Shown: piece by piece, positions 1-64,000 of the stretch
Layout: every line of letters starts with the position of its first letter
How positions within the stretch are numbered: position 1 is the stretch's first letter
NCBI GenBank assembly: GCA_018902385.1
Contig: JABSSW010000002.1
Location: 1,302,001 to 1,366,000 of the forward strand
Length of the DNA stretch: 64,000 nucleotides
Direction of reading: 5' to 3'
DNA from: Physcia stellaris
Taxonomy: Eukaryota; Ascomycota; Lecanoromycetes; Caliciales; Physciaceae
Position numbers and translations under genes: made by a program
Notes under the pieces: model-generated
What the model saw: the letters and a program-made list of their open reading frames with translations, nothing else
Told to the model about the DNA's origin: nothing
The model's database searches: none

Positions 1-235
1 ATTTGCATTCCGACTTCTAGATACCAAAACGTACGATATCGTGAACCGTGAAGTTTTTTGGCGGCTTTCATGGCTGGCGTGCTTGCGGCTGTCGCAAGTA
101 GCCCGGAATGGTTTTTCCAGGGATGCTCCCTAGGGCCCTGCTGCCAAGATTACGCGTTTCGTGAAGTTTGCTCGTCAGCCTATTCAGCTTCTACTACACG
201 TTTCTTCACACTGTAATTCTTCATCTTCTGGCAAC

Positions 236-3200
236 ATGTCTGTTTCGGAGCATGTTGATACGAGTACGCCTGCAAAGGGTCGCGTTAAGCGCAAGCCTTT
301 GGGCGATTTGACTGACTCTGCTATTAATATCGCCAATAACGCAGTCAACGTTGATTCGCCATCCACACCCAGGGAAACCAATAGAAAAGCCTATGTCAAG
401 AAGTCCAAGGCAGGGCAGTTCAAAAAAGGACCAGACAATCCTCGCACCAAAGCAAAGCCAGTCGAGCCATTGTCCGTGGCCAAGAAACCCCTCTGGAAAA
501 GGCTGCACGACGTCGTCAGGAACAGGTAACGCGTCACGAGCGGCAGGCACAGCGACGAGCCCAGGCCAATGACCCACCACCCACTCCTCTTCCTCCGACT
601 CCTTCCGGACTGCGTCGCTCTCCTACACCTGCTCCATTGAGCCACCCTGCTCCCACGCCTCCAGCTTCCCCCAATCGCCCTGCCAAGCGTCGCAAACGGA
701 CAAAAGGGCCACGGTACAGACGTTGCGAGTTGTGTCGTCTCGCTCGAGCTTCGTGCCGATTCTCTGACGGCGAGCCTCTCTGCTGTTATTGCGGCCACGG
801 CGGCGATGCTGGGTTACAGTGGTGTGTGAAAGGACATCACGAGGTTTCCGTACAGGACATGGTCGGCAAGGCCAGCTGTCCTGCACACGAGCCCCCGAGG
901 AAGAGTGATATCCGGATAACTGATGAGGATGATGACTTGCCCTGGGAAGTCTTCCAACAGCGTGCCGACAGTAAGATCTTGGAGGAGGCCGCCGTCTCGA
1001 AGGCTGACTGGGATTTGGCCCGTGAGTTCCACGCAAACCTGAAAGGCATCAAGCGTCAAATCTGCGATATCTGCAACGAAGAGCGCTTCATCGCCAGACC
1101 CAAACCCAAGAAGGGGCAGATCCGGTGCGATCGATGTATCAAGGATACCAAAGGAGACAATGTGGGGACGTTTTCTGTACAAAACCTTATGGATCCGGGC
1201 GCTGTACTGCGGTCTTTACCGGAGCTCACGATCGCCGAAGAACTTCTGATTGCTCGGGTCCATGTTTTGATGAGCTACTCGCGCGTCAAGGGTGTGCAGT
1301 ACAAGTATTCCGGCCACATCATCAACTTCATGCAGAACACCCCCAAGGTCGTTTCCAAGCTGCCGTCGTTGCCCCGGGAACTGCAGATCCTGCACTTGAA
1401 ACCTTCTTCTGCCAACCTGAAAAACAGTGCCGTGCAGCGCGAGTACGATCGAAGGTTCAACGTCAGACGTGATCATGTCGAGAAATGGCTTCGATATCTT
1501 ATCGCCAATCATCCGGATTACGCAAACATGACTATTGATGCTGACAGGTTGAGCCAGTTGCCGGAGAATGGTTCCATTTTGGACGATGTCAGGTCGGTGA
1601 CGCTGGAGTCGCTTGAGGAGGAAGCTTCGTCCTCTCAAGATGTTGAACACGGTGCGTTGATCAGCGATCTGTGTGGTGCGTGTACTGACGAGCGTATAGA
1701 GGAAAATCTCGAAGACGAGTTCCCCGATCCGCAGCTCGACGCCGCTCTCATCGAAGAGTCCTGTGTTCCAGATTCGGAAGTCACCGAGACCGAACTTCGA
1801 GCACTACAGGACGCGTTGGGATGCCAGGCGGATAACAAGGAGGAAGGGATGGATTCCAATGCTGCCGCTCCCTTTTCGATGCCTACAATGCGTGGTACTC
1901 CTCTTTCCGAATTCGATCCTTCCTTGCACATCGAGTGCAAGGCCTTTCCTACCCTTTTCCCGCGGGGGTTGGCTGCCTTCACCGAGTCGCGTCAAAGGCG
2001 GGTTGAGTTCGATCAATGGGTCAAGCATTTGCTTTTGTACAGGGACGGCCGTTTTGCCCGTCATCCTCAGTTTCGTTACTGGGCTTTCAATACTCTTATG
2101 AGGTCACGGGCCGCCAAAAGCGCTGTGTGGATGACGAAGCAGTTTCCGGGCAAAAAGCTTACTCTGGAGCAGCTCAAGGAGATGGCGTCGCGTAAAGACA
2201 GCCATTTGGCCGACAGCATCATCAGAAGGGGTGACGTTATAAGAGGTACCAGACCCTACTGGAAGAAGGCCAGATCGGAGCTCGAAGCAATGGTGTTATG
2301 CATCGGAGCTCCCAGTCTCTTTTTCACCCTCAGCGCCGCCGATATGCAATGGAGCGATCTTTACGATCATGCTCCTGCTGACATAAGGGAGCGATATGAA
2401 AAGGCCACGACCGAGCCCGCCAAAGCAGCCATCGCGACGCAGTTTCTGCAACAGAATCCTCACATCGTATCGGAGTATCTCACTATTCGTTGGGGGATGT
2501 TCTTCAATGACGTTCTGAAGAAGAAGTTCAATGTCAAAGACCATTGGTATCGGTATGAGTGGCAAAGCCGTGGCAGCGGTCACATACATGGCTTCTTGTG
2601 GATCGATGGTGCTCCAACCAGCGATATGGAGCAGGACTTTGTCGATTACTGGGGCTCGAAGGTCGTCGCTTTGAATCCTGACGCTACCCTTCCCCGGCGG
2701 CGGTTCATCCTAGCAGTCTCCGTTTCGAGGATCGTTCAAACACTATGCGTCAGCTGGCGGAATCTTTGAATCGATATCAGCGTCACACCAAATGCACCCC
2801 GCAATACTGCTTGAGACGGAGGAAAGGCGGTGGCGCTGACGATTTGGTCTGCAGGTTTCACTTTCCTCAGGAGCATTCCACAGAGCCTGCGCTTGGAAAC
2901 AAGCTCAACGCGAAGCATCCCATGTTTGAGCCGGTTCGAAATGACTCCTTGCTCGGCAAATACATGCCCATCTTCACCGTCTGCTGGAATGCCAACACCG
3001 ACGCCTCCCCTGCGGTGACATCACCTCTGTTGTCGCCTACCTCTCCAAATACGTCGCCAAAGAGGAGAAGCAGTCTCAGAAGCTCGCCGATGTCAGTCGA
3101 ACCTTGCTGGACACGATCAAGCCCGACGCCGAAAACCCTTTGACCAGCTACATTACGAAGATTCTGAACAAGACCATCGTTGAACGAGACTGGTCGGCAC

Positions 3201-5422
3201 AGGAGATTTGTCATATCCTTCTCGGCCTGGATCTTCGAGACTCTTCTAGAGCTGTAGAATCCTTGGATCTTCGTCCCCTCCATAAGCAAAGACGCGTCGT
3301 TTCTTTTGACTGTCGCGGGGACAACGATGAGCTCACTGTCACTGACACCAAGTTGGAGAAATACTGTGGCCGGAAGGATACCAAGGAGAACATGACTCTG
3401 TTTCAGTCTGTTCGAAACTACAGATGGAATGCTCGGACCGAGGATTTCACGTCTCGACGCGAGGTTGTTGTCAATGCCTTCCCCAAGTACAAGGACGAAA
3501 AGGATTCGGACAACTATTGCAGGGCAAAATTGATGTTGCATCATCCCTTTCGAGAGATCGAGGACCTCAAGATTGTCGACGGCGTGACATATGAGACCTG
3601 GCATGACGCCTATCAAGCCTGCCGCGACAATCATGTTGGACTCCACGATCACGATCCGTTGGGTGAGCATCGTCTCTTTCAGGACGACGATTCGGACATG
3701 GAGTCCCTGGCCAGCAACGAGAAGGATCCTATCGAGATCGAAGCACACGAGGAACTCCTCGCTCTTCGCAGACCTGGCCGCGATGGCCTATGGATCGCCA
3801 GCACGACTGGCTTCGTAGATCCTACGATATCGACCTTTTCCGAACCGCAAAGGACTTCGAGATTATGTGCCGACACAAGAGTATGTCCGATCTGGTGCCT
3901 GAGAGCTCCGCCGAGGCAGGGGACCCCGACCAGTTGAATGCCAAACAACGCGAGGTCTTCGATTTGTACGTCAATGCCTATCTTGCAGGGTGTACAGATC
4001 AGCTTCTCACTCATCTGGACGGCGTTGCTGGCACTGGGAAATCCCGCGTAGTCGATATGCTTTCAAGGTTCTTGACCTACCACGCCAGTCAGAAAGGTGA
4101 GGAGTGTCCGGGATCCACGGTTTTGCGGAGTGCTCCTACCGGTGTAGCCGCTCACAACATCGACGGTTTTACGCTGCATTCCCTCTTCAGACTTCCTGTT
4201 CGACGAGAGATGACTAGCTTGGACAAGGCGGAATTAGCTCAGCTTCAATCGGATCTTGGCTCCTGCTGGCTCTTGATCGTTGACGAGAAGTCGATGTTGG
4301 GGTGCAAATTTCTTCATCTTGTGGATCTTCGGTTACGCCAAATCTCTTTGCAAACCCGACGTTTACTTCGGCGGTCTCAATATCCTCTTTTGTGGCGATT
4401 TCGGCCAGTTGACTCCCGTCGGCGATCACGCTTTGTACAGCGATGGTGGTCTTTCGGCTGGCCGCCTGGCTTATTCTGCTTTCCAACGCACCATCGTTCT
4501 GGAAGAGATCATGCGTCAAAGGGGACAAAGCGAACGTGCGCGTCTTTTTCGTCGTACCTTGGATCAAGTCCGAGATGGTCCTATTGATAATATCAGCTTT
4601 GACTTTCTTGCCAGCAGGAGCCGCCCTAACCTCTCGCAAGAGGAATGGTCTTCCTTTCGCGATGCCATCAGACTGTATCCCTTCCGAAGGCAGGTCGCCA
4701 GCCACAATATAGAACGTTTGGTTGGGTTGCAGAAGCCCGTGCTGCGCGTGGACGCCACGAACCATGGCGCAGGGGCTGCACAGGTGGACGAAGACGATGC
4801 TGGCGGTCTACCCAATACGTTGCTTATCGCCATTGGTGCGAGGGTCATGTTGACTCGAAACCTCTGGACCAAGGAAGGTCTCGTCAACGGGACCATGGGC
4901 ACGGTACACAGTATCCTCTGGGAAGACGGGGTACAGGATCCCCACCTTCGTTTACCGGCCATGGTTATGGTCGAGTTTGACGATTATGAGGGCAATGGAT
5001 GCATCGATATTGAGGGTCGCAAGGTGGTTCCCATTGTTCCAATCACGAGCACCTTCGAGGTCAACCACGCCATCTGTCATCGAACTCAGCTTCCTTTGAG
5101 GCTCGCTTTTGCCATCACGGTTCACAAAAGTCAGGGACTCACGCTGTCCAAAGCCGTGGTTTATCTGCAACCCAAAGGCGTCCACACGACGAACGCCTAT
5201 GTGGCTTTGTCCAGAGTTCGAGAAGCCTGTGATTTCGTCATCGAAGAACCTGTTTTCCGTGATGCCTTTCCGAAGCTGATTCCCGCCAGAGTGATAGAGC
5301 GATTGAATGATGGGTTTCGTCGCCAGGGTCGTTTTGATAAGATTATTCCCTTGCCTCCCAAGAAGAAGTCGGATGAAAAGAAGCAGCCCACGGCAAATTT
5401 CGAGCCCCGTGATTGGCTCTGA
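236..5422 (+). pseudogene. Helitron replicase-helicase (HUH endonuclease plus PIF1-like helicase), frameshifted
   Basis: It nicks and unwinds DNA for rolling-circle transposition. Reading left to right: a basic N-terminus from the ATG at 236; Cys clusters from 724 and near 1060 (CDIC..CDRC); a Helitron-like N domain around 1930-2400; the HUH motif HIHGFLW at 2581-2601; the two catalytic Tyr in YLSKYVAK at 3038 and 3050; Walker A GVAGTGKS at 4021-4044; Walker B LIVDEKSM near 4275; motif III GDFGQLTPVGD near 4396; and the C-terminal helicase motif with HKSQGLTLSKA near 5125. The frame breaks near 488-491, 2692-2695, 3007-3010, 3787, 4347-4349 and 5405. All motifs survive on either side of the breaks. 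The frame from 637 to 2769 is the longest intact piece. The breaks may be real decay or base-run errors (see findings). Confidence 0.88.
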
Positions 5423-6355
5423 AGTTCACGAACCTCCTCCCTACGTCGATGACGATCCGTTCAATGACCCCCTCCGCCCTACACCCTTGCAGATGGTGGG
5501 GCTCCGGATCAGCCTCTTGTGGTACCGGATGGCAATATTGATGCTCCGCCGTTATTGAATCTGTTGACGTTGGCCGATGCTGCATCCATGTTGCCTCCGG
5601 AACGCTTTCGGTTGGACACTCCATGCGATGCTTACGACCGAGACTTTTTCTTCGCTCACCTCCGTCAGCGAAATGAAATCGCCGAGGCCATCGGTCAGTT
5701 CCCTTTCAATCGAGTTGTGAATGATGTTGGCAACCAGGGTCTGCACACAATCGAACGCTCCTGGCACGGTCTTCAATTTTATGTTGACTTTAACGCATTG
5801 TTTCCGTTTCTGAAAGCCGAGTGGCTTCATAGTTCCTCGATTCTCGCTGCGGTCAGTGCTTTGGCGAGGCCGGCTCCCAACGTACAGCTGTTAAGCCCAG
5901 ATCTGTCTCGATACGTGCAAGCAGTGGTTTCCAGACAGTCCGAGAATGTTGGGCCCACTGGTATTCTTCCTACCACTATCACTGCCGTCATTCCTGTGAA
6001 CTTTTCGCAGCATTGGTTGCTTGTTTCCGTCACTCGTCAGAATACCAGCCTTTTAGTCACTTCATGCAACTCTCTTCCCGGTATGGGGGACTCGTCGCTT
6101 TCACGATTCCTAGAGGTGTGCGTTGGAGCTCTGCAAAAGGAGTCGAACTACTTTGGAGGTGCAGTTTTCGATGGCCAGGTTCGATCGGTGACCAGTGTGC
6201 GTCAAAACGATGGTCACAGTTGCGGCGTGTATGTCATTGCTAACGCCATCGATCTGCTCGAGGGAAGGCAGCCTTCTTTGAATCGTGTTTCTCCTCGCGA
6301 GCTACGCTTACAGTATGCCCGTGCGGCGGCGAGACATCATGGAATGGGGACCTAG
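5423..6355 (+). CDS. Ulp1-like (C48) cysteine protease domain at the C-terminus of the Helitron protein
   Basis: The open frame 5519-6355 (278 residues) ends with the C48 peptidase signature. His165 lies in SQHWLLVSV, Gln229 and Cys235 in VRQNDGHSCGVYVI. The position where Asp is usual holds Asn184 (TSCNSLPG). Family members cleave SUMO-type or similar isopeptide bonds; here a role in processing or de-modification during transposition is inference. The linker 5423-5470 reads in another frame as a Pro-rich acidic stretch. The protease frame opens from about 5474, so domain and helicase were probably one polyprotein split by small shifts at 5405-5408 and 5468-5472. A separate gene starting at 5519 is the alternative, but no ATG lies there; the listed start codon is GTG. 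Confidence 0.78.
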
Positions 6356-7248
6356 CGGAGGTTTTTGCCGTTGATATTGGGTGGAATCGCTATCTGACTG
6401 TGAGGAACTCGAGTTAATTGCCTGGCAATCGATGTATCGTGGATGGTGCGATCCTCATCGACTCTTTGTATGTAGTAAGCTTGTTGTCTCAAGAAAATCC
6501 CGTATCTTGATCTTTGTGCCCGTCGTTAGCTTTTCTTTCGTCTATTCCCTTTCTTTGAATCTTTTGGTGTTAATTCGTACGTCGACAATGAGTCCGTGCT
6601 GTGCTTTAGGTTATGCTATCTGTTTTGCTGCTTGTGCCTTACTGGCGACCATAATGATCGTTCAGAGATGTCACGTTTGACGGGATTTGCCGGTGCCTCT
6701 CTTCTCCGCGAGTTCTCCACCGTATCCATTCATACCTTGATGCTTTCTACTAGGATTCTTTCTTATCTTTACTGGACCTTCCTGTGTGTATTCGTACGAA
6801 TATCATATCAATTACCTGTTGATTTCACAGCACAGGTCGCTTTTTGTGTGGTGGTGGAAGTGCATCCATATGGTTTTGCTCGGTGAAAGGATTAGTTTCT
6901 TTCTCTTCACTCCATTCACCTGATATTGTCTATGTGAGATGATATGCTCCCTCTTTCTAGAAATCGGATTGATTTGTTCTGCTTGATTGGGTTTAACTAT
7001 CCCTTTAAAATCTTTACTCGTACGAATGCCTTTTCACATGTGTTTCACGCATGCTTGATGATAATGTATATTATTTCTGCTTCTGATCTACTCACAATGG
7101 CTTTCTCTAGACAAATGATGATATACGGTACAATCACAATGTGTTGTTGACAAAGCCGAAATTCATCCATTAGCGTTGTTTTCAGGATCACTCTACTACA
7201 TCCTACCTTCTCCCTTTTCTTTTTCTCTTTTCTTCTTTAAGCATCACG
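6356..7248. other. Non-coding stretch right of the Helitron coding region
   Basis: No convincing gene. Short open frames here are T-rich and lack motifs. It holds copies of the palindrome TTCGTACGAA or close variants (6573-6581, 6791-6800, 7017-7026), with a further copy at 8612-8621. A pyrimidine-rich tract at 7200-7240 directly precedes the DUF3716 start codon and looks like a fungal promoter and 5' leader. Confidence 0.5.
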
Positions 7249-8382
7249 ATGTCACGCAACGCTCGGCCTTTGGCCACACGTAAGTATATTTGTTTGATTT
7301 ATTCGCCACTATGAATTTTAACGTGAGTGTAGTGAGTAACGAGGGGTACGCCCTCGCCGTCAATGTCGCTGCTGTGAGTCTGGCTATGCATAAACAACAA
7401 AAATTTGACTCACGAGAGAACGATTTAGCTTCGAAACGCTCTTCCTCGCGGTGACCGCCCCTCCCTCGCCAACCTCTACGGCGATCACGCAGTGCTTTTG
7501 TCTTCCGCTGGCCGCATCTCTGCGGATATTACGCATCCGCAAGAGCTCAAAGCGCTTGCGATTCAAGTAAGCCATATCGAAAGCCTGTGTCCCGAATCCG
7601 TCACTAACCATACCGATAGATCGCCGGCCGGACGGCGTCGCAGCGCTGCACTCGCTGCGCCCAGGCTGGGGAGGACAAGCCGGAATTTGTCTTCCCCGTC
7701 TGCCGTCAAGCCAAAGGTGAGCCTGGGGCCTGCGGCGAGTGCTGGTTTAGGCACAAAGCATCGCAGTGTTCGCTGAGTAAGTCATATCTTTCTTGGTTTT
7801 GAGCGACAGCTGATCTTCTTAGACCCGATGCGTGTGGAGTCCGCGGCCGCAGGAGTGATGCCCTCGGCCTCCGTCAATACCATCGTTCCTCCTCTGCACC
7901 AAAGAGGCACGAGGGCTTACATTAGAAGCGTGGGGGCGCCTCTAATGTCCACAAGCCAGTGTCCTCCGCAGCGATCACCCAACAAGAGGCGTCGATTGGC
8001 GTCTCCTGTTGAACGCGAGCGATCAGAGGAGGGCGACGAAGCCGACGAACCAACTGGTAGTCGTGCTGAAGTCGCCGCCGACCCTTCATTATTTCTGCCT
8101 CAGGACGAGGAATCACCTCAACCTGAGCAACATGACAATTACGACGGCTTCGATTCTGATATCGAGGTCGGACGACTCGCTTCTGAGTCTCCGGATGTTG
8201 TCCCTACCACAGAGGAAGCAGAAGCCTCAGGGAGCCATCCCCCGGAGGTTGATAGAGATCGGGCCCCAACACCACGACCTCGTGTCGTAGAGGGGTCTCT
8301 ATCACCTTCTTGGTTTTATCCCCGGAGAAGAAGAGGTCAGCGTACGTATGGGACGAAGAAGCGGCTCCACCTGAAGCTGTAG
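7249..8382 (+). CDS. DUF3716 Cys-rich protein, five exons
   Basis: Exons fit 7249-7279, 7333-7373, 7429-7566, 7620-7776 and 7823-8382. All introns are GT..AG, 46-56 bp, and phases join to 308 codons. Exon 4 encodes the Cys pattern C-x2-C-x14-C-x9-C-x2-C-x8-C (RCTRC...PVCRQ...ACGECW...QCS), which matches the fungal DUF3716 domain as I know it. Its function is unknown; a metal-binding or DNA-binding module is a guess. The C-terminal exon is acidic and Pro/Ser-rich, probably disordered. The last part could use another frame: from about 8310 a second frame with an acidic and basic composition stays open past the stop, so the true 3' end is less certain. It lies 0.9 kb from the Helitron and might be its cargo. 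Confidence 0.75.
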
Positions 8383-9663
8383 ATAGGCGTGTGCGGCGCG
8401 AGTGGGTGGAGTTCGGCGTTTGGGCGTTGTTTCAGTGGCCATGTATAGGGAAATTTTTTTATGAGGGGCGGCCCCACTGCAGGCATCGTTATACACGATA
8501 CTGTGGAGGGGTTGCCGTTATCCGCATCAAGAGATGTCTTTATTGTAGTTACCTTCCATCTTACAATCTCGTCTATTTCTTCTTTTTTTACTTTAGGGTC
8601 CCCTTACCTCATTCGTACGAAGGTGTTTCTTAATAGACGTGATTGGCTAGTAGTATGCCTTGTGGTACGTTAAAGACCTGATGCTGTCGGACAGGTGTTC
8701 TCTGTATATTGTAGTTGGGTAATATCGATGTTGAATCGTTGTTGGGATGGTCTGATGATGCTCGGCTTCTCTTCTGAAAAAGTAGTGTGAACACCCTTCT
8801 ACTGCTTTGATATTCGCAGTCTCAATTCGTCCGAAAGGAGCAGTCTATATGCGTCTAGGACATGATGCTGAGTTTGCTAACTGTTGAGCAGTATTTGTGG
8901 TGAAACTGATGTTCTCATATCATATGTCGTCCCCATCCCATAGGTTGATCCATGGTCACCATGTCGTGGATTTGATATCGCGGAATCGGTAAAACTTAAC
9001 TCCGCACGCTCGCTTAACCTTCTACCCGCCGTCTTCGCAACCTCCTCTCCATTTACTTATTGTTCTTCAACTTCTGCTTCGCACCCACTACACTACATGG
9101 TCGCATACTCTGTCACATCGTGGCGGTGAGCTGTAATACGGAGTTCTGGGCTTCAAGGACGTATTTCTGGCACGGTTCAGCGCGTCCTTGGGTCTTCATC
9201 ACGTCGTAAGCCTCACACACGCCCAATTGTGATCGTGCGACGGTGCTTTCAATGACGACGAGGTAAGTGACTCTTCACATCAATACATCCAGCTGACTCC
9301 TTCTGGCCATTAGCAACATTACGACCTGTTGCGTCCCTCCTCCTTTTACAATCCACCTCAAGAAGTCTGCCGAAGCATCTGTCCGGTCGTCTCCTCCTCC
9401 TCCTCCTCCACCACCCGTTTCGCCAGTACCATTACATCGTCCTTATCCTTTCGATCGACGCCTCCAACATCTTCTCCTTCTCGACTCGTACACCACCTCG
9501 CCACGGTCCTGCCTTGCCACTCCTCTGTGCAGTCGCCGTTGTCCCGTCAACACTCCAACCACTCTCCCTCCCTGCCCTGCGTCCAGCACCAGCTTCCAAC
9601 GTTGCCACAACAACAAAAAAGTGATGTTTATTGCCTGTTATACCCCACATGTTAGCAGTGGCT
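8383..9663. other. Intergenic stretch without a recognisable gene
   Basis: Only short open frames without motifs. A CT-rich, TCC-repeat tract at about 9380-9480 explains the Ser/Pro-rich frame at 9329-9655. I see no RNA gene or repeat that I can support here. Confidence 0.5.
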
Positions 9664-9864
9664 CCAAATTACCAATCCGGCTATCTTGGGGGTCTCCATT
9701 CGCGTCAGAATTTGCGTTTTGCGTTTATAATCATGGGATAATTCAGCTGATTGTTCACCCAGCTGACTGTTCACAATTTTGCTCATCATACGGTTCGAAC
9801 CCGCGACCTTCTGGGTGGAAAGTGCTTACTTACAGTTCTAACCGCTAGGCCATCCAGCCAAATT
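9664..9864 (-). repeat. tRNA-derived SINE candidate
   Basis: Read on the minus strand from about 9862, the sequence starts with a tRNA-like head. It has an A-box (TGGCCTAGCGGTTA) and a B-box (GGGTTCGAACC at about 9786-9797), the internal RNA polymerase III promoter. The expected 3' acceptor half does not pair with the 5' half, so this is not a working tRNA. A non-tRNA body follows, with a short internal direct repeat (AGCTGATTGTTCACCC / AGCTGACTGTTCAC on the plus strand). The 7-mer CCAAATT occurs at both edges (9664-9670 and 9858-9864), a possible target duplication. Body length is about 190 bp. There is no clear poly-A tail. Confidence 0.5.
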
Positions 9865-11330
9865 CGCTCCATTAGGATACTGGTCCCTTATTTGCATATA
9901 TATACACTATGCGACGTCCAAACCCTTCCTCATCTCTGCCAGCCAAGATATCACTTCAGCCTGCCTTTCACCCTACTGCTCTATCAACCTCCAATCCTCA
10001 CTCCTTTTACACCCAATAACCTGCCCTCTATAGCTATCTCATATCTGTTATCCTGATCCGCCATCCTTTCTGCCTGAAACCACCGTGATTGCCTCCATTT
10101 TCGTTCAATTCCATCATGGCCACCCACCCATCCGGTCGCATCAATATGCTGTAACCCTAACCCTAGAACACCATGCGCTGGGCATACGGAGACAGGCTTG
10201 CCTGCCTCAGGATACCTTGTTCACATCCGGGACATGGCAGTTTCTACTCAAACAGTTAAAACAGGATAGTACACAAAGGAATGTATGGGAGGTAGCTTCC
10301 AGCAAGAGTATTAGTCGATTAGGAACTAAATTCCCAAAGAACCCGAAGCTGCCACTTTGCGGGCACCCAAAGTCGCAGCACACAAGTGGTCGGAAGGAGA
10401 GGAGATGATGACGCCAGCGTCGTCCAAGAGCATGAGAGACATGAAAAACAACTCAGAAGGACGCCGTACAGCCTCTTGTCCTACAGAGAGTTGCTGGTCT
10501 CTTTGGCGGCACGAAGATTTAATTTTCTAGTGACACAATACAATGTTATCCCGTTAAGCTTCACATCCCCGAATCAGAATGTAACAGGGTACGCTAGCAT
10601 TTGGCTTTGGAAAAAGCCCGTATGTTGGTTCACCAAGAAGGAGAAGAAAAAACATAAACCAGAGAGGAGATTAGTCGCCAATGTCGTAGGTAGAGTCCAG
10701 ATTTGAACACCTCCTGCAGTTGGTTCTTAACTAATTAGTCCAGCCGAGTGTCCAGAGGCATTACTGGGAACCGTTACTGAATAGACGATGTTTTGATCCT
10801 CGGCTGACAGCGTGCATACAGAACTGTTGAAGAGCTCGACATGATTGCGAAAGACTTTCAATACAGTTTGACAAGAATCGTAGCTATGCAATATCGTCAA
10901 CTTTGTCAGCAGGCTCAAGCTGGTCCTTGGATCCAAGACGAGATAGACATCCTCAAGAAGTGGAGACTGGCTCAATTGGACACGCGTCCGGCGACTCATG
11001 GTTTTTTTTTTGAAGAATTTGTCAACTCGTGCAACCTGAATTCAATTTACAGGTCCGCGGTCACCCCGTATCAAAGCAGATTCCCAACGGAGCGACATTA
11101 TGCGTGACGTCGGCAAAGACGACCGCGTGTGTAACTTGATTCATTAACATCAGACATCCAGCATTTAGATGTCCCGATATTGTGACTGTGTCCTCGGTAG
11201 ACCCCACGGTTGACCCGAGTGGGTAGTCGACGAGAGATCTGACGACTCTTTGTCTCAGCTATTCAGACCCCTGGCTAGTTCGGCCAAGCCTTCATTTTCC
11301 GCCAGAGGGTCTGAGCCAAATAACGGGTAA
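9865..11330. other. Intergenic stretch up to the edge of the AT-rich block
   Basis: No gene that I recognise. Open frames at 10085-10408, 10386-10706 and 10841-11107 have no motifs or splice support. A two-unit TAACCC run sits at 10152-10166, too short to call telomeric. Composition falls abruptly to AT-rich at about 11,330. Confidence 0.5.
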
Positions 11331-11485
11331 ATTTTGTTTTGAACCTTCTCGACTGCAATATTATCCAAGAAAAGATTCAACTAGTCAAAATTTCGTGTAT
11401 TTTCTGAAAGATTGAACGAAATTTTGAAATAACGCAATATCGATTTTGGCAAATAGGATTAACATTGCACAATTTTTGAAATTAT

Positions 11486-11690
11486 TGAAAGAATCATGAA
11501 TGACTTTCATTCTATTGTTCTGAATTTCGTTGTTTCTTGTAACATACATGCAGTGAAAGCACAAGAAGTGTGCGAATGTCAAGACACTAATTTCAACAAA
11601 AACGCATTAATATCTTTTTCGTCAAATTATATTAATTGAATCTTGATTGCAGCATTCGCGAAACACATTTGCGAAAATTGTATTTCAACA
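11486..11690 (-). repeat. LTR of element A (left on plus strand)
   Basis: 205 bp, with ends TGAAAG... and ...TTTCAACA on the plus strand. It aligns without gaps to 14789-14993. I count 15 transitions and one transversion between the two copies, 14 of the transitions in CpT/ApG context. Confidence 0.8.
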
Positions 11691-13201
11691 CTTTTTCACA
11701 GCAATCGTTTGTGTTTTCTGTTCTGTATTTTAACGAGCTCAATCTGATCAATTTGAAGTTTTCGTGCAAACTTTTTCAGCGATGCGTGTCTTGAAACTTT
11801 CTCAGCGACGTGACTCTTTTAACGATGTGATTTTTTCAACGATACGTTGTTTGAAGCTTTCGAGCAAACTTTTTCAATGTCGAATCATGTATCGATGCGA
11901 AAATTGCAAAAACGAACGAATCGAAATTCGATGATTTATTGATTTCAGATATGACGTAAAGTCGATTTGTAAAACGTGCGATCGAGTGACTGAAAACGTT
12001 CTGAATGTGTTTTCATGAAATGAAGCATCGATGTGAAATCTGATATCTAGAATTGACTAGAAGATACATCATGAAACAAATATCAATTGTTTGAATTCTG
12101 CGATATTGACGAAAGTGCGAATCACATCATAATCTGATAACATTATTGTGAATTTCAGAATTTTCAGATACTTTTTGCGACATCAATGATTCGATATCTA
12201 TGCAATTTGATTGTAAAAATTTCATAAAATATGTCAGATGATCGAGAAATCGATAAGAAAAACAATGCATCGAATGCGCGACATGCATTGCGAACATACA
12301 TCGATGCAAAGAATGCAGAATCGAGCTTTTTTGATTTGACTAAAATTTGTCAGAGAATCAAATCGATTAATATGCGAAAAAATCAGATATTTTCAACATT
12401 ATTTGTTTTTCTTGATCGAGTTCTTGCTCTGCAAAATCGAGTATGTAATAACTGCATAATACGCTTTTTCGAAGCGATATTACGTGACTTCATCGAGTAT
12501 GTAATGATTTCATAATACGTTTCTTCGAAACGATACTATCTGAACGTGAGCATCTTGATCAATACACTTTTTCGAAGTTGTATTGTCTAATAGATTGCTT
12601 TTTTTCTTTTAACAACTGTTCGTACAGTACGTCAAATACGCTTTTTCGAGACTGTATTGTCAGAATTGTACTTCTTCTCTCTTTTTCGTATTTATCGGGC
12701 GACTAAGTCTCAAAAATAGTAAAAAAAGAAACAATGATTAGTCGTGTTAAATCAAGACGAAATCACAACAAAAATAAGTCTCTATCATATTCGTTAAACA
12801 ATAAAACAAATAAACAAAGCATACAGCAACTTTTAAAGCTTCTTCAGATCTTGATAGAACGAAAAAGACGAAACATCGAATTCATTAAACAACAACAACT
12901 TTTAGTTCTTTCAAGTCGATCAACGATTAATAAAGAAAACGAACGAACAAAACAACAAACAACAACATGTTAACTTTTTCAAAATAGTGATTTTTTCAAG
13001 AAGAAATCAATATTTTTTCAAAACAGAATGAAGAGAAACGAAACGTCAATAACGCATTCTCATGAATATTTCATTGTTTTCAACTCTGAAAACATTTGAC
13101 ACGACTCAATCGATAAATCGATAAATGACAAAACGCTTTTGACAATGTCTGCAAACAGAAAAAAAACGAAAAATCATTGAAAATCGAAAAATAAAACGAA
13201 A

Positions 13202-14458
13202 TCAACGAGATCGAATAGATGAAATCGAATGAAAAATCGAAAATTGACGCGAAACGTTTTCGCGAACATGTGTTGACTCAAATGCTTCGAATTTGATCGA
13301 TTTGAAGACAGATGTGATCATCGCATGAAAATATGACGTAATGCGCGTTTGTATGAAATCATTGCTTCTAAAATTGCATTTGTCAAGATTGCGTGAAAAC
13401 AGCGATTTGTTTTGACTTGATTGCAAATTAAATGAATTCGACTTTTCAACGAACATGCGATACAGATCGTTCACGATTAAATAAAGTCTCGATGATGTAG
13501 AAATTCGAAACGAAATAAACGAACAAACAATGTTTGCATTTTTCAACGACTTGCACATCGATTTGAATGTCGCAATCGTGAAACGCGAAAATTTCGACGC
13601 AACAGATCGTGAGACGATTTCTGTTCAAAATATCGATTTTTTTGATGTTTCAATCGACAAAAAAAGAAGTTCTGAAGAAGATGTAGTCAATGACTCGATT
13701 ATCAATTTCGATGAAATAGAAAGTGACAAAATAAATGACGAAACAAACGATTTTGAAATTTGCGCAAAGAACGAAACAATTGACTTCGATTTTTTCGCAT
13801 GTCGAGTGCGAATATGTTCATGAAACTTGATGTTGTTATCGAATTTGATTTTGCAACGTTTGCACGTATATTTTTCGATTCGTTTCGCTGTTATGCGAAT
13901 TTTTTCTTGTTGTTTCATCAATTTTTTCGTTTTCTGTTTGATTTTGCTTTTTATTTGCAATTCGTGCTTGCGCAAATGATAAGTCTTTTGAATTCTTTTC
14001 GTCTGTTGATATCAATTGCATTTCGAAACATTAATAAAATTTGAATTGATGTGTTCGTGATATAGAAATCGAAAATTTTGCGTTCTCGAATCATTCGCGA
14101 ATAGACAGATGCAAAACAAAAACGATCAAAAAAAAATATCAAGTTTCGAAAAAGTAACGATAAAAAATGCGACGACGAATTCGAAAATGATCGCAAAAAT
14201 AAAAAATGAACTCACATGTTCAACAAATTGCTGAACGAACGTCGATTTCGATGATACGTTTTCTGAACGCTCGCGTACAATTTCTGATTCGAAAATCGAA
14301 AGAAATAAAAATTCTGATGACGAAAAAGTAAATTCGACTACTCGTGACGATGACGCAAAAAATAAGAAAAAAAACGCAATCTTCGAGTTCTTGCATACAA
14401 TTTCTGATACAAACATCGAGAAAATTGATAATTCTGATGAAAATGACATGTTCGTCAA
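13202..14458 (-). pseudogene. C2H2 zinc-finger protein carried by element A, mutated
   Basis: Minus-strand open pieces follow one another: a Ser-rich part (14458-14126), a basic part with a C2H2 finger (13975-13625; YTCKRCKIKF...HEHIRTRH), and a C-terminal part with RLYLIVNDLYRMF (13558-13202). The finger pattern is C-x2-C-x12-H-x4-H. I recall similar finger plus YLTVDDLFRMF-type proteins as abundant in some ascomycete genomes, but cannot check this. Frame changes between the pieces show it is broken or contains introns. The function in the element is unknown; the finger could bind element DNA. Confidence 0.6.
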
Positions 14459-14788
14459 TTTTGACTGCGCTAAAGTGAAAATTCGCGTGAAAATTCGATA
14501 TCGTAAAATAAATAAATAGATCGAAAACTGATCGTTTCGAAAAGAATTCGTAAATAAATGTTATCGATGTAATTGAGAACGTATTAAAATACTGAATGCT
14601 GTCAATGCAATTGAGTCAATTCTGATCTGATAAAATTGAATATTTTCAATGAAATTGATTACTGTTGAAATATTGCAAAATCTGCTGTATTGTTCGACGA
14701 TTAAATATTATTGTTAACGTGTTCTGTCATGTTGCTGTAATTGATACTAAATGTAACGAAAATTGTTAATTCGATTTTCATAATCTAT

Positions 14789-14993
14789 TGAAAAAATCAT
14801 GAATGATTATCATTTTATTGCTCTGAATTTCGTTGTTTCTTGTAACATACATGCAATGAAAACACAAAAAATGTGCGAATGTCAAGACACTAATTTCAAC
14901 AAAAACGCATTAGTATTTTTTTCGTCAAATTATATTAATTGAATTTTGATTGCAATATTCGCGAAACACATTTGCGAAGACTGTATTTCAACA
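14789..14993 (-). repeat. LTR of element A (right on plus strand)
   Basis: 205 bp, the partner of 11486-11690. It also matches both LTRs of element B, which makes four copies of one LTR family within 7.3 kb. Confidence 0.8.
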
Positions 14994-15502
14994 AAAATGA
15001 AATTATTCGATTTTTTGACATGAAATAAACAATATCATGTTTTCAAATTTATCGTCAAAACGTATTTTAATCAATCAAATTTTTGATGTATGCATTGTGA
15101 TTTTTGTACAATTTATGCGCGAAATTGTGAAAAAATTATATCATGATGTTGTTGATTTTCACACGTTTAATAATCAAGTTTTATGATTATCTCAATATGA
15201 AAAAAACAGTTTGAATAATTTCGTTTCAAATATTCGACAATATCATACTATTTTCATTTTTTTCAATATAAAGTTCAATCGATTGCTGTTTTTGAACATT
15301 TTTTGAATCAATTGTACAATTCATCGCATTGAATTTCAGAAAAAAGCGAAAAAATATTATTGATTTAAACGTTGACGAAATAGTGTAAACACATTGTTAT
15401 TTCATCTCGTGTATTATACAATATCATATTATTACTATTTTTTTCAATACAAAGTTCAACTAGTTGTTATTATTGAAAATGTTTCTATTCAATTGTACAT
15501 AT
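14994..15502. other. AT-rich spacer between elements A and B
   Basis: No coding sequence recognised. It has two related segments around 15232-15300 and 15415-15500 (both with AATATCATA...TTTTTTTCAATA and AAAGTTCAA). A segment near 15318-15395 resembles the sequence right of element B at 18805-18880. Element B therefore seems to have landed inside an older repeat. Confidence 0.5.
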
Positions 15503-15708
15503 TGAAAGAATCATGAATGATTATCATTCTATTGCTTTGAATCTCGTTATTCTAAATAAGTTACATGCAGATGAGAGCACAAGAAATGTGCGAATGTCAA
15601 GACATTAATTTCAACAAAAACGCATTAATTTTTCTTTCGTCAAATTATATCAATTGAATTTTGATTGCAGCATTTGCACAACACATCTGCGAAAATTGTA
15701 TTTCAACA
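15503..15708 (-). repeat. LTR of element B (left on plus strand)
   Basis: 206 bp, related to the other three LTR copies. It pairs with 18597-18804. Confidence 0.8.
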
Positions 15709-16924
15709 TTTTTTCACAACAATCGCTTGTGTCATTTGCTTTGTATTTTAACGAGTTCAGTTTGAAACTTTCGTGCAAACTTTCTCGACGACGAATTCTG
15801 AAATTCTTTTCAACGATGTAACTTTTTCAACGATGTATTGTCTGAAACTTTCGAGCAAGTTTTCTCAATGACGTAAATCTTGTAGAGTTAAATCATACAT
15901 CGATGCGAAAACTGCAAAAACGAACGATTCGAAATTCGATAATTTATTGACTTCAAATATGACGTAAGATCGAATTGTAAAACGTGCGATCGAGCATCTG
16001 AAAAATTGCGATCGTGTTTTGAATCTTCATGAGATGAAACATCGATGCGAAAATTGATATCTGAAATTGAGTAAAAAATACATCGTGAAACAAGTATTTT
16101 ATGTCTGAATTTTGCGATGACGAACGAGAATGCAAATCACATCATGTAACATCATTGTGAATTTCAAAATTCTCAGATATTTCTTGCGACATCAATGAGT
16201 CGATTTCTATGCAATTTGACTGTAAAAAGTTCATAAAATATGTCGATGCAATGTCAAAAGTTGAAAATGATCGAGAAATCGTTCAAAAAGATAATGCATC
16301 GAATGTGCGAAACATGCATCGATGCGAAAAATGCAAAATCGAACGTTTTTGATTTGACTAAATTCTGTCAAAAAATCAAATCGATTAGTATGCGAAAAAA
16401 TCAGATATTTTCAACATTATTTGTTCTTTTTAATCGAATTTTTGTTCTGCAAAATCGAATATGTAATGATTGCATAATACGTTTTTTCGAAGCGATATTA
16501 TTCGAACGTGAACATCTTGATCAATACATTTCTTCGAAGTTGTACTGTCTAGTAGATTGCTTTTTCTCTTTTAACAATTGTACGTACAGTACGTCAAATA
16601 CGACGATTGTATTCATTTTTTTCTTTTCGTATTTATCGGACGACTAGATTTCAAAAATCATAGAAAAAGAGACAATTGATTAGTCGTGTTAAATCAAAAC
16701 GAAATCACAACAAAAATAAATCTTTATCATATTCGTGAAACAAAATAAACAAAACATACAACAACTTTTAATTCTCTCAAATCGATCAACGAATAACAAA
16801 GAAAATGAACGAACAAAACAAACAAACAAACAACATGTTTTAACTTTTTCAAAATAGTGACTTCAAGAAGATCAATACTTTTTCAAAATAAAACGAGAAG
16901 AAACAAAATTTCAATAACGTTGTT

Positions 16925-18407
16925 TCATGAATATTTCATTGTTTTCAATTTTGAAAACATTTGACATGATTCAATCGATAAATCGATAAATGACAAAACG
17001 TTTTTGACAATGTTTGCAAACAGAAAATAAACGCGAAAATGTCGAAAAAAAAAAACGCATCGAAGAAAAAAAAAATCGAAAAATTCGCGAAAATGATATG
17101 CGAGTCGATTGTTTGATCGATGCATATATTGTTGAAAATGTTTCGAATTTGATCGTTTTGAAAGCAAATGAAATCGTCGCATGAAAATATGACGTAATGC
17201 GATTTTGTACGAAATCAAATTTGCAATTGTTTTTAAAATTGCATTTGTCAAAATCGCGCGAAAACAACGACTTGTTATGACGTGATTGCAAATCAAATGA
17301 ATTCGATTTCTCAACGAACATGCGAAACAAATCGTTCACGATCAAATAAAGTCTCGATGATATAAACGTTCGAAACGAAATAGACGAACAAACAACGTTT
17401 GCATTTTTCGAGAATTTGCACATCGATTTGAATGTCGCAATCGAAAAACGAGAAAATTTCGATGCAATGATTGATCGTGAAACGATTTCTGTTCAAAATA
17501 TCGATTTTCTTGATGTTGCAATCGACAAGAATTTTGAAAAAATTTCGAAAAAAAATGAAATCAATGACTCGACTATCAATTTCGATGATGTAAAAAATGA
17601 CGAAATGATCGATTAAAACGACGAAACAAAAAATGACGAAATCATCGATTGAAATGACGTAAAAAATGAAACAATTGATTGTTGAGCAAATTTCGACTTT
17701 TTCGCATGTCGAATGCGAATATGTTCGTGAAATTTGATGTTGTTGTTAAATTTGATCGAATGTTTGCAACGTTTGCACGTAAATTTTTCTGCTCGTTTCT
17801 TGATCAAACGAATTTTTTTTTGTTGTTTCAATAACTTTTTCGTTTTTTGTTTGATTTTGTTTTTCATTTGCAACTCGTGCTTACGCAAATGATAAATCTT
17901 TTGTGTTTTTTTGATTTGCACGTATCAATTGCATTTTAAAGTCTTGACGTTCTCATTCAAATGCATGTTGTAAAGCGTCTTGAGATTTTGCGTCATGAGA
18001 TGATTTTCAAATACGTGATCGCAAAAAACAAACGAAAAAGATAAAAAATCAGATGCGAAAATGAAAAATGCATTTTCTGAATGCTTGCATACGATTTCTG
18101 ATGCACGAATCGAAAAAGACGAGAATTTTGATGACGAAAAAGTAAATTCGACTATTCGTGACGATGACGCAAAAAATAAAAAAAAAAACGCAATTTTCGA
18201 GTTCTTGCGTACAATTTCTGATACAAAACTCGAGAAAGTTGATAATTTTGATGAAAATGACATGATCGTCAAATCGAATGTAAATGTTGAAGTCGTCGAT
18301 TTGACTGAATGATAAATAAACGAATTCGCGAAAAATTCGTAAAGTGATTCGATAGATAAATAAAATGCTCGAAAGTTGATTTGTATCAAAATATTGAATG
18401 TTGTCAA
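16925..18407 (-). pseudogene. C2H2 zinc-finger protein carried by element B, mutated
   Basis: The order is the same as in element A. A Ser-rich N-terminal part (18407-17925) precedes a basic part with the finger FTCKRCKHSIKF...HEHIRIRH (17921-17613). The C-terminal part has RLYLIVNDLFRMF (17423-16971), and a second Cys pair CKHCQKRF lies near its end. Parts overlap in different frames, so the gene is broken or spliced. Comparison of the A and B copies could recover the ancestral frame. Confidence 0.6.
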
Positions 18408-18596
18408 TGCAATTGAGTCGATTTTTGATTTGACAAGACTGAATATTTCGAAAACTGATTATTGTTGAAATATTGCAAATCGATTGCTGTATTGTTCGAC
18501 GATTAGATATTACGTGTTCATGCGTGTTTTTGCATGTTGTTGCTGTAATTGATATTAAATGTAACGAAAATTGCTAATTCGATTCTCATAATTTAT

Positions 18597-18804
18597 TAAA
18601 AAATGCATGAGTGATTATCATTTTATTGTTTTGAATTTCGTTATTTTAAATAAGTTACATGCAGATGAAAACACAAAAAATGTGCGATTGTCAAAACATT
18701 AATTTCAACAAAAAACGCATTAGTTTTTTTTTTCGTCAAATTATATCAATTGAATTTTGATTGCAACATTTGCACAGCACATTTGCGAAAATTGTATTTC
18801 AACA
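18597..18804 (-). repeat. LTR of element B (right on plus strand)
   Basis: 208 bp. Against 15503-15708 I count 16 transitions (15 at CpT/ApG, one at TpG), about three transversions and small run-length indels. Confidence 0.78.
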
Positions 18805-18933
18805 ATACAATTTATTCTATTGAATTTCAAAACGAAACAAAGAAATGACATCGACTTAAATATTAATGAAATAATGAAAACATAACATACAATTGAAATT
18901 TTGATAATCAATTTCACAAAAATGATCATAATT

Positions 18934-19112
18934 TCATGTATGTATATTTTTCATGTTTATGTTTATATCGATCATCAATTGTGCGTTCGAAAAATTCGAT
19001 TTTTTCTTTGTTGACGTTGACATTGACGAAAAATTTTGTGATTCAGAATTTCAAGAATTTTTCATTTGAATTTTTTCATTGTATTTGTTCACGTTGACAT
19101 CAAGATTCGCAA
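18934..19112 (-). pseudogene. C-terminal tail of the DUF6589-like gene, separated by the gypsy insertion
   Basis: If the gypsy element and one copy of the CGCAA duplication are taken as inserted sequence, the minus frame ending ...LFKNDVA at the right edge continues in phase here with NLDVNVNKYNEKIQMKNS. It then meets a TGA, goes on through a Ser/Thr/Lys-rich tail, and ends at 18934. The tail is polar and probably disordered. Confidence 0.55.
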
Positions 19113-19349
19113 TGTTACGAACATGTCTGACAAATAAATCTGACAAATAGATAAACGATATGATAAATGATTGAACAAATAAATTTAAATCGAATTATGT
19201 TTTAATTTTTTGACGAAATTAACGTGATTTGAAATTTGACGTTCGCACATTGTTTACAATTTCATCATTTTGTACATATTTGTTTTTGCAAACTTATTGT
19301 TTTCGTCTAATTAGTCAATAATACGTTTATTCAAGCACGATTCATGATA
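19113..19349 (+). repeat. 5' LTR of the gypsy element
   Basis: 237 bp, aligned without gaps to the 3' LTR at 25585-25821. The copies differ at 12 positions, all transitions in CpT/ApG context. Confidence 0.95.
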
Positions 19350-19580
19350 TTACAATAAGTTTTTAATTTTTATCGCTCGTCGAGATACGCGAACGTTCAA
19401 AAATAAAATTTCAAATCGATCAAATTCTTTTGACGAGACAAACGACGAAAAGTTTTGTTGATCAAACAAATGATTTGAAAATTCTTTTGACGAAACAACG
19501 ACGAAATTTTCGACGATAAAAAACGAAAATTGATTCGATTAATTTTTTTTTTTTTTATCATTTTCAATTTTTCATTTTCA

Positions 19581-21050
19581 ATTATGATTCGAAATCATCA
19601 CGAAACAATTTTTTTCGAATTTTCTATTTCGATGAAACAACGTCTCAAAACGTTACGCGTCAACGTGAATCGTATGTTGCATAAAATTAACGACAACTTT
19701 TTTGACGAAAATTTCGCTGATCAATTCAAACGTCGTCGATTTGTGTCAACGATCGATTTCATAAAAATGAAAAATGAAAAAATCATTCATTTTTTGAATA
19801 TCGTCATTATCGATCAATTGAAATGATGAGTCAATCATAAAATCGTCGACTTTTTAAAAGAATTTGATCGATTACGCATCGATCGTGACAATTATTTGAA
19901 CGTTTTGACTCAATATCAGAATTTATACAATATTGTCAACGTCGATCGTGACGAATTGATCAATACGAATGTCAAATTAAATGAGATTCGTCGAGAATTG
20001 AATGTCTTGAAAAACGAATACGAAAAACAACGTGATTTATTTCTGATCAAACAAAAAAATTACATTTTTTTGAAAAAAGATCACGACGTTTTGCTGATCA
20101 AAATTCGCGATCGTGCACGAAATTTTGACGTCGACGATGAAAAAAACGACGATAAAATCAACGTAATTAATTTTTTTCAAAAGAACAAACGACGTTTCAA
20201 AACACATTCAAATTTTTTTAAATTTATCGATGAAATAAAATTCATCTGACGTGTTTGAAAAACAAAAATACACGATAAAATGACGATCAACGCTGATCAT
20301 TACGACACGAACATGATCGCAATCATTATTGTGATTGATTGAATTGAAAATGATGTCGATAATCACATACAATCGATTCGTGATATTGATATGAATCATT
20401 TCAAAATTTGACATATGATGTTGAAATTCTTGAACATTATTTACGAAAATTCTGATTTCAAACGCAATATGCGTAATCAATTTCGAACATTGATTATGAA
20501 TATTCAAAACTTTCAATTTTTTTATTTCATTTTTTTTCGCTTTAGCAATTCAATTGATTATAACGAAGTCATCAAAATCGAAAAGTTGATGAACAAAATT
20601 TTCTGAAATCTAAAAAAAACGATGAATGTATATTCACGTGAATTCATCACGTTCGATGAAATTCGAATCATTTTGCAACAAATATACAATCGACAATCGA
20701 ATTTTCGAAAAAAAAAAATCGCGACACGTCAACAACGTTCTGAATTGTTTCAATTCAAATCAATTTTTGTCGTTTCGATCTCGATGTTCTTTACGAAATT
20801 TGTCATTTCGACTTTTTTCGTGAAATTTACAATTTATTTTCATTTCAACGTTGAAATCAAGATTCGTAATTCGATGATCGACAAACTAATCGTCACGAAC
20901 AAATGTTTCACATGTGACGAATTAAATCACGTTTGAAAAAAATGTTCGAACGATCACAAACATCAAAAACGTCATTGACATAAAATGCAAATATCGTACA
21001 TGAATTTAATCGTCGAGTCGAGTGATTTTGATTCGAAAAACTAATAATTC
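19581..21050 (+). pseudogene. gypsy gag, mutated
   Basis: Consecutive plus-strand pieces (19530-19826, 19896-20249, 20415-20606, 20622-20936) are interrupted by TGA stops. Near 20904-20950 the C-x2-C-x4-H-x4-C zinc knuckle is visible as CFTCDELNHV, a TGA codon, then KKC. The nucleocapsid knuckle packages element RNA in active relatives. The N-terminal limit is uncertain. Confidence 0.7.
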
Positions 21051-21079
21051 ACATCAAAAACGCGATTGATGAATGTTTA

Positions 21080-21500
21080 AAAATTTTTTTTATTCACAAC
21101 GATAATTTGTTTGACTTTTTTATCAAACGATTTCTAATCATCAATTGTACGTTATCATTCAACGATAATAGACATAAATTAAAAATTTTAATAAACATTG
21201 ATGCAATTGATTATGCATTCATTAATAGAAAAATCGCGCAATTTGTATGCAACATGCTAAACATGAAATTCGTATTTTTATTGAAATCGAAATCATTGAC
21301 TGAATTCGACGATCGTCAAATTTCATCAATAACTCATGTCATATATTTTAAATTAACGATAAAATTGCATTTCGAATTGATCGTTTTTCTGTTAATCATC
21401 GATTTGAATAATCATTCGATAATTTTAAAAAAATCGTGAATGAACAAACATGAAATCATATTGAACATGATTTACGATAAATTGATTTTCAAATCGTCTA
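21080..21500 (+). pseudogene. gypsy aspartic protease, mutated
   Basis: The frame 21107-21439 has the retropepsin layout: LKILINIDAIDYAFI, where active enzymes have a D-[ST]-G-A catalytic turn; FDDRQISSITHV; and a hydrophobic strand ending before a TGA. The catalytic turn has lost its Gly, consistent with G-to-A mutation. Confidence 0.65.
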
Positions 21501-22269
21501 AATGCAATCATCATGACAATATATTCAGTCAAGTTGTTCAAATTCGACGTTTGAAAATTCTCAAATCAAATCGTCGATGAAATGTATTTAACTGACGTCG
21601 TGATATTTTATTATCGCAAAAAAACGACTCGAAACATATAACGATAATAGAATTTCGATATATCATTTTGTTTCGTTTCAACGTCAAGTTTTTGCTTTTT
21701 ACAATTGAGAATGAGTCAAATGTATTCGATTCGAAATGTTTCGAATGTTCAATTCATTCGAACGTCGATGACGATGACGAGTCGTCAATCATCGAATCAA
21801 AAAATTCAAAAATTGATATCACAACAATTACGAAGACGACATTTATCAAAAAAAAAAACTTGAAAAAACAACGCAACAAACGTTGAAAAATTAAAAAACA
21901 ACAATTCGAAATTTTTTCATCATCGAAATTGAACTCAGACGATTCAATGAATATCGCGATAATTGATGCAATTTTCTTCTGCTTACTCGTCGATTTCAAA
22001 AATAAAAAGCAAAAAGTGCAATGTTTTTTCATTACGATCAATCAAATCGATTTCGCGCTCAAAACATTGCGAACAAATTCTGAATCGTTGAAAATTGTTG
22101 TCATGATCAAAAAAATTCTGAAACATGAACAAATCAAATCGATTCTTGAACGCATAATGAAAAAAATATTCAAATATTTCAAACATTTGTCAAAAATATT
22201 CGATTTTCAAAAGACAATTGAATTGTCATCGCATCGATTTTACGATCACAAAATCGAACTTTTAAGCGA

Positions 22270-22950
22270 TAACAATTCATTGTTTCGAAACAAAATATAT
22301 TTTTTGTTCGAATTCAAACTTCAAAAGCTCAAGAAATATTTGAAAGATAATTTTCAGAAAAACTTTATCGTACTCAATCAAATTGCATACGTTTCGTTCG
22401 TTTTATTTGCAATCAAATCAAACGATCAATTACGTTTATGTGTGAATTATCGACGATTTAATCACATCACGAAACGCAATCGATATTTCATTTTCTTGAT
22501 CGAAAAGATTCTAGTCAAAATGCAAAATTGCAAATATTTGATCAAATTGAATATTATATCGATTTTCAACAAGTTTCGAATGAATGAAAAAAATGAAAAA
22601 TTCATCACGTTCGTTATTTTCATGAAATTATACAAATATCGAGTATCATTTTTCGAATTGATCAACGAATTCGCGAGTTGACAACATTACATGAACGATT
22701 TGCTATTCAACTTTTTGAACGATTTTTGTCAAATCTATTTAAATGATATTTTTATTTACAGCAAATTCAAAAAAGAACACATCGTTCACGTGCGTAAGAT
22801 GCTGAAAAAATTCAAAAAAGTCGAATTACAAATGAATATTGAGAAATGCGAATTTTTCAAGAAAAAAATGACATTTCTGAACGTCATATTATCGATGAAT
22901 GATTTTCGCATGAATTCGAAAAAGATAAAAATCATTGTCAATTGAAAACG
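22270..22950 (+). pseudogene. gypsy reverse transcriptase, mutated
   Basis: Recognisable RT blocks: LRLCVNYRRFNHIT near 22430, YLIKLNIISIFNKFRM near 22540, FCQIYLNDIFIYS near 22728-22770 (the active-site YLDD reads YLND), and IEKCEFFKKKMTFL near 22840. A TGA breaks the frame at 22679-22681 and again near 22943. The loss of one catalytic Asp by G-to-A fits the mutation pattern of the block. Confidence 0.85.
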
Positions 22951-23119
22951 CTTTACAAATTTGAAAAAAATGCAAATTTTCGTGAATTTCGTCAATTTTT
23001 ACAGACGATTCATTCGTAACTTCTCGAAGAAAATTCGAGTTCTCATTCGAATGATCAAAAAGTTCGTGAATTTCGAATGAATTGTTGAAATCGAAAAAAT
23101 CTTCAATCTTCTCAAGAAA

Positions 23120-23560
23120 ACGATGACGAAAATTTTCATATTACGACATTACGATCGAATCAAACAGATCATTTTGAAAATTGACTTTTCTGATTACGTC
23201 AATGCGAAAATGTTATTTCAATACGACGACGAAAAAGTTCTGCATTTTGTTGTCTTTTATAGTCGCAACATGATTTCAGTCGAATGCAATTACGAAATTT
23301 ACGACAAAAAGTTGTTGATCATTATTCGTTGTTTAAAACATTGACGTTCTGAACTTGAAAACATTGAAAAATCGATCAAGATTTTCATCGATCACAAAAG
23401 TTTGAAAATTTTCATGACGTCAAAAAAATTAACTTTTCGTCAAGTTCGTTGAGCAAAAATTCTTTCGAAATTCAATATTGTCATTCAGTTTCAATTCGAA
23501 ACTCAAAACGTTAAAGCAGATGTTTTGATTCGTATGTTTAAATCACGATCAAAAAACGAT
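23120..23560 (+). pseudogene. gypsy RNase H, mutated
   Basis: It contains LKIDFSDYVNAKMLFQ, VVFYSRNMISVECNYEIYD, then KLLIIIRCLKH followed by TGA, and IFIDHKSLKIFMTSKKLTF. These are the catalytic-Asp and NYEIYDKELLA-type blocks of Ty3/gypsy RNase H. The KADVLIRM end block lies near 23520. Confidence 0.8.
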
Positions 23561-23679
23561 ACTGACGAGCGACATCAATATCGAAAGCAAATATTGTTTA
23601 TCTCGAAACGACTCGAAATTCACGCGATGAAATTTGACGAATCTATTTACGAATGAATTTTGACTGTCAACAGAATTGA

Positions 23680-24880
23680 CGATAATTGCACGATTTATCG
23701 TGAAATCATCGAGCAAAATTTCATTTCAGTGAATGAAATCGATTTACGAAACTGCAATGAAAAAAACGAAACTTTATATCGAAATGATCGACTATGAATA
23801 TTTGTCGATGTTTTTTATTCGTTAATTTTTTCAAAAAAATTCACGAATTTTCGATTTCGAAACATTCAAATTTCAATCGTATGAAAAATTTTATACGTCG
23901 CGATTATTATTGATTTAACATGCGCAAATTCGTTCGTCGATACGTTCGTAATTGTTATGAATATTAACGTACGAAAATTTTCAAAAATCGAAAAAATGAT
24001 TTATTTACATTTTTGATCATTTTTTTGCAACGTTAAATCGACATATTTATGAATTTTATCATCGAATTGTTTAACGTTCACGATCACAACGTCATTTGCA
24101 CGATAATTGACAAATTTAATAAAAAACGTCATTACGTGTTTTGCATCGTCGACGACGAAAATACAAATGCGAAAATCACAATCAAAATATTTATCAATTA
24201 CGTATTTCGTACGCATGAATTATTTTTTTTTATAACGTCAAATCGAAAATTTCAATTCATATCGTTCGTTTGACAAGCATTTTGCAAAATTCTCGACATC
24301 AAATGTAAGTTTTTTATCGTTTTTCATTCAGAAATCGATGAGCAAATCGAGAAAATCAATCAAAATATCGAGAAACAATTGCGACAGTACTGGAATTACA
24401 TGCAAAACGATTGAGACGTTTAATTGTTCATGATCGAATTTGCAAACAACAACGCGATATTTGCAACAACAAAATTGTCATCATTTTTCATCAATAAGAG
24501 CTTTCATTTTCGCATGAATTTTTCATCAGATTTTATTTCGTATGTTACAACGAGAAAGCGACTTTTGATCGTCAAAACAGAAAATATTATCGACACAATG
24601 CAAAATATTCTCAACTACGTACGAAATCATGCAAAAATGATTCAAAAACGTATGACAATTCAAATCAACAAACATCGAAAAGTCGTGAAATACGTCGAAA
24701 GAAATTTCGTTTTTTTGAATCGACGAAACATCAAAACGATCAAGTCATTTGACAAACTTGATGACAAAAAATTAAAATCGTACAAAATGCTAAAACGTAT
24801 GAGCAATTTTTATCGATTCGAATTATCAAAAATCATGCGAATTTACGATGTGTTTCATTGTTGATTTTTTCGCAAAAATT
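23680..24880 (+). pseudogene. gypsy integrase, mutated
   Basis: Parts of the core are visible at 24049-24273 (VICTIIDKFNKKRHYV, then TIKIFINYVFRTH and FITSNRKFQF). The post-core region spans 24424-24864 and ends with KLDDKKLKSYKMLKRM and ELSKIMRIYDVFH. Several TGA stops fall at expected Trp positions. The N-terminal zinc-binding half is poorly preserved. Confidence 0.72.
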
Positions 24881-24939
24881 TTCGTGATTTTTTCGAAAAT
24901 CAAATTAACGAATTTCTCGATTTCGTCATAGTCAACGAA

Positions 24940-25115
24940 AATCTCGAATGAAAAATGAACGATATTTTGAAATCTCGATATCATTACAATCGTTTTCAAT
25001 ATCGTGTCAATTGATCGAGTTGATTTCATGATCGAACGTGATATTATGTCGATAACGAAAAATTCGATAATGTTCGCGACGTGATAAACGACTTTCATCG
25101 TACTCATTTCACGAC
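24940..25115 (+). pseudogene. gypsy chromodomain-like tail, mutated
   Basis: After a TGA in a likely Trp position, the frame reads KMNDILKSRYHYNRFQYRVN, another TGA, then HDRT, a TGA, YYVDNEKFDNVRDVINDFHR. The order of aromatic residues matches the chromodomain-type extension of gypsy integrases. In relatives this module reads histone marks to steer insertion. Confidence 0.6.
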
Positions 25116-25584
25116 GACAGATTCAGAATTTTTCAAAACGTTGATTTCAATATTTCAAATCGTCGTCAGCGAATTCGATTTCTCAACAAGTCGTCGTCGT
25201 TTTCGAAAAAAAATCGTCATGCTAACATTAATCGAAACTATTTTCGATTAGCATTTGACGTCACGAATTCAGTTTTTATTCATTTGTTTTTGATTTCACG
25301 ATTTTTATTCAACAATTCAACTTCTATTATCTTTTCGATGTTATTTACAGTCAGAATTTACATCGCATGAAAGATTGAATCGTGTCAAAAACATTTTCAA
25401 AAATTGTCGTCAAGTTTTATCGAACGTTGAAATGACACTAGAATATTAAAAAATAAAAAATGATGATCGTGAAATTTTTGAATTTTGCAATCATACAATT
25501 TGATCAGCAAAATTCTCAACAAGATTTTCAAATTTCGCAACAACAACGAATCGTCGAAACGACGTTCGCGAAAAAGAAAAATAG

Positions 25585-25821
25585 TGTTACGAACATGTTT
25601 GACAGATAAATTTGACAAATAGATAAACGATATGATAAATGATTGAACAGATAAATTTAAATCGAATTATGTTTTAATTCTTTGACGAAATTAGCGTGAT
25701 TTGAAACTTGACGTTCGCACATTGTTTACAATTTCATCATTTTGTACATATTTGTTTCTGCAGACTTATTGTCTTCGTCTAATTAATCAATAATACGTTT
25801 ATTCAAGCACGACTCATGATA
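25585..25821 (+). repeat. 3' LTR of the gypsy element
   Basis: 237 bp, followed directly by the CGCAA target duplication. Divergence from the 5' LTR is about 5 percent and consists only of transitions. Confidence 0.95.
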
Positions 25822-25826
25822 CGCAA

Positions 25827-28244
25827 CGTCGTTTTTGAACAAATTTGCGACGACGTAAATCGAAAATTCACGTTTTTTCATATAACGCATGTCGCGTTTT
25901 AACAGATTTGCAATCATTGTTTGCAAATTTTCGATTATCGATTTGATTGAATGATTGTTTCGATAATAACGATGCAGAAAGTCATGAATTTTCAGACGAA
26001 ATTGCAAGTTATATAATATGATTAACGCAAAATCTTTAAACAAATCGTCGAAATTTTTGATGAAATTTCGTCGAGTTGTCAGATTTTCTTTGAAAATTTC
26101 ATTGAGATATTTCAATAATCGATTCGTTTCAAAGCATTTGTTATTTGAATTTTGCAAATTGACAAAACTGTTGATCAACATTGTTTTTTGTAATATTACG
26201 TTCGATGTTTTTGAACAATACAAATGTATAAATCGAATTAATTTCGTCGCGTAATTGAAAGTATTTTTTTTCGAAACTTGAAAGAGAACGCAAATATTTC
26301 GTAAAACATGTTTTAACAATTCAATATCATCGTATTTAATGAAATGTCGCAATTGAAAATATATTTTCATATGTTTAATAAAACGAAAATGATTTTCGAA
26401 CATTTCGTTTTCGATCACGAGAACAGACTGAATTTGAAAATTGAAAAAATGAACAATGACAATCAATTCATTCACGAGATTTTCATAATTCGAAGATTTT
26501 AATCGTTTGAATCATTTTTCGAACTTGAAAACAAACAATATGAAAACGAATTTTCATTGTCGATTGAAAACAAATCGTATGAAAACAAATTTTTCTCGTC
26601 GATTGTTGCACAAATGCATCGTTACAACGAAAATTTTCGTTTGATAGAAATGAATCAAAAACGTTTTCAATTTAATAAAATTTTGATCGATGTTTACGTT
26701 ATTGCGTTTTCAAACATCAACAGCAAATTGCAATGTGAATTCATTTATCGATTTAAAATCATTTCAATGATTTTTATGAATTAATTTCAAAAAATTCAAA
26801 CGCAAATGTCAAAAATTCAAATTCGAAATCATTCATTTTCGAAAATCATATGATTTTTCGACGTCACGTCGACAATTTTGCATTGTCAATATTCGCAATA
26901 TAATTTTCAAATCATCATAATAAAACAGAAAAATATCGTTTCATATTGAATCGTTGAAATTTTTTTTCAATTGTCGTTTTTCAATGTTTTCGTGAATTAA
27001 TATATTGTTTTTCGTCGTGTTTTCGTTTTGTTGCACGAAAACTAAAAAATGCGATTTGATTTTACTATATGCAATTCGTTTGATTTTTGACATTTTCATC
27101 AATTTTTTACATTCGTCGAGTTTTTTTTCCGAAAATTTTTTGAAAAATGTTGTTTTCAGATTTTCATGAACGAAATGTCGACGATTTTGAACAATGATAA
27201 ATAAACAATAACGAAAATCAAATATTGCGAAACAAATTTATTTGATGAAATAACTTTTTCGTGTTTGAATTGATCACAACAATGTTTTGCATTCGTATTT
27301 TGTGATTCGATCGTTACATGTTTTGTCGTAAATTTTCATTTGAAATCATAATGATTTGAAATTGAAAAACGATAATGATATCGCGTTGAATTTTTCGATT
27401 TTTTATTTTTTCGACGAATTTGTGATTTACAAAATCGAAATTGTCATAAGATTTCGCTTGTTTTTCATTAAAAATGTTACGACAAATTTCATTTTTTTTC
27501 AATACGATTAAATGTTTGATCAAACTTTGCGTCGTGTTATAACAAACACAAATGTTGAAAATAAACAATATGTCAATTATTTTTTTTTTGATTTTTGAAT
27601 TTATCAAATATAACGTCAACGTTTTGATCAAGTCATTACATCGAAAATTTTGCATAAAAAACAACAATATCGACATTCACATGATTTGTTTGATGTTCAT
27701 GAATATAAATTGTGAAAACGAATAATTCGATGATTTAACAACGAAATTCAAAAATTTCATCAAAAAAAATGTTGTATTGCGTACGACATCAACAAAAAAT
27801 TTCAATTTATCGATGAAATTCAAAATTTGAATATTGAAATCGAAAAACTTTCAACGAAAACGTTCATTGTTCGTCAATTCGATCAGTTCTTTTCGAATTT
27901 GTCGTTGATATTTTGCTTTTTCGTCGACTTTTAACATGTTGTTTCAATTTTGCATTTCAAATCGAAATAAAGAATTGTTTTTTTTTTCTCGTTCAACATT
28001 TTTTGATATGCGAATTTTCGAAATTGTAATCAGTATTTGCGATATCGTTTTTTGAATGATGTTTCGTCAAAACACGCAACAAATGTTGCATGTTTAGATT
28101 TTTTTTTTTTTTCATCATGTTCACGACGAATTGCAATTTGAATTTTTGTGTAATGAATGATTTACGATTCGATTTTCGAAAACGTTTGCGTTTGAATTGA
28201 AAAAAAATTCGAAAATCAATCGATGTTTGAATATTTGAATTCAT
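25827..28244 (-). pseudogene. DUF6589-like gene, N-terminal and central part, mutated
   Basis: Minus-strand pieces in order: 28244-27993 (basic N-terminus with a hydrophobic stretch), 27676-27314 (includes CVCYNTTQSLIKHLIVL and YDNFDFVNHKF, which resemble the self-association and YDNIN-type blocks of DUF6589 proteins), and 26475-25827 (TKLIRFIHLYCS, NSFVNLQNSNNKCFETN, LHRYYRNNHS). The family is common in repeated fungal genes; its function is not known to me. The identification rests on pattern memory. The 3' end of the frame runs into the gypsy LTR and resumes left of the element. Confidence 0.55.
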
Positions 28245-28654
28245 GTTAAAAATTTGAACTTGCGCAATAAAAAATTGTAATAATGAAAACGAAATGTCTT
28301 AAAAATCGTAAACGTGATGAAAACAAGACGAAAAATTGCGATATGAAAAAAATTCGATTTCGTTTTAACGTGAAATTTGATATCAAATCAAATTCATGAA
28401 TTTGATTTTTAGAACGCGAATTTGTTCGCATACAACAAGTTGTTATTTGATCGATTGACAATTTTCTAATGATGTTAATTTTAATTTAAATTAATTGTAC
28501 AATGACGATTATGTTATCAATAAAATCATTTGACGTTGTTTCGTATGAAAATGACGATTTGAAATATCTGATATTGTTTGATTTGAAAAAAAGAATGTTT
28601 ATATAAACACATGTCAAAATTTACATCATCAATATTTTTTCTGATTTTCAAAAC

Positions 28655-29000
28655 ACGAATCAAAATAAATTAATAGTTCAGTTCACGATGTCATTTGCGC
28701 TTTTTAACGTTAAAACAAAAATTGTACAAATGCAATGAATCAGACATATTTATAGCGAATTCTTATATCACGTATGTTAGATGATATGAATAAACTCGTA
28801 TGACTTTTTACGAAAAACGAAAATTGTTGAAATCAAAATGTTGTTGTTTTTTCGAAACGTAAATCGAAATAAATTAATTATTAAATTCACGATGTCATTT
28901 GAGCTGCTTGATGTTAATGAAAAAATTGTACAAATGCAATGTATTAAACATATTTACAATAAATTTTTATATCATGTATGTTAAATCATACGAACAAACG
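28655..29000. repeat. Diverged direct repeat, two copies about 200 bp apart
   Basis: Copy 1 (about 28655-28800) and copy 2 (about 28855-29000) share AATAAATTAAT, TTCACGATGTCATTTG, AATTGTACAAATGCAATG and ATATTTA...TTATATCA in the same order. Confidence 0.6.
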
Positions 29001-30006
29001 TTTAACGATTTGCATAAAATCTTGATTGTATTTTTTGCGTACACATAAATTTTCATTTCAATATCATTTTTGAAATTTTCATTCATCGATTTTTGTTCGT
29101 CTGATTCATGTTTGAACGTTTTTAATGTTTGTTTTCTCGTTCGACTTGTCAATGATTCGTATTTTTGATGAAAAATGAATAAAAACGACGTGCTCGTATT
29201 GACGAATGAAAAAAAATAAAATCGTGACAAAATAAAAACGATGTGATCGAAAAAATTGAAAAAAAAAATAATAAACTGAAAAAAACGATGAATAAAAAAA
29301 ATAAAAAAACGAAAAAAATGTATCGACAAATTTCTTGAATTTTGTTGAAAAAAAAAAAAAAAAAAAGAAAAAAGAAAAAAAAAAAATGAAAAAAAAAAAA
29401 CGCGTAAAATTTCTCGAATGACGCATCGTGTTTATATATGCAAATAAAAAATCAATATTTTAATGAAACGAATCTGATTGAATGATTTAACGATTAAAAT
29501 TGTAAATAAATATTTTTCATTCATGATCGTTTCATTCATGATTGCGAATTCGAATCGCGTGTGCAATGATAAATATTTTCAAAATTTATTTCTGTGATAA
29601 ATTCGAAAATTTTGATTCAATGAAACAATATTCACTTCTGAACACATGACAGAATTTCGAAATAATTGAATTGATAATTTGAAATTTCGATTAACATATG
29701 AAATATCACAAAAAACATCATTTTTTTGATTGTTGTGACAATGTTGAAAATCAGAATTTCGACGCGCAAAATTCGAAATCGAAAAAAAAAATATTCGAAA
29801 ATACTTGATTGAATAATTGTAAATGCGAAAAAATAAAAAATGAAAATGAAAAAAAAAAATAATGATAAGATAAATTTGATATAATTCGAAATCGAAATCG
29901 AAATCGAAAATCATGACAAAATAAAAATGAATTGAATGAAAAATGAAAAAAATCAAAACGAAAAATCATGAAAAAATAAAAGCGATGTGATCGTATGAAC
30001 GAAAAA

Positions 30007-30127
30007 TTTGAAAAAGAAAAAATTGAAAAAAGAAAAATTGAAAAAAGAAAAATTGAAAAAGAAAAAGTTGAAAAAGAAAAAATTGAAAAAAAAAAAATTA
30101 AAAAAGAAAAAATTGAAAAAGAAAAAT
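30007..30127. repeat. Microsatellite-like GAAAAA/TTGAAAAA array
   Basis: About eight imperfect units of 13-16 bp of the form AAAAGAAAAATTG. It explains the Lys- and Phe-rich frames on both strands here; these are not genes. Confidence 0.8.
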
Positions 30128-32679
30128 AAACTTCGCAAAAGAAAAAATTTTGTACAATTGTTAATCGATTTTTCGATGATTGAAATTTGATATCATTCAT
30201 TTCGTCGTGTTGAAAAAAAGAATTCGTTTCATCGTGACGAAAAATCTTGATCATTTCTCGACGTATGTGAAATTTACGACGTGATAAAAATTTCAAAAAC
30301 GCGTTGAATCGTGTCAAAAACACGTTTTTGAAATTCAAAATTTCGTATTACAATTCATCGTCGTATTGATGAAAAAGACATCATGTAAAAAAAAATGAAA
30401 ATGATGAAAAAAAATTAAAAAATAAAAAGAAAACGAGAAATTAAACGACGAAACGAAATCAATTTCGTCATATTTTCAATTTCAATATCACAATTTCACG
30501 ATCGTGAAACATTTTTGCGCATAATGAAAACAATTGTTTGAATTACTAAATCATTCATTCATTTAAACGACTAATCGAATGAAATTTTGAAACAAAATTT
30601 TCGATTTGTGTACGATTAAAAGTCGTAAATGATCGATCAATTCGACGTCGTTTCATATATTTTATTTTCAACAATAATCGAACAACAAAAATATATTTCT
30701 GTTATCACATTTAGAATTTCGTATATTTGCGAAAAAAATTCATTTGATTTTATATTTCGTATCATGATTAACGTTATCAACAAAACGTTAATTTAATGCA
30801 TGCATTTTTGCTTTTGTACAATTTAATTTTTTCAATATTTAAACAATAAACTTGTTCGTATATTTCTTGCATCTCTTTCGAGATTTTTGCATTTCTGACG
30901 TATAAACAAAAACAAACAGTTTACAATTTCGTGAACAAAAACAATTTACGAAAACGAATTTTCAACATCGAAACATGCGAATGATAAATAGAATAAAGAT
31001 AAAAAAAAAATTGAAAATGTATTTTTTCGACTTTATTTTTTTTCAGATTTCGCGTTTCATTCGCATCGTTTGATTGTTGAAAAAACTTGATATAAATTAC
31101 AAAATAATATTTTACAATCGCGAAAAAAACATGATTGTTTCAAAAAAGTTCAAGAAAATTCATAATCAAACAACATTGCAAAAGAATTTTTTTGCAATTT
31201 CGTATATAACGAAAAATGCAATGAAATCGACACACAACATGATTATTTTCGAAACAGAAATTCAATTGTGTTCAATTTCATTTCAAATCACAATTTCATT
31301 TCATTATTTTTCGTTTTCGTCGTTTGATTCGACATTTTTCATTTGAATGTTCGAAAACGATGTTTTCGTCAACGTTTCATACATTTTTTTTTGTTTGATT
31401 TTTTCGATCAACACAATTTTCAACATTTTTTTTTCGTTTTCATTCAGAAACGTTTGATATTTTCTTTTATAAATCAAAAAAGTGAATTTTTTTCAAATTT
31501 TTTTAAAAAACACATTTACAATTTTTTTTGCGACGCGAAAACGACGCGATTTTGAAATTCAAATTGTAAATGTTTTTGTAAAACGAAAATTCGAAATTTC
31601 TGTTTTCTCAATTGATACGAAAACAACGATTTGAGATTCGATAAAATCGAATCGTTCGATTTCGAAATTTTCAAACTCGAAATCGTCGAAATTGTCGTCG
31701 TGTTCAAAATGAATTTTTGTGTTCATATTCATAAATTCGTTTTCATTCTGAAACAAAAATAATGATTCATTTGTGTCGATATTGAAATCGATTTCTTGCA
31801 ATCGCTCGCGATTTGTCGTAAATTGATTGATGAACAATTTTTGACGATTTGATTGTCGTTGCGAAAAACACGTTTCGAAATTCGACAATGTTATTTTCAC
31901 AACATTGATACGAATTCGCGTGCTTTTGTTATGCACAAAAAAATTTTTAATTTTGAAAAAAATCGAAAACATCACTCTTGCGATCGCAAACGATATTTGA
32001 ATGTCAATTGAATTTAAAATCGAATCAAATCAAATACAAATTTGAAATTGAAAAATTGCATATTCAACGAACATTGATTTTTTTTATGTATGTACGTGAA
32101 ATTGTCGCACGTTTCAAGTTAATTTCTGATTTGACGACATAAACGAAAAATCAATTGAATTTGATTTTGCTTAATTTGAACGCAACGAATGCACGTTTGA
32201 ATTGCATTTCGATCAATCGCTTAAAAATTTGTTAAACGATCGATTTTTTATCAAAAAAAAAGCATGTTTATTTGAATGATTAAAACGTCGAACTGTTACG
32301 ATTGATAAATGTTGTCGAAATCGATACGATTAATAAAATGCAAAAAAACGATATGTTTGTCGAAAACATTCGTAAATTGTGATCGCTTCATTGATGTTAT
32401 ACGAATTTTGAATTGATATATCATCATCGTCAATCAAATTATCATGATGATTTCAAAATTCAATTCACGACATCGAAATCAACGTCGATGACATCGTCAT
32501 CGAACACGTCTGAATACACATTAGAAATTGCATATAATTTCGAATATCAATGATACATTTACAAATGATCAAAAAATTCGCGCTGCGCGACATGATTGTG
32601 ATGTTGAAACGAAAAAAAAAAAAAAATCGAAATTCAAATAAATAAAGATAATTTTGCAAACGACGTTAATGATAAATAT

Positions 32680-33360
32680 GTGTTGATAAATAATTTTCAT
32701 ATCAAAACAATAAAATCATCGAAATCACAAAGACAAACAATATCGTCATACATTCGTAATTTCGAAAAATAATAATAAACATTATTTGATGAAATAAACA
32801 AATTTTTATTCTTGTACAATTAATCTGTATTGACAGATAACTTTATTTATATCGAGTTTTCTATCATTTGATTCGAATATGTTACGCGAAAACGAATATT
32901 CTCGACGACGACGATGTTCGAAATGTCATTGTTTAAAATCACGCAAAATTAAAAATCAATTTTCTGAATTTCGTCAAAAAAACAACGATATTGACACAAT
33001 CAAATCGTCTCGAATAGAAATAGCAAGCATTATTTGAATTAATGAACGATTGTGTGCGTTTGTACAATTCATTTATATCGACAAATAATCGTATGTTTGA
33101 AAAATTGATAACAATCGATTCATTTTCGTCGTGCGAAATCGAATATTCTCAACGAAAACGATATTCAAAGAAACAATGACTAATATTTGATAAAAACTCA
33201 AAATGTTTAATTTTCAAACATCAATACGATGTCAAACAATATCGTCGAAATCACATCGTTTCGTATAAAAACAACAAGCATTATTCGATCGAATAAACGA
33301 CTTTGTGTTTTTGTACAATTCATTTTTGTTGACAGATAGTTTTATTTCAAAAACATTGTT
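32680..33360. repeat. Three diverged tandem units of about 250 bp
   Basis: Units share CAAGCATTAT or AAACATTAT, then TTGATGAAATAAAC or a variant, then TTTTTGTACAATTCATTT or a variant, then GACAGATA, near 32770, 33030 and 33280. Between them lie similar CGACG/CGAAAACGATATTC and CAATATCGTC segments. Confidence 0.55.
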
Positions 33361-33899
33361 TATTTTTTGATTATTTTCGTTGAACGATAACGAACGATTT
33401 CACGAATATCAAAAACTGAATAATTGCGAAAAATGATAAATTCACGATTTCGAACGAAAACATGATCACAATACAAAAACAACATGATTTTTAAATTCGA
33501 TGAAAATTGCTTTTAATTTATTTCGAATTTGTTCGTGAACGAAATTTTTTATTTACATTATCGTTTATAACAAATAAAAAAAATCGAATCGATACAAATT
33601 GCGAAAATTGCGATTGAAACATCGATTGTTGATTTTCATTTTTTTTTATCGTGAAAAGTGAAAACGAAAAAAAATCTGTTGATTGCGAAATTTTTTGCGA
33701 TTGTGATTTTGATTTCATCGTCAACGAAACGTTAAACGTTGAAACGATTTTTTTTTTGCGTTTTTTGATATTTTTTTTTTCGATCGACACATTTTTGTTA
33801 ATCAATCAAGTTTTTCGTTGTTCATTATGTTTTCGAATAAATTTTTCAATTTCATTTTTTTTTTCATTCGACAATTTTGCTTTTTTGCGAATTTTCGCG

Positions 33900-35800
33900 T
33901 TAAAATCAGTTCGTTATGTTATTCAAATTTCGTTGTTTGATTTTTTCTGATTTCGAAAATCGATACACATATTCACAATTTCATTTTGATACAACTTTTT
34001 ATTGAATCAATTTTTGCAATATCGCAACAGAACATTTCGATTTGTCAAAAATTCGACGAATTGAATGATAATTTTCAAAAATCGATCAAAAAGTATGATC
34101 GATTCGAACATGAAAATATGAAAATTCGCATATATTTTTCGAGTTTTTTTATTTTTTTATAAAATCAATTTTTTGATAAAATACGCATGAAAAACAGTGT
34201 CGAACTTCTTGAATTCGAAATAAAATCGATGTTTCGAAATATGATTCGAAATGCAAAATGAACAACACATCGCGAATTTGATTAATTTTTTCTTTTCATA
34301 TTCGACGTAAATTTCGTCGTCGTATCGTTTTAATTCGCACAATTTATTGCAAGAAAAATTGATTAAATCGATGTATGTCGATATTTGTTTTTGACGTTGT
34401 TGCGCATTGCGAACAAATTTCGTCGTTTTGTTCATTGATTTGATTCGAAAATCAACAACGTTGTTTTGATCGAATTCATATTCGTTATCGTTTTGTTCGA
34501 ATATGTAAATTTTCAACAATGAATTTCGATTTTCTTTATTTTTTCTGATTTTCGATAAATCGATTTTGTCACAAGTTCATCGAAAAATCAACAGATAACA
34601 AAATTCAAAAAGATTTGACGAACGTTTCGATTTTTTTTTGAATCAAAACGTGTTTGTTTTTAGAAATCATTCAATTACAAATGATTTTGATATTTGAATT
34701 ATTCGCGTTCAATTCATATGTTTCGCTAACGATCAAAAATCGAATTGATGAATTAAATTCAAAAAAATTCGCTTGATTCGATTTCTCGAACGTATCAACA
34801 ATTTTTTTTTGTCGTCATCAATCATGTTCGCATGATACGTTGCTATTCAACGTTTAACGACGAGAAAATAATTTCATTCGAAAAATCAAACGTCGATTGC
34901 AAATTGAACGAAATTTTGAATTTTCGATTTGTTGTCGAAATAAAAAATCGTTTTGAAAATGTTATAAAAATCAATCGCATGAATCGGAAAAAAACGACGA
35001 AATTTTTCGAAATTTTTTTGATTGCTTTCGATAAATATAATATGCATATTGATTTTCGATTTATCGATAAAAATTTTGATTATTCGACAATTTTCGAAAT
35101 CAACGTTTTTTTTTACGACGATCAGCGTATCTTTATTCAAAATAGCGAAAATGTCAAAGTATGACACATTCGAAAAAAGTCGACTTTTGAACACATGAAA
35201 TTCGTTGAATTTTGAACGAAAATTTCGTCAATCGTCAATCAAATGCAATTCATTTACGATCATAGCTATCAAACGTTTTCGAAATTTCGATTTTTTGCAA
35301 ATGTTCTCGTTGAATTCGATCGAAAATATGTATTCGAAATTGATGAACATTGTTCATTGTCAACAAAAATTCTGACAATCGATTGAAAATTTCGTATCAT
35401 GAATATACATTTCGACAACAATTTTTTCACGATTCGATTTGAATTTATGATTTTTATCATAAACGAAAAATCGAATTCGAAAAAACTTATTGATTTTTTT
35501 GTATTGTTGTTTCGTAATGAATTTCAAAAACATCATCATTAACACGATGTTCGTATTTCGAAAATGTAACAAAAACAACATATTGAAAATCAAATTCTTG
35601 TCGAAATTGATTTTCGTTATCAAAATCAAAGATTTTTTGAAACACGCAACGACATGTATGATTTCTATTTGTTTTTTCTTTTTTTTGAAATCGAATATTT
35701 CAAAAATACGAATAGCAATTTGATTTAAAATCATGTTTTCGAATTTCGTATTATTTGAAATCGAAAAAATTTTTGTTGAAAAATTGTGTTCGTTCGTCAA
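33900..35800 (-). pseudogene. RecQ-like DNA helicase gene, mutated
   Basis: Minus-strand pieces read in helicase order. The Q-type region and motif I are at 35800-35600 (KKQIEIIHVVACFKKSLIL, then NFDKNLIFNMLFLLH, where intact proteins have a GKS loop), with motif Ia IVLMMMFLKFITKQQ near 35550. A DExx-type block (IFVDNEQC) lies near 35365. The second RecA-like domain is at 35194-34886 (LFSNVSYFDIFAILNKDTL, RIIKIFIDKSKINMHI). A Cys-containing C-terminal region is at 34519-34157. Frames change and Gly residues are lost in motif I. Such helicases are often repeated and subtelomeric in fungi; the position here gives no telomere evidence. Confidence 0.55.
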
Positions 35801-36179
35801 AAATTTCGATCATTTTGACTCATTATCATAAACATTCTCGTTTGATTTTTGTACATGAAAAATCGAAATTCACAAATTGCGATCGTGCGTATCATTTGAA
35901 AATGTTGTTTTCACGTTGAATGTTGTCAATGAATTTCATTGACTGAATGTAAAAATTCGAAAATTATGAAATGAACTGATCGTTTCAACAGACATGTCGA
36001 TGTTTATTGTGATATCGTAAAATCGTTTAAAAAATTGAAACGCGAAAATCATGATATATAACAAAGAAATCGATAATAATATGCGTAAAATGAAATTTTC
36101 TGATCAATTGCGCATTCGAGAATTGCTTTGAAATGATAATTTTGAAATTGAACAAAATTTGTTTTCGTTTTGTTTACGA

Positions 36180-36545
36180 TACGTCAATTTCAATCATCAC
36201 GTTATTTTAAAAAATTATCTTTGTGAAATCTTGTAACTCGATATCGAAATAATGATTTTTTCGTTTTCAATTAATTGTATTCGATGTGAATTGTGCAAAA
36301 AAAAATTTCGAAAAATGCTGAATTTGATGATTTATGATTTTGAAAATGAAACGAAATATGTTTGTCGCGTTGTTTTTTCGTATTTCGCAATTGAATTGAA
36401 CAACAATCACAACGTATTATGAAATTATTTTTGTGAAACTTTGTAATTCGATATCGAAATAGCGATTTTTTCGTTTTCAATTAATTGTATTCGATGTGAA
36501 ATGTGCAAAAAGAAACTTCGAAAAATGCTGAATTTGAATGATGAC
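36180..36545. repeat. Tandem repeat at the right edge of the AT-rich block, period about 212 bp
   Basis: About 36212-36330 and 36424-36540 share CTCGATATCGAAATA or a variant, GATTTTTTCGTTTTCAATTAATTGTATTCGATGTGAA (split by few changes) and TTTCGAAAAATGCTGAATTTGA. The second copy ends just before the return to normal base composition. Confidence 0.75.
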
Positions 36546-36570
36546 GCGAAAATAAATACGATTATTTATC

Positions 36571-38104
36571 CGATTTCTGGTCCAAACGTGTAAATAAGAA
36601 GCTCGAGCTCTGTGACGCTTCGGCTACACGACCCGAGACAAACGACTCTACATAATTTTTCTACACATTCATGCCAATATGGTAACACGTGATGACTACG
36701 CTCTTTCAAGCGATGCAGATCCAAACATGCAATAAAGTCCGCCCATGGCTAGTGACTTCATTTAAGCAGCTGAATATGGCATAGCTCATAGCCGCGTCTT
36801 CGCCTGTAAGTAAAGGTGGAGGCTAGCTGGGATGTGAGGATTTAGAATGTGAGCTACGACTTGTATGGTTAGCTGGTTCGTCATCTACCATGTTTCTATG
36901 GCTGTACCCCAAGGTACACCAGACTAAGCCATGCTATTATGAAGAAGAGCAAGCCAGACCGACGGACTATCAACGGCTAAAGAGCATGCAATCGAAGTAG
37001 CCTCGGTTTGCCCCTGATAAAGATGTCAATGTGGCAATGTCCATACCGAGAACCTGATTTAAGCTCCGACCTTGATCCCTAGTGGAAAGTTAAGATCGTG
37101 CACGGATCTCTCAACGGTCTGGATGCATGAGTCTCATCCCGTTTTACCCCTGGCAAAGTGCCAAAGATGCCCGAATCCATGCCAAGGGTCTGAGACAACA
37201 AAATTTCCGAGTGGTATGCACTTGATGTTGAGCATGGGTCTTTCGACAATCAGAGCACGATGAATGGATCCTTTTATCTCGTCTCCGCGCAATGTAGACG
37301 TCAAAGAAGGTTATTGATCATGATGACTGCATCGTGACTGGGGCGAGGGACCGATACCCTGCAGTACCTGCTCCTTTTTACCAACAGATCCTTGACCGTG
37401 GTTCTTCTATATCAGTACCAGAGTAGAATGGATTAAGTTTCCTCTGAATTCGGCATTTGATGCCAAAGAAGCCGTAAGATGACGATAGCTCCCCACTTGT
37501 GGATTAGGTATCATTTCCAATCCCACCCACACCCCTTCTGGGACGGTGAGTCTCTGGCGCGCTTCCCCGCAATCCCAATTAGGCTTTAGCCAACCGGAGG
37601 TGGAGCAATTACATTTGTAAACAGAAGTCTGGATTATAAACACAGTTTGAAGATCTACAGGAAAGAGGCGTTGAAATATAGCTTTAATATGTCTGCAGGG
37701 CAGGTCCTTGCTGCTTGACAGAGAACGAGGCGTCTGTCGACCTTATGCTGGCTCTTACTAGCAATTGAATGCCTTATTGGTTCTGTCTAGAGTAGAATTG
37801 ACCGATAACCAAGGCTCCCCAGACTACTATTTTCGGTTGGTAACATCAACGGTGAGACTACTCGACATTCGATTAGCTCTGCCCCATTCTCTGGAATGGC
37901 GTTCAGTAAACTCTCGTATAAACACCGGGAAACATGGCTCGGACTCTTCCAAAATTCCGTAAAAGATCCGCTGTTCAGCTATCCAATGACCTCGGCTTGT
38001 TCCGGTCTTTATTGTATATAGAGAAGCCTCGTTGCTTCTCATAATCCGCGCTTCTCTAGAATCATTCATTCTCGTCCGAGTCAAAGATTCCCCATTCTTC
38101 CAAA
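36571..38104. other. Intergenic, promoter side of the secreted-protein gene
   Basis: GC-balanced DNA without a supported gene. Short frames at 37072-37263 and 37407-37643 lack motifs. A possible TATA-type sequence (TTGTATATAGAG) lies at about 38012-38023, some 85 bp before the ATG at 38105. Confidence 0.5.
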
Positions 38105-39485
38105 ATGCATCTCACTAGACTCTTTTCATTTGCTTCGGCTTTGGCTTCCATGCCCCTTGCTTTAGCTACAGCATCTACTACCACTTATGAGCTCTGTACG
38201 ACCAAATACGGGACCAAATCGGTAGCTCAGCCTGGCTCTACAACTTACGCTTTGAGAACCACCGTCTTTCAAACCGAAATCCGGACCACTACACCTGTCA
38301 AAACTATCACTCCAGTGGGAAAGACTATTACAGTCTATCAGCCGGCAGTTGCCTTCACAACGATCACAAAGTCTCCGCAGCAGACTGCCACATTTTCAAC
38401 TACTTCAACCATAGTCACAACGGTAAGCTTACTCCGAGGAAGATAAAGCCGTGCTCTCAAGCTGACGATTTCATTCTTGTCAAGATAACTGCAACGATCA
38501 CGATTACCGCGAATTTAATCGGTGCAACCACTACGACCACTTCCACTGCCCTCACTACCACAACCATCCCCACCTCTCCTGGTTTCATCCCAGTCGCGTC
38601 AGGCTACAGTCAGACCCCAGTCACTTATGCGACGATGTTTACCACAGAAGACATGTGGAAACGGTCGCTAGAAACGGGCCTACCAAGGAGGCGGTCACTA
38701 AAAGGATTGATGGATCAGGAAAAGAGAGCGCTCGTCGCTCGCAATGAGCCTCTTCCAAACTGTACTCCGGCACAATATCCTTCCACCGTCACCTGCGGCG
38801 AAATCGTCAAAGTTCGTTCCACTACTACCGTCGTATCCACGGCCAAAACGACTGTCACCACCACGCTTCCGACGCCGACAGCTTTCACCACACGCACGGT
38901 AAGCTTGTCAACCTTATCGTCGACCGAATCTCGCTGACTTTATTCTAGGTGACATACACCCTGACCAAGACAGTCTGCGCAGGGGCAGCCGCTACAACAG
39001 CGAGCTTCAGTACCACACTGACAGCAAGCGCAACAGTGACTACGATCAGCACCGTAAGATGATTCACCAAGCAACCGTCCCTCTCCTCCTACTGACCTCA
39101 AGCCTAGAGCACCCAAACCGCGACAGTTACCGTTGTTGAAGTCGCGCCGGAAGCAACATACTACGCCGCCTGTGCCGCGGACAACATGCTGAACAACATC
39201 GAGGGCGCAGGTCTTTTGGGCTTACAAGCTCAAGTCAGCGATGGCGGCTCCGGTGTGTTCATGGTCAATTCTCCCTACGATTGCTGCGCGGCATGCGTCA
39301 CCACCGAGGGTTGCGGGGTGGCCGTATACTTCGGGAATGGGAACTGTGCGACGTTCACCAACGGTCAGTGTAGTCCTGCTAATCCAGCCGCGACGGCAAC
39401 CTTTGCGAGAGGCATTTCCTCGGAGCAGACTGTTTTCAACAGCAACTGTGGGTCTTTCCAGATCATTGACCTCTCGGATGGATGA
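38105..39485 (+). CDS. Secreted Thr-rich protein with Cys-rich PAN/apple-like C-terminus, four exons
   Basis: Exons 38105-38422, 38485-38898, 38949-39053 and 39108-39485 join in phase to 404 residues. The N-terminus is a signal peptide (MHLTRLFSFASALASMPLALA). Thr/Ser-rich blocks with TTT and TTV runs follow, suited to O-glycosylation. Dibasic sites (KR, RRR and KR around residues 160-190) precede a second Thr-rich block, so Kex2-type cleavage is plausible. The last 110 residues hold about eight Cys with the spacing of an apple/PAN-like domain (YDCCAACVTTEGCG...NCATF). The likely role is in the cell wall or at the surface. No GPI signal is visible. All introns are 49-62 bp. Confidence 0.85.
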
Positions 39486-41776
39486 GTAGTACCTTGTGGG
39501 TTTGGGACGGATTACGAAGGATGAGATACGCGAATGAGAGAGAGGATCATGATGTCTTATTAAACTTGAATACAATGTTCACGTTTGCGATTTCGAGCAC
39601 GAGAATGCTTGGACTCGCTCCATACATTTTCACTGCTGCCTCTAGTCGCGCTGAGCCAACATAGTAGGTACAGATACTCATGCCTCTCGAGGCTTTTGCG
39701 TTGTACGATATCGTATCGAAACTATCGACGATTGCTCCCCTCAGCTTACAACGCCTAGATAGACGCCACCATCCAAAAGATTTTCCTTCGTGGAAGTAAC
39801 ATCCAACGACCAATGGAGAAAACCAGATCACGAAGGTAAGCAGGATTGGAAGCTTTTGGTATGAGAGGCCCAGAGCGTTGCTGGGGGAGGAGCCCGGGTG
39901 AAGTGACACTGAAAAGATATGAACAGCCGATGGAAAGCGTGAAGGGAGACTATATTCGCAGATTCTCAGAGTCCGACACCATGAACGAAGGAGCTATCGA
40001 AGGAGGATGCTGAGGCAGTCGACAATCTCAGCATGAATTATCACTTGGAAGGAGAGCAGCGAATAAAGCAAGTCGCGATATGTCGGTCATTCCCTTTTAC
40101 TGTCGGGCCTTCGGGGTCCTTCGTCTCAGTTCAATGAAACTTGAAAAGGTGGAATCAATCTATGTTTCGACGAGAGGAACATTTAAACAAGATCCAGTTC
40201 TTGGATTTTGATTTACGAGGATAGAAATCAGCTTGCATCCCGTTCAGGGAAGTCTCCTCAAGACTAGAAAAACACTACATTCTCTCCTCGAAACCTACCT
40301 TGAACCGTCCCCTCTCTCCCCCACCTCCCCCCATTCCCTCTATCAAACTTCATCCCCCTCCATCCTAGCTTCCGCATCATCTCCCTTCCCACCATCCCTC
40401 CCCGAATTCTCCTTCCCCACATCCCATTCCCCCCTCTTCTCCCCTTACTCGCCTGAACCTTAGCCCGAATCATCCCCTCGCGCTTCTCCCTCTTCCTACT
40501 CTATTGTTTAATCCCCTTGGGTTGGAGTAGATATGCGAGGCATGGAGGTGGTAGGCGGGAGAGGAGAAGGCGATAGGGTGATGGTGGTAGTTGAAGGAGA
40601 TTAGGATGCCATTTTGCGTTTTGGGAAGTTTTGTGGGTTTTTGGAGAGCGAAGTGTTTTGGGGGAGGTGTTTCCGGAGGTACAGAGGGATTGATTTTGCG
40701 GGGGATGGATGGGGGACGTGTGGGCTTTTATACTATTGCCTCATATGAGGTTTGAGTGAGAGGGTAGTAGGACGATGGGATTATCTCGAATGTGAGCTGG
40801 GGATGAAGACTGAGGTGGTACATTGGAAGGGCTTCAATCTTGATCAGAGACGGTGGGCGAGAGAAGAAGAGTCCGCAATGTTCTATTTGCGTAGCTGGAT
40901 CCTTTGGCCAGAGGAGCTTGTTGCTCGGCGCTTCGTGGAATGGTTTGCAAGTGATATTCTACGATATTTGCTGTTAATTGTACCTACTTCGCCAACTTTG
41001 ATAGTAAGAATCATGGGGGGGTGGAAAAAGGCAATAGCATTTATAGATCCTGGGATATTGGACACTGTTAGATTATGCAAATATCCCATACACGTGCGTG
41101 ACCCTCGTGGCTTGTCGGAGCCGCCTTACATATTGATGCCAAACCACGAGGGTCATGGGTTGCCCGTGCATGGGATAGTCCAGAGATCCCGCTTCTATAG
41201 ACTTATTAATAGCTTCTCTTCTCTTGACAATCTCTAATTGAGCGTTAAGACCCATCGCAGAAGATTCCACCCAAGAGAAATTTCATGTTACCCAGGGTCA
41301 TGGAAGTTGTCTTCAAATCACGTAGATCTTAGATGGCGGGAAATATGGCATCAGCATTGCTGTCGAAGCCCAGCCTTTTCGATCCGGAGATGCAGACCAA
41401 AATGGGTCCCAGCGGGGCGTAACAAGATGAAGGGGTTCGATGGCATATGTGTATGCCTAATCCAACTTTGTTCGTAACTCCCTAAAGACGAAAAGTGGAA
41501 ACAGACGAATAGTAAGAACCGAAATCAGCGCTGGCGGCGGGAATTTGAGAGAAGCTTTTCTGAACCCATTATATGAGTGGATCGCTTCCGCTCAGCTGAG
41601 TCCTTGGTAGAGTGACACGACTATGAGACGTTAATCGTCTCGCAACATGGTCATTGAAACGCTAGATACATATGAGTATATCTCACTTTTCAAATATGGG
41701 CAACAAGCTTGATTTGACTTACTGGACCTCTGAGATACTGATGAATCAGCCGATTTGTCTTGCGGTCGCGAGATTG
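39486..41776. other. Intergenic region with strand-asymmetric tracts and an inverted repeat
   Basis: 40270-40500 is strongly CT-rich on the plus strand, and 40520-40720 is G- and T-rich. The frames there are low-complexity artefacts. The frame 40752-41237 is uninterrupted but has no motif and overlaps a hairpin. The hairpin is listed separately. Confidence 0.5.
41082..41177. repeat. Inverted repeat, about 30-bp arms with 33-bp loop
   Basis: Left arm 41082-41110 begins TATCCCATACACG and ends TGACCCTCGTGG. Right arm 41144-41177 is its reverse complement with a few mismatches and a 5-base insertion. The inner 12 bp (41099-41110 with 41144-41155) pair perfectly. It could be a foldback element remnant, a transcript hairpin or a terminator-like structure. 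Confidence 0.8.
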
Positions 41777-42682
41777 TTAGTCATCAGGCGAGTCAACGGC
41801 GATAGGATGTGAATTCGATGGTATAATTAAAGGTGTGACCGGATTTCTCCATCGCTGGGTCCTTGCAGCGCGCACATAATGGACTTCCGGATCCTCCCAC
41901 GGAATAACTTCCTTGGAAGCGCCAGGGAGTGAAATGCTCGAGAGACTTCGGTATCCTGTGCCGACTACGCTGCCTTTCTTCAGGAAGTCACTGGAGTTTA
42001 GCTCCGTCAGGCAAATCCTTTCCAGCGGGATGTTCTCCGTCCATAAAATGTCCTTATATTTCTCGTAGAGATCTTTGGCATCATATTTTGGAATGTGATG
42101 GAATTTATACTGCATAAGTGTCGCTTTAGTATTCAACTGATTTGATCTCAGGTGCATGGTGGTCATTAACTTTACGTGAGGTTGAATCGTGCAATAATAG
42201 GGATCATTTTGATTTGTGACAAGCAGTTTTTGCTCTTGAAAGAGGGTTCTAAGGCTGTTTTGCAGCCGTAGGAGTGAAGGTGTAGTGGCAGGATTCGAAA
42301 GTGAGGTGTAAAGCCTGTGTGTGAACTGCTGTTGCACTCCCGGAACAGGACTATGAAGACCACGGAGATCTACCGCTAGGGGCACTGCGCTATTCTTCCC
42401 CAGGCATGAGGTTACATCAAACCCTTGCAATAACTCGCAGGCCAAGGCGATCTGTCGTGAATCCCGAAGACTAAGCTTGCCCACGTGGATGGCAAGGGAG
42501 TCTACCGATTCCCAAGCGACACTCGGCAATGCCCCAGTCAAAGGGTCATCTCTCAAACTCTGAATGACTGACTGCAGCCGCAAACGAGATCGAGAAGTTG
42601 CTAAAGGAACCCGAAGGACGTGTGTTATTTGCTGGCGCTGAATATAATTCGTGGGCGGAATCCGCAATTTCATCATCGCCAA
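41777..42682 (-). CDS. ASCC1/AKAP7-like (2H phosphoesterase fold) protein
   Basis: 301 residues. Features of the AKAP7/ASCC1 2H family are present: an opening ITHVLRVPLATSRSRLRLQ (residues about 17-35); the first strand motif LAIHVGKLSL, where active enzymes have H-x-[ST]-x; a second motif TKATLMQYKF, where H-x-T is usual; and a closing KYKDILWTENIPLERICLTEL. Both catalytic His thus appear replaced (Ala and Lys), so it may bind RNA or a phosphoester without cleaving it. ASCC1 works with the ASCC helicase in alkylation repair and transcription; assigning that role here is inference. The start ATG is preceded by an ACATAG that could be an acceptor, so an upstream exon is possible. Confidence 0.7.
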   Translation of the reverse strand: MAMMKLRIPPTNYIQRQQITHVLRVPLATSRSRLRLQSVIQSLRDDPLTGALPSVAWESVDSLAIHVGKLSLRDSRQIALACELLQGFDVTSCLGKNSAVPLAVDLRGLHSPVPGVQQQFTHRLYTSLSNPATTPSLLRLQNSLRTLFQEQKLLVTNQNDPYYCTIQPHVKLMTTMHLRSNQLNTKATLMQYKFHHIPKYDAKDLYEKYKDILWTENIPLERICLTELNSSDFLKKGSVVGTGYRSLSSISLPGASKEVIPWEDPEVHYVRAARTQRWRNPVTPLIIPSNSHPIAVDSPDD

Positions 42683-43582
42683 CCTATGTCAGAGAAGCGG
42701 ACGAGCACTTATATCGGAATGTCATTTTCAAGATGTGGAGTGAACCGCGTATCAGTCGAGCTCGCTGTTGAGGATACCGCAGGCCACAAATAGATGCTTG
42801 GATGTTATTGTTACACAAGATGAGGGGAACACTCAATCACAGTTAAAAGGGCAGACGTGCCGCGAGAGACTTCCGTAAGACGACAGGCCATCAAAGAAAA
42901 GTAGATGGACGAAATTATCCGATTCCTGAGTGTTCGAGGAGGTTGCTGTCTACGTAGTATTGATCGACTGAGCGAGCGAACGGGATGCTCCTCCCTTTTC
43001 CCCCAGAAGTGCATCATGTTGTAGTCAACCCTGATCAGCCCTAATGATCGACGGGGCCAGGGCCACTTCTTTAGGGTTGACCAAGCAGCAATCGGGGTTT
43101 AGGTCTTGGCAGATCGCCTGCGCATCTCAATAATTGCGACCGGACAACGCCAAGCATGTCAACATTATTGTCAGTGGATTCAAGGGCCTGTAGATGGCTT
43201 AATTTGATTCCCTGCAGGTAGGTCTCTTGAATCTACAGCCAGGTTCGGATTCATGAAGCAGGAGTCAAAATACCTGTCGCGGTGGGGGATGGCGGTTACG
43301 GCGCGAAAAGTGATTGGGCCTGGAGCTTTGCTCTCGTCAGCCTTGCATTTCTCTTGGTGTGTAGGACAAATCACAGCCTCCTCTTTTTACCCATTTGGAG
43401 TATGCCTTGCCGCCATCTTCTGCTTTTGCTTCTTTTTCCTCCTTGAGATCACTACTCTCTTTCCCCCTTGTGGTTTTGTCCCCTAGTTCTGCGTTTTGCG
43501 ATTCTTTTGTTGCGCCATAGCAGCGAAGGTCTGTACCCACTACGGATATCGCAGGCGATTTAATCAGCCTCGTTCCTAGAAG
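42683..43582. other. Intergenic region between divergent genes
   Basis: About 0.9 kb upstream of both flanking genes (minus-strand ASCC1-like and plus-strand PigL_N gene), probably holding both promoters. Frames 42811-43017 and 43253-43486 have no supporting motif, although the first could hold a 5' exon of the minus-strand gene. Confidence 0.45.
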
Positions 43583-46500
43583 ATGGACGCCGCCGCGGCT
43601 GTGATCGCTGTGATCACAGTCTCGCTGCAGTCCACTAAGTTTGTCTATCAGACAGTCGAGGAGATCCGGAATGGGCCCGCCGTTGTTGCGGAGCTAGCTA
43701 GTAGAACAAGGAGATTAGAGGCACTTCTTCAACAGCTTCTCGACTTGATCCGTCATAGTCAAAACTCTATCCCAACTCAAGATCCAGATGTCTGGAAATC
43801 GCTCGAGCATGAAATGTCGCAGTGTTCTGGCTATCTGAACGAGGCGGCCGATAAGCTCAAGCAGCTTGACTCCAGCTCATCAAGTCATCGAATAGGGAAA
43901 ACGTGGAGAAGGATCAAAGGTTCGCTGAAAGATAGAGATTTGGAACGGATGAGCGAACAGATGCAAAATTATGTTGCTATGCTTAATATCCAGCTTCATG
44001 TCATCAATAGGTACGTTCCACTTTTTTTGCTGGCCTACCTCGCTATCAGTACAGGCAAGGTACAAGAAGTACACCAGTTTCTCTTCATTTCGGTCCGACC
44101 TCATCTGGAGAAACAAAGCGAGGTGGCGCAAGCAGCAAAGAGTTTTTGCATACAGCGTGATACGTATTGTTATGAAGCTGACAAATTCTTCGGTTTTAAG
44201 TCGGCTGGGTGTCTCGAGAGAAGCCTATGGGAGGCGACAGCTTGACACGGTGCAAGACTCGCTGCGTGAAACAAGTGCTCAGCTGAGCCTAGAGTCCACG
44301 AATCTCAAAGATTGCATTTCACAAAATGTACAGAAAGTCGATGAAGACCTCATGCAGCTGACAACAGCTTTGCACGATTCCATCAAAAGACATGATCAAC
44401 ATTCTGCTATGACGCAGACCTTTGTCCAAAACACAAGCCACCTCCTTATTGAGCGAATGAACAACAACCATGCCGATCTCCAGCAAGATGCCGAAGAAGT
44501 GTCAGGAAACATCACGGCCAGGTTGGAAAGGCTTGAAAATCTGTCCAAAGAGCAATCGAAAAAAATCATTGACCGTTTACGACAAATCGAATTGCAGAGC
44601 TCGCCAAAGCAAAAAGCTACCGATACAAATCCAGCAGAAGCACGGACTCCGGAGTTGGAACGAGGCTCTAATGCAAATTCCTTTGCCAAGCACGACTTGA
44701 CGTTATCGGCAGCCATTGATCGGCTTTGCCTCCTGGCCTCCAATTCGGACACGGTATTTTATTCAGAAGACGCCGAAAATATTATCGATGACCTGGGGTG
44801 CGTCCTCAATGCCATCATGAATCAAAACATTCGAGCCAAGGGCGAAAATTACAGGAATGATAAACGCAAACGGTCCGACGAAGAACAGTCTCACGATCTC
44901 CATCGTCACATTAAGAGAGTGCGCGGAATTTTGTCGTCGTCGCAAGCGGTTGAGCTAAACAGAGATAACAGCACTCAGCATCGAAATGATACTAAGTCAA
45001 AGCGGAAACATATGACATCGAAGCACTTGGTACAGGCATATAGCATGGTCGATTGTACAGCAGTAGTTTCTTTCCGGACGGATACCAATAGCGTAAGCGG
45101 GCGACAAGCAGAGCCCAAGAGACTGGACATGGAAGATGTGCTTAGCACACTGCGAGGTAGTATCAGTATCCTACCGAACACCATTTCCCGACAAGCCAAA
45201 ATCTCAGTCTCCTTCCTGCAGCGACTCACAAGCTCCGGCTTCAGCTGTGTCAACCCTGGGCTTCTATTCCATCCAGTCGTTCCTAGGGACGCCGAAGTTT
45301 TCAAGGCTGTCGAGACCGGCGATCTAGGTCGCTTGCTCGAGCTTTTGAACTCCGGCAAAGCAAGCCTCCGAGACTGCGATCCAAAAGGCAGATCGCTGCT
45401 GAATGTATGTCACAGATTCGATAAGATCAATGGTCTGTGCTTTACTGATATAGCCGTAGTGTGCAATAGAGCATGATCAGCTTTCTTCATGCCGTTTCCT
45501 CGTCCAACGCGGTGCTGATGTCGATAGTTTGGAGAGATGGTATCATGATGATAATGACGAATACCCTGTCTACGTGTAAGTAGTGTAGCATTCACTCAAA
45601 CTCCTACACAGTATTCCTCAGACGAAGGCAACCGTGAATCATTAGCATATTTGTAACACCATCGACATAGCCCTGCATTTATCGTGTACCCTTACTTAGG
45701 ACTATCGGTTGCGAACATTGGCGATGCTAACCATTCAATTTTACTAGTGTTCCATTGCATCAGGACCCTTTTTATAATTCTAAGCTCCAAGACACACGTG
45801 ATCAGACTCCGGGTTCTTTAGCAATCAAACAGTGTTTACTGGAACATGATGCAGATCCTGTCTTGGGCATTCCTCACTCTGACTCCACAATTTTCGATAA
45901 AATATTGGAATTATCTCATCCGGTAGAAATCAGAGCAGCGCATGGACTCTAGACTATGCTTATTTGCTTTAGAACATCCTATCACTGACATTGAAGTATG
46001 GTCGAGGATACATTGATTCGAGTGAGCGGGATAACTGGGGCCGGAATTATATTCTACAGATGCTTGCACACTTTAAAAATTCCAGAGCAGCTAACTGGGG
46101 CAGGTGTATTGACGAAATAGTCCGTAAGATTCAAATTTTGCATTCCCACGGCGTGGACATACATTCAAAAGACAGATACGGTCAAGGCTGCCTTCACACG
46201 CTCCTCAGTAGATCCATAGTTTATGGAGTTCTTCAAGATCAAGTCAAGCACAACGCAAGAGTAATCACCGGCATTCTCTCTCATCTAATAGGCATGGGTG
46301 CAGATATCCACGCGATTGACAAACTTGGCTGGTCGGTCACAGAATACGCCCATAATGGTAGGCTTGGGCGTCTGTGGGAAACAGCTTTAGAGCGTTCTCG
46401 ACTTGATGTCCAGCAAATTTACCTCGACGACCACCACAGTACACTCCAATACTCTGACGATATTTATGCGCCCGACGAGGATCACCCACGCCAGGTTCGG

Positions 46501-46809
46501 CTGCTTGAACGTGCCTATTATGACTCCAAAGATATAGACGCCTGGCACAGAGACAGCCTTCTCTATGCGCATTTAGACGTACCGGAAAATGCTCCGGCAA
46601 GAGTATTCGATTTCCCTGACCCAGCGAGCCCAGAACACGACAACGAAGCACCAGAGTGGTCAGAGACCTCCATCATCGAAGACTACAACGAAGAGTCCCA
46701 TTCCGGCCCCGAGCAACACGACCAGATCTCAGGCGAAGACCAGCCAGATGCCAGTACCGAAGAAGAATCTTCAGATGAAGAGACGGGCGGCGTTCCTATC
46801 CCGGTCTAA
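43583..46809 (+). CDS. PigL_N-type fungal N-terminal domain, coiled coil and ankyrin repeats; five exons
   Basis: Exons 43583-44010, 44201-45404, 45460-45575, 45748-45922 and 45973-46809 join to 919 residues in phase. Residues 1-140 (MDAAAAVIAVITVSLQST..., RRLEALLQQLLDLI) match the helical N-terminal domain seen on fungal STAND/NLR-like proteins. Residues 160-290 are charged and coiled-coil-like. The C-terminal half has ankyrin-type blocks (FKAVETGDLGRLLELLNSGK, RFLVQRGADVDS, ILHSHGVDIHSKDRYGQGCL, LIGMGADIHAIDKLGWS). The tail is acidic. No NACHT or NB-ARC lies between, so it is an effector-sensor without the nucleotide switch. Intron 1 is long (190 bp) and intron 4 has a weak donor (GTAGAA), so those junctions are less certain. 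Confidence 0.75.
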
Positions 46810-48113
46810 CAATCCCGGAGACCCATTCGGCGCATCCAGTAAAGGATAGCGCCAGGCCTTGGACACGGAGAAGAGGGCTGGAGCTAAGAGAGATATCCAT
46901 CTGGACTCTATGCTATCTACTCTAGTTCTGCATACAGCCCAGACAACCATTCCTATCGGCGGTCTCGGAACAAGTTTCTCTGTGAATTGACGCGATACCT
47001 CGTGGAGAGTCTCAATGATTGGGGTTTTAGCTTAGAGAGTGGGGAGGACAGACTGTGCTTACTGTACGAAACAAAACGAAATGAATGCACCTCTTCTCAC
47101 CAGGGTCTGAGATCCACAGCTACGGGGATATAATACACGAGATTACCTACGAAGAACGAAGAGGAAAGCAATTGGAAGCATCCAAATGTCATGCTGCCTC
47201 AGTATCACATCGAGATGAACGTCGTCCTTTATTCCATCTCCAGCATTCAATAGCTCTTCCCCAGCGCGCTTAATCCAAAGCTATCTCCGCTGTGAGAATG
47301 TGGTGCACGAGATTCCCGCTTGAAGGTCTGCTATGGACAACAATTCCAAAAGGAGCAATTGGAGACACGCAGCTGTAATGCTGCTTCAGTGTTACATCGA
47401 GATGCGTTCTACCTAAAGCATTCAGTAGCTTTCCCCCAGCGCGCTTTATCCAAAGGCTATCTGCGCTCCGAATTCAAGGCCCAAAACCCCATGCTTCCTT
47501 AACCTAAACCCTTCCACTCATCGCCACCGATCCAACCCCGCCCTATCACTTTCACCCAACCAACATCCACTGTCCCAATATTGGAATCCCGAACATACAC
47601 TCTCAACCAATCACGCTCATTCTCCAACCTTGACCCCAAATATTGTTGCCTCCAAGTTAGGTACCGAAGCAATAGTGAGGGGCCGAAGAGGAGAGCATGC
47701 CTCCTTAAATGTATAGAAGGTTTTAGCGGATTGGGGAATCCGTGATGAGGAAGTTTTCAATTCGTGAAGTCGGAATTTGGTGAGATCCCCTGTGAAGATG
47801 CGGATGGAGTTGATTTCATTATGATACCTAGGCTAAAGTGAATTGCTACTAATATTGATTGAGTTTATGTCGACTCCGTTATGGTTCGATGCACTGGGTT
47901 TGTGAAACTCTGCAAGTGATCAGGAGAGATTTTGTCGATTCGTTTTCTGAAAGGCGAAGAGCATTTCGACACAGAAGAGCACCCAAATGCATCGGAACCC
48001 CTTCAACATTCTACTTTTTCTTCGTCTAAAAGCCTAGTAGCATCATTTCATCCCCACAAACCGACCCCCAACATCCCATTTCGCCTTCACAGAACCACCA
48101 CCTCCCCATCCCC
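46810..48113. other. Intergenic region with a tandem duplication
   Basis: No gene supported. 47136-47305 and 47306-47470 are diverged direct copies, listed separately. 48050-48113 is CT-rich and precedes the HIS1 stop codon. Confidence 0.5.
47136..47470. repeat. Tandem duplication, period about 170 bp
   Basis: Both copies begin CACGAGATT and share GCAATTGGA, AATG.TGCT.C.TCAGT, CACATCGAGATG or TACATCGAGATG, AGCATTCA.TAGCT and CCCAGCGCGCTT.ATCCAAA in order. Divergence is high, so the duplication is old. Confidence 0.75.
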
Positions 48114-49369
48114 CTAACTAGCCCTCGAATTACTAATCTCAAGCACCAACACATCCGTCGCCCCCGCCTCCATCAACCGATCCATCACCCCCGCCACATC
48201 CCTCTTGGGAACCATACTACTAATCGCCACCCATCCCTCCTCCTCCAGCGCCGTGACCGTCGGCGCCCTCTTGCCGGGCGTGATCTCCGTCGCTTTGGGG
48301 AGGAGGTGGCGGGGGATGTTGTACTGGCAGAGGACGAAGGACTGGGCTGCGATGACGCCCTTGATGCGGGAGGTGATGAGGGCGACGAGGGATGGGTTGG
48401 AGGGGGAGGTGGATTTGATGAGCACGGCTGTGGAGGGGAGGACGGTGGAGAGGGGGGTGAGGCCTGCTGCGCGCATGGTTTCGCCGGATTCTGGAGAGCT
48501 GCTAGTCAGCAATAGATCCTTGATTGAAACCTTCTGGAGCGGGGACGGTAGGAAAAGGGGAAAGGAGGAGAAATATACCGACTAAATCCACGATCCCATC
48601 TGCCACCCCCAAAGCGCACGCAGCTTCCACACTCCCACCAACATACATGATATTCGTCTTCAATTTCCGCTTTCCGTCCTCTTTCCCGTTTTCCCCCTCA
48701 ACCTCCCCCAGAACCTCCTCCTCCAAAGCCCGAAAATACCTCTCCGTCAACCCCGTAAAGCTCGTAACAACATTCCTCCCCACCAGCTCCCTCGGATCCT
48801 TTATGCTCCCCTCCTCCGGAACCTGCACCTGGAGTTTACACTTCCCGAATCCCAAATCCAAGACCTCTTCCACCCCACTCCCATTCACCCCGCGCTTACC
48901 CTCGCCTTTCTTGTCTCCATTTACCCCAGCCCTTGACGGCAGTGAAGGCGCGCGCTTGGCGTCATGTTCCTCGACTTGGTCCCGTCCCGTGATCCCGAGA
49001 TCTACCCTCCCCTCACCAACAAAGGTGGGGATGTCAGCCGCGGGCAGGAAGACGAGCGCGATGGGGTGGTTTTTGACGAGGGCGATGTCGAGGCGGGGGA
49101 GCGGCGGAATTGGATGTCGCTGCCGGAGAGGAGGTCGAGAGAGGGTTGTTGGAGGCGGCCTTCTGTTTGTTGGGTCAGCGGGGGTTTAAACAGAGGAATC
49201 GAGAGAAAATGGGTTGGGGATAAGGGGTGGAGAATGATTGGGGAGACGTACTTTTCGGAACGGCGAAGAGGAGCCGACCTTCTAGGCTATGCGAATGAGT
49301 CAGTATCAATGGACGTGAGGAAGGGTAGAGCTAGTATGCTGACATTGCTTACTGGTTGACGAGATCCAT
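48114..49369 (-). CDS. HIS1: ATP phosphoribosyltransferase, first step of histidine synthesis (apparent one-base shift)
   Basis: It joins ATP and PRPP to give phosphoribosyl-ATP in the cytosol. Exons on the minus strand: 49369-49353, 49286-49252, 49162-48579 and 48490-48114. The start reads MDLVNHLEGRLLFAVPKKGR across two small introns. Then come DLLSGSDIQFRR, RLDIALVKNHPIALVFLPAA, VGEGRVDLGITGRDQVEE, NIMYVGGSVEAACALGVADG and DLVESGETMRAAG (the PRPP-binding region). The C-terminal regulatory HisG domain ends LVLEISNSRAS. The exons sum to 1013 bases, one short of a codon multiple. The break lies between IQFRRSP and RLDIAL at the G5 run 49095-49099. An insert of about 30 residues follows EEHDA. 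Confidence 0.9.
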
Positions 49370-49981
49370 TGCGCCTCTATTCGAGGCCCGAGAGACTTGA
49401 TAATTAGTAGACCTGTCCCAGACACCCGCGCAAAAGTCTCAGGTTGGCTTATCCGTAGTTCAATGGCTCGCAAACGTCGTGACACTTAATTGATTGTAGC
49501 TGAGAATTCTGCGGCAAATGCGGACAAGGATACTCCTGATGTCACGCAATGGCCTGCTCAATCCTCTTTGTTCGCATGTAAGATATTGTGTCTTCACTGC
49601 CGTAGTATATCGGTCTCGCTATCCGTAAAGCAAAGTCGTCGAGTGGTGTGTCAGCGAAAGAAGAACAGCACAGTCATCCCCCTTCACCCCACGCCGCGCC
49701 TCCACCAATCCTTTTACGAGTAGCCCTAAACACACCCTTGCTATCCCAACCCTAATCTAATCTAATCACTTCCCCCACTAGCGGCGCACCACATTCTCTA
49801 AGCGAAACCCTCGAATTCCAACATCTTCTCACCAATCATCAGCATCCTCTACAAAACCCTCCCAGTACTTTATTACGCTCCTTCCCATATCCAATATCCT
49901 TCCACGCACATCGTCTCGAAGCCTACCCACTAAAAGTACCAAAACTACAGCACCACCCCAACCACCCGCCGCGCAAACGCG
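49370..49981. promoter_or_regulatory. Shared upstream region of HIS1 and RPS28
   Basis: These 612 bp separate the divergent start codons. The part before RPS28 (49680-49980) is strongly CT-rich and includes AACCCTAATCTAATCTAATC at 49747-49766, the pyrimidine-rich type of leader common at fungal ribosomal protein genes. No further site is claimed. Confidence 0.45.
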
Positions 49982-50594
49982 ATGGATTCCTCCAAGGTCC
50001 CCGTAAAGCTGGTGAAAGTGACTCGTGTGCTCGGGAGAACTGGTTCGTCTTCTCCCACTCCCTCCCGCTCACCTCCTCCTCACTCCCCCCAAAGGAAGCA
50101 CGCAAACGCTAACGAAAACGCGCCCCAGGCTCCCGAGGCGGCGTAACCCAAGTCCGCGTCGAGTTCATGGACGATCAGAGCCGGAGCATCATTCGCAATG
50201 TCAAGGGACCTGGTACGTGCGCCTTTTCATATCCTTCTTTATTCCAATCTATGGGGCCCGCGCGGTCTGGTGGGGAGAGGCCCTTTGGGGAAGAGGATGA
50301 GGGGGAAGAGCTATATGTGAAAGGGCAGAGGCTGGGAAAGAGGCAACAAACTCCTTCCACACCAGATACCCACAAAACCAGTTCATCCAATTCGGCCTCC
50401 CTCCCCCTACCCAAAATACCCCAAACACAAGACCCACAACCCACCACCCCAAAACACCCCCAAACACAAAACCCCTATTCCCCCTCCCCCCAAAATCCCG
50501 AAATGCTAACCATCGCGCCAAACCCAAAACAGTCCGCGAAGACGACATCCTCTGCCTCCTCGAATCCGAGCGGGAGGCGCGACGATTGCGATAA
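49982..50594 (+). CDS. RPS28: 40S ribosomal protein eS28, three exons
   Basis: Exons 49982-50042, 50129-50212 and 50533-50594 join to 68 residues, the usual eS28 length. The protein starts [20 protein letters not shown], continues [20 protein letters not shown] and RNVKGPVRE, and ends [12 protein letters not shown], the conserved C-terminus. It sits on the head of the small ribosomal subunit near the mRNA exit. The second intron (320 bp) is long for this genome and C-rich in its 3' half; the splice sites GTACGT and ACAG are clear. Confidence 0.95.
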
Positions 50595-50781
50595 GCCCCC
50601 CCTTTTGCCACCAACCACGAAATCGAGAGAAGTTGCTAGACTGGGGAGTTGGGAGGGGAGGGGAGGGGTGTAGCATGACGAGTGCCTGGAATGAGATGGA
50701 GAATATTGAGATTTGAAATGTGTGGTAAGAGCATGGACCTTGAGGCGGGATGGGCATGAACCCGTAGCGTACAGGGGCTAA

Positions 50782-51093
50782 GCAGAAACGGAGCTCGAAG
50801 AAACCCCAGAAAACATTAAAGCCCTCGCTGAGACTCTCAAATACCCCCAGGAAAACTCAAATGTCAAGGACCAACTTCTACTCTCCACACTACTCCAATC
50901 TGTGAACCCCTCCATCCCCCCCATTCACGGCAGGGATATGAATAATGGCGACGCTCTTATTCTAACTGATATACAGCTATCTATGTCCGTCTTGAAAGCT
51001 ACTAATACACAGCCCACATTTATTCCCGTTCCACCGCATACAGCTTTAAGAAGCGTGAAGATAAGGTATGGTCCTGCTCACGAAGGGCTGTAA
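50782..51093 (+). CDS. Short hypothetical protein or gene fragment
   Basis: The frame is open from 50782 to the stop at 51093, with ordinary protein-like composition (EELEETP-type acidic start, KALAETLKYPQENSNVKDQLL, then NNGDALILTDIQLSMSVL). There is no ATG near its left end; CTAAG..CAG just before could be a splice acceptor, so it may be the last exon of a gene whose 5' part is lost or unrecognised. I do not recognise it. The ATG at 50938 would give only 51 residues. Confidence 0.3.
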   Translation, partial: AETELEETPENIKALAETLKYPQENSNVKDQLLLSTLLQSVNPSIPPIHGRDMNNGDALILTDIQLSMSVLKATNTQPTFIPVPPHTALRSVKIRYGPAHEGL

Positions 51094-51209
51094 CCTCCGT
51101 CCTGCGGTGCTGCTTCATTATTGGCTTCTGTGACGCTCCCTAGCAAGAGGATTTCTCTTGTCGGGGACTTGGAGTAATAACACGAATCTCATCTGCCTCC
51201 CGCCCCCCC

Positions 51210-52790
51210 TCACGTAAGCGCGTCCGGCAAATCCTTGACCTGCATCTCTCCCTGTAAAATCCCTTTCCCAACGTCAGCACATCCCCCCGAACCAAGAAGT
51301 ATCCAAGATCCCCCAAGCAAAAGGCGCCCAAAGTAGGTATAAAGGGAGAGAAAAGAAGACACTCACGATATGTAGCCGTCAGCAGCGGAAACTCCCCAAC
51401 CTTCCCCCTCGCCTCCAAAAACTCGTACACATCCTTCGCGGTACTGGTCCCCTGCAGCATCTGCCCATTCAGCTCCTCCCTCTCCACCTCCTGAATACTC
51501 ATCTGCCTCTCGACGCTCATCTTCGCGCAGCGATAATTCCGGCCCCCGCTGCAGCTAGTGATCATATCCGCCACGCCCGCGCTCTCTTCGGTAAAAGTGG
51601 CGGTGCGCGAGCTATTCTGGAAGAACATCTTGCCGAACTTGACCATCTCGAGCAAGCCGACGCGCATCACGGCCGCTTTGGCGTTGTCGCCCCAGCCCAT
51701 GCCTGCCACGAAGCCGGCGGCGAGGGCGACTATGTTTTTCAGGGCTCCGCCTAGGGAGACGCCTGCTACGTCGGAGACGACGCGGACGTGGAAGTAAGGG
51801 CGGTGGAAGAGGAGCTTGAAGGTGTTTTGGTCGAGGGGTGGGAGGTCTTGGGGCTGGGCGGTGAGGCGGACTTTGGAGGTCAGTCCTTTGCTGTCTTTGT
51901 GTTCTGTTAGCTGGGTGAGGTCGAGCTGGCTGCCTTCTGGGGTGGAGATGCGAGGGGTGGAGGTTTTGGGAGTGGGCGCGCGGGAGTCGATGTTGGGTGG
52001 GTCGTAGGCGATTGTTGTTTCCGAGAATTTCTCTTGAGCGACTTCGTTGGCGATATTTGCGCCTGAAAGGGCGCCGACGTAGATTCCGAGTTTCTCGCCG
52101 ATTGATTCGGAGAAGAGGGAGACATCTTTAGAGGAGACGTCGACACCTTTTATGCACGAAATCCCACGGGCGTAGGGTTCGATGTGTCCTTTCATTTGAT
52201 CGCATAGTCCACCAATGAACTGATGGGGAAGATTAAAGATGAGGATGCTGGCGCCTTCGACCGAGGACTCTAAGTCGGGGGTAGCGACGAGGTTGGTGGG
52301 TAAGCGGACGTCGGGCAAGTACTTGACATTCTCATGCTAAGAGGGAAAGGTTAGGCCGGTTAAGGTTTCTGTAGCGTAAGAGACTGACGAGGTGGTTGAT
52401 CAGCACGGTCAGCTTGTTCTTCTGGGTGGAGAAACTGGATCGAGGGTCGTAGTGCTTGGAGGTTTGCGGAACGGTGAGCTCTTCCTCGTATACCCCTTGG
52501 CCTTGATTAGCGCATTGTTGCAAAGCTCGGGGTTGCTACGTACACATTCGGACCTCCTCTTCGAATATTTCCGGATGTTCTTTGGTGTTTTCGGCACAGA
52601 TCTTGGCGATTGCTGAACCCCAATTGCCGGAGCCAACAACTGTGACCTTGTGCTTTTTCTCATGCTGCCCGAGGGTGGCCATAATTGTAGGAGAGGAAGA
52701 TGGAGGTCTGGGAGGTTTCAATGGATTGGAACAGGAAGGCGCACGTGCTGCGAATGATAATGTCCTGGAGATGGAAGAGAATCGGCGCAA
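51210..52790 (-). CDS. GPD1: Glycerol-3-phosphate dehydrogenase (NAD+), four exons
   Basis: It reduces dihydroxyacetone phosphate to glycerol-3-phosphate, for glycerol and lipid synthesis and redox balance. Exons 52790-52544, 52495-52389, 52336-51367 and 51262-51210 join in phase to 458 residues. The Rossmann motif [12 protein letters not shown] follows the start. [23 protein letters not shown], the catalytic Lys in [15 protein letters not shown], and the substrate-binding Arg in [11 protein letters not shown] are all present. A Ser/Thr/Pro-rich insert (about [15 protein letters not shown]) is longer than in yeast. Two in-frame ATGs are possible: 52790 adds an Arg/Ser-rich leader like a mitochondrial presequence, and 52682 starts [12 protein letters not shown], typical of the cytosolic form with 422 residues. 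Confidence 0.93.
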
Positions 52791-53314
52791 GGCTGTCGCT
52801 GAGGAGTGAGCTATCGTGGCGATGAGGAAGCAAGCGACGGGATATTTGTATCTTATTCTCGAACAATGTCAATCTCGTGTGATTTCATTTGTTTCTTTTG
52901 CCGGATGACGTGAATTCAATTGGCATCATGAGGATAATCGTGCCTTGTTCTTATCAGATAAGAGTTCGAACATGACGTCAGATCGAACCCTAGATGCTGT
53001 CCGCCTCGTCAGGCTTTTCTACAACCCTAAGATATCCCCAGCGAGCAGTTGCAGGATTTCTAGGTGATGATGAGGAGGGAGAAAATATGCTGAATACCCA
53101 GACGGTGTCAATCTTCGTTACGCTGGCACAAACCCCTCATTGCTGAAGAATAGGTGATTCCATTAAGAGAATGTCGACAGTACAACAATACTGTATGAGT
53201 TTGCTTCGGTCCTCTATGTCTATACCCATCATAACCCATCAAGCCATGACTTCGTCATCTATCTACAGCCCGATGCAACTTGTTGTCGAAAACACCACGA
53301 CTTCTCTTTAGCCA
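52791..53314. other. Intergenic region between GPD1 and GDB1
   Basis: It lies upstream of GPD1 and downstream of GDB1 (both minus strand). No gene or repeat is visible. It would hold the GPD1 promoter; I see no clear STRE or other stress site that I would claim. Confidence 0.4.
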
Positions 53315-56300
53315 TCATTCTATACTCAACTCCTTCGCATCCCAGAAAAGATCAATGCAACATCCCGCGCTCCACGCCTGCGTAGGCGACGAATCCCCAC
53401 AAAACTCCCCATTCCGGTTCGTCAGCTCCGTCAATCCCGCCCAGGGGCTTTCCTGGATCGCCTTCTTGCATCCGGCGAGCCTTTGCGTAATCTGTTGGAA
53501 CGCTTCTATCCGCTCCTCCTTGCTTTCTCGTCGCATCAGGTCAAACCTCAGCAGCGCCCGAAGGAAGAAGCCTGTCGGCCACAGCCACTCGGGCCCTTGG
53601 TGGTAGTTGCGCCCTTTCGAGGTGGCAAAGTCGGTCGAGTCTTCGCTGTTGATATAATAAGGCCGGTAGTTGAGATCACTCGGGTCTAGAGTTGCCATCC
53701 CGGTAGGGCCGCGCAGCACAGAATCAGCAAGTTCGAGCGCTTGCAGAGCCTTCTCAGGATCGAACAGGTCCGGAGCCACGGTCATGGCGATTGGGAAATT
53801 AGGCCTCAGCTGGTAGTCTTCGTACTCCTTGCCAGACCGATATAGGTCTTTGTAGATGCCCCGCCGGTTGACAATGCTGCTGTTGACATCGTATTGGGAG
53901 TCCTCGGACTGGTCAAGAGGGACATAGTAGCAACGCTCGAAGTTTGCCTTCACTCTTGCCGCCCACGATGCCCAGGTGATGAGTTCGTTGTTGACTTTGA
54001 CGCCCGCGAATTGATAGGTGCCTGTCTTGTGAAGGGATGTGAGCCATGTCAAGGTGCTGTACAGGAGACCTGTGATCTCAATTGCAGCACCGTCACGAGG
54101 TGTACCTGGAACGCCTTTGCTGCCCGCTTTCTCGCTTTCACCCATCTTATCCATCCAAGTCCCACAATTACTTTGGTTGCCACCAAAGATCAGTCCTGTG
54201 TCCCAATCCACTTTGATATCGATGTTGAAACCTTCCGATTTCATCTGCACATCCAAAGCGTCTCCCGCGTTGGCTTCACGAAAGGATAAGCCGGAAGCGT
54301 GTCGCTGCATGACTTCTTGAACTACCTCCCCAATTGTTGAGGCTTGGGAGTAAGCTCTGTCGTCGGTGTACTCGAAGTATGTATCATCGTACGGGAGAAA
54401 GCGTCTGGAAACTTTCTCTTTCAGGATGCTCATGCCGTCAGGCACCATCTTGGTGTAATCTTGGATGTTCTGGGCAAAGAACCAGATCGAGTCCCGAGAA
54501 TTGTATCTCGGAGCTTTGCCACCACTCAGCAGGTTAGGTATCATGCCATGCTTGAGTACACTTGCAAAAGCCAGAATGTGCTCTTTTGCATCGGCGAATC
54601 TGCCAGTGGCAAGATATAGACCACGTAGTGAGATGAAAACATCACGACCCCAGCATCTAGCCCAACTGCTGGAGAAGTGAGGTAATCCGGCAGCTAAAGA
54701 TGGCACACCCTTCTCGGGCCACAGTGAAGCAGAGTTCATGTAACCTGTTTGCTGGACACTGACCATAGCTAGACTTTGTAGGAATTCCTGGCCATGAGTG
54801 ATATTGTCTGACATCAAGCTAACTCCTCGGTTCCATGCAGCCTCATACGCCGTCTGTATCACAAGCGCAAAGTAGCGGGGAAGCAGGAAGCTGGGTACTT
54901 TTCTTATGGCGTCGAAGCGGGATGTCATCCATGCTGCAGGCCCTTTCAGAGCCGAATGACCTTCTCGTTTGCTCACCCGAACCAGACGACTTGTAATCCA
55001 GTCGAGAGCCCATTTCCCCTCCCGGAGATGTTGGCATAGCGGATGACCTAAGTCATTGTCACGTATGACGTTCTTCAGGATACTCCACCAACCTTGCAGA
55101 CCCGCGTATACCAGATTACCGTGATTGGGAATAGTGTAGACGCCATCATCACCACGCATCAAGTCATGCTCTTCCGGCTCGCATCGATAAAGCACGAAAT
55201 TGAGATCGATCAGTGACAGTGCTCCGAACGCTTCTGTTGCACCGCTTGTGACGAAGTTATCCAACCCTTCAGAGTGTTCGGTGGAGGGTATCCAGGTTTC
55301 GAACAGAGCGATGCTGCCGGGAGGGAAGTCAACTGGCATTGTCAGGACGGTCTCTGTAGGTTGCTCATTGATGCCAACACCAGGGATGCTCGATAGTGAG
55401 CTTGGTAGACCCTTCAGCTGTTTGTCCGTGATCACAGATATGCGGGTGTCTTTAGTGTTATCGACATCTAGCTTCCAGCAGCCGACTAGCTTTGCCTTAG
55501 TCTCAGCTAGGTGTACTGGAGTTAGTGTCCCATGACCAGACCCATAACCAGGGAACGCAGTATGGGCAGCGAGGAAGTAGCCTTTTCGAGTGCGTGGGTG
55601 CAGTCGGTGGACAGTGATGTACTCGCCCTCATGGTGGATGAATGTCTCATCATATCCTTCTTTACCCATCATGGTATGTATCTCATTGAGTAGCTTTTTG
55701 ACCACACCAATACCTCCTTGATCAGCTGCAACTTTACCGCACGAGTAGGGAGATTCATAAAGGCGTTTCTCGGTGACAATGTTGACAAGCTGGGGATATA
55801 CCTCGTCGTAGCCCATGACACTTCCTGTAGCACTTGCGCACAGGTTGACTAGAGCAGCATTCGGCAATGTATCCCTGGCATCCCGCTTCTGTGCCGGCAC
55901 TTCATTGTCGTGAGTGCAATCCATGAACAGAGCATGTAGTGGACTTCGCTTGATATGGTGGACAACCTCGACCTTCTTTGAGTTGATACCATTGACACCA
56001 TTTGTGTTTGCCCCTTGGCTAGTGGGTTCATGGCTAGACACCTTGTCAACTTCAAAGCTACCTATGGGTCGACCGCCATGCATGTGGACTAGTCGGCTCA
56101 ACTCCGCTGTACTCCATGATTGCATAGCTTCACGTATCAATGCACTAATACCAAGTCTCTTGACAAAGAGGTAGTCCATCTCTTCGGATCCGGTGAAGAG
56201 TTCAGCAAAGACAGCAAGTTCAGGCCGCACCTGGCGAGCTTTATCCAGTAAGTATTCGGCGAGGTGTATTGGTGTCGAATGGCAATTATCGATCCGGAAG

Positions 56301-57961
56301 CCAGCAAAGTATTTGGCCATGAGTTGAGTATACTTGGTCATATGGTTCCATAGATAGGGATTGTCGTCTGGTGATTTGCCATAGCGTAGCTTCACACAGT
56401 CACCCCATATAATGACCTCTCGTCGAAGATATGCACGCGAAGCAGGACCAGCATTGTCTCTCATGGCATCGGCTGCCCAGACCCAACCGTTGCAAACCAG
56501 GGATAAGGCCTTGGGATCGTGCTTTTTAGTGTTCGAATTAAGAGGAAGTCTGGCGAAGTAGGATTCAATGAATGGATGCTCGGGTGTTACTGCACCTTGT
56601 TTCGGACCGTCGTCGTCTACTCTGAGATATCTTACTCGGTCGCGGATTTGTTGTACGATGACCGCGGCGTCGTTGTCGTATTCCCTGTAGAATTGAAGAT
56701 TGATCTCGTCAAGCACTTTGACCATGGAATCGAGTGCAGCACCTGTATCGGGCACTCCGAGATCATCAGCTTTGAATGGTCCTTGGATGGCCGTAATGAG
56801 TGCAGCCCCAGCTTGACAATCTATCGTGCGGTGGTAACGGGGTCCCATGCCACCTGCTCCTACGAAACCGTGCTCTAGCAAGAAGTCTGCTTTTTGCTTC
56901 AGTGTCCAATCCTTGGCGCTATTAAGTTTGCTAGTCGAGGAATTGCTGGAGACCGTATCCAAAGTCGCAGCATCTCCCGACGTCCAAGCTTCGACAGCCG
57001 CCTTCGCATCTCGCTGAACATCAATCACGTAGTATTCCCAAAGCCTCAGCTTGGCAAGGACATGGGGTTTGATGCCGTCAATGCATTGATTTAAATCGTC
57101 AGTAGTGCTGATGGAGGTTGGCAAACCCAAGGAACCTAGATCCCGACCGTACTGCAGCAGCGCATTGTCCAATTCGAGGGCAGGTTCGAGATAAGGTGCC
57201 GTCTCGATATTATACCCTGCCTCGGGATGCTCCTCCAACCACTTGCTGTTGTTTGCCGTATGGTTCCAAACTACATCCGTCAATCCGAGTAAGCCATACT
57301 CTTGCTCCATCTTGCTTATCATGTCTGCAATATCCTGTTCACCCTTGGGGAAGCATTCTGGGTCGAAGGTCAACTGATCGTATATGCTGTAAGGGGAATT
57401 TGAGTCTCCTCGCTGTGACAAAGGCGAGAAGTGAACCATGTTGTAATTTCTCTGGGCTATTCCTTGCAGGTGCTTGTTCCAATCGGTGGGGTACTTGCCC
57501 ATGAACTTGGAGACGACGGAGAAGATGGAAAGTGAATCGAGGGGAAGGACTTCATTCTGGAGAGTGAGGTTGGGGCAGACATCGAGGAAATAGGTGGGCG
57601 TTCTCGTTGGCTCAGGAGCAGCTACTCGTGAAGTGGTAAAGTCCGGTAAAGGAGTGTAGGTGATGTAGTAAGAGAAGGCTCCCGCTAGATGGATCGGGAC
57701 ATCGATTGAAAGAGTCTTATTGAAGTCCGAGTGAAGCTTGTACTCCCTGAATTGGTCTCTCCTAAAGGAGCTCCCAGGGAGGGGGATGTTGGTCCACAGG
57801 CTTCCGAAGCGACATATTGAGGAAGCACCTTCAATAGCGAAGCGAAGGGTGTAGCCGGAGGGCGGAGGTAGGTAGATGTATTCGTTTGGCACGTCAGGGG
57901 CGCCATTGTCGAGCAAGGGTAGGACATAGACGTCCTGAAGTTTATCTTGAGAGGATGCCAT
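53315..57961 (-). CDS. GDB1: Glycogen debranching enzyme
   Basis: A bifunctional cytosolic enzyme that moves glucan branches (4-alpha-glucanotransferase) and removes the alpha-1,6 stub (amylo-1,6-glucosidase). It is a single 1548-residue frame without introns, close to the yeast length. The N-terminal GH13-type barrel has FRIDNCHS at about residue 555 (nucleophile Asp), AELFTG at about 585 (acid/base Glu) and DCTHDNEVP at about 680. The C-terminal glucosidase domain has CWGRDVFIS at about 1102, SGGKAPRYNSRDSIWFF, IFGGNQSNCGTWMDKMG at about 1260, and ends near AWSAGCCIDLFWD. The start ATG at 57961 gives MASSQDKLQDVYVLPL. All key residues are intact. Confidence 0.97.
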   Translation of the reverse strand: MASSQDKLQDVYVLPLLDNGAPDVPNEYIYLPPPSGYTLRFAIEGASSICRFGSLWTNIPLPGSSFRRDQFREYKLHSDFNKTLSIDVPIHLAGAFSYYITYTPLPDFTTSRVAAPEPTRTPTYFLDVCPNLTLQNEVLPLDSLSIFSVVSKFMGKYPTDWNKHLQGIAQRNYNMVHFSPLSQRGDSNSPYSIYDQLTFDPECFPKGEQDIADMISKMEQEYGLLGLTDVVWNHTANNSKWLEEHPEAGYNIETAPYLEPALELDNALLQYGRDLGSLGLPTSISTTDDLNQCIDGIKPHVLAKLRLWEYYVIDVQRDAKAAVEAWTSGDAATLDTVSSNSSTSKLNSAKDWTLKQKADFLLEHGFVGAGGMGPRYHRTIDCQAGAALITAIQGPFKADDLGVPDTGAALDSMVKVLDEINLQFYREYDNDAAVIVQQIRDRVRYLRVDDDGPKQGAVTPEHPFIESYFARLPLNSNTKKHDPKALSLVCNGWVWAADAMRDNAGPASRAYLRREVIIWGDCVKLRYGKSPDDNPYLWNHMTKYTQLMAKYFAGFRIDNCHSTPIHLAEYLLDKARQVRPELAVFAELFTGSEEMDYLFVKRLGISALIREAMQSWSTAELSRLVHMHGGRPIGSFEVDKVSSHEPTSQGANTNGVNGINSKKVEVVHHIKRSPLHALFMDCTHDNEVPAQKRDARDTLPNAALVNLCASATGSVMGYDEVYPQLVNIVTEKRLYESPYSCGKVAADQGGIGVVKKLLNEIHTMMGKEGYDETFIHHEGEYITVHRLHPRTRKGYFLAAHTAFPGYGSGHGTLTPVHLAETKAKLVGCWKLDVDNTKDTRISVITDKQLKGLPSSLSSIPGVGINEQPTETVLTMPVDFPPGSIALFETWIPSTEHSEGLDNFVTSGATEAFGALSLIDLNFVLYRCEPEEHDLMRGDDGVYTIPNHGNLVYAGLQGWWSILKNVIRDNDLGHPLCQHLREGKWALDWITSRLVRVSKREGHSALKGPAAWMTSRFDAIRKVPSFLLPRYFALVIQTAYEAAWNRGVSLMSDNITHGQEFLQSLAMVSVQQTGYMNSASLWPEKGVPSLAAGLPHFSSSWARCWGRDVFISLRGLYLATGRFADAKEHILAFASVLKHGMIPNLLSGGKAPRYNSRDSIWFFAQNIQDYTKMVPDGMSILKEKVSRRFLPYDDTYFEYTDDRAYSQASTIGEVVQEVMQRHASGLSFREANAGDALDVQMKSEGFNIDIKVDWDTGLIFGGNQSNCGTWMDKMGESEKAGSKGVPGTPRDGAAIEITGLLYSTLTWLTSLHKTGTYQFAGVKVNNELITWASWAARVKANFERCYYVPLDQSEDSQYDVNSSIVNRRGIYKDLYRSGKEYEDYQLRPNFPIAMTVAPDLFDPEKALQALELADSVLRGPTGMATLDPSDLNYRPYYINSEDSTDFATSKGRNYHQGPEWLWPTGFFLRALLRFDLMRRESKEERIEAFQQITQRLAGCKKAIQESPWAGLTELTNRNGEFCGDSSPTQAWSAGCCIDLFWDAKELSIE

Positions 57962-58427
57962 TGTAGTAGGACGATAAAAGCTATGTACAAAGTGGTAAGA
58001 ATAGTGAATGAAAGGCGCTGTTGTTCTCGATGCTGGAGGAAGGATTAAGGATTAGAAAGGAATTGAGGAGGGAAAATGGCTTTTGTTGCCATTCCACATC
58101 ACTTCAGGAACCAGACCAGCTGCGAGGAAGGTGGAAGGGAGTCGCAATGGCTGGATAGATGCGAGGAAGGTGCCATTAATACATTGTCGAGTCGACTGGA
58201 GGAATTGCTGCATTCTTGGCATCCTCAGACCTTCCGGTGCCGGTAAAACATCAAGCCGTGATCTTCAGGGTCTGGATCGATTGAGCTTAGTGTCGGCGAC
58301 AACGATACCCTCGACATAACGAAACAACTACCACGGACTCCCTCTTCTTTACTACTCCGAACCGTGAGCGCCCCCTAATATCGTGAAGGCCTACTGCACT
58401 CTGCTCTAGATGATCTAGTCGGGTTTG
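57962..58427. promoter_or_regulatory. Upstream region of GDB1 and of the FAR1/CCHC gene
   Basis: The intergenic interval between two divergent genes. No motif is strong enough to name. Confidence 0.35.
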
Positions 58428-59704
58428 ATGCTCTTTTTGACTGTGCTTGGATGTTCAGTAGGTAAATCTTCCTCATTGCCCCAATCGGTACCTGCAGCTT
58501 ACCACGAATGCCAGTCTACTCGCCTCTCTAAGCTCGCGGAGATACTAAACTCTAACTCAACTTCATCCCATCTAATGCCCCCGATTGTCCAAGATCAAAT
58601 ATTTCCCACTCTGCTCGCCTTCAAAGAAGCTCTTCGGGCATGGGCTGTCGAGAAGAATTTTACTGCAAGCTTGACTTCTACAAAGCCGGATTCTGAGACT
58701 AACGACTCTGGTAGCCCCACATCCTAGACAGCGACAGATCACGTGTGCGTGCTGGCTGCAGATCTGCACCGAATTGCCCGTTTAAGATCAGGATCAATTA
58801 CAATGAGAAGCGAGGCGAAGCCCGAGTCGCCACCTGCGAGACGAACCACTCCCACCCTATTGGCGAGAACGTATCGCAAGGCATCAAGCGACCAGAGACC
58901 GCCAGGCTCAAGTTTTTGTGCGGAGTTGTCCCCACCTTGATCACGGTGAACGTCAATACCACTGTGCGTCAGATATGCGACGCTGTATTCAAGAGATATG
59001 GCCAGGAAATTTCCCTGCGGCAAGGCCAAAAGCTGAAGCGGTTGCTGGTGAAGAAGCCATGCAGATATTGTGAGCAGCGCGGTCATTCTGGAAGACATTG
59101 CCCCAATAAACCTGGTTCCGCCGAGAATGAGGGTCCTCATGGTGATGACGTTGCTACGGACGAAGACACAAGTGGGAATGAATTACCTCGGCGGAAAAGC
59201 CGATGTCATATCTGCTTTCAGACCGGCCACAACAGGCAGAAATGTCCTGACAAAGATTCGCCGTTACGGCCAGGGTCGCCGGTCTTGGAAGATGCATCTG
59301 TGCCGTATGGAGACCAGCTACAGCAGGCTGCCAGCGCTTCAGATCTACTGCCAAATGGCGAAGGTGACTTCAATGACGCCCAACCCAACAATGAAGACGG
59401 AGAAACAGATCAAACCCCACAGCCACAGCCAGACGCTATAATTTCACAACCACCATCGACACCGCCGCCAATTTCCACGGCACCAGCAAATTATCACCAA
59501 ATTCACTGCACAGGTATGGTTCCGCCAATGGCATATTCGATACCACATCAAATGCCACGCGCCATGGCGATGACACAGTCGAGGTCACAGGAAAATCTAC
59601 GGTTGAGAGCGGCTGAGCTTATGCGACAAGCGGCAAGTCTTACACAGGAAGCTGCAAAATTGAATTTCGAGGCTGCGAGACTGCTTGCATTAACTCCGAT
59701 ATGA
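58428..59704 (+). CDS. FAR1-like DNA-binding domain plus two CCHC zinc knuckles (apparent one-base shift)
   Basis: The first part (to about 58714) has IFPTLLAFKEALRAWAVEKN. The second (from 58715) has GCRSAPNCPFKIRI...TCETNHSHP. Together they form the C-x5-C...C...H-x-H zinc fold of FAR1/MULE-type N-terminal domains. Two zinc knuckles follow, CRYCEQRGHSGRHC (about 59060) and CHICFQTGHNRQKC (about 59205), both C-x2-C-x4-H-x4-C. A Pro/Gln-rich stretch and a helical Ala-rich tail (RQAASLTQEAAKLNFEAARLL) end the protein. No transposase core is present, so it looks like a domesticated or truncated Mutator-type protein. The frames join if one C is added to the C4 run at 58715-58718. The start codon is uncertain (58428 or 58575). 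Confidence 0.65.
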
Positions 59705-60149
59705 GAGGTTTAGTCCGATCCATACTGAGGAAGAGCAACAAGATCCAACCCTGTTTCATCGGCTTCTTCCGGGAATCCATGATCACTAGCTATAGACTTC
59801 GATTGGGGACTAGGCAATGGGACTTATCCAACGGTCTGAAATTCAGTCAGCACTACCAGACTGGGGTAGCCGTCCTAGCCATGCCATCAAAGCAAACCCT
59901 TTCTACGACACGCCTTACAGCTCCAGAACACCTTCAGAAACCGGTGATTCGCCGCGAAAAATTCTACTCAGAGGTTGACGATTAGTTGAGTCGGTCAAGC
60001 GAATGCAGATGGAAAAGTTCGAGAAAAATTGCTCTAGGTTCATCATTCATGGGGGTCGAATCGGAATGCATCAGAATGGCTCGAGAAAACCGGCCCACAC
60101 TAGCCATACCGCTTTACTATTCACACCACTCCATACATTAACATCTAGC
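59705..60149. other. Intergenic, no supported gene
   Basis: A frame at 59701-59985 overlaps the stop of the FAR1/CCHC gene and lacks motifs. It is probably 3' untranslated sequence. Confidence 0.45.
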
Positions 60150-60800
60150 TCATGAGTCAATCTTCATCCCGCTTGCCTCCAATGCCTCGTCTGCTCTGTC
60201 GTCGCTGGCGCTCCATTTGTCGTCGGCATAATGGCTCTCCGCCGTGTCTACTCTGACATCGCTGGTGCACCATTCCTCGTCGTAATACTGGAGCTCCGCC
60301 GTGTCTATTCTGTCATCGTTGGTGCACCATTCCTCGCCGCAATACTGGAGCTCCGCCGTGTCTACTCTGTCATCGCTGGTGCGCCATTCCTCGCCGCAAT
60401 ACTGGAACTCCGCCGTGTCTACTCTGTCATCGCTAGCGCTCCATTCCTCGTCGTAATACTGGAGCTCCGCCGTGTCTACTCTGTCATCGCTGACGCCCCA
60501 AAGTTCGTCGGCATACTGGCCCTCCGCCAGAACAACCCTTTTACCCTCATACCCCCCACTGAATACATATGTCTCGCCATCAGCAGCCAAGCTCCATTCT
60601 TGTTTCGAATCTGCGCGCTTCTTCTTCCACCCGGCTTCGGCTTTGATGGTCCGCTCTGCTGTATCTTGGGCGGAGTGGAAGGGCGCTAGCGCTGACAGTG
60701 GGAATTTGAAGGGCGCTGGTGGCGGTGAAGAAGAGGGCTGTCGTGGGGAGTGGGTCTCTTGAGAATGCGTGCAACCCATCGGGGACTCGTCTAGGTCCAT
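60150..60800 (-). CDS. Protein with 19-residue tandem repeats
   Basis: 216 residues. The first 110 are Ser/Pro-rich and basic. Then about five to six units of 19 residues follow, each like EEWSASDDRVDTAELQYYD, and the protein ends ALEASGMKIDS. Repeats are strongly acidic with conserved Trp, Asp-Arg-Val-Asp-Thr-Ala and Tyr. There is no signal peptide and no known domain. The frame is open over all units and differences between units are mostly codon-preserving, which supports a real gene. Function unknown. Confidence 0.6.
   Translation of the reverse strand: MDLDESPMGCTHSQETHSPRQPSSSPPPAPFKFPLSALAPFHSAQDTAERTIKAEAGWKKKRADSKQEWSLAADGETYVFSGGYEGKRVVLAEGQYADELWGVSDDRVDTAELQYYDEEWSASDDRVDTAEFQYCGEEWRTSDDRVDTAELQYCGEEWCTNDDRIDTAELQYYDEEWCTSDVRVDTAESHYADDKWSASDDRADEALEASGMKIDS
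60231..60525 (-). repeat. 57-bp minisatellite inside the repeat protein gene
   Basis: Units of 57 bp starting CTCCGCCGTGTCTACTCTG (plus strand) repeat about five times with few changes and no frame disruption, each encoding one 19-residue unit on the minus strand. Confidence 0.9.
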
Positions 60801-61153
60801 GGAGAGTATTGGTAGATGTGGGTTTGCTGCTTGGGGCTGAACAGGACGTTTTGCTGACCGTGACTCGCGGCAAAGGATAGGTGAAAGAAGGGAAGAAATC
60901 TTCAGGTATCTTGAGCCAGCTCAAGTATTGGAAACGAGGTTGTTTTACAAGAATGATGTCCTTGACGCTCTGTCACTCACAGCTCCGAAAAAGACAATGA
61001 CAAAGAACGAACAATGACATTTATAGGTAAGAATACAACCCTGCACAGCCCACGAAAGTACGCAGAGCTCACAGTCACGATAGCATGAAGCCCTCAACCA
61101 TCACAACCACATCAATGACCGGAGAAACACCCCCGAATCACCAACCACCCTCT
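60801..61153. other. Intergenic, no supported gene
   Basis: Likely promoter region of the repeat-protein gene. A frame at 61085-61366 on the plus strand overlaps the small minus-strand protein and is Pro/Ser-rich by composition only. Confidence 0.4.
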
Positions 61154-61390
61154 TCACCTCCATCTCCACCTCGACCCGCCCGTGACGCAATATTCACCAA
61201 GCACCTCCTCCCTCCGGTTCCCTCGCACCTCCTCCTCCCACGTCGCCGGCGCATCCTTCAATCTCGGCACGCTTCTGACTCCTACTCCTGCTGCTGTGAC
61301 TTCTCGTCCATATGCATCGTAGTGTTTCGTACGCTCGTAGGGTCGTGTTTGGGAGTTTTCGTTTGAGACTTTGGAGGATGTGCTACCCAT
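61154..61390 (-). CDS. Small protein with an N-myristoylation-type start
   Basis: 78 residues starting MGSTSSKVSNENSQ, which fits the MGxxxS/T-K consensus for N-myristoylation. The middle is KHYDAYGREVTAAGVGVRSV, followed by a polar region PATWEEEVRGNRREEVLGEY. It is probably membrane-tethered and of unknown function. There is no known domain. It may have further exons upstream or downstream that I cannot define. Confidence 0.5.
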   Translation of the reverse strand: MGSTSSKVSNENSQTRPYERTKHYDAYGREVTAAGVGVRSVPRLKDAPATWEEEVRGNRREEVLGEYCVTGGSRWRWR

Positions 61391-62634
61391 CTCGCTCGTC
61401 TTTGCTTGATGTTGCTGGGAAGAGGGGATTGTGAAGATTGTGATTGGGACTCGGGGGTAGATGGAGGAGAGTGTGCAGAGTAGGGAGGAGGAGGAGATAG
61501 TGGTGGAGTGTAGTTGGGGGACTTCGACCGATAATTAGGCTAGAAAGCTCGAGATATCGAGATCAACTCTTCTCTTACAGCGAGGATGGGTTGGTTGTTT
61601 GAGTATCAAACTGGAAGGAGGATATGCTGTTTCAATATCGAATTGAACTGACGTACTGAATCTACTCGGTATATCTTGACGAAGAATTTGGAAAACTGGA
61701 AGAGGTGTGGCTCTTGATACTCTCTCACCCTCTTTATCACACGGGGGTGAAGGGGCAATGCTAACGTCGCATGACGGCGCTCACAGCGGCGATCTGGCGA
61801 CCAGTAATCACGCCCGTCTATTCGCCAGTGTGTGAATGCTTATTGTGGATTGGCATTCTTAGTCAAGAGGTTCTTTTCCGATATCTGCTCACATACACTT
61901 CCTTCATGGTGACGAAAAATGCGAGGATAAGACAGCAACCGTCTCAGATCAAAATAGCCATTGTACCTATCCATCCTCTGGGATTCTATCAAATCGAGCG
62001 ATAGAAAGGGCTGATCTCACAAATGCGCATACGCTACGACAGGATCTAAGTCATTGAGACGTGATCCATCCAATAGAGTAATCAACATTTCAAGTTTCTT
62101 TATTCTACAGTCCATCTCTATGTACATAGCATAACCCCCAGCCTGACACCGCTAGTGTGCTGAATATCCCCTACATCCATTTCCAAAGAGAGACTGCCGT
62201 GACAGATGCTGAACAGCTAAGTAGACCATCCACATTCATCCTCAAGCCAATTCAGGTGATCACCGCCCACCTAATCTGAGAGATAGCGCATGAATAAGGG
62301 AATTGCGAGGGGTTCCTGCTGCCGGACTAGAGTTCAGGACTGGGAACATCACAACATCGTTACCGGAGTCGATGATGGTGGCGACTGGTGATGGGGTTTG
62401 AGGAAAAGATATCGAATGCACGGCAAGGGGAGATAAATCGGCTGGTGTAGTGTGATGAATCGTCGATGTTCTGGGAAGGAAAGGGTGAGTGTGTATGAAA
62501 TGAAGGGGCATCAAAGAAGGGTTTTCCAGGAAGCAATCACGCCAATTGCTTTTGACTGCCCATGATGCGCTAACTCCAACTGAAATCGTGGCAGCACAAA
62601 AGAAAGACATGGAGAGTATTGAGCGCAAGAGATA
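61391..62634. other. Intergenic, no supported gene
   Basis: Frames at 61771-62004 (plus) and 62260-62646 (minus) have no motifs. The second starts with a hydrophobic stretch that could pass for a signal peptide, but its rest is low in structure and it begins at a non-ATG codon. Confidence 0.4.
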
Positions 62635-62935
62635 AATACTCACCACTCACCTATGCCCGCCCACCCTGCCAGCTCTCGAGCTGTCAAATCTACGACTACG
62701 GCTTCGATATCTCACGCCCAATAACTCCACGAACAAAAAAATACTCACCACTCACCTATACCCGCCCACCCTGCCAGCCCTCGAGCTGTCAAATCTACGA
62801 CTACGGCTTCGATATCTCACACCCAATAACTCCACAAACAAGAAAAATACCCACCACTCACTTATGCCCGCCCACCCTGCCAGCCCTCGAGCTGTCAAAT
62901 TTTACGACTACGAATCAAACAAATAAATATTCTCC
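62635..62935. repeat. Tandem repeat, three units of about 105 bp
   Basis: Units start AATACTCACCACTCACCTAT or a variant at 62635, 62740 and 62846. The first two are nearly identical over 105 bp; the third is truncated and diverged after GTCAAATTTTACGACTACG. The core contains GCCCGCCCACCCTGCCAG and CTCGAGCTGTCAAAT. Confidence 0.92.
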
Positions 62936-63439
62936 AACAAACCTTATCCCACCCGCCCACAGACCTACGAAGATTAGGAGAGTGAGAAAGGATACATACC
63001 ACAAACCTTTGTCCACTGTCCAACCGCATGCTCGATGGCTGTGCTCAAGAGTATCCGAGAAGGTGAAGAGGAGTGATGTGTGTGGAAGGTCTGATGTATG
63101 GATGGTCGATGATGAGGCGTGTGATGGTGATGATGAAGAGCGGAAAGAAGACGATGGGACCTGGTGGTCAAATAACGAGAAGAGGGGGTGCAATGATGGA
63201 AAATGTGGCTTGGTACGATAGTCGGCATGGTTTGGTATGATGGTCAGTAAAATTAAGAAGGATGCGAGGACTGGCGTGGTCAAGAGTAGGAAGATCTGTT
63301 ATGAGATGCAAGGCGCTAATCGAAGCGATGAAGCAGGGTAAGTGCAATGATGCGCTGAAGAGCTTTAAAAATGTGGGAAGAAAAGGGGTGGAGCAGATGT
63401 GGGAAGGAAGGGGTGAAGCTGCTGCAAAATGATGAGCCT

Positions 63440-63930
63440 AATTGACCGCCGTGTTAGCTAGTTTAACGTCATTGCGGACGCGTCGAAAGTGCTGAGGTCT
63501 CGACGATAAGTGCCAGAAGATGATCTTGAAAAGGGGCGCTGGTAGGGAGTCTGAACAACATGCCAAGACGGCGAAAGAGGACATTCGAGTAAAGATCAAT
63601 AACGATAAAGACGGAGTGCTTGGAGGGTGATGCTGAATCTAATGAGCTGAGTCTCACGAGTGTTGAAGGCCAAAGTCCGGGCGGTCTAGTTTAACGTCTT
63701 CGCGAACTGAAGAGCGGGCCAGGTATTGGATATTTAAATTATAGTCTGGTAAAGGTAGAAAGCGGATAGCACTGGAAGATGGTAATATGTGTGATCTAGG
63801 ATATAACAGAAGGAATAGAGTATGAAGGTGCGAGGGTTGATGAAAAGGCAGAGAAGTAAAGAACATAAGATCGAGGCAAGTGGCTGGGGTAGTTTTACGT
63901 CTTTGCGGACGAGGGATAGAGAGAAAAGGT
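63440..63930 (-). repeat. Three diverged copies of a short segment about 210-230 bp apart
   Basis: GTTTAACGTCATTGCGGACG (about 63461), GTTTAACGTCTTCGCGAACTG (about 63689) and GTTTTACGTCTTTGCGGACG (about 63893) each read on the minus strand as (V/A)R.DVKL or close variants. The surrounding sequence is pyrimidine-rich on the minus strand. These may be repeated exons of a gene running from the right, or a decayed tandem repeat. No full frame can be drawn. Confidence 0.55.
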
Positions 63931-64000
63931 GTAACATGTTAGCAGTGAAGGTAAAGAGCTTATCTGGGGATCTTACCAATGGAACAGAGCCGAAGAATGG

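What the first reader, a model, noticed from the sequence alone, without database searches (positions are those of the whole stretch)
19113..25821. Repeat mutation at CpT instead of CpA: LTR pairs show a non-classical RIP-like signature
Aligned by hand, the two 237-bp gypsy LTRs differ at 12 positions, and all 12 are C/T before T or G/A after A. The LTR pairs of elements A and B add 15 and 16 transitions, of which 14 and 15 have the same context. In total 41 of 43 transitions are CpT/ApG and 2 are CpA/TpG, although CpA is plentiful in these LTRs. Classical RIP in ascomycetes prefers CpA. A C-to-T process that prefers a 3' pyrimidine would mean a different methyltransferase or deaminase specificity, or a different pathway.
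Basis: partly seen in the sequence, partly recalled or inferred. Interest (0 to 1): 0.93.

Follow-up and report, generated by a model that had tools for sequence, protein, structure and literature searches.

The report
Lichen fungus mutates repeats at CpC/CpT
In this lichen fungus, repeated DNA has been rewritten by a C-to-T mutation process that strikes cytosines before C or T and spares those before A or G, roughly the reverse of the preference known for fungal repeat-induced mutation, so standard tests miss it.

Summary
The gypsy LTRs (19113-19349, 25585-25821; duplication CGCAA on both sides) differ at 12 sites, all C/T before T; LTR pairs A and B are nearly as described. "CpT instead of CpA" is the tail of something stronger. 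The AT-rich block 11501-36500 has lost CpC (observed/expected 0.01), kept CpA and CpG, and partly lost CpT. Against an unmutated copy of the same element, 17 degraded copies show C-to-T at CpC 95.3%, CpT 77.3%, CpA 4.9%, CpG 2.8%, with no clear 5'-base effect. A degraded rDNA copy gives the same order. The genome is Physcia stellaris, with motif-intact DIM-2, RID and a second RID-like methyltransferase. Best reading: a RIP-like repeat mutator with CpY (C > T) specificity. Direction and context are shown; enzyme, timing and homology trigger are inferred. CpA-based RIP indices of 48 island windows. My searches listed no CpC-first RIP. New variant of a known kind.

The parts
11501..36500 (.). AT-rich, CpC-free block (GC about 28%); edges sharp to about 500 bases
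   Evidence: 500-base bins: CC+GG 43 in 11001-11500, 0-2 per bin from 11501 to 36500, 36 in 36501-37000; o/e CC 0.01, CT 0.35, CA 1.28, CG 2.96, TA 0.40 for 11400-36200
11483..11690 (.). element A, left LTR
   Evidence: direct repeat; 14 CpT, 1 CpA, 1 transversion vs its partner
14786..14993 (.). element A, right LTR
15500..15708 (.). element B, left LTR
   Evidence: direct repeat; 14 CpT, 1 CpA, 3 transversions vs its partner in the ungapped parts
18594..18804 (.). element B, right LTR
19108..19112 (+). target-site duplication CGCAA (left)
19113..19349 (+). gypsy left LTR; 40 scored matches genome-wide, a lower bound
21023..24052 (+). decayed pol frame (start mod 3 = 2): 16 of 16 in-frame stops are TGA in this range, which was chosen after looking; the next stop in that frame, at 24104, is TAA
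21887..22681 (+). open stretch of the pol frame (264 aa) overlapping the reverse transcriptase region; no Gly, Pro or Trp
   Evidence: RVT_1 match at window 22421-22888
22103..23088 (+). segment compared with an unmutated copy of the same element: C-to-T at CpC 104/109, CpT 108/144, CpA 7/121, CpG 7/112
25585..25821 (+). gypsy right LTR
25822..25826 (+). target-site duplication CGCAA (right)

Best explanation
Physcia stellaris has a RIP-like defence that recognises dispersed repeated DNA and turns C into T on both strands where the next base is a pyrimidine: CpC fastest, CpT about three times slower, CpA and CpG nearly spared. Shown here: the direction (C to T), the context, near-independence from the 5' base, action on both strands, presence in the AT-rich islands that hold the repeats and absence from gene space, and one copy in which about 300 bases were left unmutated on one strand only. 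Inferred: that the process is premeiotic and triggered by homology like RIP (whether unique DNA inside islands is hit was not tested); that it is carried out by a C5-methyltransferase (the RID orthologue, the extra RID-like paralogue, or DIM-2) that selects the 3' neighbour, with conversion to T in the same pathway. Consequences that follow and were checked: Pro, Gly and Trp codons vanish, premature stops are mostly TGA, and decayed copies stop at a GC of about 23% or more because CpA and CpG stay.
For: Polarised: 17 degraded copies vs unmutated copy L101, CpC 1749/1835, CpT 1870/2419, CpA 99/2035, CpG 55/1933; T-to-C 62 of 8534 A/T sites; 57 transversions. rDNA relic vs Rfam consensus at conserved sites with a conserved neighbour: CpC 26/28, CpT 16/32, CpA 0/24, CpG 0/34. 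Fraction mutated by 5' base: ACC 0.97, CCC 0.98, GCC 0.93, TCC 0.95; ACT 0.78, CCT 0.84, GCT 0.71, TCT 0.76. Least degraded copy: 146 CpY changes against 8 others in about 1 kb. Copy L103: plus strand 66/94 CpY mutated before position 695 and 0/41 after, minus strand 48/77 and 32/42. Elsewhere in the genome: 23 of 30 LTR loci have CC o/e 0.02 or less; 5 of 40 spread 2-kb stretches have 0-6 CC+GG, and 22 of 24 low-GC 500-base windows 3 or fewer; stops inside 150 reverse-transcriptase matches are 250 TGA, 33 TAA, 3 TAG. RID, DIM-2 and a second class-I enzyme keep motifs I, IV, VI, VIII and X (motif names recalled). Eight 5S rRNA matches of about 120 bases keep their CC and GG; three carry other changes.
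Against: No cross, methylome or mutant was examined, so timing, homology dependence and enzyme are not shown. Two unmutated gypsy copies (L101, L102, 96% alike) coexist, so not every repeat is hit. CpA sites do change slowly: up to 13% in the most degraded copy, 1 CpA in each of pairs A and B, and in 30 LTR copies 23 of 39 CpA columns vary, so a weaker second process or ancestral variation is present. Seven of 30 LTR loci keep CC at o/e 0.22-0.97; I did not check whether these are flanks of genes. None of 8 strand tests for clustering of mutated CpT sites in 4 copies reached p 0.05 (lowest 0.07); the L103 tract was seen by eye in that output and tested afterwards. The 17 copies are 17 of the 38 degraded matches listed.
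Confidence: 0.75

Rival explanations
1. Passive decay: heterochromatic repeats carry 5mC in CpY context (for example laid down by DIM-2) and lose it by slow spontaneous deamination over many vegetative generations, without an active mutator.
For: DIM-2 is present; a review states that Neurospora DIM-2 prefers CpT (PMC13297926, passages); more degraded copies tend to be more degraded at CpT and CpA as well; no general clustering of mutated sites.
Against: CpC in the least degraded copy was hit at a hazard of 1.56 per site while all other substitutions there amount to under 1% of about 1 kb, far above what I recall for 5mC deamination elsewhere. The 40 scored matches jump from 96% to 84% identity with none between. 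The one-strand tract in L103 is not expected from independent site decay.
Confidence: 0.14
2. A sequence-specific DNA cytosine deaminase (AID/APOBEC-like or other) edits repeats or their cDNA.
For: C-to-T on both strands; 11 PF00383 matches exist in the genome, of a family that rings in 12 of 14 control genomes.
Against: No APOBEC_N match, though that search reads exon by exon and no control genome reached its cut-off. Known AID/APOBEC enzymes read the 5' base (recalled), and here it hardly matters. cDNA editing would give one strand only; both are hit, and an rDNA relic is hit too.
Confidence: 0.05
3. Sequencing artefact: methylated CpY cytosines miscalled as T by Nanopore in repeats that short reads could not polish.
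For: The assembly is a Nanopore plus Illumina hybrid (PMC7513301, passages).
Against: Homologous proteins from other records show the same loss: in 30 near hits 0 of 412 cells keep Pro and 0 of 193 keep Gly; their organism and sequencing method are not given, so this is indirect. Copies differ in degree (CpT 41-95%), and unmutated repeats assemble with normal CC. I had no reads to check.
Confidence: 0.03
4. Ultraviolet damage at dipyrimidines, concentrated in heterochromatin.
For: Lichens are sun-exposed; CpC and CpT are dipyrimidines.
Against: UV should equally favour TpC with any 3' base; TCA and TCG are kept (30/702 and 32/864 changed). Gene space is untouched.
Confidence: 0.01

Closest known systems
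Repeat-induced point mutation (RIP), Neurospora crassa type
   Same: C-to-T in dispersed repeats on both strands; gene space and short 5S genes spared; a RID orthologue present; degraded rDNA copies as in other ascomycetes (PMC5555474, passages)
   Different: Classical RIP prefers CpA; here CpA 4.9% and CpG 2.8% against CpC 95.3% and CpT 77.3%; TpA/ApT 0.40 and (CpA+TpG)/(ApC+GpT) 1.41, the opposite of RIP
CpT-biased RIP reported for Botrytis, Sclerotinia and Magnaporthe (Amselem 2015, PMC4352252, passages), Colletotrichum truncatum (PMC6180176, passages), Anisogramma (PMC10998396, passages), Tad1 of Neurospora (PMC2621366, passages) and as the dominant form in alignments of a survey of RIP-capable fungi (PMC7882544, passage)
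   Same: CpT among the changed contexts in ascomycete transposons, so a CpT signal in alignments is not in itself new
   Different: CpA is also a target in the first four reports (TpA/ApT exceeds 0.89 in C. truncatum and Anisogramma). 'CpC' does not occur in the Amselem and Anisogramma texts; it was not looked for in C. truncatum. Some of these CpT calls may be second-context readings after CpA is exhausted, as CpT here is after CpC (my inference)
CpG-type repeat mutation (basidiomycetes, Tuber; PMC4352252, passages)
   Same: 3'-neighbour-specific C-to-T in transposons
   Different: CpG is the best-kept context here (o/e 2.96 in the island)
Strong RIP in the lichen fungus Cladonia rangiformis (PMC12542154, passages)
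   Same: Lichen fungus with bimodal GC and sharp gene/repeat borders; RID and DIM-2 homologues reported
   Different: Ripped GC about 16%, below the 23-29% of the 15 most degraded of the 17 copies here, so CpA or CpG is probably hit there too (inference); the terms dinucleotide, CpA, CpT, TpA and RIP index do not occur in that text

Membership tests
RIP (in the wide sense) | C-to-T transitions on both strands of repeats | tested here: met
RIP (in the wide sense) | gene space (largely unique DNA) spared | tested here: met
   gene-space CC o/e 0.92-1.01 in the window; of 136 500-base windows with GC of 36% or more in 40 spread stretches none has 3 or fewer CC+GG; unique DNA inside islands not tested
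RIP (in the wide sense) | homology- and length-dependent triggering | tested here: inconclusive
   LTR elements and a dispersed rDNA copy hit, eight short 5S copies not; two unmutated gypsy copies persist; no duplication experiment
RIP (in the wide sense) | RID-type methyltransferase present | tested here: met
   L037/P0001 groups with long RID-like proteins of other lichens and Xylona (the name RID is recalled from motif and length, no reference RID was in the set); motifs complete
RIP (in the wide sense) | acts in the premeiotic dikaryon | not testable with these tools
   no progeny data
Classical CpA RIP (Neurospora type) | CpA is the preferred target | tested here: not met
   CpA 99/2035 against CpC 1749/1835; 0 of 48 1-kb windows called by CpA-type indices
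CpG-type repeat mutation | CpG depleted in repeats | tested here: not met
   CpG o/e 2.96; 55/1933 mutated
AID/APOBEC editing | 5'-neighbour preference | tested here: not met
   no APOBEC_N match
UV signature | 5' pyrimidine required, or equal effect at TpC | tested here: not met
   ACC 0.97 and GCC 0.93 mutated as often as TCC 0.95; TCA 30/702

The most novel reading that the evidence does not exclude
A lineage of lichen fungi runs a repeat mutator whose enzyme reads a 3' pyrimidine (C over T), carried by the extra RID-like methyltransferase paralogue (L035 clade) rather than by canonical RID. The mutator would be an independent or re-specified branch of RIP that CpA-based surveys have overlooked in lichen fungi.
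Probability: 0.35. Interest if true: 0.87.

Novelty: new variant of a known kind. Interest (0 to 1): 0.77.

Why it matters
RIP is treated as a CpA process: a 2025 kingdom-wide k-mer study concludes that RIP-like defences share a preference for CpA (PMC12543289, section 9 read), and the usual indices assume it. A fungus with near-complete CpC loss and intact CpA shows that the target context can be swapped almost entirely, gives natural material for finding what sets RIP specificity, and implies that index-based surveys would score such DNA as RIP-free (0 of 48 windows here). It also shows a pitfall: alignment-based 'dominant context' reports the second-best context once the best one is saturated.

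Tried and rejected
Mis-aligned LTRs: rejected (no gaps, 5-bp duplications). AT-richness alone as the cause of CC loss: rejected; of 9 gypsy-like loci fetched from MAG records, the 5 with GC under 35% keep CC o/e 0.98-1.33. First LTR alignment: invalid, 8 minus-strand loci were not turned round; redone. LTR tables of A and B ran past the LTR ends; one search replaces them. First DNMT tree used a strict motif and missed several rows; redone with a looser one on 59 of 193 proteins that have the segment; 36 had none, among them Circinaria, Saccharata, Astrocystis, Nemania, Conoideocrella and Oleoguttula. A claim that the L035 clade is a lichen novelty: weakened, where it falls on the same side as Aspergillus and Penicillium class-I enzymes. 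Viral contigs as a source of related DNA: 126 pattern matches, none confirmed. Site clustering as a general RIP mark: not found. UV, deaminase and cDNA editing: see rivals. I made no structure prediction.

The 120 proteins listed (of 719 found) came from a query that itself lacks Gly, Pro and Trp, so their make-up is biased; 70 of 120 have Gly+Pro+Trp under 1%, 4 have 6% or more, 46 lie between. Their organisms are not named and may include this species. They show existence in other records, not prevalence.
Full report
WHAT WAS CHECKED. The two gypsy LTRs align without gaps over 237 bases and differ at 12 sites, every one C/T before T or G/A after A; CGCAA flanks both ends. Element A gives 14 CpT and 1 CpA, element B 14 CpT and 1 CpA in its ungapped parts. 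In these LTRs CpA is plentiful and unchanged (33 sites in the gypsy pair), as stated.

WHAT THE BLOCK REALLY LOOKS LIKE. The window holds a 25-kb AT-rich block between gene-rich DNA of about 50% GC. Inside it CpC/GpG is practically absent: 8 on both strands in 11400-36200, observed/expected 0.01; CpT/ApG is at 0.35, CpA at 1.28, CpG at 2.96, TpA at 0.40; outside, CpC is at 0.92-1.01. In 500-base bins CC+GG falls from 43 (11001-11500) to 0-2 and returns to 36 in 36501-37000. By triplet, NCC is at 0.000-0.004 of its gene-space frequency; ACT, GCT and TCT are at 0.15-0.48 (CCT, which contains CpC, is at 0). So the context is C before a pyrimidine, with CpC first.

POLARITY. A search with the reverse-transcriptase family gave 150 scored matches, 10 of them without stops. 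Two of these (L101 on C12, L102 on C5) are 49-50% GC, keep CC, and belong to the same element as the window's gypsy: one match of L101 is window 22103-23088. Taking L101 as the less changed state, 17 degraded copies (the window's and L103-L118, 17 of the 38 degraded matches listed) give C-to-T at CpC 1749/1835, CpT 1870/2419, CpA 99/2035, CpG 55/1933, with T-to-C at 62 of 8534 A/T sites and 57 transversions. The least degraded copy is at 79/41/2/2 per cent, the most degraded at 99/95/13/3. Hazards in the former are 1.56, 0.53, 0.017 and 0.017. L102 differs from L101 by 20 C-to-T (9 CpC, 5 CpT, 1 CpA, 5 CpG), 10 T-to-C and 6 transversions. This explains the LTR pairs: once CpC is gone, only CpT still differs; in older pairs CpT is gone too and CpA changes appear (5 CpA against 4 and 3 CpT in two of five pairs).

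A SECOND, INDEPENDENT REFERENCE. A 5.8S search hit a degraded rDNA unit (L046, C41:44399-47552) that Rfam recognises as 18S, 5.8S and 28S. At conserved consensus positions with a conserved neighbour, C-to-T is 26/28 at CpC, 16/32 at CpT, 0/24 at CpA, 0/34 at CpG; with less conserved neighbours included 33/39, 21/41, 1/47 and 3/50. This uses only part of the aligned blocks, those I judged well aligned (394 conserved positions). In other ascomycetes degraded rRNA genes are CpA-dominated (PMC5555474, passages).

GENOME-WIDE. The window lies in a held assembly of 44 Mb in 147 contigs. A methyltransferase on a contig of exactly the length of C5 is recorded as Physcia stellaris, and the published scaffold N50 of 594.86 kb matches C26; the published assembly has 46.57 Mb in 184 scaffolds, so part is not held. 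Of 30 LTR loci, 23 have CC o/e of 0.02 or less and 7 have 0.22-0.97. Of 40 spread 2-kb stretches (places chosen by hand) 5 have 0-6 CC+GG and one is mixed; of 160 500-base windows 24 are below 36% GC, 22 of them with 3 or fewer CC+GG, and no window above that is CpC-free. Across 30 LTR copies CpC is absent, all 34 CpT columns vary, 23 of 39 CpA and 6 of 22 CpG columns vary.

CODING FOSSILS. CpY loss predicts that Pro (CCN), Gly (GGN) and Trp (TGG) disappear and that the only stop the process creates is TGA from TGG. In 28 island ORFs (4154 residues) Gly is 0.00%, Trp 0.00%, Pro 0.02%; the pol frame has 16 of 16 TGA stops from 21023 to 24050, a range chosen after looking, beyond which the frame appears to shift. 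In 150 reverse-transcriptase matches genome-wide the stops are 250 TGA, 33 TAA, 3 TAG; TGA is also the commonest stop in all three frames of this element, 55 of 80 to 79 of 117, so the excess, not the majority, is the point. Proteins of other records show the same: where the unmutated frame has Pro, 30 near hits have Ser 194, Phe 181, Leu 33 and no Pro in 412 cells; where it has Gly, mostly Asp, Asn, Lys or Glu and no Gly in 193; Gln stays in 215 of 271. In 90 farther hits 127 of 1253 Pro and 83 of 640 Gly stay. The query lacked these residues itself and the organisms are not named, so this is proof of existence in other records, not of frequency or of other species.

HOW IT ACTS. The 5' base has little effect and so has the second 3' base, which argues against UV and AID/APOBEC-like enzymes and fits a methyltransferase-like reading of the 3' neighbour. 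Both strands are hit. In copy L103 the plus strand is mutated at 66 of 94 CpY sites up to position 695 and at 0 of 41 beyond, while the minus strand goes on at 48/77 and 32/42 (Fisher p 2e-16 at the best of 160 splits); its sister L104 shares the pattern (phi 0.72) but is mutated there. Recombination with an intact copy would restore both strands, so this looks like an event acting on one strand over about 300 bases (inference from one copy). Unrelated copies share little site pattern (phi at most 0.32; L106/L109 at 0.86 are evidently sisters). Otherwise no clustering: none of 8 strand tests in 4 copies reached p 0.05.

THE MACHINERY. PF00145 finds three genes: DIM-2-like (L036, best solved relative 9bap), a RID orthologue (L037, P0001) and a shorter class-I enzyme (L035, 513 aa when spliced). 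In the careful tree RID sits with long RID-like proteins of other lichens and Xylona; L035 forms a 100/100 clade (15 rows; besides Physcia only Heterodermia is named) on the other side of a 100/98 split, the side of Aspergillus, Penicillium and Cyphellophora enzymes. The names RID, Masc1 and class I are recalled; no reference RID or Masc1 was in the set. All three keep motifs I, IV, VI, VIII and X. Which one sets the context is open: DIM-2 is said to prefer CpT (PMC13297926, passages); L035 is the unusual member.

LITERATURE. Searches for RIP with CpT, CpC, TpC, Lecanoromycetes, lichen and DNMT terms listed no title or abstract on a CpC-first or CpY-only repeat mutator; they cover open PubMed Central papers only. 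I saw passages of 13 papers, and the abstract and section 9 of PMC12543289. CpT as a changed context is in print. The genome paper's passages mention no RIP analysis and the term repeat-induced does not occur in it. CpA-type indices fail here: TpA/ApT 0.404, substrate 1.414, composite -1.01, 0 of 48 windows called (the cut-offs in the script are recalled).

VERDICT. A RIP-like repeat mutator with a swapped target context, CpC > CpT >> CpA, CpG. It works like RIP; it is not classical CpA RIP, whose defining preference was tested and not met.

Noticed in passing
L046 (G000:C41:44399-47552): A degraded 18S-5.8S-28S rDNA unit inside an AT-rich block; the 5.8S search (39 of 2644 candidates scored) gave no other match above the cut-off, so intact rDNA may not be held.
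   Followed up: yes
L103 (G000:C95:26267-27259): One-strand tract: about 300 bases with no plus-strand CpY mutation while the minus strand is mutated; sister copy L104 shares the rest of the pattern.
   Followed up: partly
L101 (G000:C12:60001-61200) and L102 (G000:C5:1166201-1167400): Unmutated copies of the window's gypsy element, 96% alike, persist despite being repeats; L102 lies about 17 kb from a contig end.
   Followed up: partly
window 25786-26511, minus strand: 242-aa open stretch in the island matching DUF6589 (E 5.9e-07) although the DNA is CpC-free.
   Followed up: no
window 60127-60582 and 62627-62942: Tandem repeats of 57 and about 105 bases; the first overlaps a 256-aa open frame on the minus strand and keeps a normal base composition.
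   Followed up: no
G000:C2:1277878-1277996 and C2:1293896-1294014: Two of eight dispersed 5S rRNA matches lie 24 and 8 kb upstream of the window; all eight keep CC and GG.
   Followed up: partly
P0256, P0259, P0290 and others: Database proteins without Gly or Pro but with Trp (18 of 19 Trp cells kept in the near group), probably because the gene caller read decay-made TGA as Trp (inference).
   Followed up: no
G000:C64:178666-179121: Best cytidine-deaminase-family match (PF00383) carries 4 TGA inside; introns or a decayed copy, not resolved.
   Followed up: no
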